Source: Spisula solida (Eukaryota; Mollusca; Bivalvia; Venerida; Mactridae). From it: a DNA stretch of 64,000 nucleotides. The position numbers were made by a program, and so were the translations under genes. The notes under the pieces are model-generated. The model saw only the letters and a list, made by a program, of their open reading frames with translations. It ran no database searches and was not told the DNA's origin. The stretch spans positions 53,737,401 through 53,801,400 of the forward strand of contig OX365948.1 in the NCBI GenBank assembly GCA_947247005.1, given 5' to 3'. Of this stretch, positions 1-64,000 are shown in pieces; position 1 is the stretch's first letter; the number at the start of each line of letters is the position of its first letter.

Positions 1-99
1 TAAATGGTGTAATTCCTGATATTACTGTTGTCTAATTCAATAAACTAAGAGTAAAAATATTGCAGATAATATATAATTATGTGAAGAGAATGATACAAG

Positions 100-515
100 A
101 TGGCAAAGGACCAACAACAGTGACAAAGGACCATCAACAGAGACAAAGGAACATCATCAGAGGCAAAGGAACATCATCAGAGGCAAAGGAACATCATCAG
201 AGGCAAAGGAACATCATCAGAGGCAAAGGAACATCATCAGAGGCAAAGGAACATCAACAGAGGCAAAGGGAGGCAAAGGACCATCAACAGAGGCAAAGGA
301 CCATTAACAGTGAAAAAGGACCATCAACAATGACAAAGGACCATCAACAGAGGCAAAGGACCATCAACAGTGACAAAGGACCATCAACAATGACAAAGGA
401 CCATCAACAGAGGCAAAGGACCATCAACAGAGGCAAAGGACCATCAACAGAGGCAAAGGGCCAGCAACAGAAGAAAAAAGGTCACCATAAATAATGACAA
501 AGGACATCAACAGTG
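100..515. repeat. 20-bp minisatellite
   Basis: About 20 copies of a unit starting GGCAAAGGA(A/C)CATCA(T/A)CAGA. Because 20 is not a multiple of 3, the 144-codon frame across it cycles through all three readings of the unit; it is not a gene. Confidence 0.95.
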
Positions 516-1044
516 AAACAGAAAGTATGTGAAGGAATTGAGATGAAGTGAAAGACAAAAAGCAATGGAGAGAACCTTGATGTGATGGCCTGATGCGTTA
601 CAAACATGAAGAAGATGGTCTTAGCACTAGATGGTTGACTCAGATAATCAATTAGGCCAGAGTTCTTTTATTTTTCGTTAGTCTCCTGTCCAATTTTTTG
701 GCATTTTCAAAAAAAAAAATTGGAAAACTGGAAAAAAACAAAATTGCATATAATTATGTTTTGATGATAAATGGACCAGCCTTGTATTATTATTTCATGG
801 ATTTGTTAATAATAAGTTTTATTATATTAGTGTATCACTACAGTGTCCTAGTCTTAAGATAAATTGGCTGTTTTCTTATAAACTATCACTGTTGTTGAAT
901 GTTGATTGCTTTCAATTGGAACGTCATTGACTATATTCTACCACCACCAGCTCGTGGAAGCTATATTTTGGGAGTTTTTATTTTTATTTTTTCCCTCCTC
1001 CTGTGGACTTTTTTCTGAAAAATGTCTGAGTAACAAAAAATTAA
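516..1044. other. Unannotated AT-rich stretch
   Basis: No coding signal or repeat structure recognised beyond short A and T runs. Confidence 0.6.
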
Positions 1045-1542
1045 ACAAGAGGGCCCAAAGGGCCCTAGGTCGCTCACCTGTCGTACTAGTGCATGCACAC
1101 CCCTATGGTGACCCTACACATTTTCTGAATAAAATTTAAGGAAATTCAGCCTCTATTGCAAATTTTTTAATGATTTGACCATGTGACCTTGTTTTTGACC
1201 CCAGATGACCCAAAATCGAATTTGGCCTAGATTTTGTTGACATGATCATTGTGACAAAGTTTCATAAAGATTAAGTTGAAATTGTAACCTCTGGTGACTA
1301 CACAAGGTTTTTCTATAATTTGACCTAGTGAGCTAGTTTTTGACCTCAGATGACCCAATATCGAACTTGACCTAGATTTTGTTGAGATGATCATTGTGAC
1401 CAAGTTTCATAAAGATTAGGCCAAAATTGTGACCTCTAGAGAGGACACAACCCAATTGTTGACGGACGGACAGACGGACGGACGGACGACGGACGAAGTG
1501 TGATCACAAAAGCTCACTCTGTCACTTTGTGACAGGTGAGCT
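1045..1542 (+). mobile_element. Bivalve-type interspersed element ('gggcccaaagggccc' family)
   Basis: Begins CAAGAGGGCCCAAAGGGCCC with CGCTCACCTG and ends CAGGTGAGCT, a complementary terminal motif. Inside are two degenerate monomers containing GACC(T/C)AGTGA and CAAGTTTCATAAAGATTA, then a (GGAC)n-like run just before the end. I recognise this layout as a very common molluscan non-autonomous repeat; its class is uncertain. Confidence 0.8.
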
Positions 1543-2300
1543 AAAAACTCTGGCCTTAGATACAGGTAGTAAAGATGATCTGTATAATATTATAGTATCA
1601 ATCAATCTAATGCATGATATTGAAACTGCAGGAAACAACTTGGACAGTAGTTGATATATAGCTGTAACAGTAAAACCATTAATTTTCGCAGGAATAAAAT
1701 TCGGTGGTTTCTTAAATTCCTGGATTTAAAATATTGAAAGAAAAATCTCTCCGAGTTCATCAGCGAAATTAACGAAACACAAATCTGAAGGACCGATAGC
1801 GCACGATTTGTTCGCGGAAAATTATATATTCAACTCAAGAACCTTGTAATATATTCTTGCATAAAGGTCAGGATCAAGTCAAATTCTCTGTGCTATATAC
1901 ACGACATTATAATTGTACATCATAACAACAGATGCTATTACTACATGCAGGGCATTTATTATAGAAGGTAAATAGCGTATTAATCAATGTTTCTTACAGT
2001 AAACATCATGTCTTATGTAATATTGGTATAGATATTTTCTGATACAAAGCTACAACATGTATGCATTCCAAAAGAACCATAGCAATATAAGATTCTATTT
2101 ATCACAGAAAACTCATTTAAATATCTCTTAGAATGTTGATGTAATTTTTACTAAGGTTTCAACCACAATTTAGCGAGACAGTATAACCGAAACACCTTAA
2201 CAATGTTGGGACCATTCTGACATCATCATGGGCCGATCAAAGCATTGATCGCTAACATCGCAACTAATTTAAATATTAATTGCACACTTTGGCACTGCCA
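1543..2300. other. Unannotated AT-rich stretch with a weak MITE-like relic
   Basis: Around 1665-1830 there are 'acagtaaaacc' and 'ttcgcgg' motifs similar to the 35-kb and 58-kb repeats, but no convincing termini. Nothing coding was seen. Confidence 0.4.
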
Positions 2301-2304
2301 AATG

Positions 2305-2935
2305 ATATTTCCCCAAGACAACGGCATATGGCACTGCCACACCCTAGCATGGCTTTACGGCACTGCTGGACTCCAGCACAGGTTTATAGGACTGCTGGAC
2401 CCCAGCATGGGCTTATGGGACTGTTGGATCCTGGCATGGGTTTATGGCACTGCTGGACATGGGCATGGGGTAACAGCAATGGTGGACCCTGACATGTGTA
2501 AACGGCACTGCAGGACCCTGGCATGGATTTATGGCACTGCTAGACCCTGACATGTGTAAACGGCACTGCGGGACCCTGGCATGGATTTATGGCACTGCTA
2601 GACCCTGACATGTGTAAACGGCACTGCGGGACCCTGGCATGGATTTAGGGCACTGCTGCACCCTGGCATGGATTTATGGCACTGCTGCATCCTGGCATGG
2701 ATTTATGGCACTGCCGGACCCTAGCATGCGTTTACGACACTGCTGGACCCTGGCATGGATTTATGGCACTGCTGCATCCTGGCATGGATTTATGGCACTG
2801 CCGGACCCTAGCATGCGTTTACGACACTGCTGGACATGGGCATGGGGTAACAGCACTGCCGGACCCTGGCATAGATTTATGGCACTGAGTGCCGAACTGA
2901 CATGGGTAAACGGCACTGATGGAATGCAGGTTATG
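2305..2935. repeat. 29-bp minisatellite (GGCATGGATTTATGGCACTG type)
   Basis: About 21 diverged units, richer in GC than the surroundings. Parts show a higher-order period in which blocks of two or three units are repeated (for example 2650-2720 and 2740-2810). Overlapping open frames on both strands are products of the period. Confidence 0.93.
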
Positions 2936-3368
2936 TGATCCAAGAAACATATTGATAATTAAGTCTTTACTGTACGTAGCCTAGAAAGCGCAACATAAAC
3001 ACAATGAATATAAAAAACTACTCCGAATATTACACAGAAACAAATAATGAATACTAGTACATTATCATTGATCAACAGATGTGCACTCAACACCCGACCT
3101 TTAATACAATAGACAAGATTTCCTGATCTGGCTACAACTATTGGCAGCTAGCTTGAATCCATACCTAAGTCATACAATATTCATACAGAAAGTGCAGCAA
3201 ACATTAAGCTAACACTGTTATTGTAGTGCAGACATAAAGATAGCCTCCTTTATAATGCCCTATAATTACTAAACTCTGTACCAGATCATTGAAAATATGA
3301 TTCATAAAAGATAATTTTTTCGAATAATTTTTTAAAAGAACTGAGACGAACCCAAAGTGCATTGACTA

Positions 3369-4859
3369 CAGTAAAACCTCGGTAATACGAGCAGCGATTA
3401 TTCGAGCAACCGGCCTAATTCGAGCAAATTTCAAAGTCCCGACGAATTTGCTCTATATTGTACATTAATTTATCCCTCTAACTCGAGTAAAGTTATTACG
3501 AGCATCCGGTCTAATTCGAGCGCAGGTGTCGGTCCAATCAACAATTTTCAACGATAATTAATTACCTTATCTCGAGGTAATCATCCGAGCGAAATTTCAC
3601 ACCTCCGAAAAATGTCATACTAAATTTTGTTACGGTCCGTATTTTTTACACATCGTGATAATCACAGTTTATGACAATAGCGTAATCCCTAACACTTAAA
3701 TTGATGTCCGTATTTTCGATCCGTTACATTAAACACGAAGTAGAAGATATTTAATTAATGAGCGTGATTTAAACTACGCATAAGTTTCAGAACAAGTTCA
3801 ATAGGCAACAATTGGGAACATTAACTTATACGAGAACTAGCATTATTATTTGCAACATCGTTGCTTCGAACGTACTGACTCGCACATACTTTTAAATTAA
3901 TGTAAGATAAACCGACGTCCATGTAGAATCTTAAATATTTAGGCTCCGTTCGTTATAAAACTGCAAGTAAAAATAATTTCAAAAACTTTTCATTTCCCGT
4001 ATTTCATGAAAACCTGCGAATGTAAGCTTACGTACAGTACAATTTCACGTGTCTGATACTGAATAAGTGAAGTAGATCAAGTCCGCGATTAAATCAAATT
4101 CTTATCAAACAACCCTGAAGAATACAAAATTCGTCGACTTTGTACAGTAGAAAATTAAATGTCAATTGAATCTACACTATGCGCCGATTGGCGAATTCAT
4201 ACCGCGGTATGGAACTCTGACTAAACACTACTCCCAACTGTACCGGCAATTTCTTTGATGTGCGGCGCGTTTGAAGTCAGTCGAAAGACCACCGCGTTTG
4301 ATGTCTCCAAATTGTCGCGCGCGTTTCAATTGGAAACCACAGGGATATAACTCATTCAGCTAAACATCATGTCCTAAATAAATTATCATAGATAATATAG
4401 TGCATGTTTTTTACTCAATGAGCCGTATCCCTGTGCTGGAAACTGGATCGACTTTGCATCCGGGTTTTATTTTATCACGTGCGATTTTTGTGCGTGGGTG
4501 TTTGTTCAAACATGTAGGATCCATCGTGCGCTATGGGTAATGTTATCTTTTTGCCGATGCGAACTTTTATTACAATTTTACCGTTAAACGGGGTTTGATA
4601 TTTAATGTAAAAAGATTCATTACGACTTTCATATGCAATTTGTTCAATTCGGCAAATGTCCACACGATTCAAATTGCGTATAGACTTGATAAACAATGAC
4701 AGTATTCGTAGTTACAACCAAATACGTGTTTTCATTATAAACACAGTTACACTTGGTCATAACAACAATTCATCATAGACTTCGGATATTTCGAGCACCT
4801 GGCTTAACTCGAGCATTTGGCTTGTCCCGATGGGTCCTCGAGATAACGAGGTTTTACTG
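3369..4859. mobile_element. Pogo/Tigger-like DNA transposon, non-autonomous (1.49 kb)
   Basis: Starts CAGTAAAACCTCGGTAATAC and ends in the complement (GATAACGAGGTTTTACTG), with TA on each side (3367-3368, 4860-4861). The terminal sequence is typical of pogo/Tigger elements. A second, inner set of 'cgagca(t/a)' motifs repeats near each end. No transposase frame is present; the longest frame is 73 codons and is not recognised. It splits a minisatellite (see 4862-5062). Confidence 0.85.
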
Positions 4860-4861
4860 TA

Positions 4862-5062
4862 TTTTGAAAGAACTGAGACGAACCCAAAGTGAATTGAACT
4901 GAGAAGAACCCAAAGTGAATTGACTATTTTGAAAGAACTGAGAAGAACCCAAAGTGAATTGAACTGAGAAGAACCCAAAGTGCATTGACTTATTTAAAGA
5001 ACTGAGAAGAACCCAAAGTGCATAGACTTATTTAAAGAACTGAGAAGAACCCAAAGTTTATA
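4862..5062. repeat. Minisatellite (GAACTGAGAAGAACCCAAAG) split by the Tigger-like element
   Basis: Six to seven units of GAACTGAGAAGAACCCAAAG plus spacers of 9-20 bases. One further unit lies on the other side of the transposon at 3339-3368, so the array predates the insertion. Confidence 0.88.
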
Positions 5063-5339
5063 AGCCATTTTGTATGTGTGTTGAAAGAAAATCCAATATA
5101 TTCGCCATTGATTAATATGGCACTTGTACTACCTTAACCTAGTCTATATTCACCATTGATTTATATGGCACTCGTACTACCTTAACCTAGTCTACTTGTA
5201 ACCACTTAAGACAAACCTGGTTAATTATTAATTACAAGGTAACGAGGCATTAAGTAAATATTGATTAAATGTACAAAGCTATGTGTGGACTACAAGTTCT
5301 TGAAGTCAAACTGTTCCACATGACTGCCCACTGGTTCCA

Positions 5340-5455
5340 CAGGATGAATTGAAAGGAACCAAAATTGAAAAGAATGAAAAAACTGAAAGGAACGAAAAAT
5401 TGAAAGGAACAAAAATTGAGAAGAGCGAACATTATTGAAAGGAACGTCCTAAAGT
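5340..5455. repeat. Short degenerate tandem repeat (GAAAGGAAC type)
   Basis: Runs of 'ttgaaaggaacaaaaa' variants, period about 17-25, poorly conserved. Confidence 0.6.
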
Positions 5456-5573
5456 GAGAATATATATTGATATATTGTTATACTGGCGTGAATGATACTA
5501 AATAGTGATAAATTCTCATCTGATGAACTGACATATGTTTGATACATTGTATCCTTGCAATATCTATGACAGC

Positions 5574-5602
5574 TCTCTCTCTCTCTATATATATATATAA
5601 TA
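5574..5602. repeat. (CT)n(TA)n microsatellite
   Basis: CTCTCTCTCTCT directly followed by a TATATA run. Confidence 0.9.
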
Positions 5603-5944
5603 TATCACATTATGGATGTGGATGTATCAGGTTTTTTCAATTTTTGCACAATTTAAAATAGACGTATGGCCACCTGCGATATTATACATATTTAAGAGGA
5701 CAGAGTTCTCTAATTCATATGGCTTATCGGTAAAACATGGACATCAATATAATACAGTATACATAGGGTCTTAGACAGATCCCGAATTTTCTGTTTTTGT
5801 TCACTTATTCAGAAAAAGTTTTCGAAGTAAAAATTTTTAACTATGGGTTTCAAAGTAAAATTGTTTTACTATGTAATCTACATCATAGATGATGTAACCT
5901 TCATCATTAAATTTGTAAATGTAATCGATTATTTATTTATACAA

Positions 5945-6482
5945 AAACAATTACAAACAAAAGTCACAGTGACCTTCGACCTAATGACCTCAAAATCTTT
6001 AAGGGTCATCTACTATTGTTCACCAACCTCCATGTAAAAATTGAAGATCCTAGGGCAAAGCGTTCTTGATTTACTGAACAGAAACCATTTGAATAGTCAG
6101 AAATGGTGAAGGTCACAGTGACCTTAACCTTTGGCCTACTGACCACAAAATCAATAGGGGTCATCTACTGTTGATGACCAACCTCCTTGTAAAGTTTGAA
6201 GATTCTAGACCAAAGCATTCTTGAGCTATTGAACGTAAATATTAAATGGTCAGAAATGGTAAAGGTCACAGTGACCTTTGACCTACTGACCTCAAAATCA
6301 ATAGGGGTCATCTACTGTTGATAACCAATGTAAAGTATGAAGATCCTAGGACAAAGTGTTCTTGAGTAATTGAACGGATACCATTTGATACCATTTGATA
6401 CGACCGACCTACTGATAGATAGACCGACTGACAGACAAGGTGCATAAGCAACATACCCCCTCATCAAAGATGGGGGTATAAC
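5945..6482 (+). mobile_element. 'atgtttgtaaaacatgtatgcccc' family element, 5'-truncated
   Basis: Three head-to-tail monomers of about 150 bases, each with GTCACAGTGACCTT, AGGGGTCATCTACT and CATTTGA motifs. The end is CGACCGACCTACTGATAGAT... then CATCAAAGATGGGGGTATAA. Related copies lie at 47484-47742, 61060-61612 and 61711-61968. This is a common bivalve repeat. Confidence 0.8.
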
Positions 6483-6574
6483 AGGAATTGTTCATTTTTG
6501 ACAGATCTAAATTAAATATTAAACTGACACTAATCATCAATGATTCATGTTTTGCCGAGGATGATACATTTACC

Positions 6575-6800
6575 TTAAGGTGATTCCCAACTCTTCAGTT
6601 TAGCGGAAATGTCAAACTTTTTCAGTGAAATGCAAATATCAGTTTTTAGGGGGTTCCGCAATATCTAAAAATATCTTGAAAACTAGCCGAGCAAAACTGT
6701 TATGGGTTTGCACAAACACTATTATGAGTGTGTTCTTCATGAAAATCAGGTGTTTGATACCTCTTGTACAGAAAACTTTAAGAGTTGGGAATCACCTTAA
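6575..6800. mobile_element. TTAA-flanked MITE
   Basis: A perfect 17-bp terminal inverted repeat (GGTGATTCCCAACTCTT at 6579-6595, complement at 6780-6796) directly flanked on both sides by TTAA. TTAA duplication is characteristic of piggyBac-type transposition. The 226-bp element has no coding capacity. Confidence 0.9.
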
Positions 6801-7039
6801 ACAGCGTGGATAGATTGAGCACAGGTTTCTAATTGATAGCTCCAATATTGATATTATTTGTGCAAGCAAACTGGGACAAATCAATTGATTCATTCAATGT
6901 GTGTGTGTGTGTGTATAGTCCAAGAAATAATTGATAAGAACATCCAGCTCCCCTTCAAAATTAAACGATTTTCAATATTATATATATAAACTTTGATAAT
7001 TATGTTACAAACTGTGTAAGGATAGAGTGATATGTATAA

Positions 7040-8050
7040 ATAAGGGCAGTGAATGAACCAAAGACGCTGTGACTGCAGTAAATGAACCAAATGCACTGTG
7101 ACTGCAGTAAATGAACCAAAGGCAGTGTGACTGCAGTAAATGAACCAAATGCACTGTGACTGCAGTGAATGAACCAAATGCACTGTGACTGCAGTAAATG
7201 AACCAAATGCACTGTGACTGCAGTAAATGAACCAAATGCACTGTGACTGCAGCAAATGAACCAAATGCACTGTGACGGCAGTAAATGAACCAAATGCACT
7301 GTGACTGCAGCAAATGAACCAAATGCACTGTGACGGCAGTAAATGAACCAAATGCACTGTGACTGCAGTAAATGAACCAAAGGCAGTGTGACTGCAGTGA
7401 ATGAACCAAAGGCACTGTGACGGCAGTTAATGAACCAAAGGCACTTTGACGGCAGTGAATGAACCAAAGGCACTGTGACTGCAGTCAACAAGCCAAAAGT
7501 ACTTAGCACACAGTAAATGAACCAAAGGCACACTGACTGCAGTGAATGAACCAAATGCACTGTGACTGCAGCAAATGAACCAAATGCACTGTGACGGCAG
7601 TAAATGAACCAAATGCACTGTGACGGCAGTAAATGAACCAAAGGCACTGTGACGGCAGTAAATGAACCAAAGGCACTGTGACTGCAGTCAACAAGCCAAA
7701 AGTACTTAGCACACAGTAAATGAACCAAAGGCACACTGACTGCAGTGAATGAACCAAAGGCACAGTGACAAGCATGATATGGAACCAAAGGCACTGTGAC
7801 CACAGTAAACAAACCAAAGGCACTGTGACCACAGTAAACAAACCATTGAGGCACCGTGACCACAGTGAATGAACCAAAGGCACTGTGACTGCAGGGAATG
7901 AACCGAAGGCAGAGTGACAACAGTGGTATATTGAACCAAAGGCACTTCAGCCAAAGTGAATAAACCAAAGGCACTGTGACCGCAGTCAATGAACCAAAGG
8001 CACTGTGACCACAGTGAAAGAATCTAAGGCACCGTGACAAGCATGATATG
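7040..8050. repeat. 29-bp minisatellite (ATGAACCAAATGCACTGTGA type)
   Basis: About 34 units, several internal variants (GCACTGTGACTGCAG versus GGCACTGTGACGGCAG), with a longer block containing AAGTACTTAGCACACAG repeated at 7495 and 7700. Long minus-strand frames here are repeat readings rich in HSAFGSF-like motifs, not a gene. Confidence 0.95.
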
Positions 8051-8822
8051 GAACCAGAGACCCTGTGACCATCGTGGTACTGAACCAAGGCACTACGGCC
8101 TTCGTGAATGAACCAGAGACCCTGTGACCACCCTGGTACTGAACCAAGGCACTACAGCCACCGTGAATGAACCAGAGACCCTGTGACCACCGTGGTACTG
8201 AACCAAGGCACTACAGCCACCGTGAATGAACCAGAGACCCTGTGACCCCCGTGGTACTGAACCAAGGCACTACGGCCACCGTGAATGAACCAGAGACCCT
8301 GTGACCACCCTGGTACTGAACCAAGGCACTACAGCCACCGTGAATGAACCAGAGACCCTGTGACCACCCTGGTACTGAACCAAGGCACTACAGCCACCGT
8401 GAATGAACCAGAGACCCTGTGACCACCGTGGTACTGAACCAAGGCACTACAGCCACCGTGAATGAACCAGAGACCCTGTGACCACCCTGGTACTGAACCA
8501 AGGCACTACGGCCACCGTGAATGAACTAGAGACCCTGTGACCACCGTGGTACTGAACCAAGGCACTACAGCCACCGTGAATGAACCAGAGACCCTGTGAC
8601 CACCCTGGTACTGAACCAAGGCACTACGGCCACCGTGAATGAACCAGAGACCCTGTGACCACCCTGGTACTGAACCAAGGCACTACAGCCACCGTGAATG
8701 AACCAGAGACCCTGTGACCACCCTGGTACTGAACCAAGGCACTACAGCCACCGTGAATGAACCAGAGACCCTGTGACCACCCTGGTACTGAACCAAGGCA
8801 CTACAGCCACCGTGAATGAACC
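8051..8822. repeat. 59-bp higher-order minisatellite derived from the 29-bp array
   Basis: About 13 nearly identical 59-bp units, each made of two diverged monomers (GAACCAGAGACCCTGTGACC... and GAACCAAGGCACTACAGCCA...). It is continuous with the 29-bp array to its left. Confidence 0.95.
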
Positions 8823-9194
8823 ACAGAGTAGAAATAATATTGCCATTTAGTTTTACAAATAACATTTGAACAAAATATTTCAGTAATTCATAATAGACAA
8901 TAGTACAATTAGCTAGTGTACATAAAGCTGATGAAGAATCCCATCTAATTGATTCAATCAATTATACTAAATCAATATAAACACCCACAACTTAAAACAT
9001 TGATTAAGCTACTTTTATATTCACTTAATCTACAGTTTAATATAGAAAAGACCAAAGTACTTGCAGAAATCTTAGACTTATAATATATATGCATAAGGGA
9101 TAGACATCTAAGTTGTATAGGAGTGTAACATTGCCTTTGAAGATATATTATAAATATTGCAGATCCTAAGGCCACTATTTGCAGCCACATTATA

Positions 9195-9380
9195 CAGGGG
9201 TTCCATTTGACTCGGGAGTAGGAGTTCAATGACCCTTGAAATTTCCAAAAAGCCACATTTTGACCCACAAAATTTGGGTCATTTTCTTTTAAAATCATGG
9301 GTATTTTGCCTATAAAATGGTAAAATGTAGTAAAAAATATCAAATTGACCCTTTAGATTCTGAAGCTAGTGGAATCCCCC
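9195..9380. mobile_element. hAT-like MITE family 'CAGGGGTTCCATTTGA', copy 1
   Basis: Starts CAGGGGTTCCATTTGACTC and ends ...GTGGAATCCCCC. It shares an internal core (TTACCATTTTATAGGCAAAA, here in reverse) with copies at 23041, 24137 and 25332. Short inverted ends of CAGGGG type suggest hAT. Confidence 0.75.
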
Positions 9381-10844
9381 AGCATTACGCCACAGTCACA
9401 TTATTTTGCAGTCGCTATATAGTTAAAGAAGTGTAAAGAATTTAAATTTGGACGTAATATTACTAATTGCTTGATAAAGTTAAAACAGTATGCCAGACAC
9501 ACATGGTGCTACGTCAGAAACAAGCAGGAAGCCTGTGGCGAATGTATAGGTTGGGGTTACGTATACCCCTCATCATGTTCAATGATCAGACACAAGACTG
9601 CAAATAAAACAGTCATCGAAACCATGCCTGCTTACCTTCAAAATTAACTCCAGATCCAAAATAAATATCCACAGATAAACACATGTTTTAATCCAAACCC
9701 ATCAATATAAATAAGAATGTAACATTATAACACTTGCAACTACACCAGTAGCAGTAAATCCAGCTATTTCCAGTGAATTATATATCTTCCAAGTAATTAA
9801 TATCGCAAGTTCAATACTATAATAACCACGGAATTCGAACCAGGGTTAGTAAGAACTAAGCACTATCAAGAATCACACTGCACATCGATATTGGCAATAG
9901 AACCACAACAGCATGCTCTAATCTCATATCTGAAAAATGCACACACACACACAACAATTGTTTTTCCCCTATTCCATTCCTGATCACACAGCCCGAAATA
10001 ACAGTTCCATTCTATTCAAGAGTCAACACTCCCGTTCACATTTTCATAAGCTCCTAAAACATGATCACACAAAACGAATGCAAACACCGATGCAATACAT
10101 GATGCTATAGACGCAGATACACTTAGATATGTAGATACTTAATAATTATAGAAGATATTTCATATACTCAGTATGCTTAATGTATTTTTTAGCAGGTTTC
10201 AGAAGAGTGGTTGGGAGTCATAACAGTGAGTGAGTGTTCTTTATAGCAAAGTGTCTCTAGATATTGATCCATACTACCAGAACACTCTAAGCCAAGACCA
10301 ATAACATACTAGTTTCTGAGTCTGACAAAATACAATGATTGCTGGAAACCAATATAACCACACAGTCAAGTCAGTGAAACGACGTCACTGGTGTATGTAT
10401 CATCAATACGTAGTCGGTAGTGCCGTGTATACATATGCTTTAGTATAAAATTGTGTGCGTGTTTGTAAAATGTTAAAACGTGCACACATCACCCTGCGAC
10501 ACTTTATAGTGTGACTGGAAAAACGAACGATATTTATAATAATTCTAAGATGGAAAATATAGAACCGATCATCCCTTTGGTGCAACAAGGTTCTTTCTAC
10601 TATTTGACTAAAGGATTCTTAGAAACAACCTTTTGCGCCAAAGGCATGCAACAATATTTCGTGCAGAGCTATCATTCTTGTTTTAATATAATTATCATAA
10701 AGCCATTTAAATGCAATGATTTTTTAAAATATTGTTTTTAAAGTCCCTGCGATTGCATGGTCATGAATGATGACAATATTTCAGTCATATTGAGTCAGTC
10801 CACCCTGAATCCCACTATTCCAACATCGAGCGAACCAGCAATTA
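9381..10844. other. Unannotated stretch
   Basis: Mostly unique AT-rich DNA with a short (AC)n at 9942. Two overlapping opposite frames of 61-76 codons near 10403-10741 lack recognisable homology or splice signals. No gene is supported. Confidence 0.5.
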
Positions 10845-11180
10845 CCAGGACCTAACTACACCGAGAGTCAAGCAATGGGTATAATATTACCAGTACCATT
10901 TTTAACGACTTGGAACTGAATCCAGGCCTCTGGCATTCCAAGATGATACCAAGGGTGCTATACCAGTTCCATTTTTAACATCTTTGGTATGTTGACGCCT
11001 GTCATCGCACCCAAGACCTCTCACACTTAAATTAAGTCGATACTACTACTAGTCTAGGCTATGGAGGCGGACCCATAATAAAATTTGAAAACATTTGCGA
11101 CTTTGGTAATTTGTGGTCTCAGGGATTAAACCCAATACCTTACGCACTCAAAGCTGATACTCTACTTCTAGGCTATTGAG
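10845..11180. mobile_element. Two tandem tRNA-like SINE fragments
   Basis: Two related blocks each end 'ctaggctat(g/t)gaggcgga' after a stretch that on the minus strand resembles a tRNA A-box/B-box head (compare 57036-57230). The second block ends exactly where the 30-bp satellite begins. Confidence 0.55.
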
Positions 11181-11420
11181 GCGGACCAATTATCATGGAA
11201 TACATTGACAGCGGACCAATTATCATGGAATACATTGACAGCGGACCAATTATCATGGAATACATTGACAGCGGACCAATTATCATGGAATACATTGACA
11301 GCGGACCAATTATCATGGAATACATTGACAGCGGACCAATTATCATGGAATACATTGACAGCGGACCAATTATCATGGAATACATTGACAGCGGACCAAT
11401 TATCATGGAATACATTGACA
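11181..11420. repeat. Perfect 30-bp minisatellite, eight identical units
   Basis: Eight copies of GCGGACCAATTATCATGGAA plus TACATTGACA with no substitution seen. Because 30 is divisible by 3, four frames stay open across it (91-115 codons); these are artefacts. Confidence 0.97.
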
Positions 11421-11694
11421 CATGTTTTAGACTTTTGGCACCGAAACACATACAACATGTATACGATTATAGATCAATGATAACAAGAGCAGGATCTCAG
11501 GGAAAACATTCATTGATATACAGATCGATAAAAACAAAATAAACAATAAAAGATTAGGGAAATAATTCTTATACTTTTTACAACAGCAGGAAACAGAAAT
11601 TATCTGATATACTTAAGAATCCAAGTATAAATTTGACACTAAATAAATAAATTTATAACCAGGACCAAGAATACTCCTGCTGAACCCGGTTGAT

Positions 11695-12190
11695 TTATGC
11701 CGTAAAAAATATTTTAACAAAATTTATGATGCAAAAGAAATAGCCGTAAAATATATATATTTATGATACAACAGAAATAGCCGTAAAATATTTATATTTA
11801 TGATACAACAGAAATAGCCGTAAAATATTTATATTTATGATACAACAGAAATAGCCGTAAAATATTTATATTTATGATACAACAGAAATAGCCATAAAAT
11901 ATTTATATTTATGATACAACAGAAATAGCTGTAAAATTATTATATTTATGATACAACAGAAATAGCCGTAAAATATATATATTTATGATACAACAGAAAT
12001 AGCCGTAAAATATTTATATTTATGATACAACAGAAATAGCCGTAAAATATATATATTTATGATACAACAGAAATAGCCGTAAAATATATATATTTATGAT
12101 GCAAAAGAAATAGCCGTAAAATATTTATATTTATGATACAACAGAAATAGCCGTAAAATATTTATATTTATGATACAACAGAAATCATTA
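11695..12190. repeat. 37-bp minisatellite (ATGATACAACAGAAATAGCC type)
   Basis: About 13 units, very AT-rich, nearly uniform except for TATATATA/TATTTATA variants and two units with GATGCAAAAG in place of GATACAACAG. Confidence 0.95.
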
Positions 12191-12270
12191 ACAAAGAACT
12201 TAGCCTACTGCATGAGATGGTCAGTTTTGCGCAATATTGCTGAATATTATAAAATTGGGCAAGAGCTATA

Positions 12271-12294
12271 CCCCCCCCCCCCCCCCCCCCCCCC
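12271..12294. repeat. Poly-C tract (24 bases)
   Basis: Uninterrupted run of 24 C; the true length may differ because such runs are poorly sequenced. Confidence 0.9.
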
Positions 12295-12299
12295 GCCAT

Positions 12300-13364
12300 C
12301 ATAGAACACAGCAGGCAATAAACACAACTATGACCACTCCAAAAATCACCTATTCCTGACGTTACATCAGTAAATTCCTACATTCTACCGTAAAAAAGCA
12401 TATGACAATCCTGATAGGGATTTTTTCAACTTGTGTAATCATGGGTCATCACAGTATTTTATTAAAACACTTGAACCATTGTGAAGACTCATATGAAGTA
12501 TATTTGACAAACTGCAGTCAGGATGCAGTAGCAACTTGCAAGCATATACACACATAGAATTGCTTTGGACAGAATGATGAGCCAATAGGCTAGGCTAAAG
12601 TACACTGGCAGCTAGTGAACAGGCAAATTATGCATATCCAATTATCCTAACATATCAAGATGAGCACTAATTATGTTCACACTAAGCAACTGTATGGTCA
12701 GAAGTAATTAACCTGATCCTAGACCTTATAATACAAGAATATATTTTATGAGGTTCAAAAAGATCGAGTTAATACATCTAGTCAAAACTATTACATAACA
12801 CATTATGAAACCTAACATTAAATTTTCAAACAAGTCATGCAGTGTGGTATTCATAGGTAAAGGGGCAGTGAAGTGGGCTTACTCAAACTATCCTGTTTTG
12901 GGGGATATGGTACATACATTCTATGTCTGTCTCTTGTATGGGTGGTAAGGCGCTGCCGTCGCTTCTATATTATAAGCTTCGAATTGTCTGTGCATTTCAG
13001 TATTTAATTTAATCAACCCGAAACAGTATTTACTTTGGCACCAGTAGCTGCAATCATTACGTTGTTCCTAAATTTCAAAATTCATAATCTTACCTAGAAT
13101 ATTTTGTAAGCTCCGACATGCATGCTGAGTTTCTTACGTAGACAAAACAAACAGGAAGCGATATTATGCATGAACCATACATAATGAACAAAGACATTGA
13201 ACACCACATATTGAAGATGGATCTAAGGAAATTTCCAGACAGAGAAATGTTATCAGAGAAAATGTGCAACAAGAATGAAATTCGATCATTATAAATATTA
13301 CATATGACTCGTCAACGTTGACATTCGTTTTAATAATGAAGTAACTTAGAATAGTTTTTGGCAC
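12300..13364. other. Unannotated stretch
   Basis: No repeat or coding structure recognised; frames of 60-66 codons near 13090-13364 have no homology I can name. Confidence 0.5.
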
Positions 13365-13600
13365 AAAAACTTATGTCTCCCATGCCATGAAGAGCCATTG
13401 ATAATTCCCGCAAAAAATCCAACCTGAAATTCCTGACAATCCTACATAACAATTACTTAGCTTGGTACATGATTAACAGTCATAAGAAGTTTCATTGAAA
13501 TCCGACCAATGAACTTGCGGATAAGCGCAGAAAAACTTTGTGACATCCATTCAAACACTCTGACATCCTGCACAAAATCAGCATGTCACCCTCTAATCGT
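13365..13600. mobile_element. 'tgtctccc' interspersed repeat, copy 1
   Basis: Contains TATGTCTCCC, GAAATTCCTGACAAT, TTTCATTGAAATCCGACCA and a terminal CAAAATCAGCATGTC. The same order of motifs is seen at 60833-61050 and, more loosely, at 27560-27915 and 46878-47280. Confidence 0.65.
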
Positions 13601-13710
13601 GCTGAAGACATATCAATATAAAGCAACTTAAAATAAGCTACAGTACAAAACACCTATATAATAATCTACTATATATATAGTCATCTGCAACTATATAGAG
13701 GATATTACAT

Positions 13711-13835
13711 GAGTGTCTTTCCATATTGAATTTATTAAACGAGTTGAATAAAATAATAAAATGCAAGGCTCTGCCGAGCATTTTAACGATTTTTTTTCAA
13801 CTGTTAAATAAATTCAATGTGGAAAGTCACAAATA
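13711..13835. mobile_element. Fold-back MITE
   Basis: TTTCCATATTGAATTTATTAA near the left end is matched by the complement of TTAAATAAATTCAATGTGGA at the right end, with further matching of GTTGAA/TTCAAC inside. It forms a long imperfect hairpin with a 40-base loop. Confidence 0.7.
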
Positions 13836-14224
13836 TAATGTTATTTTTATCAAATGTTAGCCTTTTCTGGCCGAAACATAAAATAGCTACTTATTTTTCA
13901 CTATGATAAACGCGCAACTTTGACGACGTCGCCTATACTTTGAATGACGTCGCGTGATAGCTTTATTACACTAGTGTATTATCAAAAATAAATAATGACT
14001 TTATTACGCTACCGCAGCGTCAAACATGTGATAAATATAATTTCTAGCTTTCTACCTGCAGTCATATCTCTCTTCTTTTTAAAGACCCCAAGCTCATCCA
14101 AACTAAGCATTAGCTGTATTACAATTTTTCCGATTTCAGAATGTCAACTTTATAGAACACACTAGTGATGGGAAAATTGTCCTGATTGCGCTAATCTATT
14201 AATCGGCATAATCAGATTCCGTGG

Positions 14225-14425
14225 CAACTGCTGGAATGTGATTAATCAACATAATCGGACAATGTGTTAAAGACTGTTGAAGACTAAGCAGAGGAACGTG
14301 ATAAATCAACATACTTGGACATTGTGTTAAAGACTGTTGAAGACTCAACAGAGGAACATGATTAATCAACATAATTGGACATTGTGTTAAAGACTGTTGA
14401 AGACTCAGCAGACAAATAAATGTAC
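14225..14425. repeat. 60-bp tandem repeat, about three units
   Basis: Unit contains ATTAATCAACATAATTGGAC and TGTGTTAAAGACTGTTGAAG. The 105-codon minus frame over it is a reading of the repeat. Confidence 0.9.
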
Positions 14426-14514
14426 ATAGTGTAACTTCTGTGCTGTGCTGTGCTGTGCCCTGTAATCTCAACTTGAGTGTCCACCTCATAAATTGTACTC
14501 CTACATACCATGGC

Positions 14515-14906
14515 ATAGTTTTATCAAAGCACTTACGAAAACCGTCAAATTTAAGTTCTTTATAATTCTTTCACAACTACAAATTGGGGACTGATATTGT
14601 TTGTAAGAATTCATTAACTGAATCATTATTAGTATTGCAGGCAGGGATGGGTAACTGGTACTTGTACTCAAGTATTATGAGTATATACAAGTACTGATTT
14701 TCCAGTACTCATTGGTACTCAGTACTCAGTTGAAATTTTCAGTACTTGTACTTGTACTTACTAATTAGCAGCTTCATTTACCAAACTTTATATTTTTTTA
14801 TTATTATTATTATTTTTTATATTATTATAATCGTAAACAAATACTGAAGAATTTAAATTTGATCGTCAGCTTACGATTTCCGTAAGTGCTTTGATAAAAC
14901 AGTACC
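14515..14906. mobile_element. MITE 'TTTTATCAAAGCACTTACG', interrupted copy
   Basis: Terminal inverted repeats TTTTATCAAAGCACTTACG and complement (CGTAAGTGCTTTGATAAAAC at 14881). An uninterrupted relative at 46446-46673 in opposite orientation shows that bases about 14641-14769 are a later insertion. Confidence 0.85.
14641..14769. mobile_element. Nested hAT-like MITE ('GTACTTGTACT' rich)
   Basis: Absent from the related element at 46.5 kb, where TATTGCAG is directly followed by the sequence found after 14770. It starts GCAGGGATGGGTAACTGGTA and carries GTACTTGTACT motifs in both orientations near its ends. Flanks TATTGCAG and ATTAGCAG look like a decayed 8-bp duplication. Confidence 0.75.
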
Positions 14907-15297
14907 AATGTCTGTGTCTGTACCACACAGCCTATAACTGCACATTATACTGTCTAAGAGAAGACTTTATTAGATTAAACAAGGATCGAAGCCAATAAAT
15001 TTCAAGCCCAATTAAGTTTTATTCTATTATTGTAAATTAAGATTTCATTAATGTCACAGAGTACAAGAAATTCTGAGAGAGAAACATTTTACAAAATCGC
15101 TTTGAAATAATATTTTTTAAGAACTTAAGGTGGTACATGCATCTTAAATCTAACGATCAAACAAGGAAGCTCTGTCCCCCTTAAGCATTTTAAACTTGAC
15201 ACCAAAGGAGAGATATTAAATTTCTTGCCAAATATTCTGCCGAAACCACCTCAAAATAACGGAACTCATTTTTTGCTATAATATATAATAATGAAAG

Positions 15298-15351
15298 AAG
15301 TTACTTTCCAAAATATCATATATATATATATGATATTTTGGAAAGTAACTT
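15298..15351. repeat. Perfect 54-bp palindrome
   Basis: AAGTTACTTTCCAAAATATC followed by an (AT)n centre and the exact complement; 27-base arms with no loop. Confidence 0.95.
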
Positions 15352-15699
15352 TTTTATCAATAATCTAAGAAATATAAAACAAAAACACAGAAAATAAACC
15401 ATGATGACGTTTTACATGAATAATTACAAATCCCTCGAGGATTATTTCTGACGTTTTCTGTCTTCAGACTTGTTACATTATATATAGATCTACAATAAAA
15501 TAATGTGTGTGTTTCGTAGAACCTCTGGTACTGCCTATAATGATGGATCGGATCATAGTACGATAATTGTCCGAGGAATTCCATGTTTATCCAGCTAAAA
15601 TACAACAGTACATCAATATGGTGTTATTGACCAAGTTGTCATAAATCGATTATTCAGGTCAGTCACTTGTTTACATAACATTAATTGTGTACATAAACG

Positions 15700-15903
15700 T
15701 TGCGCCCAGAATAATGAGAAAGGTGGGAAATTTTGGTATATTCCACAAAGGTGAATTAATCATATGTTCACGATTTATCCAGTCATGTTTTGAGTACAAT
15801 ACTGACTTTATCTGGTTACTTCAGTAATTTGTGAAATCAATTTTGCAACAGTTGAACAAACCGATTAATGTTTGTAAATATCACGTTATCCTGGGCGCAC
15901 TAT
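15700..15903. mobile_element. MITE 'TGCGCCCAGGATAA', copy 1
   Basis: Inverted ends TGCGCCCAGAATAA and TTATCCTGGGCGCA. The body matches 42267-42458 in opposite orientation (shared TTTGTAAATATCACGTTATC-like end and AACCGATTAATGTTTGTAAA). Confidence 0.85.
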
Positions 15904-15939
15904 AATGTTTAATTTATATAGATATTATGTGTATGACTA

Positions 15940-16360
15940 CAGTGCCCACCAAAAATAAGTATACAGTAAATAATTGTTGAAAAATTAAACTCGGTAAGCT
16001 TATTCAATATCCTTTTATCAGATGGTCACAATTTTACTTGTTTCTAAAAGTATAGTAACTATATGAGTAAAAATAGAAAAAGAAATAAAGATGAAGACGT
16101 TCTGAATTTAAATACCCATGTGATCCAAAATGCTGATTTTTCTATCTTTTTGTGACTAAATTACCATTCAAGCGGGACAAAGAAACTTTATATTTTGCAT
16201 CTAGGGTACCAATTAATTTATGGTCTTTACATTAAATAAACAAACTTTTCCTTTTTCTTCAAAAATATTGTTGTTTCACTGTTTTACAAAGTGTTATTAC
16301 AGACAAGTAAATGGGGATATGACATTAATTTTTTTGTATACTTATTTTTGGTGGGCAGTG
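15940..16360. mobile_element. Tc1/mariner-like MITE (421 bp)
   Basis: Ends CAGTGCCCACCAAAAATAAG...TATAC and its near-perfect complement (GTATACTTATTTTTGGTGGG CAGTG), flanked by TA on both sides (15938-15939, 16361-16362). No transposase. Confidence 0.92.
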
Positions 16361-16514
16361 TATGTAATAAGCTTAGTGAATAAGGCATTGGTTTTCACTG
16401 CCTTTTTCTCCAATAAAAATGTTTAAAACAATAAAAGTACAATGTTATGAAAATGCAATGTTTGTATACAAGTGACAGACCTGATTTAACGAACTACACA
16501 AGCTGTTACACTTC

Positions 16515-16595
16515 TTCCTTTAATAATAATAATAACTACTTTATTTTAAGAGGCGACACAGTTGGGCAACTACATGCTTACAATTTCAATCGGGT
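16515..16595. mobile_element. Retroposon 3'-end fragment with (AAT)n tail, copy 1
   Basis: (AAT)n then GAGGCGACACAGTTGGGCAA. Similar tails with GAGGCAACACAGTT occur at 42476 and 54055, as expected for 3' ends of a SINE or LINE family read on the minus strand. Confidence 0.6.
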
Positions 16596-17099
16596 AATGA
16601 AAGACCTATCGGTTTACGATTTTATCAAAATTGAAATGCCTTCACAATTCAGTAGGAACTGATCTAATACATCAAAGTTCTATTGTAATAGAATAGGAAA
16701 TTCCTTCCTTGATCAATAATTGTGAACTCGAGCTGAATCAATAATCGACACACACAATCCATGGGAAGAAGAAAATTCAACAGTAAGCCTATTATTATTG
16801 CAGTGAAAAACGTACAGTATTCATGTATACTTGTCACTATCAAAACCAGTATGGTTCGGTGATGATAACTCTAGCCATATAATCAATTATCAATAAACAA
16901 ACATGCATAATATAAACACTGCACAGTTGACTGACCGCTTGTTATCAGTGAAGATTTAACAAGACTGCATTCAATAAACAGTTAAAACACTTTATGCCCC
17001 ATTGGGAACATGTCCATAATAACTAGCTATTATAAGTCAATCAGGGGCCATAATTCTGTAGAAATGTTGGATAGTGTTACAATGCATTGACAATGTAAG

Positions 17100-17700
17100 G
17101 TATTTATTGGTGTCTACAGAGACAAATTAAAAATCCCGAAAATCATAAGCAGCCGACCATTTTTGCCAGACAAGAAACCTTCAATAACAATGTTTTCAAA
17201 TTTAACTGATCAGTTTGTATTGAATTAAATCCTTCAGAGCAAATTAAATTGACCATAACATTGTCATTTCATGAGATATTTTCAGCAAATAACTGTTATT
17301 TTGGTCAGAAATCATAGCTCTTTCTCAGACTTTCAGGCTGGATAAATTCGAAATCCCAGATATATCAGGAAAATCATCCCCTGCAACTTGCGGTCTAATT
17401 TATGCTAAAGTAGACTCCACAAATTGGAGAGGACCATGATGGCTCTATTATTGCTCAGAGCAACACATAAAGTGCATTTGGACAGAGCTATGACTTTCAT
17501 GCAAAGCTAGCAATTTGTACACTGTACAGTCAGGGGTGTCAATTTTCCTGATTAATCCAGAATTGCGGATTTATGATTCATGAAAGAGCAATGGCTTCTG
17601 ACCAAAATAAAAGTTATTTGATGAAAATATCTCAAGAAATGGCAAAGTTATGGTGAATTTATTCTGCTCAGAAGGATTTGTACATTTTTGTGACTTTTAA
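17100..17700. mobile_element. Two opposed copies of the 'CAGGGGTGTCAA' hAT-like MITE
   Basis: 17531-17690 begins CAGGGGTGTCAATTTTCC and carries AATGGCAAAGTTATGG and CTTCTGACCAAAATAAAAGT. 17110-17390 carries the complementary order (GCCGACCATTTTTGCCA, ATTTTGGTCAGAAATCAT). The complete relative is at 43076-43322. Both look partial. Confidence 0.65.
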
Positions 17701-18059
17701 TGTGGTCTACTTTGTCTGTTGAGTGCTAGCAGCCTTACCCTAGGCCTGTCTGATTTGTTAGTATATTTTATTTTATTATATACCTGTATTGTCATGAATA
17801 CAGGCCAAATCGTGCAGTGGAATACAACGCGACAGATTGCATTTTCCGTATCATACATGTCTGGTTTTCCGAATCCGTATCATGCATGTCTGACGTGTTA
17901 TATGCCGAACATATGCCAACTTCGATGATGTCAAGACGTAAATGCCTTTTTATGAATGGGCGTCACGTTAAATGCCGAAAATATGCCGACGTTCATGACG
18001 TCAATGTATACACATCAAGTGCTTTTTTCACTTTTGAAGGTATATAATAAAAGGAATAT

Positions 18060-18185
18060 TACTGCAGTTGTGTTGATCCGTTAAGCCGTATTACCTCTCG
18101 TTGCATGCGCCATACCGCATCTCACTCGACCTAGCGGTCTCGTGAGATACGGCATTACACAAGCAACTCTAGGTATTATAGCATA
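18060..18185. repeat. Imperfect inverted repeat (GCCGTATCTCAC type)
   Basis: TAAGCCGTATTACCTCTCGT...CATACCGCATCTCAC on the left pairs with GTGAGATACGGCATTAC...ACTCTAGGTATTA on the right, a probable fold-back MITE of higher GC content. Confidence 0.6.
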
Positions 18186-18533
18186 ATAACAATGATTTTG
18201 CCCATACGTTAACGGGACGAAACCCATGCGTAAACATAAAGATTCACGCGAGAACGCGCTGTTAACGTCCAGTTTTACGCATGCACATTCCAGGGCCTCA
18301 CCGACGAAAATAAACGATTTTACAGCGTCTCATTAACTGCAATTTCCATTTTATTTGTAACTACTAATTAATTTCAATAAGATTTAAATAATAAATTTAA
18401 ACAAACCCGCATTATCCATGTTTTCTTGGTATTTGCCGATCCCGGAAGTCAACGCTCATAACAACAAGTGTCACCTGACGAAATGCAAATTTGTCATGGA
18501 AAACTATCCAGTATTGGGCTACATATCAGACTC

Positions 18534-19422
18534 ACAAGAGCTCTCTAGTCATCTGAACTAAAAACGACAAAGCGATGCTCTGGACAAAAAAATGTCCTGA
18601 TAAAATCAATCTGAAGGGAGTTATGATTCTTGCGCACTGCACTTCATGTCACAGCAAAGAAACATGCATTCCTATTTTTGAGTCATTAATAGTTATGGTG
18701 ACAAAGTTATGCCACGGACAAGAAATGCTTATAAAATCAATCAAAGGGAAAAAATTGAAAAATGGCACAAGGTAGATTTACGGTTCTTGTGTACTGCACT
18801 TGGACTTTTGGTAAGAAACATGCATACCAAGTTTCAAGTCATTCAACCTCATAGTGACAAAGTTATCCTCCGGACAAGAAATGCTCAAATTAAATCAATC
18901 TAAGGGAAATAATTAAAAAATGATGCAAGGCACAGTTATGGTTCTTGCGCACTGCATTTCTGCTTATTGCAAGAAACATACATACAAAATCTTGAGTCAT
19001 TTGAACTTAAGGTGACCAAGTTATGCTCCGGACAAGAAATGCTCTAATAAAATCAATCAAAGGGAAATAATTCAAAAACTATGACAGGTAGAGTTATGGT
19101 TCTTGCGCACTGCACTTCGGCTTATTGCAAGAAACATGCATACCAAATCTAGAGTCATTTGAACGAAAGGTGACAAAGTTATGCTCCGGACAAGAAATGC
19201 TCTAATAAAATCAATCAAAGGGAAATAATTCAAAAACTATGACAGGTAGAGTTATGGTTCTTGCGCACTGCACTCCGGCTTATTGCAAGAAACATGCATA
19301 CCAATTCTTGAGTCATTTGAACTTAAGGTGACAAAGTTATGCTCCGGACAAGCAATTTGTGACGCCGCAGCCGCCGCTGCCAAAGTAACACCTATATGTC
19401 GCCTTTTCAGGTGACACAAAAA
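18534..19422 (+). mobile_element. 'caagagctctctagtcatc' interspersed element with five internal monomers
   Basis: Starts CAAGAGCTCTCTAGTCATCT, then repeats a unit of about 160 bases carrying GCTC(T/C)GGACAAGAAATGCT, AAATCAATCAAAGGGAAATA and TTCTTGCGCACTGCACTTC. Ends with a GCCGCAGCCGCCGC stretch and CAGGTGACAC. Same general plan (CAAGAG start, monomers, CAGGTGA end) as the element at 1045-1542. Confidence 0.8.
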
Positions 19423-19552
19423 CTGTTATGACGTAACTTTTGTTTTCACGACGTTACGTTTGTTTACACGACGTCGCCATAAAATTTCCTGCCAAAATGT
19501 AATTATTTCGAAATACAAACGCATAAATTGATGTTTTGTATGCTATAATAGC

Positions 19553-19662
19553 GTTTACGCATGCTTTTTCGTGCTATACCATCTGCAGAGTCCCTGACGG
19601 GCTTGGGCACCAACTGTCCCTCAGGACTCTGCAGATGTTATGCACGAAAAAGCATGCGTTAA
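19553..19662. repeat. Long hairpin (arms about 45 bp, 17-base loop)
   Basis: Left arm includes CGCATGCTTTTTCGTGC and CATCTGCAGAGTCC; the right arm is its complement with few mismatches (GCACGAAAAAGCATGCG). Confidence 0.9.
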
Positions 19663-20050
19663 CCCTACAATACGGCCCAATGGATCAACACACTGCAGTG
19701 ATATTCCGTACATCTCTGTTCGAATTTAACTTACATAATATATTGGAATCTTAAAATTTAGAGTAATGTAATCATATATTTTCAGTTGTCAAAAACAGCA
19801 TAATAATTTGTTACAAAGTTCCTGAATCTTGATCTGACTATAAAACAGCACTACGCACAAAACATTTGTCTTCAATTTTCAATAATTCACAAGTTTCAAC
19901 TTTAACACTGAACAGGAGAGCGTGCATTGTCAGAAATAGAAAGGGGACAAAAAACGAAATGTCAATTTAACAGACAACTTGAAACTAGAGATGGAACATT
20001 TACAGCAAAGCTGAGACACTGACTAATGATGTGCACTTGCAGTTAACATA

Positions 20051-20095
20051 CAAGTTCTCTGTCAGCTACATTTAATGTAGCTGACAGAGAACTTG
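20051..20095. repeat. Perfect 22-bp-arm palindrome
   Basis: CAAGTTCTCTGTCAGCTACA-TT, one base, then the exact complement. It lies at the start of the 27-bp array and ends ACTTGCAGTT, the array motif. Confidence 0.93.
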
Positions 20096-20099
20096 CAGT

Positions 20100-20770
20100 T
20101 TCCAAAACACTGACTAAAGGCTAAGCCTTGTAGTTTTCGACACTGACTAAGCCTAAAGGGCTTGTAATTGTCGAACAGTTTTCAACACTGATGACTTGTA
20201 GTATTCAACACTGAAGATCTGCAGTTTTCAACACTGACTGAGGGCTTGCAGTATTCAACACTAACTGAGGGCTTGCAGTATTCAACACTGGCTGAGGATT
20301 TGCAGTTTTCAACACTGACTGAGGATTTGCAGTTTTCGACACTGACTGAGGATTTGCAGTTTTCGACACTGGCTGAGGGCTTGCAGTTTTCAACACTGGC
20401 TGAGGGCTTGCAGTATTCAACACTGACTCAGGGCTTGCAGTATTCAACACTGACTCAGGGCTTGCAGTATTCAACACTGACTCAGGGCTTGCAGTATTCA
20501 ACACTGACTCAGGGCTTGCAGTATTCAACACTGGCTGAGGGCTTGCAGTATTCAACACTGACTCAGGGCTTGCAGTATTCAACACTGACTCAGGGCTTGC
20601 TGTACTCAACACTGATTCAGCGCTAGCAGTTTTCAACATTGACTTAGGGCTTGTAGTTTTCAACACTGACTGAGGACTTGCAGTATTCAACACTGACTGA
20701 GGACATGCTTTTTTTAGCACTGACCAAGGACATGCAGTTTTCAACACTGACTGTGAACTTGCAGTATCCA
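20100..20770. repeat. 27-bp minisatellite (CTTGCAGTATTCAACACTGA type)
   Basis: About 24 units, degenerate at both ends and near-identical in the middle (20400-20600). The 27-base period keeps frames open on both strands (126 and 188 codons); no gene is inferred. Confidence 0.95.
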
Positions 20771-21035
20771 ATGTACCCCAGCATATTTTGATACAGTCAT
20801 ATCAATACCCCAGCATATTATCATATCAATCTAAAGCATCAAACTGGTATCAAAATATGTGCCAAATTGTATCATAATTTCCGACAATGCTGCTTTCTAT
20901 AACAGTAGTTATATGTACCTCTTACACATTCATATTATGTTTCTACATATCTCCCTAAATGTCGTAAGTTGTTTATAAATTCTATATTTGCATTAATTCT
21001 AAGGACTATTGTATTATTTCAAGAAGAAATCTGTG

Positions 21036-21445
21036 TTACTTTTAAAGTCACATTATCTCTCCCAAAACTTTTTTCCCGATCATCCAGTAAATAGACTAAA
21101 TACAAATAATTAGGATGTTTTTCACAAATGATCTATAATTGACGACAGAATGTCAGCTATATTTGTCGAAAAAGTATGCCAAAAAATCACATTTAGTAAA
21201 ATGTATGGATGACAAAATACTAATTTTGCAAGAGTTGCTCCCCTTAGACTTTAAATTATGCATTTATTGTTTACATTTAGATATTTTGTTTACAAACCAA
21301 CTGGAGGCTTTATTTTTTCTTCATCTTACGGTGTTCTCCACCTTTGGGACTCAACTAAAGTGCTCAAAATGCATCATTTTGCAGATAGGTTGCCAAGTTA
21401 TTGCGTTTTGAAAATAGCCATTTAAGGCATAATGGGACTTTAAGT
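21036..21445. mobile_element. MITE with 'TTAAAGTC(A/C)CATTAT' ends
   Basis: TTTTAAAGTCACATTATCTC on the left and the complement of GGCATAATGGGACTTTAAGT on the right. The adjoining 21445-21710 resembles the repeats at 52500 and 62505. Confidence 0.6.
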
Positions 21446-21710
21446 AGAAATTTCTGCACCAAATTACTATTTTACCAAATTCCGCAAAAATTACAACCCA
21501 TGAAAATTAATTATTTTACAGTAAAGTCAATGACCTAAGAAGTTCAGATGTTTAGTATTTTTCATCAAATAACTTTCTGCAGTTATTTTCTGCAGAAAAA
21601 AATCATTCTTTCTTGGGAAACAAATCTTTATTTCTAGATTATTCTGGAATTGTAAAATCCCCTGCATTTTCAACATTGACTTTAAGTACAATGTGCAAGA
21701 TGAATGTTAT

Positions 21711-22500
21711 CTTAAGATAAAAAAGTCTTGGTACGACTGAAGACTTCTTGTTTTCTATTCAGCAAGGACAAATCTGGGCTTGTCACAAAAGCAAGTTTTC
21801 TCGTCAAATGTGTTGCAGTAACTGAGAACGTTATCAGCCTAGCATGACAATTTGTTATTTCAAAATTATAAACATTTAAATGAGAAAATGAGTTTTTCCC
21901 AAATATGTAGGAAACGAATCTGAATATTGTTTAAAAACAGCCAAAGTAGCTTTTTTTGGCAATTAAGGTTGACTAAGATTATGCCGGAATAATCAATTGT
22001 TGTGCTTGCTATAAATATGCTTAAATGAACTGTTCTCTATTTGACATATGATAGTGCTAATTAGGCACTAATGAAAGTAATTATGGGCCATCACATTATC
22101 GACTCTCCTGCATTGGTTAAAAATATTTGAACAAATCAGTAGGTGATAATTCAAAATAAAATATGACTGTGTCACACAGATAATCTCCAGTTTATGATAA
22201 TTTCGAGTTAGATTTTCTACATTCCCTATACATTATGTGTGTCATCATTAGACAACTCAGACGGAAAAATGAAGCCTGTTAACAAGTTCCAAGGAAATCA
22301 CAAGCACATCCTTACAGCAAGCAAGAACAATTCTCAGTTAATTTACAAGAAAGGCATCTTCATTACTTGGTAATAATTTACCACATTCGTTCTTTAAGAT
22401 GAAACATTACAATACTTATAAATAAATAATTCATAGAACTTCCAGACCAGAACCCGCAACCAATCAAGACAAAAAACACCGACTTCTTTCTAATACCGTA
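21711..22500. other. Unannotated stretch
   Basis: AT-rich, no coding or repeat structure recognised. Confidence 0.5.
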
Positions 22501-22539
22501 AACTCAAATATATTTCCAGGTAAAAACGTAGTTTTTATG

Positions 22540-22965
22540 CTGATAATTGGGTCAAGTTCAATAAATGGAATTGTAAATAAAAAGACCAATTTTGTGGGGT
22601 TGTAAATAAAAAGTCCAATTTTCTGGGGTTGTAAATTAAAAGTCGAATTTTGTGCAGTTGTAAATTTAAAGTCCAATTTTCTGGGGTTGTAAATTAAAAG
22701 GCTAATTTTCTGGGGTTGTAAATTGAAAGTTCAATTTTCTGGAGTTGTAAATTGAAAGTTCAATATTCTGGGGTTGTAAATTAAAAAATCAATTTGTGGG
22801 GTTGGAAATTAAAAGTCCAATTTTGTGTGGTAGAAACATCAAAGTCCAATTTATGGAAATGTAAATTAAAAGTCCAAAATCGTGGGGTTTCAAATTAAAA
22901 GTGCAATTTTTTGCAGTTGTAAATTAAAAGTCAAATTTTTGTAGATTGTCAATTGGTGGGTTTCG
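22540..22965. repeat. 29-bp minisatellite (GGGGTTGTAAATTAAAAGTC type)
   Basis: About 14 diverged units (GGGGTTGTAAATTAAAAGTC plus CAATTTTCT). Confidence 0.93.
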
Positions 22966-23040
22966 AATTTCAAAATTGAATTAAACATGGATAACTTAAT
23001 TTCATTGTTGTGTTTATCCATGAATTGCATTCCCAATGAT

Positions 23041-23224
23041 TCAGGGTACTTAAAGGGTCATTTTGATACTTTTGACCATATATAAATTTTACCATTTTAT
23101 AGGCAAAATATCCAAGATTTTAAAAGAAAACAACACTTCAAACAAACATTTTGAGGGTCAAAATGTGACTTTTTGGAAATTACAAGGGTTAAAACCCCTA
23201 CTCCCAAGTCAAATGGAATCTCTG
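23041..23224. mobile_element. 'CAGGGGTTCCATTTGA' MITE, copy 2
   Basis: Opposite orientation to copy 1, with TTTACCATTTTATAGGCAAA and CTACTCCCAAGTCAAATGGA; the left end is decayed (CAGGGTACTTAAAGGGTC). Confidence 0.7.
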
Positions 23225-24136
23225 GTTGATTAATACACTGCGATACAATGTGTATTAGCAGACGGAAGAAGCAGACAAATGGTTAATCATTGGTACATGA
23301 ACACATTGTCTACACTTGATTCATTTGCAGACTGATAATTTGGAACAATCACAATAAAGGGTTTGTTTGATTAGTACAGAACTGTTCTAACGTCTGGCTG
23401 TCATGAATTAATACACCAACCCGTACTTTATTCCAGACATTTTATTAAATAATTAATCAGTAAGCTTAAGCTATCAATTTATAGTTTCTTTTAGATCTCC
23501 AAGAACATCTACACCTACACATAATTCATGGTAACTAAATATAACTGTGTGAAGTTATGCCGTAATGAATCAAATGTATATAAACCTTTGATCCTTCTAA
23601 TGAAGGAAAACCTACCAACCTTTCAAAGAATTCAGTTTCTTGTCAATTCACAAATCAGTGTAAATATACTTTCATAACAAAAATACCACCTGCGAAATCA
23701 TCAATACGCGAAATAAGTTAAAAACTGAAAATCGCGAAATAAAGCTCATGCGAATATAAAGTGATTTACAGTACACAGTCGCGACTTATACTCGGGGATC
23801 TACAGTAAACTCATTATTTTAGTGCATGCCGTCTTACGTCTATATAAGGCTGTTTTCCATCATTCTGACCAAAGTGCTGACGCAGCAGTAAAATATGATA
23901 GAAATGTAATTCTCGACGGTAATCAGCCAAACGCGTAAGAAGGGATAGAGAATGATGCGTGTAACAAAAGCAGACAGAAACTGGTCTCATCAGGTGATGT
24001 AATAATTAGTGTGTTCATGCTTAGAGTATGTTAAGGTACCATGGCTCTATAAGAAGTGTTAGGCTTATATTAGAGGAACAGTTAACATATAACATTCTAA
24101 CAGCCACGATTCTTTTTTTCAGGCACCATTAATTCT
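23225..24136. other. Unannotated stretch
   Basis: No gene seen. 23680-23780 has repeated 'gcgaaat' motifs and ends 'tttacagtac', perhaps a relic of the 35-kb MITE family. Confidence 0.45.
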
Positions 24137-24339
24137 CAGGGGTTCCTCTACCTTCTGAATCTGAAGCGTCATTCTGGAACTTTTGACTAAATTTTACCAT
24201 TTTATAGGCAAAATACCCACGATTTTAAGAGAAATTGACCCATCGAACCAAAATCTTGAGGGTCAAAAATCGCTTTCTGGAAATTTCAAGGGTCTAAGTC
24301 ACTCAAAACCCCTACTCCCGAGTCAAATGGAACTCCAGG
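24137..24339. mobile_element. 'CAGGGGTTCCATTTGA' MITE, copy 3
   Basis: Starts CAGGGGTTCCTCTACC and ends GAGTCAAATGGAACTCCAGG, with the shared core TTTTACCATTTTATAGGCAA. Confidence 0.78.
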
Positions 24340-24693
24340 TGTCAAAGACCTTTTTTAATTTCAGGCCCCAGAGGGTGACCCCATATATTCTCCCTGTCGG
24401 TCGGAGAACCACTCCCTCACAAACCTTACAATATCGCAATTCGACCATACATGTAAAACAATATTTCAAGTCACAGATCCTGGTAGATTTGTTCTACATT
24501 CAAGACGTCCAGAGTATTTCCATGTTAGAATCAATATAATATAACCGTAGGCTTGTATGGAAGAATGTAAGTAGACTATTCAAGCATGTAAGAAGCTGAT
24601 AATACATTTTTAACAACTTGGCTACACAGTACTGTACCATCACGACACAATGGTCCTTTCATAGATACATGCAAATATAGTAATAATATAAAA

Positions 24694-24970
24694 CAAGACT
24701 GCGTTCAATAAACGCTTATGCCCCCTGTGGAAGCCTTGTCCATAAATAAGTCTAAGTCCAAAATTTGGTCAAGGTGAAGGTCAAAATGGGGTCAGGCGAT
24801 ACAGGCGCGTGGAGAGTGTTCATATACAACATCCATGCAAGTATGAAAGCTTTGTAGCAAGCCATATTAATGCTAGAAGAAACGGTCAATTTGGGTTAAC
24901 CAGGACGAACGGACGAACAGACAGGTGAATCACTATATGCCTCCCGATCTATCGATACGGGGGCATAATA
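24694..24970 (+). mobile_element. 'caagactgcgttcaataaacgc' element, copy 1
   Basis: Starts CAAGACTGCGTTCAATAAAC and GCTTATGCCCCCTGTGGAAG, has GGTCAAGGTGAAGGTCAAAA, a run of GGACGAACGGACGAACAGAC and ends ATCGATACGGGGGCATAAT. Further copies lie at 43697-43995 (reversed) and 52997-53270. Common bivalve repeat. Confidence 0.85.
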
Positions 24971-25331
24971 AAAACTTTAAAAGCCTAGTATTATTATTAT
25001 TAAGCCATTATTTGCTAGTCAACTTTCTGTTGAAATATGGCAGCTAGGCATATGATTGCCTCCACCAGTATTTGAACCTGTCCAGGTTCAATTCCATAAC
25101 TTACCTTGGTCTATAATAATTTTCATTTTTAAAAAGTAATTTAGGCAAACATAAGCAATTATCTGGAATCCAAGCAGCACAAAATAGACTACTCTCATGC
25201 TATTGTCCTCAGTCCCCCCAGGTCGATTGGAGAACTCCCCCCCCCCCCCCCCCGTTTATAACTCAACTATACAAAAGAACAAAGAAACATACACAGTGAA
25301 TAATAACAGACAATATGTATTACAATACTAT
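24971..25331. other. Stretch with a 17-base poly-C run
   Basis: Poly-C at 25237-25253. 25040-25110 faintly resembles a tRNA-like head (CAGGTTCAATTCC). No gene seen. Confidence 0.5.
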
Positions 25332-25520
25332 CAGGGTTTCCACTATAGGGGCCAATTCTTAAGGTTCATTCCAATAATGTTGTACTGGATTTTTATAACA
25401 AAAATATCTATCATTTAAAGAAAATATGACCCTTCAGTCAAAATCCTGTGGGTCAAAAATGGGATTACTTAGACTTTTCAGGGGACAAAGGGTCATTTCA
25501 CGGGTCAAATGGAACCCCTG
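25332..25520. mobile_element. 'CAGGGGTTCCATTTGA' MITE, copy 4
   Basis: Starts CAGGGTTTCCACTATAGGGG and ends GGGTCAAATGGAACCCCTG. It ends 27 bases from the splice donor of PATJ exon 3. Confidence 0.78.
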
Positions 25521-25547
25521 ATTATTATAACATCACACTGTACGTAC

Positions 25548-25948
25548 CTGTCAGCTATGCCGCCAGGTTGGATATCCTGTACATAGATACTAGGATCCCC
25601 GGGGTTCGCTACTACGCTGAAACCAAGCGACTGTTTCTCAGGTTTGAATAGTTTTATCGTCTCCATCTCACGTCCACGAGCTGCCATCTCTATAACTTTC
25701 TCAAACTCATCCTTGTATTCAGGGGTTGATTCGTACTGTACGCCTGCTTGTTCATCATACTGTACACCCGGTTGTTCATCATACTGTACGCCCGATTGTT
25801 CATACGGCAGGCTGGATGATTCATATTGCAAGCTAGAGGATGGGACTGTTTCCGATTCGAAAGCTTGGTTTCTTATACCCGTAGATTCCAGCTGTAGCTC
25901 TGGGAGAAAGTTGAAGTCATAACCTCCCAACCCTTGGCTGTCATTTAC
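25548..25948 (-). CDS. PATJ: PATJ/MPDZ-like exon 3 (linker and first half of PDZ1)
   Basis: 401 bases from a TTAATTGTCAG acceptor (phase 0) to a GTACGTAC donor (phase 2). The linker of about 85 residues is rich in Glu, Ser, Tyr and Gln and holds three consecutive eight-residue GVQY(D/E) repeats. It is followed by EFEKVIEMAARGREMETIKL, equivalent to the segment just before PDZ1 in human MPDZ, and by PDZ strand beta-1, the carboxylate-binding loop (SLGF, residues about 167-170) and SIYVQDIQPGGIAD, where the exon stops. Compared with vertebrate PDZ1 (GLGFSVVGL...RGELGIFVQ) the first loop Gly is Ser and the beta2-beta3 loop is a few residues shorter. The next exon should begin with a DGRL-type motif; none was found to the left. 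Confidence 0.92.
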
Positions 25949-26029
25949 CTGACAATTAAAAATACTTTAACTTAGTATATTACCGGTATAGATCTACATG
26001 AATGTTGCTGACTTAGCAAGACTGTCAGA

Positions 26030-26400
26030 CCTTGACCTGCAATTATCCGACCTTGACTTGTAATCATCTGACCTTGAACTCTCATTATCTGACATTGACC
26101 TGCAATTATATGACCTTGAACTGTCATGATCTGACCTTGACCTGCCATTATCTGACCTTGAACTGTCATGATCTGACCTTGACCTGCCATTATCTGACCT
26201 TGACCTGTTGTCATCTGATATTGAACTCCAATGATCTGACCTTGAACTCAAATTATCTGACATTGACAGTAATTGTACCTGACCTTGAACTCACATTAAC
26301 TGACCTTGATCTGTAATAATCTGACCTTCAACTGCAATTAACTGAGTCTGACCTTGACCTGGAACTATCTGACCGTGACCCACCACAACTTGACCTTCAA
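26030..26400. repeat. 21-bp minisatellite (ATCTGACCTTGACCTGCCAT type)
   Basis: About 17 units; frames on both strands stay open because the period is a multiple of 3. It lies 80 bases upstream of PATJ exon 3, inside its intron. Confidence 0.93.
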
Positions 26401-26478
26401 CTGCCATTATCGGATCCAGACTTCCCACTTTGTTTCATTTTCATTTGTCATTACTTGACCTTGAACTAAATATGGAAT

Positions 26479-26720
26479 CAGGCCCGATCTCCCGAAGCAT
26501 CTCAAGTAGAAATCTCAACTCAAAGTCGGGAGTATAAATTTGAGAATATTCTTAAGTTTGTGCTCAAAATATTTTACTATAACAAACTCAGAACTATGCA
26601 TCTGCTTTATGGTTTAAACTTTCAGAGTCTGGCCTCCCATGGACATTATCTCAAAGACACATGACAGTATTTGAGAATAATCTCAACTCAGATTGAGATG
26701 CTTTGGGAGATCCGGGCCTG
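26479..26720. mobile_element. Fold-back MITE 'CAGGCCCGATCTCCCGAAGC', copy 1
   Basis: Starts CAGGCCCGATCTCCCGAAGC with ATCTCAA and ends with the complement (GAGATGCTTTGGGAGATCCGGGCCTG, slightly diverged). Three other copies lie at 49149, 58565 and 59215. Confidence 0.88.
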
Positions 26721-27559
26721 GAATTTGTAGCTGTTTAGTATCAGTTTTTCTTGTTCAGTTATGGTGTAATATCATGGTATGTGCTTGTCTGTGATTTTTC
26801 TTTTTTGGAAGAACCTCTATTGTGTCTCTGCTATTTCTGCCTTCCCTGTCCAACAAATAATTAAGAATTGCAAGCAATACAGAAGTCCCCTACCGGTTTG
26901 AAGCCATTTTCAATGTTTCCGTTGCCATAGCAACCACAATTTTTGTTAGAATCAAAATATTTTTAAAATCAAAATATTTTTAGACGTGCATTATCCCCTT
27001 ATTGCCCCCTATCCAAATACCAAGTTTCATAAACCTAGCTTGGAAACTGTTTGAGTTATGTCAGGATCCAGATTTTTTGGTAAAAAACTGGTCAAAAAAC
27101 GGTAGGGGACTAATAATTTCTTTTCTTTTATCGATATAAGATGGGGACCAAACATGTACACTCTCTGAGTCTAAATCGAAAATTTGACAACGTAATTTCT
27201 TTCTAGGAATAAAAAGATATAATAAAATTTCGCAAAAATAGAATGAAATCCAATCTTCAGGCCAGAAATAGAAATCTCTGATAATAGTTTTTATTGAACA
27301 ATTTAGGATTGTGTAGGAAAATTAAAGGAGCCAATTTATAATAATTTACAGAAAAGAAAGTTCAAACTCAGGGTAATAAATTTATAACAATTTACAGAAA
27401 AGAAAGTTCGAACTCAGCGTAATCAATCAAGTAGTTGAAGAAAGGCTTGGGTAATTATTCAACCACCCAGCAATAGAAAGTCTGATTTCTAAGGCCACAG
27501 TTATTCTTATTTCTATTTAATGCAGTTGAGAGCAGGGAATGGAAATATAACAAGATATC
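26721..27559. other. Intronic stretch of the PATJ-like gene
   Basis: A direct repeat of about 50 bases (AATTTACAGAAAAGAAAGTTC at 27342 and 27382) is visible; nothing coding. Confidence 0.5.
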
Positions 27560-27920
27560 CTTTGGGGGGCCTAAGGTCTCTCAATAATGACAGGTGAGCG
27601 GCCTAGGTCCCTTTTCGCGATTTTGTTATTTTTCCATTCCTTCCCCAAGACAGTAAAATTTTCAAAAAATTCCCGTAAACCTAACATAGCAAGAAATATC
27701 ACTGAATGTGATGAATACCCCAAGAAACTGCTTGACACAGTCAGATATGCACAACTAGACTTGGTACTGATTATTCATGCAAAGTTTCATGGAAATCCGA
27801 CCAACGGTTACAGAGAAATAGCGCAGACAAATTTTGCACGGACCAACCGACCAACCATACTCAAGCATGACTCCAATATTGATCCCATATACTATGTATC
27901 TGGGGGTATAATAAATAACT
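27560..27920 (+). mobile_element. 'tgtctccc'-related interspersed repeat, divergent copy
   Basis: Shares CTAGACTTGGTACTGATTAT, GCAAAGTTTCATGGAAATCC and GACCAACGGTTA with copies at 13365 and 60833, and ends CCGACCAACC...TCTGGGGGTATAATAA. The 120-codon frame across it is not recognised as a protein. Confidence 0.6.
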
Positions 27921-28839
27921 GTGGCCTAATTGAAAGTCTGGATTCTTAACAGAACAAACTAAGAATAACCTGAGAGACTGAGACTAGAACAGACTAATCA
28001 TAGTTTTACATAAATATACCCTTATATTACATAACTATTCGGTAATTACTTATATAGATGGTTTTCTAGCTAGTCAACAAAATTTACGAGCAGAAAGAAA
28101 CCGGCATAAATCAGTTAGTCAGACAACAATCATATACTCTGAATAGCATATATATGAACATGTTTAAGATCAGACCTTATCCAGAGACAAAAAAAGCACA
28201 AAGGAAAATATTTTTAGGGTACATTTGAAGCATATTTTGATTCAAAATACACATTTATTTTGATAATTTTTCCAATTTTCACCGAGGCAACTGTGTGACT
28301 AGGAGCCTGAAGATACAAATATTCCAAAACAATTTTGGCCAATAAAACAACATTTCCAATTTTCTGAGAGTCAACAAGATTTCATAAATATGGATCGAAC
28401 CGTGCAGACGACAAGTCAAGAAAACTAATATGTCTCTTTTAAATGCCAGACGGTCTTCAGAAGTCAGTTACAGACGGATTCAATAATATTATATAAGGAA
28501 AAATGCCAATCATATTAAAAGCTTAACCTAATTCGTACACCGCGGTTATCCACTTTGCAAGGCGCGGTAGCCATGAGTATTATACAGTAGTGCTTATTTT
28601 ACTGATCTAGAAATGCTTATAAAGCCTAGATAAGATCAATCAATAGCAAATGATTCATGACGGATCAATTAATGATCTTAACAACATTGCCTACAAATTC
28701 TGAAAGCTATATTCTGGATATTACATTAGGTCATCGAAGGTAAGAGCTATTAATGAAGGTGTTAATAAACTCAGATATTGCATGACACAGTTACGTTTCT
28801 AATAGAAGCTTTAAAAAATATTGTGGAATTTCTATAAAA

Positions 28840-29530
28840 TTCCACCAATGGTTATTGAACATCCCTTTCATGGTAAGATAAAGAATATTCATTGAACACT
28901 CTTGTATGGTTAAATCAGAGTATTTATTGAACAACCCTTGTATGGAATAACTACTGTTCATTAAACAATCCTTGTATGGTATAATGAAGTATATGTATTG
29001 AACAACCCTTGTATGGTATAATTTGAGTATTTATTGAACATCCCTTGTAAGGTATAATTTGAGTGTTCATTTAGCATCCCTTGTATGGTATAATTTGAGT
29101 ATTTATTGACCATCCCTTGTATGGTATAATTTGAGTATTTATTGAACAACCCTTGTATGGTATAATTTGAGTATTTATTGAACATCCCTTGTATGGTATA
29201 ATTTGAGTTTTTATTGAACATCCCTTGTAAGGAACAAGTTGAGTGTTCATTGAGCAACCCTTGTATAGTATAACAAGAGTATATTTATTGAACAACCCTT
29301 GTATGGTATAATTTGAGTATTTATTGAACATCCCTTGTATGGTATAATTTGAATATTTATTGAACATCCCTTGTATGGTATAATTTGAGTATTTATTGAA
29401 CATCCCTTGTAAGGTATAATTTGAGTGTTCATTGAGCAACCATTGTATAGTATAACAAGAGTATATTTATTGAACAACCCTTGTATATCATTTGAGTATT
29501 TATTGAACAGCCCCAGAATGGTATGAAGTA
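28840..29530. repeat. 36-bp minisatellite (CCCTTGTATGGTATAATTTG type)
   Basis: About 19 units of CCCTTGTATGGTATAATTTG plus AGTATTTATTGAACAT. It includes a roughly 180-base block repeated at 29040-29290 and 29230-29480. It reaches to within 30 bases of the PATJ exon 2 donor. Confidence 0.95.
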
Positions 29531-29557
29531 ATTATTGAACATCCCTTCAATGATTAC

Positions 29558-29721
29558 CTGTTCAAGTTCCTGCATGGAATCTTGTAGAACCAAGAGTTGA
29601 CGAAACAATGGACTTTGAAGCATACATATTAGGGAGCTGACGTCCTCGTCTTGTGTATGATCGCCGGACTCCCACAACATCGTCTGTAGATGATCCAGGC
29701 ATTCTGCTGCATGATCGCTAT
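29558..29721 (-). CDS. PATJ: PATJ/MPDZ-like exon 2 (L27 domain)
   Basis: 164 bases with a TTACTGCAG acceptor (entry phase 1) and an exit at a phase 0 GTAATC donor. It codes for the L27 domain, a three-helix heterodimerisation module that in this family pairs with the L27N domain of PALS1. The signature CMLQSPLFRQLLVLQDSMQE lies in the last third and corresponds to the LQSPLF..I..LQ..... segment of human MPDZ and PATJ. The frame is closed outside the exon. A 36-bp minisatellite begins about 30 bases past the donor. Confidence 0.93.
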
Positions 29722-29949
29722 CTGCAGTAACAATAGCATGTTCGTTTAAAATATTTCATTGGTAAAATTATTAAGTATATCTAACACCATCATTTAATGT
29801 TTGCATGCTACCCAATGTTTCTTTTCTTCGAGTTTAACACTAAATCTTAACAAATTTTCAGTTATATATATTTACTGCGTCTGATATTCACCTAGTTTTT
29901 CTGGACAGTATTATAATCAGTCCTAACTTATCCTTTCACAAGGTACCGG

Positions 29950-29965
29950 CAACTTCTCCACTTGT
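29950..29965. repeat. LINE target-site duplication, left copy
   Basis: CAACTTCTCCACTTGT, identical to 34641-34656. It fixes the left boundary of the LINE. Confidence 0.95.
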
Positions 29966-32900
29966 ATCTATATCATGTTACCTATTTTTTTGGCTCTATG
30001 TATGTATATCGTGATATAATGTTATAATGGAAGAATGAATTGTTGTTCTCGCTGTTAATCGTCTAAAAATGGACCTTGAGATTACATATCAAGCTTATTC
30101 TTTCCAATCTATACCAAAGTGGAACTTGTCTTTTAGTTTCACCAAATATATGGTAATTATTCTACAATTTTACATGAACCAATGTTAAAATGATATATCT
30201 TAGCACATCATACCACCGTAAATTTACTCCAACAATTCAATTGATACGCAATTGACGAGAATGTAATTGCTTTTCATTACTGTATATCATACACTGTGTG
30301 TAACTTCTTCTTTCCCTTGATACATGTAACACGCTTGGTTCTAAAACATGTAAAGTCCTATCAGGTCTTTTTTCTTTACAATGTATTGGCTATTTTAACT
30401 CTTTTTGACATTATGTGTTTAAGTTTAAAAAACAACAACATTATATAATCCAACCTGGACACACTTGACATCATTTCATACAAATGATTTCAACCAGAAA
30501 CCTTACATATTCTTTGGTCCTTGAGGGCTTAAGTTCCCTTACTCCTTTCTATGCTGCTCTTCCTTACGGGGTATACCGAACACTATATATTGTCGCAGTT
30601 AAACCACAGGCGTTAATTAATGGATGTGCATTACTGACTTTGTTTTTAAAATATACTTCGTTTTGTAAATAATGAGTCTCAAGTTTTCCACATTTAACGT
30701 CAAGGGTATAGCATCAAAATCAAAACGAGTCGAATTGTTTGAATGGTTAAAACTGAATAAATATTCAATAAGTTTTTTACAAGAAATACATTGCACACCA
30801 AACAATTATAATGAGTGGAAAAGGGAATGGAAGGGTGAAATGTTTATTAGTGGAAACCAGTCAAATAGCGCAGGGATAGGCATATTCGTCAACGAAGATG
30901 TTAACTTCGTATTTAAGTCCTATAAAGAATATAGACAGGGTCGACTTCAATCATTAAATATAGAGATTGACGGGAATAGCTTACTTCTATTAAATATATA
31001 CGGACCTAATAGAGACGATGAAGAATTGTTAAATGTTTTAGAGAACATACTTATAGAAAACAGTAATGAAACATTCATAATCGGTGGTGATTTTAACACG
31101 ATTATTGATATAAATATTGATAAACAAAATGGTAATAAAAATGCACACAAAAAATGTTCAAAGCGAATTCAAGAAATCATGGAAAATAACGATATACATG
31201 ATATTTGGAGACTAAAACATCCAAATTCAAAACAATTCACATGGCACTCTAATCATAAACCGCCTATTTTTTGCAGATTAGATTATTTTTTAGTGTCGTC
31301 AAATATTTTAAACCATATAAACAATTGTAATATTAAACATGGCTTCAAATCTGACCATTCGGTTGTTACATTCGATTTGGACCTCTTCTCAGCAGAACGT
31401 GGAAGAGGATTCTTCAAAATAAACAACGCAATATTACTGAATAAAGATTTTCAAACAAAAATCAAACAAGCAATAAACGAAATAACCAACATAAATAAGG
31501 AGTCTAACCCAAATACGTTATGGGAACTAGTTAAAGGCACAGTACGAAACGAATCGATTAAATTCTCAAGTAAATTACAAAAATCCAAGAAAGAAAATGA
31601 ATTAAACATACAAAAAAACATTGAAAAATTAGAACGTGACATTATTTCCGATCCAAATAACGAAATCTTCCAAACTGAACTTAAACAACAAATAAAACTA
31701 TTTAATGATATAACTGAAGAAAAAATTAAAGGCATTATATTAAGATCTCGTGCGGAATGGATAGAAGGGGCTGAAAAGAACACAAAATACTTTGCAAACC
31801 TAGAACGTAAGAGAGCCGAAAGTAAAACTATTCACCAACTTAAAACTGAAAATGATATAGTGATACAAAATTCGAAAGAAATTCTATCATATTGTAAAAA
31901 CTTTTATACTGACTTATACAAAGTAAATGAAAACCTAACTCCGGATAATAGCTTTTTTACGAATGAACATACTATTCTTTCTGAGGATGATAAAAACATA
32001 ACCAGCGGAAAAATGTCAGAATATGAAGGATATAATGCATTAAAAGAAATGAATAATAACAAAAGTCCTGGTTCAGACGGCCTGTCTGTTGAATTCTACA
32101 AGATATTCTGGAACGATATTAAAATATTTTTAATAAATTCATTAAACTACTCATATGACACAGGTAAATTAACTGAGCTTCAAACTCAAAGTATCATTAC
32201 ATTAATACCAAAAAAGAACAAGGATCCTTTATCTATCAATAACTGGAGACCAATATCATTATTAAATGTTGACTACAAAATTGCCTCCAAAGTAATCGCT
32301 AATAGAATAAAAAAAGTTATTGATGGTATAGTGAATAAACAACAAACGGGATTTATTAAGGGAAGATATATAGGTGAGAATGTGCGAACTATTATAGAAA
32401 CTATTGAACAAATGCAACAAAAACAAGAACCTGGTTTAATTTTCTTCTCCGATTTTCAGAAAGCTTTTGACAGTTTAGATCACCAATTTATGTTCAAATG
32501 TCTAAAAGAACTGAATTTAAGTGACTCACTTATACAATGGGTTAAGGTTTTTTACGATAATGCAAAAGGGTGTATAACTAATAATGGTCATTTTTCTGAC
32601 TTTTTTTCTATTAAGAATGGAGTACGACAAGGTTGTCCTTTGTCACCTTACCTATTTATACTATGTATTGAATTTTTGTCTACATCGATAGAAAACAATG
32701 AAGATATTCAAGGTATTTCTATAAACAACAACTGTACCAAACAAACTTTATTCGCAGACGATGCTAGCTTTTTACTAAACGGATCTCAAAAATCATTTGA
32801 AACTCTAATAAAAACCCTCGATGATTTTGGAAACACTTCGGGACTCAAACTCAACAGAAGCAAATGTTCAGTAATGCGCATTGGTAACTTGATAAACACA

Positions 32901-34640
32901 GATACAGCCTATGATAACGAATTCAAATGGACTTCAACAGATGCCACAACCTTAGGAATTACTTTTAGCAACCAATTAAATACAATGTATGACTCAAATT
33001 TAGCAAACAAAATAACAGAATGCAAACACGTGTTGAAACAATGGAAAAAATGGAATTTAACACTCATAGGAAAAATAACGGTTCTAAAAACGTTTGTCCT
33101 TCCAAAATTAATTTATCCTTTAACTGTTCTTCCAAATCCACCATCAGTTTTTGTTAAATCAATTAAAGATATATTCTTTGATTTTTTATGGAATTCCAAA
33201 CCTGATAAAATATCACGTAAATTAATAATTCAAGAATACAAAGACGGTGGCCTTAAAATGATTGACATTGAATGTTTCTTAGATTCACTGAATATAAGCT
33301 GGATAAAAAGAATAATTGATTCAAATGCAAATTGGAGTTCTCAGTATAAGAATGAGTTAGAAAAATATGGAGGACTTTTACTATTTAAATGTACTATAAC
33401 AGAACAAGACTGCAAATGTCTTGATATAAAATCTAAATTTTTAAAAGATATATTAATCTCATGGTCTAAGGTAAACACATTAAACACAGAAATCCAAATA
33501 TCAAAACAAATCATTTGGAACAATTCGAATATAAGAAATTTAAGTAATAACAAACTATTCTGTTATAAAACTTGGTACAGAAAAGGCATTCTCTTTTTAG
33601 AGCACATTTTTGACTTCAGGCATAAAACATTCTATAGCTTCGAGCAAATGAAATTTCTGTATGATATCCACAATGGCGATTATTTAAACTACTACACTCT
33701 CATTAAAAATGTACCAAAAGAATGGAAACGACAATTGGATAATTGTAATATGACATACGATGCACCTAACTACTTGATTGATACAATAAATGGAAAAACC
33801 AAAATAAATAGACTATCATACAAAACACTAATTAAACGAAAAATGCCAACTGAACCAAAATACAAAAGAAACTGGAATACAAATCACGCATTTGAAGGTT
33901 TAGAATGGGATAAAATCAACATACAACAATATATTATCACAATAGATACTAAACTAAGAGAATTCCAATACAAATATCTCATGAATATAATACCAGACAA
34001 CTCATTCCTACATAAATGCCATTTAATCCAATCAAGTATGTGTGATTTTTGCAACATGCACCCAGATTCGATACATCATATGTTCTGGGAATGTCATATT
34101 GTGCAAGGCTTCTGGTCTGAGGTAAAGTTATTTTTAGAAGACAAATTTTCAAAAACTATAAATCTTACATTTCAAAATATTTCATTTTGCAACATTATTA
34201 ACAATAAAGATGAAGATGGACTTATAACTAACTACATTGTTTTGCTTTCGAAATATTTTATATTTAAAAACAAATGCAACAAAAGTGTTCCGCTAATCCG
34301 GCAATTTAAAGAATATGTTTACTATAGGAAAAAACTTGAACACACTATAGCTCTTTTTAAAGATAAAGAAGAAGTCTGTACCATAAAATGGCAAAAGATC
34401 ACATAATTACAAATTTTAAAGATGTTGGTATACCCCACCCTATCCCTTTCCCCCCTTTCATCACTATCTTTCTATCCTTCTTATTCCCTATATTCTATAA
34501 AATTCATAACGGCATACACAAACATGTAATATTAGGTAACCACTATATAGTTGGACTATATTATGTGCAAGTATTATTGTAAGTATGAATGTATGTATTA
34601 TTTTGTGTATATGTCTTATGAAAATAAAAAAGTTAAAAAC
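29966..34640 (+). mobile_element. L1/Tx1-like non-LTR retrotransposon (LINE), complete insertion
   Basis: A 4675-bp insertion bounded by a perfect 16-bp direct repeat (CAACTTCTCCACTTGT at 29950-29965 and 34641-34656), the target-site duplication expected of target-primed reverse transcription. The body has a 706-bp leader, one long open frame and a short 3' untranslated region ending in an A-rich tail without a long poly(A). No ORF1 is present: the leader holds only a 62-codon frame (30484-30672) whose stop overlaps the next ATG. The copy may be 5'-truncated, or the family may lack ORF1. The intact frame and unmutated duplication imply a recent insertion. It sits antisense in the first coding intron of the PATJ-like gene. 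Confidence 0.93.
30672..34406 (+). CDS. LINE ORF2: endonuclease-reverse transcriptase polyprotein (1244 aa)
   Basis: Nicks the target DNA and copies the element RNA there. The N-terminus is an APE-type endonuclease (about residues 4-235) with Asn9, Glu38 (QEIH), Asp140 and Asn142 (GGDFN) and a terminal SDH (Asp228, His229), all catalytic positions present. Reverse transcriptase runs from about residue 465 (SPGSDGLSVEFYK) through RPISLLN, GFIKGR, FSDFQKAFD and NGVRQGCPLSPYLF to the catalytic FADD at 694-697. Near the C-terminus (about 1122-1146) CDFC...H...C is the CCHC zinc knuckle of L1-type ORF2. No stop or frameshift interrupts 3735 bases, and the length is typical of L1/Tx1 ORF2. The L1-versus-Tx1 assignment is by eye and unresolved. 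Confidence 0.95.
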   Translation: MSLKFSTFNVKGIASKSKRVELFEWLKLNKYSISFLQEIHCTPNNYNEWKREWKGEMFISGNQSNSAGIGIFVNEDVNFVFKSYKEYRQGRLQSLNIEIDGNSLLLLNIYGPNRDDEELLNVLENILIENSNETFIIGGDFNTIIDINIDKQNGNKNAHKKCSKRIQEIMENNDIHDIWRLKHPNSKQFTWHSNHKPPIFCRLDYFLVSSNILNHINNCNIKHGFKSDHSVVTFDLDLFSAERGRGFFKINNAILLNKDFQTKIKQAINEITNINKESNPNTLWELVKGTVRNESIKFSSKLQKSKKENELNIQKNIEKLERDIISDPNNEIFQTELKQQIKLFNDITEEKIKGIILRSRAEWIEGAEKNTKYFANLERKRAESKTIHQLKTENDIVIQNSKEILSYCKNFYTDLYKVNENLTPDNSFFTNEHTILSEDDKNITSGKMSEYEGYNALKEMNNNKSPGSDGLSVEFYKIFWNDIKIFLINSLNYSYDTGKLTELQTQSIITLIPKKNKDPLSINNWRPISLLNVDYKIASKVIANRIKKVIDGIVNKQQTGFIKGRYIGENVRTIIETIEQMQQKQEPGLIFFSDFQKAFDSLDHQFMFKCLKELNLSDSLIQWVKVFYDNAKGCITNNGHFSDFFSIKNGVRQGCPLSPYLFILCIEFLSTSIENNEDIQGISINNNCTKQTLFADDASFLLNGSQKSFETLIKTLDDFGNTSGLKLNRSKCSVMRIGNLINTDTAYDNEFKWTSTDATTLGITFSNQLNTMYDSNLANKITECKHVLKQWKKWNLTLIGKITVLKTFVLPKLIYPLTVLPNPPSVFVKSIKDIFFDFLWNSKPDKISRKLIIQEYKDGGLKMIDIECFLDSLNISWIKRIIDSNANWSSQYKNELEKYGGLLLFKCTITEQDCKCLDIKSKFLKDILISWSKVNTLNTEIQISKQIIWNNSNIRNLSNNKLFCYKTWYRKGILFLEHIFDFRHKTFYSFEQMKFLYDIHNGDYLNYYTLIKNVPKEWKRQLDNCNMTYDAPNYLIDTINGKTKINRLSYKTLIKRKMPTEPKYKRNWNTNHAFEGLEWDKINIQQYIITIDTKLREFQYKYLMNIIPDNSFLHKCHLIQSSMCDFCNMHPDSIHHMFWECHIVQGFWSEVKLFLEDKFSKTINLTFQNISFCNIINNKDEDGLITNYIVLLSKYFIFKNKCNKSVPLIRQFKEYVYYRKKLEHTIALFKDKEEVCTIKWQKIT

Positions 34641-34656
34641 CAACTTCTCCACTTGT
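34641..34656. repeat. LINE target-site duplication, right copy
   Basis: Second copy of the 16-bp duplication, directly after the A-rich 3' tail of the LINE. Confidence 0.95.
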
Positions 34657-35039
34657 GGAGGAAAATCTACATTGTCCATTTTTTTATGGAAGGGTATGAC
34701 ATGCGGTGGCCGGTAATCAAATATGACACTAACAACTGGAGCACAGCTGCTGCTATGCTATCAAATGTAAAATCAAATCACGTAATAATAACGAAAATCT
34801 TTTAATGAAGCATTAAAAATAATTATGAATATTAGGGATGAAGCAATGAAAACCATTCTAAATGATAATGACATTTAGCACATGATATGAACAAGTATGT
34901 CATGTATTTAACATAAATTCAAAATTTCAAGTCATTGTACTCAACTGCCTAAAACACACGAAAACCACAAAAAAATGTAAATTTAATATAAAATATTCAA
35001 TTTTATCTTGAGCAAGATTTATTCTAAAATGTGACCCTA

Positions 35040-35285
35040 TCTCTCGTATACTGTAATATCACATATTTTCATATGTAGTAAATTTCGTGGATTTTGATAA
35101 AAAAATCCATTTCCCTGGTGTAGTTAATGCGCAGATTATAAAACATGATAGGGTAAACCTATGTTCCGTATATGGGAGTTCAATAAATCGTGGGTATTAG
35201 ATTTCGTGATCAAGTTTAACAACGAAATCAATGAAAATTCAATTCCCTCAAAAATAATAATTGTACAGTAAACCATCATTTCCAG
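35040..35285. mobile_element. MITE 'TTTCGTGGATTTTG', copy 1
   Basis: Contains AATTTCGTGGATTTTGATAA, AAACATGATAGGGTAAACC, AATCGTGGGTATTAGATTTC and ends in a tract running to TGTACAGTA. It is closely matched in order by 57930-58140. Confidence 0.7.
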
Positions 35286-35679
35286 ACTAACTGACCATTA
35301 ATATGCAGTATAACAGCTTATCCATTAATTTTATGCATGAATTGAGCAATTTTCCTCAACATTTCTTGTCGAAGCAATTTTCTAAAAGATGTCTTATCAA
35401 TAAAGATAGAATATTTTACTGCAGGGTATAAAGGCAGAGCTCATAACAGAAAGTTTTCACATAAGAAGTGATTCAATAATACACAATTGTATCGTAGTAA
35501 GATATATCTATTCACAAACAGTAGATGGCATCATTTTGTTATCTTTTATAGACGATATATGAATTTCAGCATAATACATGAATTTTTATGAATCCTTTTG
35601 AGATTTTTGTGATCTCTGGATTTGTTTGAACCCAGATGAGCGTGCACTTCAACCAAGCAACAAAATAATATATTTTCTT

Positions 35680-36085
35680 AAACGGGAGATGTTTGTAAAA
35701 CATGTATGCCCCACAGACCTCAAATCAATAAGGGTCAACAACTGATGGTGACCTGTATGCACGAATATAGTATAAGGCTATTGTGCTGAATATATAAATT
35801 TCTGCAAGCAAATCGAGCTTATCGATATGTTAGATTTGTCTTTGTATTACACATTGTGCGTCTCCCCGATACTCCCCGCCTATAAAAACATACAACTGGG
35901 GTTATAAACATCAGCTGTTAAATTATGCTAATTGAACTAAGAAGGTTGAGGATCATGTCAAATTCACTGGACTATACATACCAATAAAGTTTGAAGCCTT
36001 ACATAAGTTTCATTTGGGTCAACCGTTCCTGAGTTATTGATAAGAAACAAACAGTGCTACAGACAGACAGGTAAAAAGCAATATA
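35680..36085. mobile_element. Composite of 'atgtttgtaaaacatgtatgcccc' fragments
   Basis: GGGAGATGTTTGTAAAACAT at 35687, then at 35850-36075 a block (TATTACACATTGTGCGTC, ACATACAACTGGGGTTATAA, GTTAAATTATGCT) that recurs at 42695-42870. Confidence 0.6.
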
Positions 36086-36147
36086 TCATAATAATAAAAC
36101 ACTGTTTTGCTTAGAACAATACAAATACACATATATATAGAGCTTAC

Positions 36148-36163
36148 CATGTATTAGAGACAT
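36148..36163 (-). CDS. PATJ: PATJ/MPDZ-like exon 1 (start codon, residues 1-6)
   Basis: ATG at 36163-36161 begins MSLIH and ends with the first base of a split codon before a GTAAGC donor. Joined to the next exon it reads MSLIHDSDHAAECLDHLQ, the same spacing from Met to the L27 helix as in human MPDZ. An in-frame TGA lies 12 bases upstream of the ATG, which supports this start. A CAG at 36205-36207 after a pyrimidine-rich stretch may be an acceptor, giving about 41 bases of 5' untranslated sequence in the same exon and implying a separate upstream non-coding exon. The exon is only 16 coding bases long, so it rests on phase, donor quality and homology of the joined product. Confidence 0.75.
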
Positions 36164-36524
36164 CTTGACTTCTCAAGCAGTCATCTGACACAGATTTCAA
36201 ACTTCTGAAATTAGACATAATTAATCATAAATTAAAACTCAATCAAAGCACACACAATGGTTCAAGCCACTGACAAACAAAACAGAAAGCTAGATTCATA
36301 TTCAAGGCATAACATGATAATTAACCCTGAAACCTAGATTAAAAGGTAAAGCTGTAATAAACAGTGACATACACGTAAGGAAAGAATTTTAGATCGTATA
36401 AGCATAAACAATGTTTTTGGTATCCAAACCTACAAAATTATTCGCCATGAATTTTACCTAAGGCATTTGAAAAAAATCTACATTGTTGCTAATTTTGTAT
36501 ATATTTTTTAACCCTACAGTGAGG

Positions 36525-38400
36525 GAAGGTGCAGGGGAGGTAACCATGTAATGTACACACACTAGGTACAGGGGAGGTAACCATGTAATGTACACACTTG
36601 GTGCAGGGGAGGTAACCATGTAATACACACACTTGGTGCAGGGGAGGTAACCATGTAATACACACACTTGGTGCAGAGGAGGTAACCATGTAATGTACAC
36701 ACACTTGGTACAGGGGAGGTAACCATGTAATGTACACACACTTGGTACAGGGGAGGTAACCATGTAATGTACACATACTTGGTACAGGGGAGGTAATCAT
36801 GTAATGTACACACACTTGGTGCAGGGGAGGTAACCATGTATACACACACTTGGTACAGGGAAGGTAACCATGTAATGTACACACACTTGGTACAGGGGAG
36901 GTAACCATGTAATGTACACACACTTGATGCAGGGGAGGTAACCATGTAATGTACATACTTGGTACAGGGGAGGTAACCATGTAATGTACACACACTTGAT
37001 GCAGGGGAGGTAACCATGTAATGTACATACTTGGTACAGGGAAGGTTACCATGTAATGTACACACACTTGGTGCAGGGGAGGTAACCATGTAATGTACAC
37101 ATACTAGGTACAGGGGAGGTAACCATGTAATGTACACACACTTGGTACAGGGAAGGTAACCATGTAATGTACACACACTTGGTACAGGGGAGGTAACCAT
37201 GTAATGTACACACACTTGGTACAGGGGAGGTAACCATGTAATGTACACACTCTTGGTACAGGGGAGGTAACCATGTAATGTACACACACTTGGTACAGGG
37301 GAGTCAACGATGTAATGTACACACACTTGGTGCAGGGGAGGTAACCATGTAATGTGCACACACTTGGTGCAGGGGAGGTAACCATGTAATATGCACACAC
37401 TTGGTGCAGGGGAGGTAACCATGTAATGTACACACACTTGGTTAAGGGGAGGTAACCATGTAATGTGCACACACTTGGTGCAGGGGAGGTAACCATGTAA
37501 TGTGCACACACTTGGTACAGGGGAGGTAACCATGTAATGTACACACACTTGGTGCAGGGGAGGTAACCATGTAATGTACACACACTTGGTGCAGGGGAGG
37601 TAACCATGTAATGTACACACACTTGGTACAGGGGAGGTAACCATGTCATGTACACACACTTGGTACAGGGGAGGTAACCATGTAATGTACACACACTTGG
37701 TGCAGGGAAGGTTACCATGTAATGTACACACACTTGGTGCAGGAGGGGTAACCATGTAATGTACACACTCTTGGTACAGGGGAGGTAACCATGTAATGTA
37801 CACACACTTGGTACATGGGAGTCAACGATGTAATGTACACACACTTGGTGCAGGGGAGGTAACCATGTAATGTACGCACACTTGGTACAGGGGAGGTAAC
37901 CATGTAATGTGCACACACTTGGTGCAGGGGAGGTAACCATGTAATGTACACACACACTTGGTACAGGGGAGGTAACCATGTAATGTACACACTCTTGGTG
38001 CAGGGGAGGTAACCATGTTATGTACACACACTTGGTGCAGGGGAGGTAACAATGTAATGTACACACACTTGGTGCAGGGGAGGTAACCATGTAATGTACA
38101 CACTTGGTGCAGGGAGGTAACCATGTAATGTACACACACTTGGTGCAGGGGAGGTAACCATGTAATGTACACATACTTGATGCAGGGGAGGTAACCATGT
38201 AATGTACACATACTTGATGCAGGGGAGGTAACCATGTAATGTACACACACTTGGTACAGGGGAGGTAACCATGTAATGTACACACACTTGGTACAGGGGA
38301 GGTTACCATGTAATGTACACATACTTGATGCAGGGGAGGTAACCATGTAATGTACACATACTTGATGCAGGGGAGGTAACCATGTAATATACACACACTA
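36525..38400. repeat. 37-bp minisatellite, about 50 units (GGTACAGGGGAGGTAACCAT type)
   Basis: The largest array in the window. Unit: CTTGGTACAGGGGAGGTAAC plus CATGTAATGTACACACA, with variants (TGCAGG, TGATGC, ATACTT). Blocks of about 550 bases recur within it (compare 37250-37330 with 37765-37830). Minus-strand frames up to 430 codons are readings of the repeat: the 37-base period rotates the frame. It starts about 320 bases upstream of the PATJ start exon. Confidence 0.97.
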
Positions 38401-41029
38401 ACACACTGATTACCAGAATTGCTGGAGGATAATAATACAGATAAGACATGTCGAGTTCAGGTATCTGTATAAGGTTAATAGATAACTAAGCCTGTTAATG
38501 ACAAGTCTAGATAGATACCAGGCAGAACAAGAAATGTCTACTCTATAATACACTATAACTTTATGTTGCCCAGAAAAACACATAACCAAGTTATAAATAA
38601 GATGTATAAAGCAAAACCAGAAATGTTATGATATGATTTAGTGTTTGAATTGTGTTGGCTGCTGATATCCTCTATATTGACCAAGTTATATTTTCCAAGC
38701 TTCTTTAATATTTTTCCAACTTCATGTTTGCTGCTAATTTGAAAATCCTTAGCTATTGTAATTCATTTTTAGTTGTTCCATTTATTGAATAACTAAATTT
38801 ATACACACATTTCTACAATCGCTCATAGTTTAGTTGATGATACTATTTTTCTTCCTACGCCGCCACAAGGCGGCGCCACCTTTGTAATAGTAAACCAGTC
38901 ATGCAAAATAGTTCTAATTATTTCATGCGGATCACATCGGTCTTTGACGCATTGCAGTATTTTATTGACCGAAGAAAGCCAAAACATCCTAAATTTCACG
39001 GTGACTGCAATAGAATCGAGATCATGCCACACTTAATCTCCCGGTCAATAAATAGACCGATTTCAATTTACTATTTATAGACCATGCATATGATTATTTC
39101 TGCATGGGGCACAACATTGACTGAAAATCAATTATACAAATGTATGTGTAGTTTGTACGTGAAGGTTTCTATTATTTGTGGCATATTTAAATGATCTTAA
39201 ACATTAAAACTTGTAGATCGACATATATTCATATCATGCCAGAAAGCTACATATATCTTCCAGTACTAGTATACCGGTATACGGATAGGAGTTTACATCA
39301 AGGCATTCAAGCATGTATTATTAAAGAGTATACGCTAGTAATAAATGTACAAATAAATCAGTAGAAAAATAAAGCTACATCATCTTTAATTTATAACTTC
39401 CCCAGCATTCATTCGAACAACTTTAATGCTTTCGGCACTTTGATTGAGAATTGTGATAACCAGTGTTAAATGAAGCTTGCAATTCCTGCCCACGCACAAT
39501 AATGCCTATTTCTTTGGTTCTATCTTGTGACCTAGTTTATCACCACAGATGACCAAGCATCAAGCTTGGTCTACATCGAAATCAAGCTGACAAATTTCCT
39601 TCAATTCTGAACACCATAAATCACCTATGTGGCAATATCCCCTCATCATGTTGTTAGTTTATACTAGTTTATTTAGGGAGTAAGTGGAACTTAGTCCCTT
39701 AATTATTGTAATTATTTTAGTACAGGTCAAGCATGAAACAAGTTCTTTCAACGTATGTAAATCACTTTCATTCCTGATGGTATCCATTTAATTTATGTTG
39801 ATTTCTGCTTTTAAGTTTTATTTTTATTTGTTTGACAGCCTGATATTAAACCCTGGACCTCCTGCACTCAGAGCAGACTTAGTCCACCACAAGGCAATCG
39901 AGGCATCATCCAACAAGTACGTCTCTTAACTTTCACACATTCATAATTTCATTATCATACTTACATTTATGCACTAGTCAACTGAAACCACAGCAGGATA
40001 GCAGGGGAACTGTCCTGGGTTTTTACCTTTCCGATGTCGCGCCAAAATAGTGGGGAAATATAGCTGTGACTTACCCATGATTCTTCTTGGGGAGGCAGGG
40101 ACTTTACCGAGGGTTGGAAAACACAAAAGTAAAAATCCCCATTATACCCCGGCGTTGGGGAGGGGGCCCTGGTTTCAATCAAAGATCTAAATGTTACAAT
40201 AGACTGGTGCATTACTTGAACGCCTTCAATAATGAATATAATAATTGTTCAGTTAGTTTAAAAACGTTTATTCCCTCAAATATACTAGACTCTATTTTTT
40301 TTTCAAATGAAAAAAGGGTACAGCTAAAAATGAGATTAATTTTGTGCTTACAATTAGTGTGGAAAGACCGAAAGTAGGTCACATTTGTTTTTTTTGTCAG
40401 AGCCGAGTGGTGCTGCAAAGCGTTGTTGTCAAATTACTAGGCTGGTCGTTCAAAATCCAAACATACCGCGACATGGGATGTTCTGACAAATTAGTGGCGA
40501 CTCACTGGTATTCTACTCAAGACACACCTGTATGCCCCAGATGCAACAGGTGAATCAACATGCACGAACAACAAATACTGGATAAATTCCACACCAATTC
40601 AATCAGCCCATGATTTTCCTCCCTGGGATAGCATTCGAAATTTTCAATAACTCGATCTTAAAGAGTAACAATATAAATGTAAGAACTATAATTAAACACT
40701 TACTGAAATTAAGAGGTGGGGCAGTTCAGGACCAAAACTGATTTGGTCGTTTTCATTTCTTGCGTGCGAAATTCTTTTTCTAGCAACAAAAGTATGTTGA
40801 TCAATGTGTGCAAAATGGAAATGAAATATGGACGCAAAAAGTTGTTAAGACAAAGAACGGCGCAGTTAACACCAAAATACTTACAAAATTCTTCAAATTG
40901 TGTAAATTTCTCAATTTACGAGCGAGCACCTGTCCATTTCCGGGTGCCAATTTCCGGAAAAACAATAATATCGGAGATTGGCGGAGATTACCGAAGATTG
41001 TTTCACGCCTAAAACCACTGTTAGACAGG
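38401..41029. other. Region between PATJ and TMEM234, possible bidirectional promoter area
   Basis: Mostly unique. A GC-rich island with GCCGCCACAAGGCGGC is at 38859-38875 inside a 69-codon minus frame (38823-39032) of coding-like but unrecognised composition. 39830-39905 resembles a tRNA-like SINE head. 40920-41000 is CpG-richer (CATTTCCGGGTGCCAATTTC). If both genes start here they are divergent; no TATA or initiator can be assigned with confidence. Confidence 0.4.
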
Positions 41030-41039
41030 ATGACATTAA
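41030..41039 (+). CDS. TMEM234: Tentative TMEM234 exon 1 (start codon)
   Basis: ATGACATTAA followed by GTAAAATG would give M-T-L and one base of the next codon, the phase exon 2 needs. The surrounding 100 bases are richer in CpG than neighbouring DNA, as expected near a promoter. The same frame is open back to 40808 with an earlier Met, so the true start is uncertain, and such a short exon can arise by chance. Confidence 0.3.
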
Positions 41040-41324
41040 GTAAAATGTGTTTCTATTCAGTCATTGAATCCAGATTATGTTTATATCCCAATTAAGCGAA
41101 CGATAAACCGTAACAGTTTCGCTGCCTTGTTTTAACAATTATGATTCGTACCCAAATTATTACGTACTCAAAATATTCGCATCACTACATTTGATTTGAT
41201 ATAATACCATCTTGTCAAACATAAATGCTTTTTTTATTTCAACTGATTTTGTCTATTATTTGAAATAAAAATAAATTAGTGTCAATAATGGAGTGAACAA
41301 GAGTGACACACAATTATCACAGTG

Positions 41325-41405
41325 ACAATATGGGGCTCAAACCTAGACCCCTATATACCAGTTACTGCTTTACTGACTGAGCTAACTGGGTGGTTGCCTA
41401 AACGA
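41325..41405 (-). mobile_element. tRNA-derived SINE head
   Basis: On the minus strand: CCCAGTTAGCTCAGTCAGTA (A box) and, 35 bases on, GGTTTGAGCCCC (B box), the internal RNA polymerase III promoter of a tRNA-derived SINE. No acceptor-stem pairing typical of a functional tRNA was seen, so it is not called as a tRNA gene. Confidence 0.7.
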
Positions 41406-41559
41406 TCCTTACCCTTCTGACAGTTGAGGCTCATTATCACATGTTCTCCAGTCTTCCAGGGGGTCAAGAGCCCCTCTGATCCGTGCATGCTGTTTATCTG
41501 GGTGTTCATTAACCCAGTAATCGTCCCAGTCCTTATAATTATATAGTGCTCAGAATGGT

Positions 41560-41935
41560 CTGGTTGTGTGGTGTCAGAATGTGTATTGTAAGTATATTTG
41601 GTGTCATAATGTAAGATGCCGGAATGTGCGACGTTGAATATGTGGTGTCAGAATGTATGATGTCAGAATGTGTGGTGTCAATGTATGGCATCAGAATGTG
41701 TGGTGTCATAATTTGTATGGTGTCAGTATGTGTGGTGTCAGAATGTATGGTGTCAGTATGTGTGGTGTCATAATTTGTATGGTGTCAGTATGTGTGGTGT
41801 CAGAATTTTTGTGGTGTCAGAATGTTTGGTGTCATAATGTTTGATGCCATAATGTGTGGTGTCAGACCGTGTGGTGTCAGAATGTACGGTGTCAAAATGT
41901 GTATGATGTCAGAATGTGTTGTGTCAATGTGCGGG
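41560..41935. repeat. Minisatellite (GTGTGGTGTCAGAAT, about 15-20 bp)
   Basis: Roughly 22 degenerate units; also longer blocks of about 63 bases (GTCATAATTTGTATGGTGTC). Confidence 0.92.
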
Positions 41936-42079
41936 GATGAAGGTACAGAACACAGAAGTTGCAAGTTACTATATTGACCCTAGGCGCAGTTTATAGTATT
42001 AATCCTTGCCCTAGGTTATAATATTACAGGTTGGCATACTTACACATGCATGTAATATATACTGCATATATACCTTCAG

Positions 42080-42231
42080 GTTCTGCAGTGTGGCTGATCA
42101 TTGTTGCTTTTTTCTGGGGGGCTACCAACCCTTTCATCAAGCGAGGAAGTAAAGGGATAGAATCCATTACAGCTTCTTCACCAGCTAAACAAGTCTTTGC
42201 AGAGTTGTGGTTCTTGGTTACTACTTGGCAG
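42080..42231 (+). CDS. TMEM234: TMEM234 exon 2 (first transmembrane helix and conserved loop)
   Basis: Follows a TACCTTCAG acceptor and ends in TGGCAG before GTATAC. It enters in phase 1 and leaves in phase 0. It encodes SAVWLIIVAFFWGATNPFIK, the first membrane helix with the family WG.T.P motif, then a polar loop and a second hydrophobic start (ELWFLVTTWQ). A second AG at 42087-42088 would give the same phase with three fewer residues. Confidence 0.92.
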
Positions 42232-42266
42232 GTATACTTTCTTTTGTCAGAATTTTATAAAAATAC

Positions 42267-42458
42267 TATAGTCCGCCCAGGATAATGTGATATTTACAAA
42301 CATTAATCGGTTTGGTCAACTGAGGCAAAATTGGTTTTACAAATCACTTAAATAAACAGTGTACTAAAACATCACTGATAATCGTGCACATAATTGTAAT
42401 CCACCTTTGTGGAATATACCAAATTTTCCTGTCTATCACATTATCCTGGGCGCACTAT
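42267..42458. mobile_element. MITE 'TGCGCCCAGGATAA', copy 2
   Basis: TATAGTCCGCCCAGGATAAT at the left and the complement of ATTATCCTGGGCGCACTATA at the right; TA at both outer ends. It starts 35 bases after TMEM234 exon 2. Confidence 0.87.
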
Positions 42459-42475
42459 AAATACACCTATGTAAT

Positions 42476-42565
42476 AATAATAATAAATAATTTATTTAAT
42501 GAGGCAACACAGTTGGCAAAGCCAGTCTTACCTGTGAGCCTCAATATATATGTACATACAATTTA
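42476..42565. mobile_element. Retroposon 3'-end fragment, copy 2
   Basis: (AAT)n, TTTATTTAATGAGGCAACAC, AGTTGGCAAAGCCAGTCTTA, CCTGTGAGCCTC; strongly similar to 54055-54125. Confidence 0.65.
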
Positions 42566-43075
42566 CAACAAATGTGAACAAATGTGTACTGCACCTAGAA
42601 ATATATTTTTTGTATGATCTTTGACAAAGAATACTTTTTTGTATGATTTTTGTCTTTGATATATTATATACAAATCATTTTCCGCAAGACAATTGTGAAA
42701 TATCGGCCCTTCAGATTAGTGTTTGTATTACACATCAAGCGTCGTCGTGAAAACATACAACTGGGGTTATAAATATAACCAATATTAACTGTTAAATTAT
42801 GCTTAGAGAAGGTTGATGACCGTGTTAAAATCTCCTTACTATACATTGTTGCAACATTTTTGTGCTGTATGGAACACATGACCCTATATTTTTCCTCTTA
42901 CCTAAAAGTAAAATCATTGGAAGTCAGCTAGTAATAAAGGATTTGAAGAAAAATTAAAATTGTAAAATGTATCTTGCTTATGTTATTGCCTACTTTTTGG
43001 TCAGCCCAGATGGTATTGACGTATATTATTTTTATGTTTGCGTTTGCCTTAATATATCTTATATATTGCAAACAT

Positions 43076-43322
43076 CAGGGGTGTCAACAGGGCCAAATTT
43101 AAAATCAGGAAAATCGTATGCGGCCGACCATTTTTGCCAAACAATGACATTGTTTCCATAATTAACTCAGTTTGTACTGAAGAAAACCCTTCTGAGCAGC
43201 TTAAATTACGATAACTTTGTCATTTATTGAGATATTTTCATCAAATAACTTTTATTTTGGTCAGAAGCCATTGCTCTTTTAGGAATGATAAATCCGGATA
43301 AATCCGGAAAATTGACATCCCT
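43076..43322. mobile_element. hAT-like MITE with perfect 8-bp duplication GCAAACAT
   Basis: CAGGGGTGTCAA... to ...TTGACATCCCT, flanked by GCAAACAT at 43068-43075 and 43323-43330. An eight-base duplication and CAGGG ends indicate hAT. The 5' end lies in the TMEM234 intron. Confidence 0.92.
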
Positions 43323-43567
43323 GCAAACATTCACGTTTAGATAATAATTTTGTATGCCAATATGGTTTTTGGTATGCTACCTGCTCAGCTTAATATACAA
43401 GGGAGGTAATTTTTACGGTGGAATTAAAATATTTAAAAATTTAACTTATTGCAGTCCGGCACAACACATTCTGTCACCATACATGCTGTACCCTTGACTG
43501 TAAAATGTTTAAATTATCAATATCATAATTATTGTGTACTGCTACCTTGTATTTTTTTATATTTCAG

Positions 43568-43634
43568 TATTTAGTTCCATTTATACTGAACCAGGCTGGC
43601 TCTGTGATTTACTATATAACTCTGGCTTCATCAG
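43568..43634 (+). CDS. TMEM234: TMEM234 exon 3
   Basis: 67 bases between TATATTTCAG and GTAAAC, in at phase 0 and out at phase 1. It encodes YLVPFILNQAGSVIYYITLA followed by SS, the second membrane helix; human TMEM234 has [20 protein letters not shown] here. Confidence 0.95.
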
Positions 43635-43696
43635 GTAAACTTTATACTGTCCGTTCATCGTTATTTATATGGTAGTAATCATCTTCTCTGTGATTT

Positions 43697-43995
43697 TTAT
43701 GCCCCCCTATCGATAGATGGGGAGGCATATAGTGATTCACCTGTCCGTCCGTTCGTCCGTTCGTTGGTCCGTTGGTCCGTCCGTCCTGGTTAACCCAAAT
43801 TGACCGTTTCTTCTAGCATTAATATGGCTTGCTACAAAGCTTTCATACTTGCATGGATGTTGTGTATGAACACTCTCCACACGCCAGTATCACCTAACCC
43901 CATTTTGACCTTCACCTTGACCTAATTTTGGACTTAGACTTATTTATGGACAAGGCTTCCACAGGGGGCATAAGCGTTTATTGAACGCAGTCTTG
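43697..43995 (-). mobile_element. 'caagactgcgttcaataaacgc' element, copy 2
   Basis: Reverse copy of 24694-24970, beginning TATGCCCCCCTATCGATAGA and ending CGTTTATTGAACGCAGTCTTG. Confidence 0.87.
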
Positions 43996-44369
43996 TTTTG
44001 GGCTATTTTAGGGCCTAATACAGGCACCTTCCCCTAGCAAAATTGCCTCCATTTTTTCCAAAATGAATGCATAGATTCCCCGTTTGGTTCCTGCTGGTAT
44101 AAAGGCAACTTGTTGATATAACTGTTTTTAAGCCAAAACAATAGATTTTTAAACTTATTAAAGTCTTTGCTACACATTAGTTAGGTATAATGAGTAGAAA
44201 AGGCAAAATTTGAACAATTAATACTCAAAACTGTCATTTTTAATAATTCCCAATTTTGCAATTTGTCGCACTGAATTTTCTCAACTTAAAAGGCACAGGC
44301 GTTTTGATTTTATTCAAGAAAAATCATTGACTTCTTTGTTTTGTCTGATGATTGCACTGTTTTGTACTG

Positions 44370-44515
44370 CTACGATGGAACTGAAAAACTGTTATGACAT
44401 CTAGACGGAACTGAATTAAGTGTTGTCACAAGTTGTGTATCATGAGTTCTGTCCCAGCATTAGTTTCATCATAGCCATATGAAAATATTACAAATCTCAG
44501 ACGGATAAGCAGTGT
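44370..44515. mobile_element. Relic of the 'TTCCGTCAGAG' fold-back MITE
   Basis: GATGGAACTGAAAAACTGTTATG, GACGGAACTGAATTA, ATAGCCATATGAAAAT and a terminal AGCAGTGTATAAT; resembles 57357-57546 but decayed. Confidence 0.5.
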
Positions 44516-44789
44516 ATAATGAGCGTTGTATCAGGATTTATAGCGTGATCTTTGAGCCGTCTTCTTAGCCTATAGCTATCTTGGCTCCTCGAATAAAATT
44601 CCTCTGAATAATGTTACGAAATGAGTGCATCATCAACACACTGACATGAACTTCATCGGATTCTAGTTTCAATGTTAAGTAGCATTTTGACTTGGTTTGT
44701 AGAGGTTGCAGATACAGGTTTTTCACTTTTACCTTTTTGTTGGCCTAAGGTATGTTGATTTTAACACGTGTACATGTACTAGTATATGT

Positions 44790-45293
44790 TAGGGGTGACT
44801 ATCGAGTCCATTTTTGACTATTGCAATACTATTGCTATTGCTGAAAGTACTATTGCGATACTATTGTATTGCATGAAACTATTGCGATACTATTGCAATA
44901 GTTATTGTCAAGATTTCAAAAACCAGAGATTAACTTGTAAATGCAAATTTGCACTGTTTAATATATCACTTTGTTGTAAAACATACTAATCTACTATTTG
45001 TTGTAATGATTTAAAATGAATTGGACTGAAAAAGATTAACATAATTTAACTAAATGCTGCATTGTTTTCAGTACTGGTGCGTGGGATTATTTAAAATTAG
45101 TTTTTTAACGAGAACGACAGATGATTTAAATTAATAATAAACTATATTTATGAAAAGGAAACTATCGTAACTATCGATATTTGAGCTAACTATCGGCGAT
45201 AGTTATTGGATCGAGACTTTTACTATCGATCCATACTATCGGGACACTTGGAATCGCAATGCATCGATATTTCGATGTATCGGCCCACCCCTA
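44790..45293. mobile_element. hAT-like MITE with perfect 8-bp duplication GTATATGT (504 bp)
   Basis: Ends TAGGGGTG and CACCCCTA, flanked by GTATATGT at 44782-44789 and 45294-45301. Internally many 'actattgcgata' and 'actatcgat' motifs. It ends 19 bases upstream of TMEM234 exon 4. Confidence 0.93.
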
Positions 45294-45312
45294 GTATATG
45301 TTTATGTTTCAG

Positions 45313-45405
45313 ATCTATCGCTAGCTGTACCTATCACCAACTCGTTGACCTTCATCTTTACAGCAATATCTGGACATTTATTGGGGGAAAGAATTAAATC
45401 TACTA
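45313..45405 (+). CDS. TMEM234: TMEM234 exon 4
   Basis: 93 bases between TATGTTTCAG and GTAAGT, in at phase 1 and out at phase 1. With the split codon it reads DLSLAVPITNSLTFIFTAIS and then GHLLGERIKST, the third helix and the conserved LAVP..NSL and LGE motifs. A hAT-like MITE ends about 20 bases upstream of the acceptor. Confidence 0.95.
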
Positions 45406-46445
45406 GTAAGTTACCTTTACACGCGGGTTCAAGACACAAATCAAATTTGTCTTAAGGCGTATTATGTTATACTTGTATATATATACAGAATACTGTACTA
45501 GGGTGGATTTAAAGGGAGGGGGGTGGAAGGCCTATATAGACACTATTCATTTTGTGTCTTGCACCTGTGCTTTAACACATTCATGGAATTGTGTCCGACA
45601 CGGATAGATATGTATTCTTTGTGTCCGAGAACTAACTCTACTTGTGGGAGCTCCATCTAGTTTGTGTTGTTGGTAGAATGACGCAGCTGTGATAAAGTGC
45701 ACTGAATTTGTAAAAACCCTGGGTTTTATTCTGCCATGATAGGTCATACCGGTACCCTTTCAAGAAAATTTGACTAAAATGTTTTTTCCTCAACATATGC
45801 AGAAGTTGCTGGTTAAAGTTAGTGCTTGTTAGGATACAGTCCAGGAAAACTGGTTTGGTGAATCAACTGCCATATATAACTGAAAACATTTGTGAAACCA
45901 TGTTAAACGCTGCAATGACTTTTGCCAGAATGATGGCTCTTTGTTCTTTCTCTATAATATATATAGTGAAAGTTCTTGTGAACACAACTCTATGCAGTTT
46001 TTGCAGGATTTCCATTGAGACGTTCACAGATGAACAACCTCGGCATGTAGAGTACATGAACTTGAAGGAAAGAATTTGCACAGCAATGATTTTGGCCAAA
46101 ATTATGGCCCCAGAGGTTGTTTATTCACTTTATGATATAATGAAAACTTCCTACACTTTTACATGATTTCACTCAATCTTTCATAGAAGAAAAAGATGTG
46201 CCTGAAGGAATTAATGAATTAGCTGATGAATTAGCTGCAATGCTTTTTGTTATGCTGTGGTGTATTAGTCTGCTGGATGGCAACAACTCTTTATTTTGTC
46301 TTGAAATCTTGTTCATTGCTGATGTCTATTAACCTAGCAAAGCACTTTTTAGCATTTTTCAAGGGAGGTAATTCATGCCCACTATATTTGATGGACGGAA
46401 GGTAACTGAAGGAAGGCGCTCTGTAGCACATTGCTTAGGCACCAG

Positions 46446-46673
46446 GGTACTGTTTTATCAAAGGACTTACGGAAATCATAAACTTACCATCAAATTTAAA
46501 TTTGTTTACAAATATAAAGTGTGGTAAACGGAGCTGCAATACTAATAATGATTGTTAATGAACTCCTACAAACCATATCCATCACCAATTTGCAGTTGTT
46601 AAAGAATCATAACGAATTTTAATTTGAGCGTAACTTTAAGATTTTCGTAACTGCTTTGATGAAACAGTACCCA
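46446..46673. mobile_element. MITE 'TTTTATCAAAGCACTTACG', uninterrupted copy
   Basis: TACTGTTTTATCAAAGGACT at the left, complement of GTAACTGCTTTGATGAAACA at the right. It serves as the empty-site comparison for the nested insertion at 14641. It ends 70 bases before TMEM234 exon 5. Confidence 0.85.
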
Positions 46674-46743
46674 GACCCCTGGTTTTAGATTGATCATTTT
46701 AATGCTATATACACGTACATTCATCGTTGTTGGTTTTTTTCAG

Positions 46744-46811
46744 GAACAGTTATGGGTATGCTGTTGGTGGTTGTTGGGGTAACATTGTGTGTACTGGATC
46801 GAATTACATGA
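46744..46811 (+). CDS. TMEM234: TMEM234 exon 5 (last helix and stop)
   Basis: Acceptor TTTTTTTCAG, entering in phase 1. It encodes the final helix TVMGMLLVVVGVTLCVLDRI, then T and TGA. The family ends near here; the human protein has a longer polar tail. Confidence 0.93.
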
Positions 46812-46877
46812 AATATATGGAACACGACAATTGTACAAATTGTTCTTGTTTGTGGATGTGTTCTGGTAGTTACCCAG

Positions 46878-47280
46878 TATGTCTCCCACATATGGTGGGG
46901 TAGACATATCGATTTAATGCAGGACGTCTGTCTGAACGGATGTCCGTCTGTCGGCCTGTCCGGACGGATATGACAAAGTTTGTCTGTGCTTGTTCTCCTT
47001 AACCACTGGGCCGATTTCACTGAAACTTCACATACATACTAAGTACCAGGCCTAGCTGTGCATATTGTCTGGAATGATGTTGGATGTTTTTTGCGGGAGT
47101 TATGGCCCTTTGTAGGAGACATAAAAATCCTTAAAGTTATAAGATTAATGGCGTATGATAATAGAGGCTGTGCAAATTTTGTAATCATGTGTATCGGAAA
47201 ACTTGCAGACTTCTTTTAGTACTTAAATCTTATTTGTGAACGTTCAAGAAGACGAGGTCTGTGACATGAAAAGTGTTAAT
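46878..47280. mobile_element. 'tgtctccc' interspersed repeat in the TMEM234 3' region
   Basis: TATGTCTCCCACATATGGTG, then a CCGTCTGTCGGCCTGTCCGG run, GGGCCGATTTCACTGAAACT and later degenerate sequence. The opening and the ACTGGGCCGATTTC segment are typical of a molluscan repeat family. Confidence 0.55.
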
Positions 47281-47357
47281 AATAATACATGTACCCATGA
47301 TGCATCTTGTTTGGAAACAGACCATGGTCTAATTCAGTATTTTGTGACTTGATATAC

Positions 47358-47376
47358 AATAAAAACTTGAAATAAA
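47358..47376 (+). promoter_or_regulatory. Candidate polyadenylation signals of TMEM234
   Basis: AATAAA at 47358-47363 and again at 47371-47376, 550-565 bases past the stop codon, followed by a GT-rich stretch (tgtgtatgtttg). This is the classic layout of an animal 3' end. The 3' untranslated region would include a copy of the repeat at 46878-47280. Confidence 0.55.
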
Positions 47377-47483
47377 TATTGTGTATGTTTGTACAGCGAG
47401 TTGTTTTTAACCCTGTAAGTCCCAATATTGAATGCGACCTAGATTTTACAAAGAATACCCTTGTAACCAAGATTCATAAAGAA

Positions 47484-47742
47484 CAAGAGATGTTTGTAAA
47501 ACACATATGCCCCCATAGCAGCCCAATAGTCAGAAATGGTGAAGGTCGCACTGACCTTGCCCTTTTGACTTCAAAATCGATAGGGGTCATCTACTCATGT
47601 TGCTGACTAACCTTCATGTAAAGTTTGAAGATCCTAGGTCAAAGCGTTTGAGTTATTGAATGGAAACCATTTTATACGACCGACAGACAGAAAGACATGT
47701 GCAAAGCAACATACATCCTCATCAAAGATGAGGGGCATAATT
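47484..47742 (+). mobile_element. 'atgtttgtaaaacatgtatgcccc' element, single monomer
   Basis: CAAGAGATGTTTGTAAAACA start, one monomer, then CGACCGACAGACAGAAAGAC and CATCAAAGATGAGGGGCATAA. Confidence 0.85.
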
Positions 47743-47959
47743 AAAGATAAGGTCAAAATTCTCACCTTTTGTGTGTTCTCAAGGTTAGCGCACTTGCTGT
47801 CTAATCCAGTGACCAGGGGTCAAATACATGTGGAAGCACTTGTATGCCCTTCATGTTTCAGCAGAAAGCTGACTGGCTTATAAAGGCTATGCTCGGCATT
47901 TAGGTTTTTCTATGATATGACGTAGAGGAAATAAAACAATAACTCCTTTAAAATTTCAA

Positions 47960-48540
47960 AGTGTTTTATTAAAATTATAGCTATGAATTTACTAAGCAGA
48001 TAAAACATTTCATGTACACATTACACAGTACCACATATTATCTTCCAACGGTGTCAAAATGATAAATTATGATGTAGATATACAATATGTAAGGAAGTAT
48101 ATTTCTAATGACCTTGGAAACATCAAGTATTTCAAGGTCATAAAAACCCTTTTCTGGGCAGATACCATGTAGGCAGTATATTTCTAATGACCTTGGAAAC
48201 TTCACAAAGTATTTCTAGGTCATAGAAACCTACCAGAATTAAGCAGAATACTTTTGTAACAGCCATATAGAGGGTAAAATTAACATAATAACCAGTATGC
48301 CCAATAGTTTATAACAGGAGAGAGAATTTAAATATATTAGTGATAGTTCTTACAATATAATGAAACATACAACTTGGTTTATACAATATACTTACTTACA
48401 CTAACACAGTTATACTGCCAAAATAAATTTGTAAAACAAACAAAACATTGTGGGTTACATTAGTAACAAGTTTTACATTCGTAAACTAAAGTCCTATTAT
48501 ACAACATAGCATTTCAATGTATGGGTAACAACGATCAAAT
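47960..48540. other. Stretch left of the 27-bp array
   Basis: TTTCTAATGACCTTGGAAAC occurs twice (48100, 48180). Possibly the distal 3' untranslated region of the 4.1-like gene (TTTATT at 47965-47970 reads AATAAA on the minus strand), but this is speculative. Confidence 0.35.
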
Positions 48541-48544
48541 ATCG

Positions 48545-48885
48545 AGCATGTGTAACGACCCTCGGATATCCGGCACATGTAATGACCCTCAGATATCCGG
48601 CACATGTAACGACCCTTAGATATCTGGCATATGCTAAGACCCTCAGATATCCGGCACATGTAACGACCCTTAGATATCCGGCATATGTAACAGCCCTCAG
48701 ATATCTGGCACATGTAACGATCCTCAGATATCCGGCACATGTAACAACCCTTAGATATCCGGCACATGTAACGACCCTCAGATATCCGGCACATGTAATG
48801 ACCCTCAGATATCCTGCACATGTAACGACCCTCAGATATCCGGCACGTGTAACGACCCTCAGATATCCGGCACGGTTATCGTGTT
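48545..48885. repeat. 27-bp minisatellite (CAGATATCCGGCACATGTAA type)
   Basis: About 13 units of CAGATATCCGGCACATGTAA plus CGACCCT. Frames of 111-162 codons through it on both strands are artefacts of the 27-base period. Confidence 0.95.
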
Positions 48886-49148
48886 GTAATACCCATACTC
48901 TGCCAGGTAACAGGCAACGAATACAATGGATAACATTATACATGTAATGGTAATATTTATGACAGCATGGTGAAACAGAATGCATTACTGGACATACAAA
49001 TTACACATGGCTTCCTAGCAAGCTAAAGACTTCACCACAATGTTGACAACAGACTAAGATTCTTGTATCAAGTGACCAGTTTCACAACCAATTATATATA
49101 ACATTCAGTATCTTCAAACACATTTTAACGCTGTAAAGAATATAACAC

Positions 49149-49406
49149 CAGGCCACGATCTCCAGAAGCATTTTGTGTACAAATCTCATCTCAAATTGAG
49201 ATTTTACTCAAATCAGAGACAAGAGTTTGAGACAAATCTGAAGTTGGGAGCTCTAGAAATTTTACTGTTATAAACTCAGAATAATGTTTCTATTTTGTGC
49301 TACCAATTTTGAGGCCAGTCTCTCATGGAAATTTACTCAAAGATAAATGACAATTATTGAGATGAGATTTAACTCAGAGTGAGATGCTGCGGGAGATCTG
49401 GGCCTG
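49149..49406. mobile_element. Fold-back MITE 'CAGGCCCGATCTCCCGAAGC', copy 2
   Basis: CAGGCCACGATCTCCAGAAGC to GAGATGCTGCGGGAGATCTG then GGCCTG. Confidence 0.85.
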
Positions 49407-50095
49407 GTTAAGTTAAGTAATCAATATCTCCTTCACATTCCTAATTCACAAACATTTCAACACTGAAACTCTGACTTAAGACTTAAATGTGCCAAAAAAT
49501 ATATTTCAATTGACTGAAAATTGATTTTGTTATCTAAGGGATCAAACGAAATTTTGTTGGTATAATCGCTATTACCTATTGTAAGCATATGCAAATTTAT
49601 ATTCAAATCAATAGATTTATAACATCATTCAAATCAAAAGAACATTTAACAAACATTTATAAGTTTACGTCATTGTATCTGTCCTAAATTATTTGTGAAT
49701 TAGATCCCAAATTCTATGAAATTTTGCTTGAATACATGATAATAATAGTTTTAATAAGTCTAATTAAAGTGTTACTGTCCATGACGATGTACCCAGAGCT
49801 GTCACATGATCAAGTATTTTTCACTTTCATTTGGCTGGAAAAAATACACCAAATTGTCAAGCATTAAGCTTCAGGATAAATTTACAAAGGTTTTTTAACA
49901 AATAAAAAGCTGATAAGCTGTGATCTGTATATAAAAGCCAAAATAAAACATAAAAAAACATTTTTATGCACAAAATAATTAAAAAGATAAAATATGTGTA
50001 AAATAAGTATTACAGTAAGTACACCTAGCCAAATTTATTCGACCTATCTACCGGCATTTAATATTTTCACTAACGCAGAATGAAGCTAATTGAAT
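49407..50095. other. Unannotated AT-rich stretch
   Basis: No coding or repeat structure recognised. Confidence 0.5.
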
Positions 50096-50096
50096 C

Positions 50097-50376
50097 TACG
50101 AGGGATGATCTATATAACAAGAAAATAACATGTAATGGCAAAGTTATAAGCATTTTCTCGTTATGTATTGATCATCCCTCATGTACAGTAAATTAAAATA
50201 CGAGGGACGATCAATATATAACAAGAAAATAACATGCAATGGCTAAGTTATAAGTATTTTCTCGTTGTTTATTGATTATCCCTCATATAAGTTATGAGGG
50301 ATGATCAAGAAAATAACATGTAATGGCAAAGTTATAAGCATTTTCTCTTTATATATTGATCATCCCTCGTTTACAG
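50097..50376. mobile_element. Three tandem palindromic MITE units
   Basis: Units at about 50097-50184, 50197-50288 and 50291-50376. Each is a hairpin: (T)ACGAGGGATGATC...AACAAGAAAATAAC, a 20-base centre with ATGGCAAAGTTATAAG, then the complement ending GATCATCCCTCRT. TA steps flank each unit. Confidence 0.85.
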
Positions 50377-50809
50377 TAAAATCATTACCTTTTAATACCG
50401 GTAAGTCACAAAACAAAGCTCTTCTAAATAAAAATATATATGGTATACAAATTCCCTATCACAACCTTTCCATTCAAAATGAAGATAATAAAGTATAAAT
50501 ACAAGAGGTTCAATCCAATATTATGTTAACATATTGAATGTCTATGATTTATATACAGCATGAGTAAGGTCACATCTGTAGTAAATGGATCAACTGATAT
50601 CATCATATTATACTGAAATCATTGTGAATTATTTCTCGCCTGTCTGGTAGAATAGTGTGATAGTGCTCCTATGATAGAACGAAGAAGTCATCAATTTTCT
50701 GCTAGAAACATTCATTTGTTTCATATATAAATTATGTTTAAATGTTACACACATTATAACCGAATATTCTGATTCTATGGCAAACTTTTCTGACTCGTGT
50801 ATGAAATGT

Positions 50810-51075
50810 GTGACTGACCCGGGACACAAAGCATGTCCGTAATTGACCCGAGACACGAAGCATGTTCATAATTGACCCAAGTCACGAAGCATGTCTGTAA
50901 TTGACCAGAGTCAAGAAGCATGTCTGTAATTGACCCGAGACTTGTCATAATTGACCCGAGTCACGAAGCATGTCCGTAATTGACCCAAGTCAAGAAACAT
51001 GTCTGTAATTGACCCGAATCACAAGGCATATCCATATTTGACCCGAGACACAATGCATGTCTATACATGACGGGT
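50810..51075. repeat. 29-bp minisatellite (AATTGACCCGAGTCACGAAG type)
   Basis: About nine units of AATTGACCCGAGTCACGAAG plus CATGTCCGT, one shortened. Confidence 0.93.
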
Positions 51076-51279
51076 AATGTTCTTCTACCAGCTTTAACAC
51101 ACACTATCATCATTTACCATTTGATCATCACACATTTCACCTGGTAGCTTATAATAAATTCATACATAGCATATGAGAGCACTTTCTATAAAACATTCCA
51201 AGCCATCCCAAAGCAATGTCGTCCAATAAGTGATTTCTTTTTTCTCTATTTACAAGTGTTATATAATGAAAGCTAATGA

Positions 51280-51365
51280 TGTGATGGAAGTTAAAGATGA
51301 TGTCACTATGACAACTGATGACATCACAATGAAAATTGATGATGTCACAATGACAATTCAAAATG
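51280..51365. repeat. Short tandem repeat (GATGTCACAATGACAATTGA type)
   Basis: Four degenerate units of about 21-24 bases. Confidence 0.7.
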
Positions 51366-51714
51366 ATTGGTTGTCCCCATGGAAACATGAGAATGTACAG
51401 GCACTCATTGGTGGCTTATAATCTTGTCACTGTTCGAAAGCCCATGAAAACTTGAGATATTGCATCTGGTTTACTAAATAGTTGCTGCAGTCTGAAAGTA
51501 GATATATTACATCGATTAAATAGAATCACAGTGTATGAACAAGTCAACTTCTGGTCATCGCAATAAGTCATACATGTTGAAATGTATAGTCTCCCAATAA
51601 GGCATACAGTGATTAGGTTTATTCAATGTGAGAATAGTGTTTGAAGTTCCACAGGTCAATAGTATTGCAGCCATATGTAGAGTCAGTCACATTATCCTGC
51701 AGTTACCTGGAACT

Positions 51715-52140
51715 AGTATCTAATTACAATTACTGGTACACCAATGGAACTATGTTGGCATTACTATTGCAGAGCAATGACTGATACACCAATATAACTG
51801 TAGGCATTACTATTACAGATCAATTACTGATATACCGATAGAATTGTGTTGGCATTACTGTTACGCCACTAGAACTGTGTGGGCATTACTATTACAGAGC
51901 CATTACTGATATACCTATAGCATTGTGTAGGCATTACTGTTACGCCACTAGAACTGTGTTGGCATTACTATTACAGAGCCATTACTGATATACCGATAGA
52001 ATTGTGTAGGCATTACTGTTACGCCACTAGAACTGTGTTGGCATTACTATTACAGATCAATTACTGATATACCAATAGAACTATGTAGGCATTACTTTTA
52101 CAAAACTAGAACCATGTAGGCATTACTATTACATTTACCT
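51715..52140. repeat. Complex minisatellite (GTAGGCATTACTATTACAGA type)
   Basis: Units of about 37 and 47 bases alternate, giving blocks of about 85-130 bases with GCATTACTGTTACGCCACTA and ATTACTGATATACCGATAGA. Confidence 0.88.
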
Positions 52141-52144
52141 TGTT

Positions 52145-52246
52145 TCAGTTGCCATTCACCTCTTCTATTTGTCTCATACATTCTATTTTTTCTACAGACA
52201 TGTCAGGATTCATATTAGTCACTTCTTCTATAGCTGCCCTCAATAA
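52145..52246 (-). CDS. Protein 4.1 C-terminal domain, last exon with stop (H)
   Basis: 102 bases after a TTTACAG acceptor, phase 0, to a TGA stop at 52147-52145. It encodes LLRAAIEEVTNMNPDMSVEK, then IECMRQIEEVNGN. This aligns with A.AIKEAKEQHPDMSVTKVVV at the end of vertebrate 4.1 proteins. The 3' untranslated region runs leftwards into minisatellite-rich DNA; several AATAAA candidates exist (complement of 51618-51623 and 47965-47970) and I cannot choose between them. Confidence 0.94.
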   Translation of the reverse strand, partial: LLRAAIEEVTNMNPDMSVEKIECMRQIEEVNGN

Positions 52247-52249
52247 CTG

Positions 52250-52400
52250 TAAACATAAAATACACACATGTAATTTGAACCTATTTGGGACATGAAATAC
52301 ACAAATGTAATTTGAACCTATTTGGGACATGAAATACACAAATTTAATTTGAACCTATTTGAGACATGAAATACACAAATGTAATTTGAACCTATTTGTC
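52250..52400. repeat. 37-bp tandem repeat, four units
   Basis: ATACACAAATGTAATTTGAAC plus CTATTTGGGACATGAA; starts directly after the acceptor region of the last 4.1 exon. Confidence 0.93.
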
Positions 52401-52499
52401 TTCCGGCAAAGCCTCGTGTCATATCATTTTGTCCTCTCATTTTATAAAACTCCTATGTAACGAGCACTGATGCCAGGTCCTCTATCACATCACGGTTCC

Positions 52500-52735
52500 T
52501 ACTTGGGCATAATGCCCAATCCTGAAAATGAGTTACAAGTCTGTTTTGGTGCCATTTGCACCCACCATACCGCAAAACTCTTCTTTCAAACATAGTTCTT
52601 TTGTTAAATATCACCAAACGAAACCTCAAATGACCATAACTTTGTCAACTCTTTGAATTTCTTCATCAAATAACTTATTATCTGCAGAAAAGTTCATTCT
52701 CTCTAGTGCACCAAATCTGGAATGTATAGACTTAC
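52500..52735. mobile_element. MITE-like repeat ending at the donor of 4.1 exon G
   Basis: Shares TAACTTTGTCAA, TTCATCAAATAACTTATT(A/T)T, TGCAGAAAA and a terminal GGA....ATAGACTT with 62505-62760. Its last bases form or abut the exon's GTAAGT donor. Confidence 0.65.
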
Positions 52736-52828
52736 AGCATCATGGTCAAATTCATCATTATCATCACTGGTAACTGTAATCTTTCTCTCTACTCTGGTTT
52801 CAATTACACCATCTCTCTCCGTTTTATA
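52736..52828 (-). CDS. Protein 4.1 C-terminal domain, second exon (G)
   Basis: 93 bases, phase 0-0, between GATGTTTCAG and GTAAGT. It encodes YKTERDGVIETRVERKITVT followed by SDDNDEFDHDA. The ETR.E..I..T.D....DHD core is diagnostic of the 4.1 C-terminal domain. A MITE-like repeat abuts its splice donor. Confidence 0.94.
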
Positions 52829-52996
52829 CTGAAACATCATAACACATTGCAATAAATACAACCAATCACCTGTAACCAATTACTGGTAACAAACTAAATT
52901 AATTTACGAATATATCAAATACATCAATTATTTTTAAATGATTGTTTTCTGTATACTCATGAATCGTAATTACGATTTGAGTTTATAAAAAAACCA

Positions 52997-53270
52997 CAAG
53001 ACTGCGTTCAATAAACGCTTATGCCCCCTGTGGAAGCCTTGTCCATAAATAGGTCTAAGTCCAAAATTAGGTTAAGGTGAAGGTCAAAATGGGGTCAGGT
53101 GATACAGGCATGTGGAGAGTGTTCATACATAACATCCATGCAAGTATGAAAGCTTAGTAGCAAGCCATAATAATGCTAGAAGAAACGGTCAATTTGGGTT
53201 AACCAGGACGGACGGACGAACAGACAGGTGAATCACTATATGCCTCCCCATCTATCGATAGGGGGGCATA
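52997..53270 (+). mobile_element. 'caagactgcgttcaataaacgc' element, copy 3
   Basis: CAAGACTGCGTTCAATAAAC to CTATCGATAGGGGGGCATA; nearly identical in layout to copy 1. Confidence 0.87.
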
Positions 53271-54054
53271 AAAACCGAGATGTTCTGTTCCGTTCAAAAA
53301 TTTAATATGGTTAATTTTATTGCCAAACAGAGCGTTTTATAAAACTAATGTCGTTCTTTGTTAGTGCCAAGAAAATTATAAATGAAATACATGTACAGAA
53401 TATTATAAACATGCTAAAAAATTCTACAGTTTCTTTTTCAAGAAAAAAAATGAAATAAAATATATGTCATAAAATAACGAGTAACAACATGTAACTGTCC
53501 ATAGTTGATTAGCTAAGTGATTAAGCTAACTATCAGTAAATATGTCTGCTTTAATACTACACAATACACACATTAATTATCAAACACAGTATTTCACCAG
53601 TGAATAAATTAATACTATCACAATATGTACTGAAATGCTGTTGAACATTCGTGTGTATGTGTATTTATTAAGACTATAAACTGAAAATACTAACCCCACC
53701 AATCCCCCCCCAAAAAACCGTCCCCGCCCCACCCACCCAAAACAAACATGCAGTGTACACCCCCCTCCCCAACACACCCAAACAGACAAATAGTGTACAC
53801 TGTTCATGAACTTAAAATACCCGACTAGAAACAGAGAGTCATTCAGCAACGAAATTGAACTGCATGCTTGGTATTTGATTTTTAAGAAGCACTTTACATA
53901 AAGCATTAGTACAAAAACGATACACCAGCACTACCACAAATGCATCAACAATACCTGACAAAAAACCAGTGCATCAAGCAGTTGGTAGACATTAAGCAAG
54001 TTGCTATAAAATGATAGTGTCAATGCTGCATATTTATCTTTTAAAATTTGAGAA
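53271..54054. other. Unannotated stretch with a C-rich block
   Basis: 53695-53780 is C-rich (CCCACCCACCCAAAACAAAC). No exon seen. Confidence 0.5.
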
Positions 54055-54125
54055 ATAATAATAAAGACTTAATTTATAGAGGCAACACAGTTAGGCATGC
54101 CCAGTCTTCCATGTGAGCCTCTTTA
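54055..54125 (-). mobile_element. Retroposon 3'-end fragment, copy 3
   Basis: AATAATAATAAAGACTTAAT, GAGGCAACACAGTTAGGCA and GTGAGCCTC, in the order seen at 42476. The adjacent 63-codon minus frame (54091-54282) is not recognised. Confidence 0.6.
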
Positions 54126-54489
54126 ATTCCACAAAACAAGAAGTTGTCACTGACTGAGCGCTGCGCCGCTCTGCAACATTTCTTGAAAGTAAATCAGCCA
54201 AGTACTGAGAAGTGACATGTGTAACATATCGGCTAGTAACATGAGTGAAATATTGTGCGATCAAACAAAAGCAAGCTGGCAAAGTGTGTGAAAGCTTTCA
54301 TCAATCTCTCATATAAAGTGGTACATTTACAAATTGCTTTTAAAATGTCAATTAAATACTAATCAATCAAAGCGGAGATTTATCAAAAAGAAAATATATA
54401 TAAAGCCCAAGAAGTGCTAAGTAACCCAAGTATGATCAATCATAGGAACATTGTGTAGAATGAAATATGATAGAACAGGATACAGTTAG

Positions 54490-55230
54490 TTTTCACTGGG
54501 TAATATTCTCAATAGTTCTAGCTAGCATGTGAGTTTGTATAAAACACAATTTTGAAGGAATCAAACAGTAGGCTAGGAGACTCCATAAAATATGTAGTAA
54601 ATAACACACTGTTTTGAAGGTATCAAACAGTAGGCTGGGAGACTCAATAAAATATGGGGGTCAATCAAGCACTGTTTTGAAGGAATCAAACAGAAGGCTG
54701 GGAGACTCCATTAAATATGTAGTAAATAACACACTGTTTTGAAGGTATCCGACAGTAGGCTGGGAGACTCCATAAAATATGTAGTCAATAACACACTGTT
54801 TTGGAGGTATCAAACAGTAGGCTATGAGACTCTATAAAATATGTAGTCAATAACACACTGTTTTGAAGGTATCAAACAGTAGGCTAGGAGACTCCATAAA
54901 ATATGTAGTCAATCAAGCACTGTTTTGAAGGAATTAAACAGTAGGCTAGGAGACTCCATAAAATATGTAGTCAATCAAGCACTGTTTTGAAGGAATCAAA
55001 CAGTAGGCTGGGAGACTCCATAAAATGTGGAATAACTCAAACAGTTTTGAAGGTATCCAACAGTAGGCTAGGAGACTCCATAAACTATGTAGTCAATATC
55101 ACACTGTTTTGAAGGTATCAAACAGTAGGCTGGGAGACTCTATAAAATATGTATTGAATAACACAGTTTTAAAGGTATCAAACAGTAGGCTGGGAGACTC
55201 AAATAAGATATGGAATCAATCAAGAACTTG
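54490..55230. repeat. 62-bp minisatellite (CACTGTTTTGAAGGTATCAA type)
   Basis: About 12 units of ACACTGTTTTGAAGGTATCA, AACAGTAGGCTGGGAGACTC, CATAAAATATGTAGTCAATA. Confidence 0.95.
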
Positions 55231-56130
55231 CTGATATTAGTTAGTAGCAGACATTATATATAAATTTATTCATGCTGAATGATGGGACTATGAGTATACA
55301 ATATCAATCAAGCAGTACATGCATCACACATCAAGGGGCCTATCCATGCCAATATAACAACACTACCACTCTAAACACAGTTTGTGTAAACTATACACAT
55401 ACATTAAGGGACTTCGGTCAAGGGGATTCGGTCAGTGCAACAGAAAACCCAAAATGTGCACATCTAGACCAATTTTTCGGGTGCCCAACAGATTCTTGTC
55501 AATAAGTTTGACATCCAAACAATTTTCTGTACATAAAACACTTGAGACTTAATTTTGGAGGGTAAGGCATGATTTTTCAAAGAAATGCTAGATCAAAACT
55601 TAAAATAATACCATTCCACAAATAATTATCATTTTTGCCCAAAATAAAAAAGAAATATGCCAAGAAATTATAATGTCACTTAAATTTTAAACACCATAAA
55701 TATTTCAAATAAGGAAAATTAACTCTTGCAGCTATTGATACAAAAAGAATACAAAGGTTTCTATGAAGCTCTTTGAAAAAATCTTAAGAAATAATAAAGC
55801 CAACTTACATGTACTATAAATAAGGAAATTAAATTATCATTTTTGACAAGGGTGAGAATTATTAATACATAGAAATTAACACCTTTCCACTGACTTAACT
55901 TGCACAGGTACTTAACAATGCCTTCGTAATGTGAAGTCACAATTTTTTAAAAATTTTGCTAAACACCATAAACATATATTTTTTGCATTTGTTATTTTCT
56001 TCTTTCCTCAAAAAATGTTTTGAATTTCTTAAAACAACAATGTTCTACAGATGCGCAATCAGAATGGTTACAGATATAGCAGACAAATTCTCAACCCTGT
56101 TCAATTGATTATAATACAGTTATACATGTT
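55231..56130. other. Intronic stretch of the 4.1-like gene
   Basis: AT-rich; a 77-codon frame at 55272 on the plus strand has no recognised homology. Confidence 0.5.
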
Positions 56131-56215
56131 ATAAGGAAGGGGCTAATAACACTACGTAAACTGTGTTTAGAGGGGAACTAGATGTTGATATATGTTGCGA
56201 CACCACAACCCTTAC

Positions 56216-56419
56216 TGTAGTAGTATCAATCGTCTGTGATTTAGTTGTCACTGAATGAGCGCTGATTAATATACTCTCTTCTGTCTCATACGGAACCCCG
56301 TCCTTCTCGTACGTTACCTTATGCGTCTTGGTTTCAACTATAGGTATATTGGATGTAGGTCTTGGAACATCGTTCATGTCCGGACTGTATTTGTAGGACT
56401 CAGTTCTCACCGTAACAGG
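56216..56419 (-). CDS. Protein 4.1 C-terminal domain, first exon (F)
   Basis: 204 bases, phase 0-0, between TTTTTACCCAG and GTAAGG. It encodes PVTVRTESYKYSPDMNDVPR, then IPIVETKTHKVTYEKDGVPY and SILISAHSVTTKSQTIDTTT. This matches the vertebrate 4.1 pattern (VP.V.TETKTITYE ... L.SAQTITSET..TTTT), so the homology is clear. In vertebrates this domain binds partners such as NuMA. Confidence 0.92.
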
Positions 56420-57035
56420 CTGGGTAAAAAATAGGGATGAATTGTTCTCACAGCTGTATTCAATACTTAAAGAATTCATAGAACGTCATCCAGTGAAAAC
56501 TAACTACATGTATACTAAAATTTCACCCAAACCCCCGCCCACACCACATCCTGTTGTTACATCACAGAATAACTCAACTAAATTTCAGGTCCTCAATATC
56601 CATTAACAATAAGAATCATCAAAGAAGTTGACTCTCATGTTGGTTGTAAAATAACGAGTCCGAAGTTAACTCTCATGTGCCATATTCCCCTGATTAAATG
56701 CCACGCCTGAGCGTTGTATTTTCTAAAAGAGGGGCATTCAATCAGGGGAGTCAGGCAAATAGCCGTCTACCTTACAGGTATCAGGTGTAGTTTATCAAGA
56801 AAGGGTCTCAATTACAACTTATGCAATGGCAAGCACACTAGTAGTAACAAAGCATTGGTTCTAACATAGAACTTTTTTAATGAAAGCTGCATTCTATTTA
56901 CTAGCATCAAACCTGTTAATTAAACCTGTTTTAAGTTGCATGAATGTCCCATAATGTGAAGTTATTTATAGCAGGCAGCTTGCTTTTTATATGGTTTTAA
57001 GTCCCACTGGTCAACAGTATTTCAGTCATATGGAG

Positions 57036-57232
57036 ACTACCCAGTCATAAATTAGCCTGACACCGGGTGAACCAACAGTCACTTGTTAGTTGGAACTATC
57101 CTCTATGCCGAGTTCCAAGAAAGGGAGATCTACCAATACCTTTTTACAAACTTTGGTATGTCTCCGCCTAGGTTCAAACCCAATACCTCTCGCACTTGAA
57201 GCAAGCGCTCTGCTACTAGGCTATCAAGGCAG
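57036..57232 (-). mobile_element. tRNA-derived SINE
   Basis: On the minus strand: TAGCCTAGTAGCAGAGCGC (A-box-like) and TTGGGTTTGAACCTAGG (B-box-like), then a body with ATACCAAAGTTTGTAAAAAG and ending near TGGTTCACCCGGTGTCAGGC. Related fragments lie at 10845-11180. Confidence 0.7.
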
Positions 57233-57356
57233 GCTACAGGCAGTAACAAGGAAACCCAGGTTTGGAACAGTTACCTTACATGTTACACTACATACAGTAT
57301 AGTTTCAAACTCACATTCAAAATATATACACATGTAGTCATGGTACGTATTCTGAT

Positions 57357-57546
57357 ACACTGCTTCTTAGTTTCGTCAGAGAATTGTTCCGTTTTCATAT
57401 AATATGGCTCTGACGGAACTAGAAACCAATGTAACACTCAGATGAAACTCAGGATACATAACAGTTGAGTTCCATCAGAGCATTACATTAGTTTTCAGTT
57501 CCATCAGAGCCATATGAAAACTCTCTGACGGAACTGAGAAGTGGTG
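57357..57546. mobile_element. Fold-back MITE 'CACTGCTTCTTAGTTCCGTC'
   Basis: ACACTGCTTCTTAGTTTCGT plus CAGAGA at the left and complementary TCTCTGACGGAACTGAGAAG at the right, with two further inner copies of the GGAACT motif; almost the whole element is self-complementary. Confidence 0.85.
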
Positions 57547-57548
57547 TA

Positions 57549-57722
57549 CAGTCAGATCTCGATACAACGACGCTGTTAGTTTCCAAGAAAAATGTCGTTA
57601 TAACGAATATGTCGGTATACTGAATTGCTACAAAGAGCATCTTAATAGTTTTGTCCCCAAATTTGATGTCAGTATAATGAATTTGTCAGTATATCGGATG
57701 TCGTTATAACGAGATCTGACTG
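57549..57722. mobile_element. Pogo/Tigger-like MITE (174 bp)
   Basis: CAGTCAGATCTCGATACAAC and the complement of GTTATAACGAGATCTGACTG, with TA at 57547-57548 and 57723-57724. It shares its left TA with the end of the previous MITE. Confidence 0.9.
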
Positions 57723-57929
57723 TATTGGGATTCCTACCGCGGTAGTGTTATGTCTCATTTCATGAACATGCTATTTTCTATATAACATCCACCAATCATT
57801 GCATTCTATGTGTTTGTATTTAGGAGTGATAAGATACATAGGAAGTGACAATGTAAACCAGCCTATCTGCATATACAGGGGGCGGCATTAAAACCAGTCT
57901 ATCAACAACTCAATCAGCAGATGCTGTAA

Positions 57930-58142
57930 AATAATTATTTTTCATGGGTATTAAATTTCATGGATTTTGGTAAAATGCTATTTTGTGGGATAGTAAATTT
58001 GTAGATTACAAAACATGGAAGGGTAAACCCTTTTTCCATATCTGTTAAGTTGAATAATCGTGGGGATTAGATTTCGTGGTCACGTTCAACCACACAATCC
58101 ACGAAAATTTAACGCCCATGAAAAATAAATATTTTAAAGTAG
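57930..58142. mobile_element. MITE 'TTTCGTGGATTTTG', copy 2
   Basis: AAATTTCATGGATTTTGGTA, AAACATGGAAGGGTAAACC, AATCGTGGGGATTAGATTTC, ending GAAAAATAAATATTTTAAAG. Confidence 0.7.
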
Positions 58143-58564
58143 TCTAACTTTTCTTTTCCTTAAAGTAGGCCAGTGTTGGTAAAATGACTCGACCCAAACA
58201 AGACATGAATACTGGAATATGTTCACTAATGCATCACATTTAGATAATAAAGGTGCCACCAGTTTTACACATGTTAGTTTTTAGATTATCCACATGATGA
58301 TCACAGTAAGTGGACTTACAGTAGAACTTTGATGTCTCAAACTGCCTTCAAACCAGGAAATAGTCATCTACCTATCCGCATCATGTACTGTGTATTATGT
58401 ATACATAAACATCATCATTTGCCGGGACCAAAGAACCAGTTTGAGGTTTCTAGGGTGTTTGAGGCAAAACTGTTCAAACCATCTACCTGTTCGAGGCATG
58501 TACTGTCTATCATGTATACATCACTGTTTTGCCAGGACTGACAGAAGAAGCTGTCCAAGAATTC

Positions 58565-58785
58565 CAGGCCCTAAACTCCAGAAACATCTCAAGAAGAAAT
58601 CTCAGCTCAAATTGAGATTTTGCTTGAATCTGAGTCTGAATTTGAGATAAATCTGAAGTTCGAGCTCTTGAAATTTTACTGTAATAAACTCAGAATAAAG
58701 TTTCTGTTTTGTGATGCCAATGGACACTTGGAAATATTTGAGATGAGATTTAGTCCAAACTCAGATGCTACGGGAGGTCGGCACC
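58565..58785. mobile_element. Fold-back MITE 'CAGGCCCGATCTCCCGAAGC', copy 3 (decayed)
   Basis: CAGGCCCTAAACTCCAGAAAC to CAGATGCTACGGGAGGTCGG; body nearly identical to copy 2. Confidence 0.8.
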
Positions 58786-58887
58786 TTGATGTTTGAGGCA
58801 AAACTGTTTGAGGCATCTAAGTTCTAGATGTATATGAAACCATTATATCAATGTATCGGTTAGAGATGACTATATAAATAACCGTAC

Positions 58888-59058
58888 CACTCCTGTCTGA
58901 CTGTTTAATAATCTATCTTCCTCTGATTCGAAGCCGCTACTTCCACGTGGTTTCTTAGCAATAGGTGGTGGTGCTCTCTTTCTACCCAATGAATCAACAT
59001 CAGTTTCTCCCGGTGATTCAAAGAATGGCATTGATTCTTCATGTGTCTTCTTGGTTGT
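58888..59058 (-). CDS. Linker exon E of the protein 4.1-like gene
   Basis: 171 bases, phase 0-0, between TGTTTACCAG and GTACGG. It encodes a polar, probably disordered segment: acidic and Ser-rich, then RKRAPPPIAKKPRGSSGFES and SEEDRLLN. The KRAPPPIAKKPRG run is basic and proline-rich, like SH3-ligand or nuclear-localisation stretches. No domain was recognised. A 36-bp minisatellite starts about 30 bases upstream of the acceptor. Confidence 0.72.
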
Positions 59059-59084
59059 CTGGTAAACATAAATAACAAATTTAA

Positions 59085-59205
59085 ATCATGTGACATGAAT
59101 ACAGACATCATGTAACGTAAATCATGTGACATGAATACAGACATCATGTAACGTAAATCATCTGACATGAATACAGACATCATGTAACGTACATCATGTG
59201 ACATA
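59085..59205. repeat. 36-bp tandem repeat, three to four units
   Basis: AATCATGTGACATGAATACA plus GACATCATGTAACGTA. Confidence 0.92.
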
Positions 59206-59214
59206 AATAGACAT

Positions 59215-59472
59215 CAGGCCCCGATCTCCCGAAGCATCTCAATGAGAAATCTCAGCTCAAATTGAGATTTTGCTCAAATAAAAATCTGAGTTTAAGACAA
59301 ATCTCAAGTTTGAGCACTTGAAATGTTGCCGATATAATGCTCTAAACTATGTTTTCATTTTGGTGATACCAATTTTGAGTCTGATCACGCATGGAAATTT
59401 ACTCAAAAGACAACCGACAAAATTTGAGCTGAGATTTATCTCAAATTGAGATGTTTCGGGAGATCGGGCCTG
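59215..59472. mobile_element. Fold-back MITE 'CAGGCCCGATCTCCCGAAGC', copy 4
   Basis: CAGGCCCCGATCTCCCGAAG to GATGTTTCGGGAGATCGGGC then CTG; the best-preserved ends of the four copies. Confidence 0.9.
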
Positions 59473-60057
59473 ATATAGGACCATATAAAATACATTCACA
59501 CAAAATTATGTGTTTTGCTAGATAACCCCAAGGGAGGTAAGCCTGTGTCTTATTGTTTGATTAATTTTTTAAGTAAGAATATTATTACATTTACAATAAA
59601 ATCCAATGAGTGGGTTTCAGAGAAATAAGATTTGATCAAATTACACAATATGTTATCTAGAAAAAAGCCTCGTTTCAAAAGAGTCAAACGAGGAATGGGA
59701 AGTTTAATTGAAACATGTCAAGTTGACTTGGGCGGATCTGGGCTTGTTTAGTTGGGCATTGTGTCTTTATGTGTTTTATGTTTCCTGTACTAGGTTGGAT
59801 CAGCTGGGCATTATGCTTTGTGTGTTTTTAATGTTTTCTGAGCTCGGCTGGTTAAGTTGAGTGCTGCCTTCCCTATCTGACTTAATATAATCTTTTTGTT
59901 ATCAGAGGAGATGTTTGACAAAATAATGAACGGACACACAACGGACAACAGGCAATAGCGTCTAGAAGAGCTAACTACAGTAAATCACAATCAGACATCT
60001 TGGATCTGTGTTAAAACTTGAGTAGAAATCGGACAAAGATTTATTTGCAGTGTTTAC
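59473..60057. other. Intronic stretch of the 4.1-like gene
   Basis: No repeat or exon recognised apart from 'gttgggcatt' and 'gctgggcatt' echoes near 59750-59810. Confidence 0.5.
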
Positions 60058-60159
60058 CGATGAAGGCGGGCTGATAGGCAAGAATTCCAACTTTCTGTCT
60101 ATTGATTTATAACCACCGCTCTTGAGACCATAATCCACGTCACCATAGCCGAGACCAGC
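60058..60159 (-). CDS. Linker exon D of the protein 4.1-like gene
   Basis: 102 bases, phase 0-0, between TCTATTTCAG and GTAAAC. The product begins AGLGYGDVDYGLKSGGYKSI and ends LEFLPISPPSS, a Gly/Tyr-rich then Pro/Ser-rich stretch with no recognised domain. Clean splice borders, a fully open frame and codon-like composition support coding. Confidence 0.7.
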
Positions 60160-60594
60160 CTGAAATAGACACACATATATACAGTAATAACTTTATACAT
60201 TTGTACTTGTTTGTGCTGCATTTAACACCCCGTAATGTACACACGGTGGTTACATTATTCATGTTTGTACCACATTCAATACAGGAATATTTCCAATCAA
60301 CTATTTCATGATACTTTTTACTGTACAGAACATGTCAAAATGGGTAAAGTCTTAACTCAAGCCAAGCTACTGTTTTCAAAAGCTGAAGCTATATCCAATA
60401 TTTACAGTATAGAACGGCTATATAATTGAATCATGACTGATGGACCTGATACTGTTTCATCTATTTGTTCAAATCAATATATCAATGTATCGTCGATACT
60501 TGTCTTCCGATATATCGAAATTGTTGATATGCCTCTGATTGAACCAATGACAGCTCTACAAATATATGTATAGAAGATATAAACGGGTATTTAC

Positions 60595-60756
60595 CAGATT
60601 ATTGACATGTTCATTAAACCATTTGGCACGTAACAGATCAGAGTCGACAGCATGATATCGTGGATCAGTGTCGATCAGATGTTTGGATTGATGCCATTGA
60701 CTGTATGCTGTGATATCAGGTGTATCTTGTAACAATTGTACAAAGGCTGCCTTTTT
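60595..60756 (-). CDS. FF-like domain exon C
   Basis: 162 bases, 54 codons, phase 0-0, between TTTTTTGCAG and GTAAAT. It encodes KKAAFVQLLQDTPDITAYSQ, with the conserved Trp just after, DTDPRYHAV and AKWFNEHVNN. This is the copy closest to the FF consensus seen in TCERG1 (F..LL.....IT..S.W......I..DPR). Confidence 0.87.
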
Positions 60757-60832
60757 CTGCAAAAAAAAATGATACATTTAGCCCACGATAACACAGGCAT
60801 AATTTAAACTAGAACGGCTTTTGACATAAAAC

Positions 60833-61050
60833 GTAAGTCTCCCACAAAGAGCTATAACATCAGAAAAATTCATCTGACCTCGAATTCCTGACAATATGCC
60901 CAACTAGGCTTGGTACCAAGCATTCACGCGAAGTTTCGTTGAAATCAGACCAGTGGTTAAGGAGACCAAGTGCGTACATACTTTGCGACATCCACCCACA
61001 CATCAACACAAAATCAATGTCTCCCCTACTATATAAGGAAGACATAATTC
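60833..61050. mobile_element. 'tgtctccc' interspersed repeat, copy
   Basis: GTAAGTCTCCCACAAAGAGC, GAATTCCTGACAATATGCCC, TTTCGTTGAAATCAGACCAG and a terminal AATCAATGTCTCCCC. Confidence 0.7.
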
Positions 61051-61059
61051 ATATAATCT

Positions 61060-61612
61060 AAGTTCAATGAAAACGCACCACTTTGACCTTAAAATCAGTA
61101 GGGGCATCTACTTTTGATGACCATCCTCCATGTAAAGTTTGAGGATCCAAGGGTCAAGCACTCTTTAGTTATTGAACAAAAACCATTTGGTCTAGGCCGA
61201 ACTTAAAATATTCTTGGTTTCCCCATCCCGACCCTAGCAGATTTAGAATGGGTAGGTAGGTAGGGTTAAATTTTTTTTTTGGAACCGTTTCAGTATGGTA
61301 GTTATTGGTTAAGACATACAAATAATGAAATTTAGAATTAACTTTAAGGTGAACACCAACAGTCTTAAATTTAATGGTAAGAAAGAAGTCGGTAAACAAA
61401 AATTAACATTCTCACTTCCAATTTTTAATAAAAAAAATATTATTTCAATTTGGGCAATAAAATATTTTGGGTAGGGCCCTTTTTAATCGGGTAGGTAGGG
61501 GATGGGGAAACAAACAATATTTTATTTTAGGCCCTACCGACTGAACAACAGACAGATGGACGGACCGACATGTGCAAAGCAATATACCCCCCTCATCAAA
61601 GATGGGAGGCAT
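61060..61612 (+). mobile_element. 'atgtttgtaaaacatgtatgcccc' element, interrupted
   Basis: Monomer with AATCAGTAGGGGCATCTACT and AAACCATTTGGT at 61185-61191; the matching tail (CGACTGAACAACAGACAGAT...CATCAAAGATGGGAGGCATAA) resumes at 61538. Confidence 0.8.
61192..61537. mobile_element. Nested MITE 'TAGGCC...AAATATT...GTTTCCCCATCC'
   Basis: Left end TAGGCCGAACTTAAAATATT and CTTGGTTTCCCCATCCC; right end is its complement (GGATGGGGAAACAAACAATA, TTTTATTTTAGGCC). Inner GGGTAGGTAGG motifs mirror each other. It lies inside the element at 61060-61612. Confidence 0.87.
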
Positions 61613-61710
61613 AAATATGTACCACTTATTTTCATGCAGTAATTGATACCATCAGGAATGAGGTGTTGAGTGATTAAATAGAAGTTGTTTCATAACCTAA
61701 AATACTTAAA

Positions 61711-61968
61711 ACAAGAGATGTTTGTAAAACATGTATGCCCCCAATGGCAGCCCATTAGTCAGAAATGTCAAAGGTCACAAACACCTTGACCTTTGACCTA
61801 CTGATCTCAAAATCAATAGGGGTCATTTACTGTTGATGACCAAACTCCATGTAAAGTCTGAGGATCCTAGGGCAAAGTGTTCTTGAGTTATTGAACGTAA
61901 ACCATTGGTATACTGAAGGACCAACATGTGCAAAGCAATATACCCCCTCATCATAAGGGGCATAACTA
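61711..61968 (+). mobile_element. 'atgtttgtaaaacatgtatgcccc' element, copy
   Basis: ACAAGAGATGTTTGTAAAAC start, one monomer, end CCCCCTCATCATAAGGGGCA. Confidence 0.87.
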
Positions 61969-62139
61969 TTACAGTAAATATGTACAACCTATTTTCATGA
62001 AATAATGGATACCATCAGGAATGAGGTGTCGAGAATGACAATTAAAGTTAAAGAACTTCTTTCACAATCGACCTAAGTTGAATTAGAATAAGTTATTGGC
62101 CTTTAGAAAAGATGTGATTTCACAGTTGGCAATACCTAC

Positions 62140-62301
62140 CATATTTTGTGTATGTTCATTGAAGTATTGTTGTCTCTGTTCTTCTGTATCAACATTAGCG
62201 AATCTAGGATCGTTACAAATGTCTTCTCGTACATCAGGATACTTGCTGTAACTGGTTATGCTCGGGGTATCATTTAGTAATCCTATAAACTCTTCTTTTT
62301 T
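62140..62301 (-). CDS. FF-like domain exon B
   Basis: 162 bases, 54 codons, phase 0-0, between TTGTTTGCAG and GTAGGT. It encodes KKEEFIGLLNDTPSITSYSK, then NDPRFANV and QQYFNEHTQNM. It shares the frame and motif spacing of the other two FF exons, so the three arose by exon duplication. Confidence 0.85.
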
Positions 62302-62504
62302 CTGCAAACAAAACAGTGAAGAAACATGGTTATTCCACATGCTTAGAAATTGTGATAAGAATTTAAAACGAAGCTGGAGCTCCTCTTACATGCCTTCGGG
62401 GGCATAAAAATGGCCTTAATTCATACACCTGACTTATCATGGCCCTAGTTTATTTAGTTTTCAAACACATTCGTACATCACGTTGCAATGTTGTTCCTCT
62501 TTAC

Positions 62505-62760
62505 TCAGGGGTCCTACAGAGGCAAAATGTTCAGTCCTGAAAGTAAGGCATAAATCTGTTGTGGATGCCAAGAGCACAAATTCCTACATCAAAACAGTTT
62601 CAAGCAATGTTGGGTTTTGGGGGTTAAAATTCAGCTTATACGGCTTTCAAATGATTGTAACTTTGTCAATACTTTTAATTTTTCATCAAATAACTTATTT
62701 TTTGCAGAAAATTTCTTTCCAGTGCAGCGAATACAGAATTCCGGATTATCTAGACTTGTG
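62505..62760. mobile_element. MITE-like repeat related to 52500-52735
   Basis: GGGGTCCTACAGAGGCAAAA, TAACTTTGTCAATAC, TTTTTCATCAAATAACTTAT, then GGATTATCTAGACTTGTGAG. Confidence 0.6.
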
Positions 62761-62804
62761 AGACTGCTGTATACTGTAAATGAAAACTAGAAAACTAAAC
62801 TTAC

Positions 62805-62966
62805 CAAATTATTTACATATTCATTAAACCACTCCTCTCTCTGCCTATCACTGGATACTGCTTGATATCGTGGATCATTTTCAATGTAAACTTTAACATC
62901 ATCAAAACGTGCGTCACTCGTAACCATGGGTGTGTCTCGCAACAGTTGCGTATACTCTGATTTCAA
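62805..62966 (-). CDS. FF-like domain exon A
   Basis: Exactly 162 bases (54 codons), phase 0 at both ends, between ATATTTTCAG and GTAAGT. The product starts LKSEYTQLLRDTPMVT and contains IENDPRYQAV and EEWFNEYVNN. It fits the FF consensus: leading aromatic and LL in helix 1, DPR(Y/F) before the 3-10 turn, and the closing (W/F)F in the last helix. It is the most upstream FF exon visible; more may lie past the right edge. Confidence 0.82.
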
Positions 62967-63630
62967 CTGAAAATATAAAATTATCAAAGATACAGCACTC
63001 TACATAGTATGTCTTACCTGATAAGCTAAATTCTAAATCAAATGGACAATACAAAAATTGATACTACTTCTCACCATACAGTTCAATAGTCATGATAAGG
63101 TGGTGAAAACTTGAGAAATGACTGAAACAATACTTTTCTAAAATAAAGTATGACCGCTGATAAAAATTCCCAAGAAAATATTTGCCTCTGGGTACAGCTC
63201 ATTATATAGTCAGAGAAGTGTGACATAGCACGGTATGGAAATGATTTTATTTACAAAACATATATTCAAGTCTCACTGTTAAACAATTTGTCTTTAAAAT
63301 GTTCCAAATGATTTTCAAAATATTTTTTTTAAGTCCGAACAGTTTCACACAGGGTAAGAAAAAGAAGCAAAGATATATAACAAATCTTTTCAAAAATAAA
63401 GCAAAAATCAAAATGTCAAGAGCTCCATTCCTGTGCTAAAAGCAGAGGTTTTCATAAAGGTTGAAGTTCTTTGACTTCTTTAAAATTCACAAGTGCTATG
63501 ATAATTTTTAAACGGTACCCAACAGTCTTGTTTATATTTATTTGAGAAGTTTAAATAAACTGATATAAAACAGTTTCGAAATGAGTGGCCAGTAGAGAAT
63601 GAGTAAATGTTTATTTTTTAACTAATTAAT
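62967..63630. other. Intronic stretch at the right end of the 4.1-like gene
   Basis: AT-rich and apparently unique; no further FF exon seen. Confidence 0.5.
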
Positions 63631-63633
63631 CTA

Positions 63634-63790
63634 GAGGTGTTATTCAATATTGATCTTATCAATAATTAACTGGAGAATAAGGATAGCCCATCATATCACC
63701 TGTTATACTGACCAAGAGTTTAATATGGTGTGATCTGATTGGTTGTCCTTATCCTTAAGTCAAGTAAGATCAATATAGAATACCCCCCTT
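63634..63790. mobile_element. Fold-back MITE 'GTATTCNATATTGATCTTA'
   Basis: GTTATTCAATATTGATCTTAT at the left; complement AAGATCAATATAGAATAC at the right, with an inner inverted pair (ATAAGGATAGCCCATCA / TTGTCCTTAT). Confidence 0.75.
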
Positions 63791-64000
63791 GGAATCGATA
63801 ATGAGCTCAAAGTAAAATAATGTAATCTGTGGTGAACATTTTACATTCTTGGGAAAATTGAACAATTGAACAATTAAGTGTTTAGGTAAACAAACAACTT
63901 GACATGCAGAGAGAATTGTGATTTAAGCTTGCGGTCAATTGTGTGATTATAGAACTGTTGAGCATGCATATAGCAGGAATCAGCATCTACATTCTGAGCC

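What the first reader, a model, noticed from the sequence alone, without database searches (positions are those of the whole stretch)
52145..62966. FF-domain array joined to a protein 4.1 C-terminal domain in one gene
Seen: three consecutive 162-nt exons each encode a 54-residue module with the FF pattern (aromatic...LL.DTP..T..., DPR(Y/F), (W/Y)FNE). Two linker exons and three exons of an unmistakable 4.1 C-terminal domain follow on the same strand. All junctions are phase 0, so one frame runs through. Known: FF domains occur in PRPF40, TCERG1 and p190RhoGAP, and 4.1 proteins have FERM, FA, SAB and CTD. Inference: a lineage-specific 4.1 protein in which an FF array occupies the place between the FERM region and the CTD. 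I know of no such architecture, but cannot search.
Basis: partly seen in the sequence, partly recalled or inferred. Interest (0 to 1): 0.9.

Follow-up and report, generated by a model that had tools for sequence, protein, structure and literature searches.

The report
Splicing-factor modules inside clam protein 4.1
A gene for the membrane-skeleton protein 4.1, in what is likely a surf-clam relative, carries five FF-module exons between the exons for its membrane-binding and C-terminal domains; the modules were likely copied from one exon of the splicing factor TCERG1 and would form a stiff docking rod.

Summary
The eight minus-strand exons (52145-62966) are phase 0 with AG/GT borders; Pfam gives three FF domains (4e-40) and the 4.1 CTD (1.6e-13). 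The window's own genome shows the gene continuing to the right: FERM and FA exons, two more FF exons and a 48-nt microexon, collinear with an annotated Mactra protein (FERM-FA-5 FF-CTD). The architecture recurs in Mya (8 FF) and Dreissena (7); in Mercenaria (9 FF, CTD cut short in the three models read); and in Ruditapes, split over two models. Of the 120 best FERM relatives listed, only these five species' 9 rows carry FF; unionids, oysters, scallop and gastropods do not. A tree of 19 proteins needs one gain. The modules match TCERG1 FF3 best (38 of 38 against this genome's six TCERG1 FFs), and FF3 alone of the six sits whole on one phase-0/0 exon, with the same start codon: likely exon shuffling, then duplication. 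Function is inferred: an acidic, helix-fused docking rod where vertebrate 4.1 has its spectrin-actin-binding domain. No transcript or binding data were seen. My paper searches found nothing in print.

The parts
62805..62966 (-). FF module C exon (third FF of five in the gene), 162 nt, phase 0/0
   Evidence: Pfam FF 55.3 bits; 81.8% identical to Mactra P0029 711-765
62140..62301 (-). FF module D exon, 162 nt, phase 0/0
   Evidence: Pfam FF 52.7 bits; matches P0029 module at 766-819
60595..60756 (-). FF module E exon (last FF), 162 nt, phase 0/0
   Evidence: Pfam FF 47.1 bits; 83.9% identical to P0029 820-875
60058..60159 (-). linker exon L1 (SIDRK motif), 102 nt, phase 0; an ordinary molluscan 4.1 stretch
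   Evidence: homologous stretch in FF-free oyster and oyster-like 4.1 proteins and unionid P0041
58888..59058 (-). linker exon L2 (MPFF...PPP.A.KP), 171 nt, phase 0; an ordinary molluscan 4.1 stretch
56216..56419 (-). 4.1 CTD exon C1, 204 nt; an in-frame inner donor after 56318 would give a 102-nt short form
   Evidence: 92.9% to P0029; absent from Ruditapes P0001, shortened at KTHK in Mya P0031
52736..52828 (-). 4.1 CTD exon C2, 93 nt, phase 0
   Evidence: 87.5% to P0029
52145..52246 (-). 4.1 CTD terminal exon C3 with stop codon TGA
   Evidence: 96.6% to P0029

Best explanation
The window holds the 3' end of a protein 4.1 gene whose exons run FERM, FA, charged linker, five FF modules, linker, 4.1 CTD; the FF exons were likely copied from the FF3 exon of TCERG1 and tandemly duplicated, and the array is predicted to work as an acidic, helix-fused rod that docks partners between the membrane-bound FERM domain and the CTD. 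Shown: exon order, phases, homology, the rest of the gene next door, recurrence in other imparidentian bivalves, absence elsewhere in the survey list, closest match to TCERG1 FF3. Inferred: that one mature transcript joins all parts in this species; that the donor was the FF3 exon (a phase-0/0 exon dropped into a phase-0 intron just before L1, then exon duplication to 5-9 modules). Predicted and untested: a rod with a long helix running from one FF into the next; multivalent binding of short, probably basic, peptide motifs; the array doing for these clams what the SAB domain does in vertebrate 4.1, namely setting the reach and the partners of the membrane-skeleton link.
For: Exons and domains. 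Rest of the gene in the own genome: P0029 segments from residue 49 to 1092 in order on the minus strand, extended position 116076 down to 52160 (rows of 60% identity or more), a further FERM piece at 106670; five FF exons at this locus. Recurrence. One gain on a tree of 19 chosen proteins, FF species one clade at 100/100, next to unionids. L1, L2 and CTD are ordinary molluscan 4.1 parts. Origin: a profile of clam 4.1 FF modules alone scores own TCERG1 FF3 74.5 bits, human FF3 53.1, insect FF3 50.8, next best FF5 45.0/42.1, the other nine of 14 at 31.8 or less; in the PDB the best FF stretch is TCERG1 FF3, 44.7 bits against 36.5 for FF5; 38 of 38 modules prefer FF3 among the six own TCERG1 FFs; the FF3 exon is 168 nt, phase 0/0, starting at the same codon as the 4.1 FF exons, while FF1, 2, 4, 5, 6 are split by introns (read by eye from tblastn pieces). 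Rod: AlphaFold2 of P0029 gives 29 of 29 ten-residue blocks at pLDDT 63-91 over 581-870, with helices 627-652, 751-776 and 805-830 crossing three of the four FF-FF borders; the fourth holds the microexon. Charge: 38 modules average -3.7, 14 canonical FFs +1.7; an acidic Prp40 FF1 prefers basic peptides (PMC2613882, passages). The only CTD matches of the unionid 4.1 query in this genome are at this locus (only best candidates scored).
Confidence: 0.6

Rival explanations
1. The FF array is only a spacer: a rod of adjustable length with no specific ligand, holding the CTD at a set distance from the membrane.
For: Module number varies 5 to 9 between species; helices are predicted to run through three of four FF-FF borders; the chiton 4.1 has a different repeat array in the same slot.
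Against: Module identities are kept between families: E (100/100, six rows) and B (97/99, eleven rows) are clades over all families sampled, C at 94/85; A and D are supported for five and four rows only. Residues L8 L9 T12 P13 R33 R43 E49 are invariant in 15 of 15 aligned modules (15 chosen of 38). A bare spacer need not keep modules apart.
Confidence: 0.3
2. The FF array keeps its old ligand type and holds nuclear or RNA-processing factors at the membrane, as p190RhoGAP FF domains retain TFII-I in the cytoplasm.
For: p190RhoGAP precedent (PMC6523970, passages); TCERG1 FF3 is the closest relative.
Against: The modules have turned acidic (-3.7 against +1.7), opposite to canonical FFs that bind phospho- or acidic peptides.
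Confidence: 0.12
3. Two neighbouring genes, an FF gene and a 4.1 gene, wrongly read as one.
For: Ruditapes is annotated as two models.
Against: FF exons sit between the FERM/FA exons and L1/CTD of the same 4.1 gene; Ruditapes P0001 itself joins FF to CTD and P0040 joins FERM to FF; single-chain models in Mactra, Mya and Dreissena; the junctions read in the array region are phase 0.
Confidence: 0.02
4. The FF modules came from another FF gene (PRPF40, p190RhoGAP) or from TCERG1 FF5.
For: FF5 is second best (45.0 and 42.1 bits); a PF23083 (RHG35 4th FF) match in all six clam 4.1 proteins, over its cut-off of 27 in the two Mercenaria ones, though with no stretch passing on its own.
Against: FF3 leads on three comparisons and has the only whole phase-0/0 exon among the six TCERG1 FFs; PDB chains of PRPF40A and Prp40 score far below TCERG1; the PRPF40 FF exons seen are split. 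PRPF40 was only partly traced and the p190 gene's FF exons were not scored.
Confidence: 0.1

Closest known systems
Protein 4.1 family (EPB41, EPB41L1-3; coracle)
   Same: FERM, FA and 4.1 CTD; FERM of the Mactra protein 60% identical to human EPB41L3 in the Foldseek match; molluscan linker parts L1/L2
   Different: 5-9 FF modules between FA and CTD; no SAB match in the proteins scanned
TCERG1 (CA150), FF3
   Same: Closest FF by profile and pairwise score; same exon start codon and phase; tandem FFs
   Different: TCERG1 is a nuclear elongation/splicing factor with WW domains (recalled; WW/FF family in PMC2613882); its FFs here carry net charge -2 to +5; its FF3 exon is 168 nt, not 162
p190RhoGAP (ARHGAP35/5)
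   Same: The other FF array outside the nucleus (PMC6523970, passages)
   Different: Has GTPase-like and GAP domains, none matched here; Pfam's model of its fourth FF matches more weakly than PF01846
Chiton (Liolophura) 4.1 with a non-FF repeat array
   Same: FERM+FA followed by tandem repeats spaced by about 60 residues
   Different: Repeats are not FF by Pfam and no CTD was matched in this model

Membership tests
FF domain (PF01846) | Match above the curated Pfam cut-off, two conserved aromatic positions | tested here: met
   55.3, 52.7, 47.1 bits against 22; helix-1 F/Y and F47 (90% or more) in the alignment of 15 modules
Protein 4.1 family | 4.1 C-terminal domain (PF05902) | tested here: met
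   51.1 bits against 25 over the three exons
Protein 4.1 family | FERM and FA in the same gene | tested here: met
   Collinear exons to the right of the window; FERM_N/M/C and FA in the Mactra ortholog
Protein 4.1 family | SAB domain (PF04382; vertebrate members) | tested here: not met
   No match at E<=0.01 in P0029 and the other 4.1 proteins scanned; the paper ties SAB to mammals (PMC1459144, passages), so it is not defining for invertebrates
WW/FF family (TCERG1, PRPF40) | WW domains before the FF array | tested here: not met
   No WW match at E<=0.01 in the six FF-bearing 4.1 proteins
p190RhoGAP family | GTPase-like and RhoGAP domains | tested here: not met
   No such match at E<=0.01 in the six FF-bearing 4.1 proteins
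Protein 4.1 family | One transcript, and a protein at the membrane skeleton | not testable with these tools
   No RNA or protein data held

The most novel reading that the evidence does not exclude
FERM-FF-CTD proteins are a third class of FF protein: one exon of the splicing/elongation factor TCERG1 moved into the 4.1 gene in the stem of imparidentian bivalves, turned acidic, and was multiplied into a rod of 5-9 modules that took the SAB slot and gave the clam membrane skeleton its own multivalent docking and length-setting device.
Probability: 0.45. Interest if true: 0.75.

Novelty: new variant of a known kind. Interest (0 to 1): 0.62.

Why it matters
[quoted passage not shown] An FF array in what appears to be the only CTD-bearing 4.1 gene of a clam genome breaks that picture. 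It also gives a case of exon shuffling that can be dated, with the likely donor exon still present in the same genome, and a natural experiment in what can stand in the SAB slot of a membrane-skeleton linker.
Full report
What is there. Pfam scores the three 162-nt exons as FF domains at 55.3, 52.7 and 47.1 bits against a cut-off of 22 and the joined protein as three FFs (4e-40) plus a 4.1 CTD (1.6e-13).

One gene. The window's own genome is held (932 Mb, 36 contigs; the window is C5:53737401-53801400). tblastn of Mactra antiquata protein P0029 (1096 aa) against the window plus the next 80 kb finds segments from residue 49 to 1092 in order on the minus strand, from extended window position 116076 down to 52160 (rows under 60% identity were not printed); a further FERM piece is at 106670. 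Residues 1-48 were not located and 507-549 (charged stretch) gave no row. FERM, FA, charged linker, two more FF exons (A 66143-65985, 159 nt; B 65625-65425, 201 nt) and a 48-nt microexon (64151-64104) precede the three FF exons in the window (C, D, E). Where both ends of an upstream exon are in view the borders read AG/GT, and FERM junctions use phases 0, 1 and 2 while the array region reads phase 0 (by eye). So the coding part spans at least 64 kb.

Recurrence and limits. A first protein search found a Ruditapes philippinarum model with three FFs, L1, L2 and the last two CTD exons (P0001), and FF-free oyster and oyster-like 4.1 proteins with L1, L2 and CTD. A second (13 hits, 8 of them clam 4.1) found FERM+FA+FF proteins in Mercenaria, Mactra, Mya and Dreissena. 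FF counts by Pfam: 5 in Mactra, 7 in Dreissena, 8 in Mya, 9 in Mercenaria. CTD is present in the same chain in Mactra, Mya and Dreissena; the three Mercenaria representatives end in an apparent intron read-through after C1, and the two scanned give no CTD match; Ruditapes is split over P0040 (FERM+1 FF) and P0001 (3 FF+CTD), each listed with a contig of 57,466 bases. In a FERM-region search (7986 scored, best 120 listed) 9 of 120 rows carry an FF tag, all from these five species; the other 111 carry none, among them unionids, oysters, scallop, limpet, abalone, chiton, Lingula, annelids, arthropods and lancelet; some rows are unnamed. No FF-free imparidentian is named in the list, and no cephalopod. 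Mactra and Dreissena are Imparidentia, Sinanodonta is Palaeoheterodonta. A tree of 19 chosen proteins on 588 well-filled columns puts the five FF species in one clade (100/100) next to unionids and needs one change.

The slot. L1 and L2 are molluscan 4.1 parts: SIDRK (FVDRK or FVDNK in the two gastropods) and MPFF...PPP occur in oyster, scallop, unionid and gastropod 4.1. Oyster and oyster-like models reach L1 from three different upstream contexts, which points to an exon border there (inference). The FF array sits just before it. Vertebrate 4.1 has the SAB domain between FA and CTD (PMC1459144, figure legend passage, names mammals for SAB and one true 4.1 per invertebrate genome); SAB was not found in the clam and other molluscan proteins scanned, while the one fish row, P0049, is tagged with it. 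In this genome the unionid 4.1 query finds CTD matches only at this locus, and a second set of FERM matches without CTD on C9 (only best candidates are scored).

Origin. A profile of 15 clam 4.1 FF modules, with no other FF in it (A2), ranks TCERG1 first in the PDB, FF3 best at 44.7 bits, FF5 36.5, the other four 10.8-18.8; PRPF40A chains reach 30.7 or less and yeast Prp40 24.9 in its best stretch. Against 14 canonical FFs (six TCERG1 FFs of this genome, six human, insect FF3, one yeast Prp40 FF) own FF3 leads at 74.5 bits, human FF3 53.1, insect FF3 50.8, FF5 45.0 and 42.1, the other nine 31.8 or less. All 38 modules extracted from six species score highest with FF3 among the six own TCERG1 FFs. 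The own FF3 exon (C10:32185788-32185955) is 168 nt, phase 0/0, and begins TTGAAGGCAGACTTC; module B begins TTGAAAGCAGACTTC; the other five TCERG1 FFs are split by introns (by eye). At DNA level module B and FF3 are 61% identical, and modules are 54-65% identical to each other. I infer copying of the FF3 exon into a phase-0 intron, then tandem exon duplication. On the 52-row FF tree (54 columns) B (11 rows, 97/99), E (6 rows, 100/100) and C (7 rows, 94/85) hold together; A (5 rows, 98/95) and D (4 rows, 97/96) do so only in part, with Mya4/Dre3 and Mer4, Mer8/Rud2 left open. With those placed by sequence and position, Mercenaria runs A-B-C-D-A-B-C-D-E; the extra front modules of Mya and Dreissena fall with B (94/88). 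The FF3 clade (96/84) nests among modules; modules plus all three FF3 is not rejected as one clade (p-AU 0.357), modules alone 0.072, modules plus own FF3 only 0.044. So the tree fits but does not prove the donor.

Novelty. The records are public and carry Pfam FF tags, but under names such as trichohyalin-like, band 4.1-like or uncharacterized protein. Searches of the open paper library showed no FERM-FF protein (one search lists 20 of 76). Papers seen in passages describe FF proteins as WW/FF or p190 families and p190RhoGAPs as the only cytoplasmic FF proteins. New variant of a known kind: a true 4.1 with a new, lineage-restricted array.

Noticed in passing
P0050 (Liolophura sinensis 4.1), residues about 520-791: A different tandem array, spaced by about 60 residues (FLKELEGFRKAPN...HTKAMHKIKDGA...), not FF by Pfam, after FERM-FA: the slot may accept repeat arrays repeatedly.
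   Followed up: partly
window 56318 (inner donor of C1): C1 has an in-frame alternative donor (KTHK, then GTAACG) matching a Mya model that ends C1 there; C1 is absent from the Ruditapes and three oyster-like models; Mercenaria models seem to read through its donor.
   Followed up: partly
L009 7461-7541 and 3543-3617, minus strand (extended window 71441-71361 and 67517-67443): Two nearly identical WALPGM exons upstream of the FF array: probably a recent exon duplication; the same stretch precedes L1 in oyster P0003.
   Followed up: partly
L009 1525-1725, minus strand (extended window 65625-65425): FF module B carries an in-frame 13-residue insertion that looks like an internal duplication, absent in Mactra P0029.
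   Followed up: partly
window 25505-25966 and 29429-29755, minus strand: PDZ (22.9 bits, just under cut-off) and L27_2 (45 bits) exons: perhaps the start of a PATJ/MPDZ-like polarity scaffold (recalled likeness) beside the 4.1 gene on the same strand.
   Followed up: partly
window 42022-42285 and 45171-45455, plus strand: TMEM234 exons (38.2 and 31.4 bits).
   Followed up: partly
window 30669-34406, plus strand: A 1245-codon stop-to-stop frame with endonuclease and reverse transcriptase domains: a non-LTR retrotransposon copy.
   Followed up: partly
window 54473-55215, 51729-52193, 52253-52435: Minisatellite arrays in the introns and just downstream (spacings 62, 31+48 and 37 nt).
   Followed up: no
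G000:C9:6082825-6089470, plus strand: A second FERM gene similar to 4.1 (39-64% over exons) with no CTD match in the search.
   Followed up: no
P0034 (Cydia amplana model): A TCERG1-like model with the FF1 stretch repeated in many identical blocks; possibly an annotation or assembly artefact.
   Followed up: no
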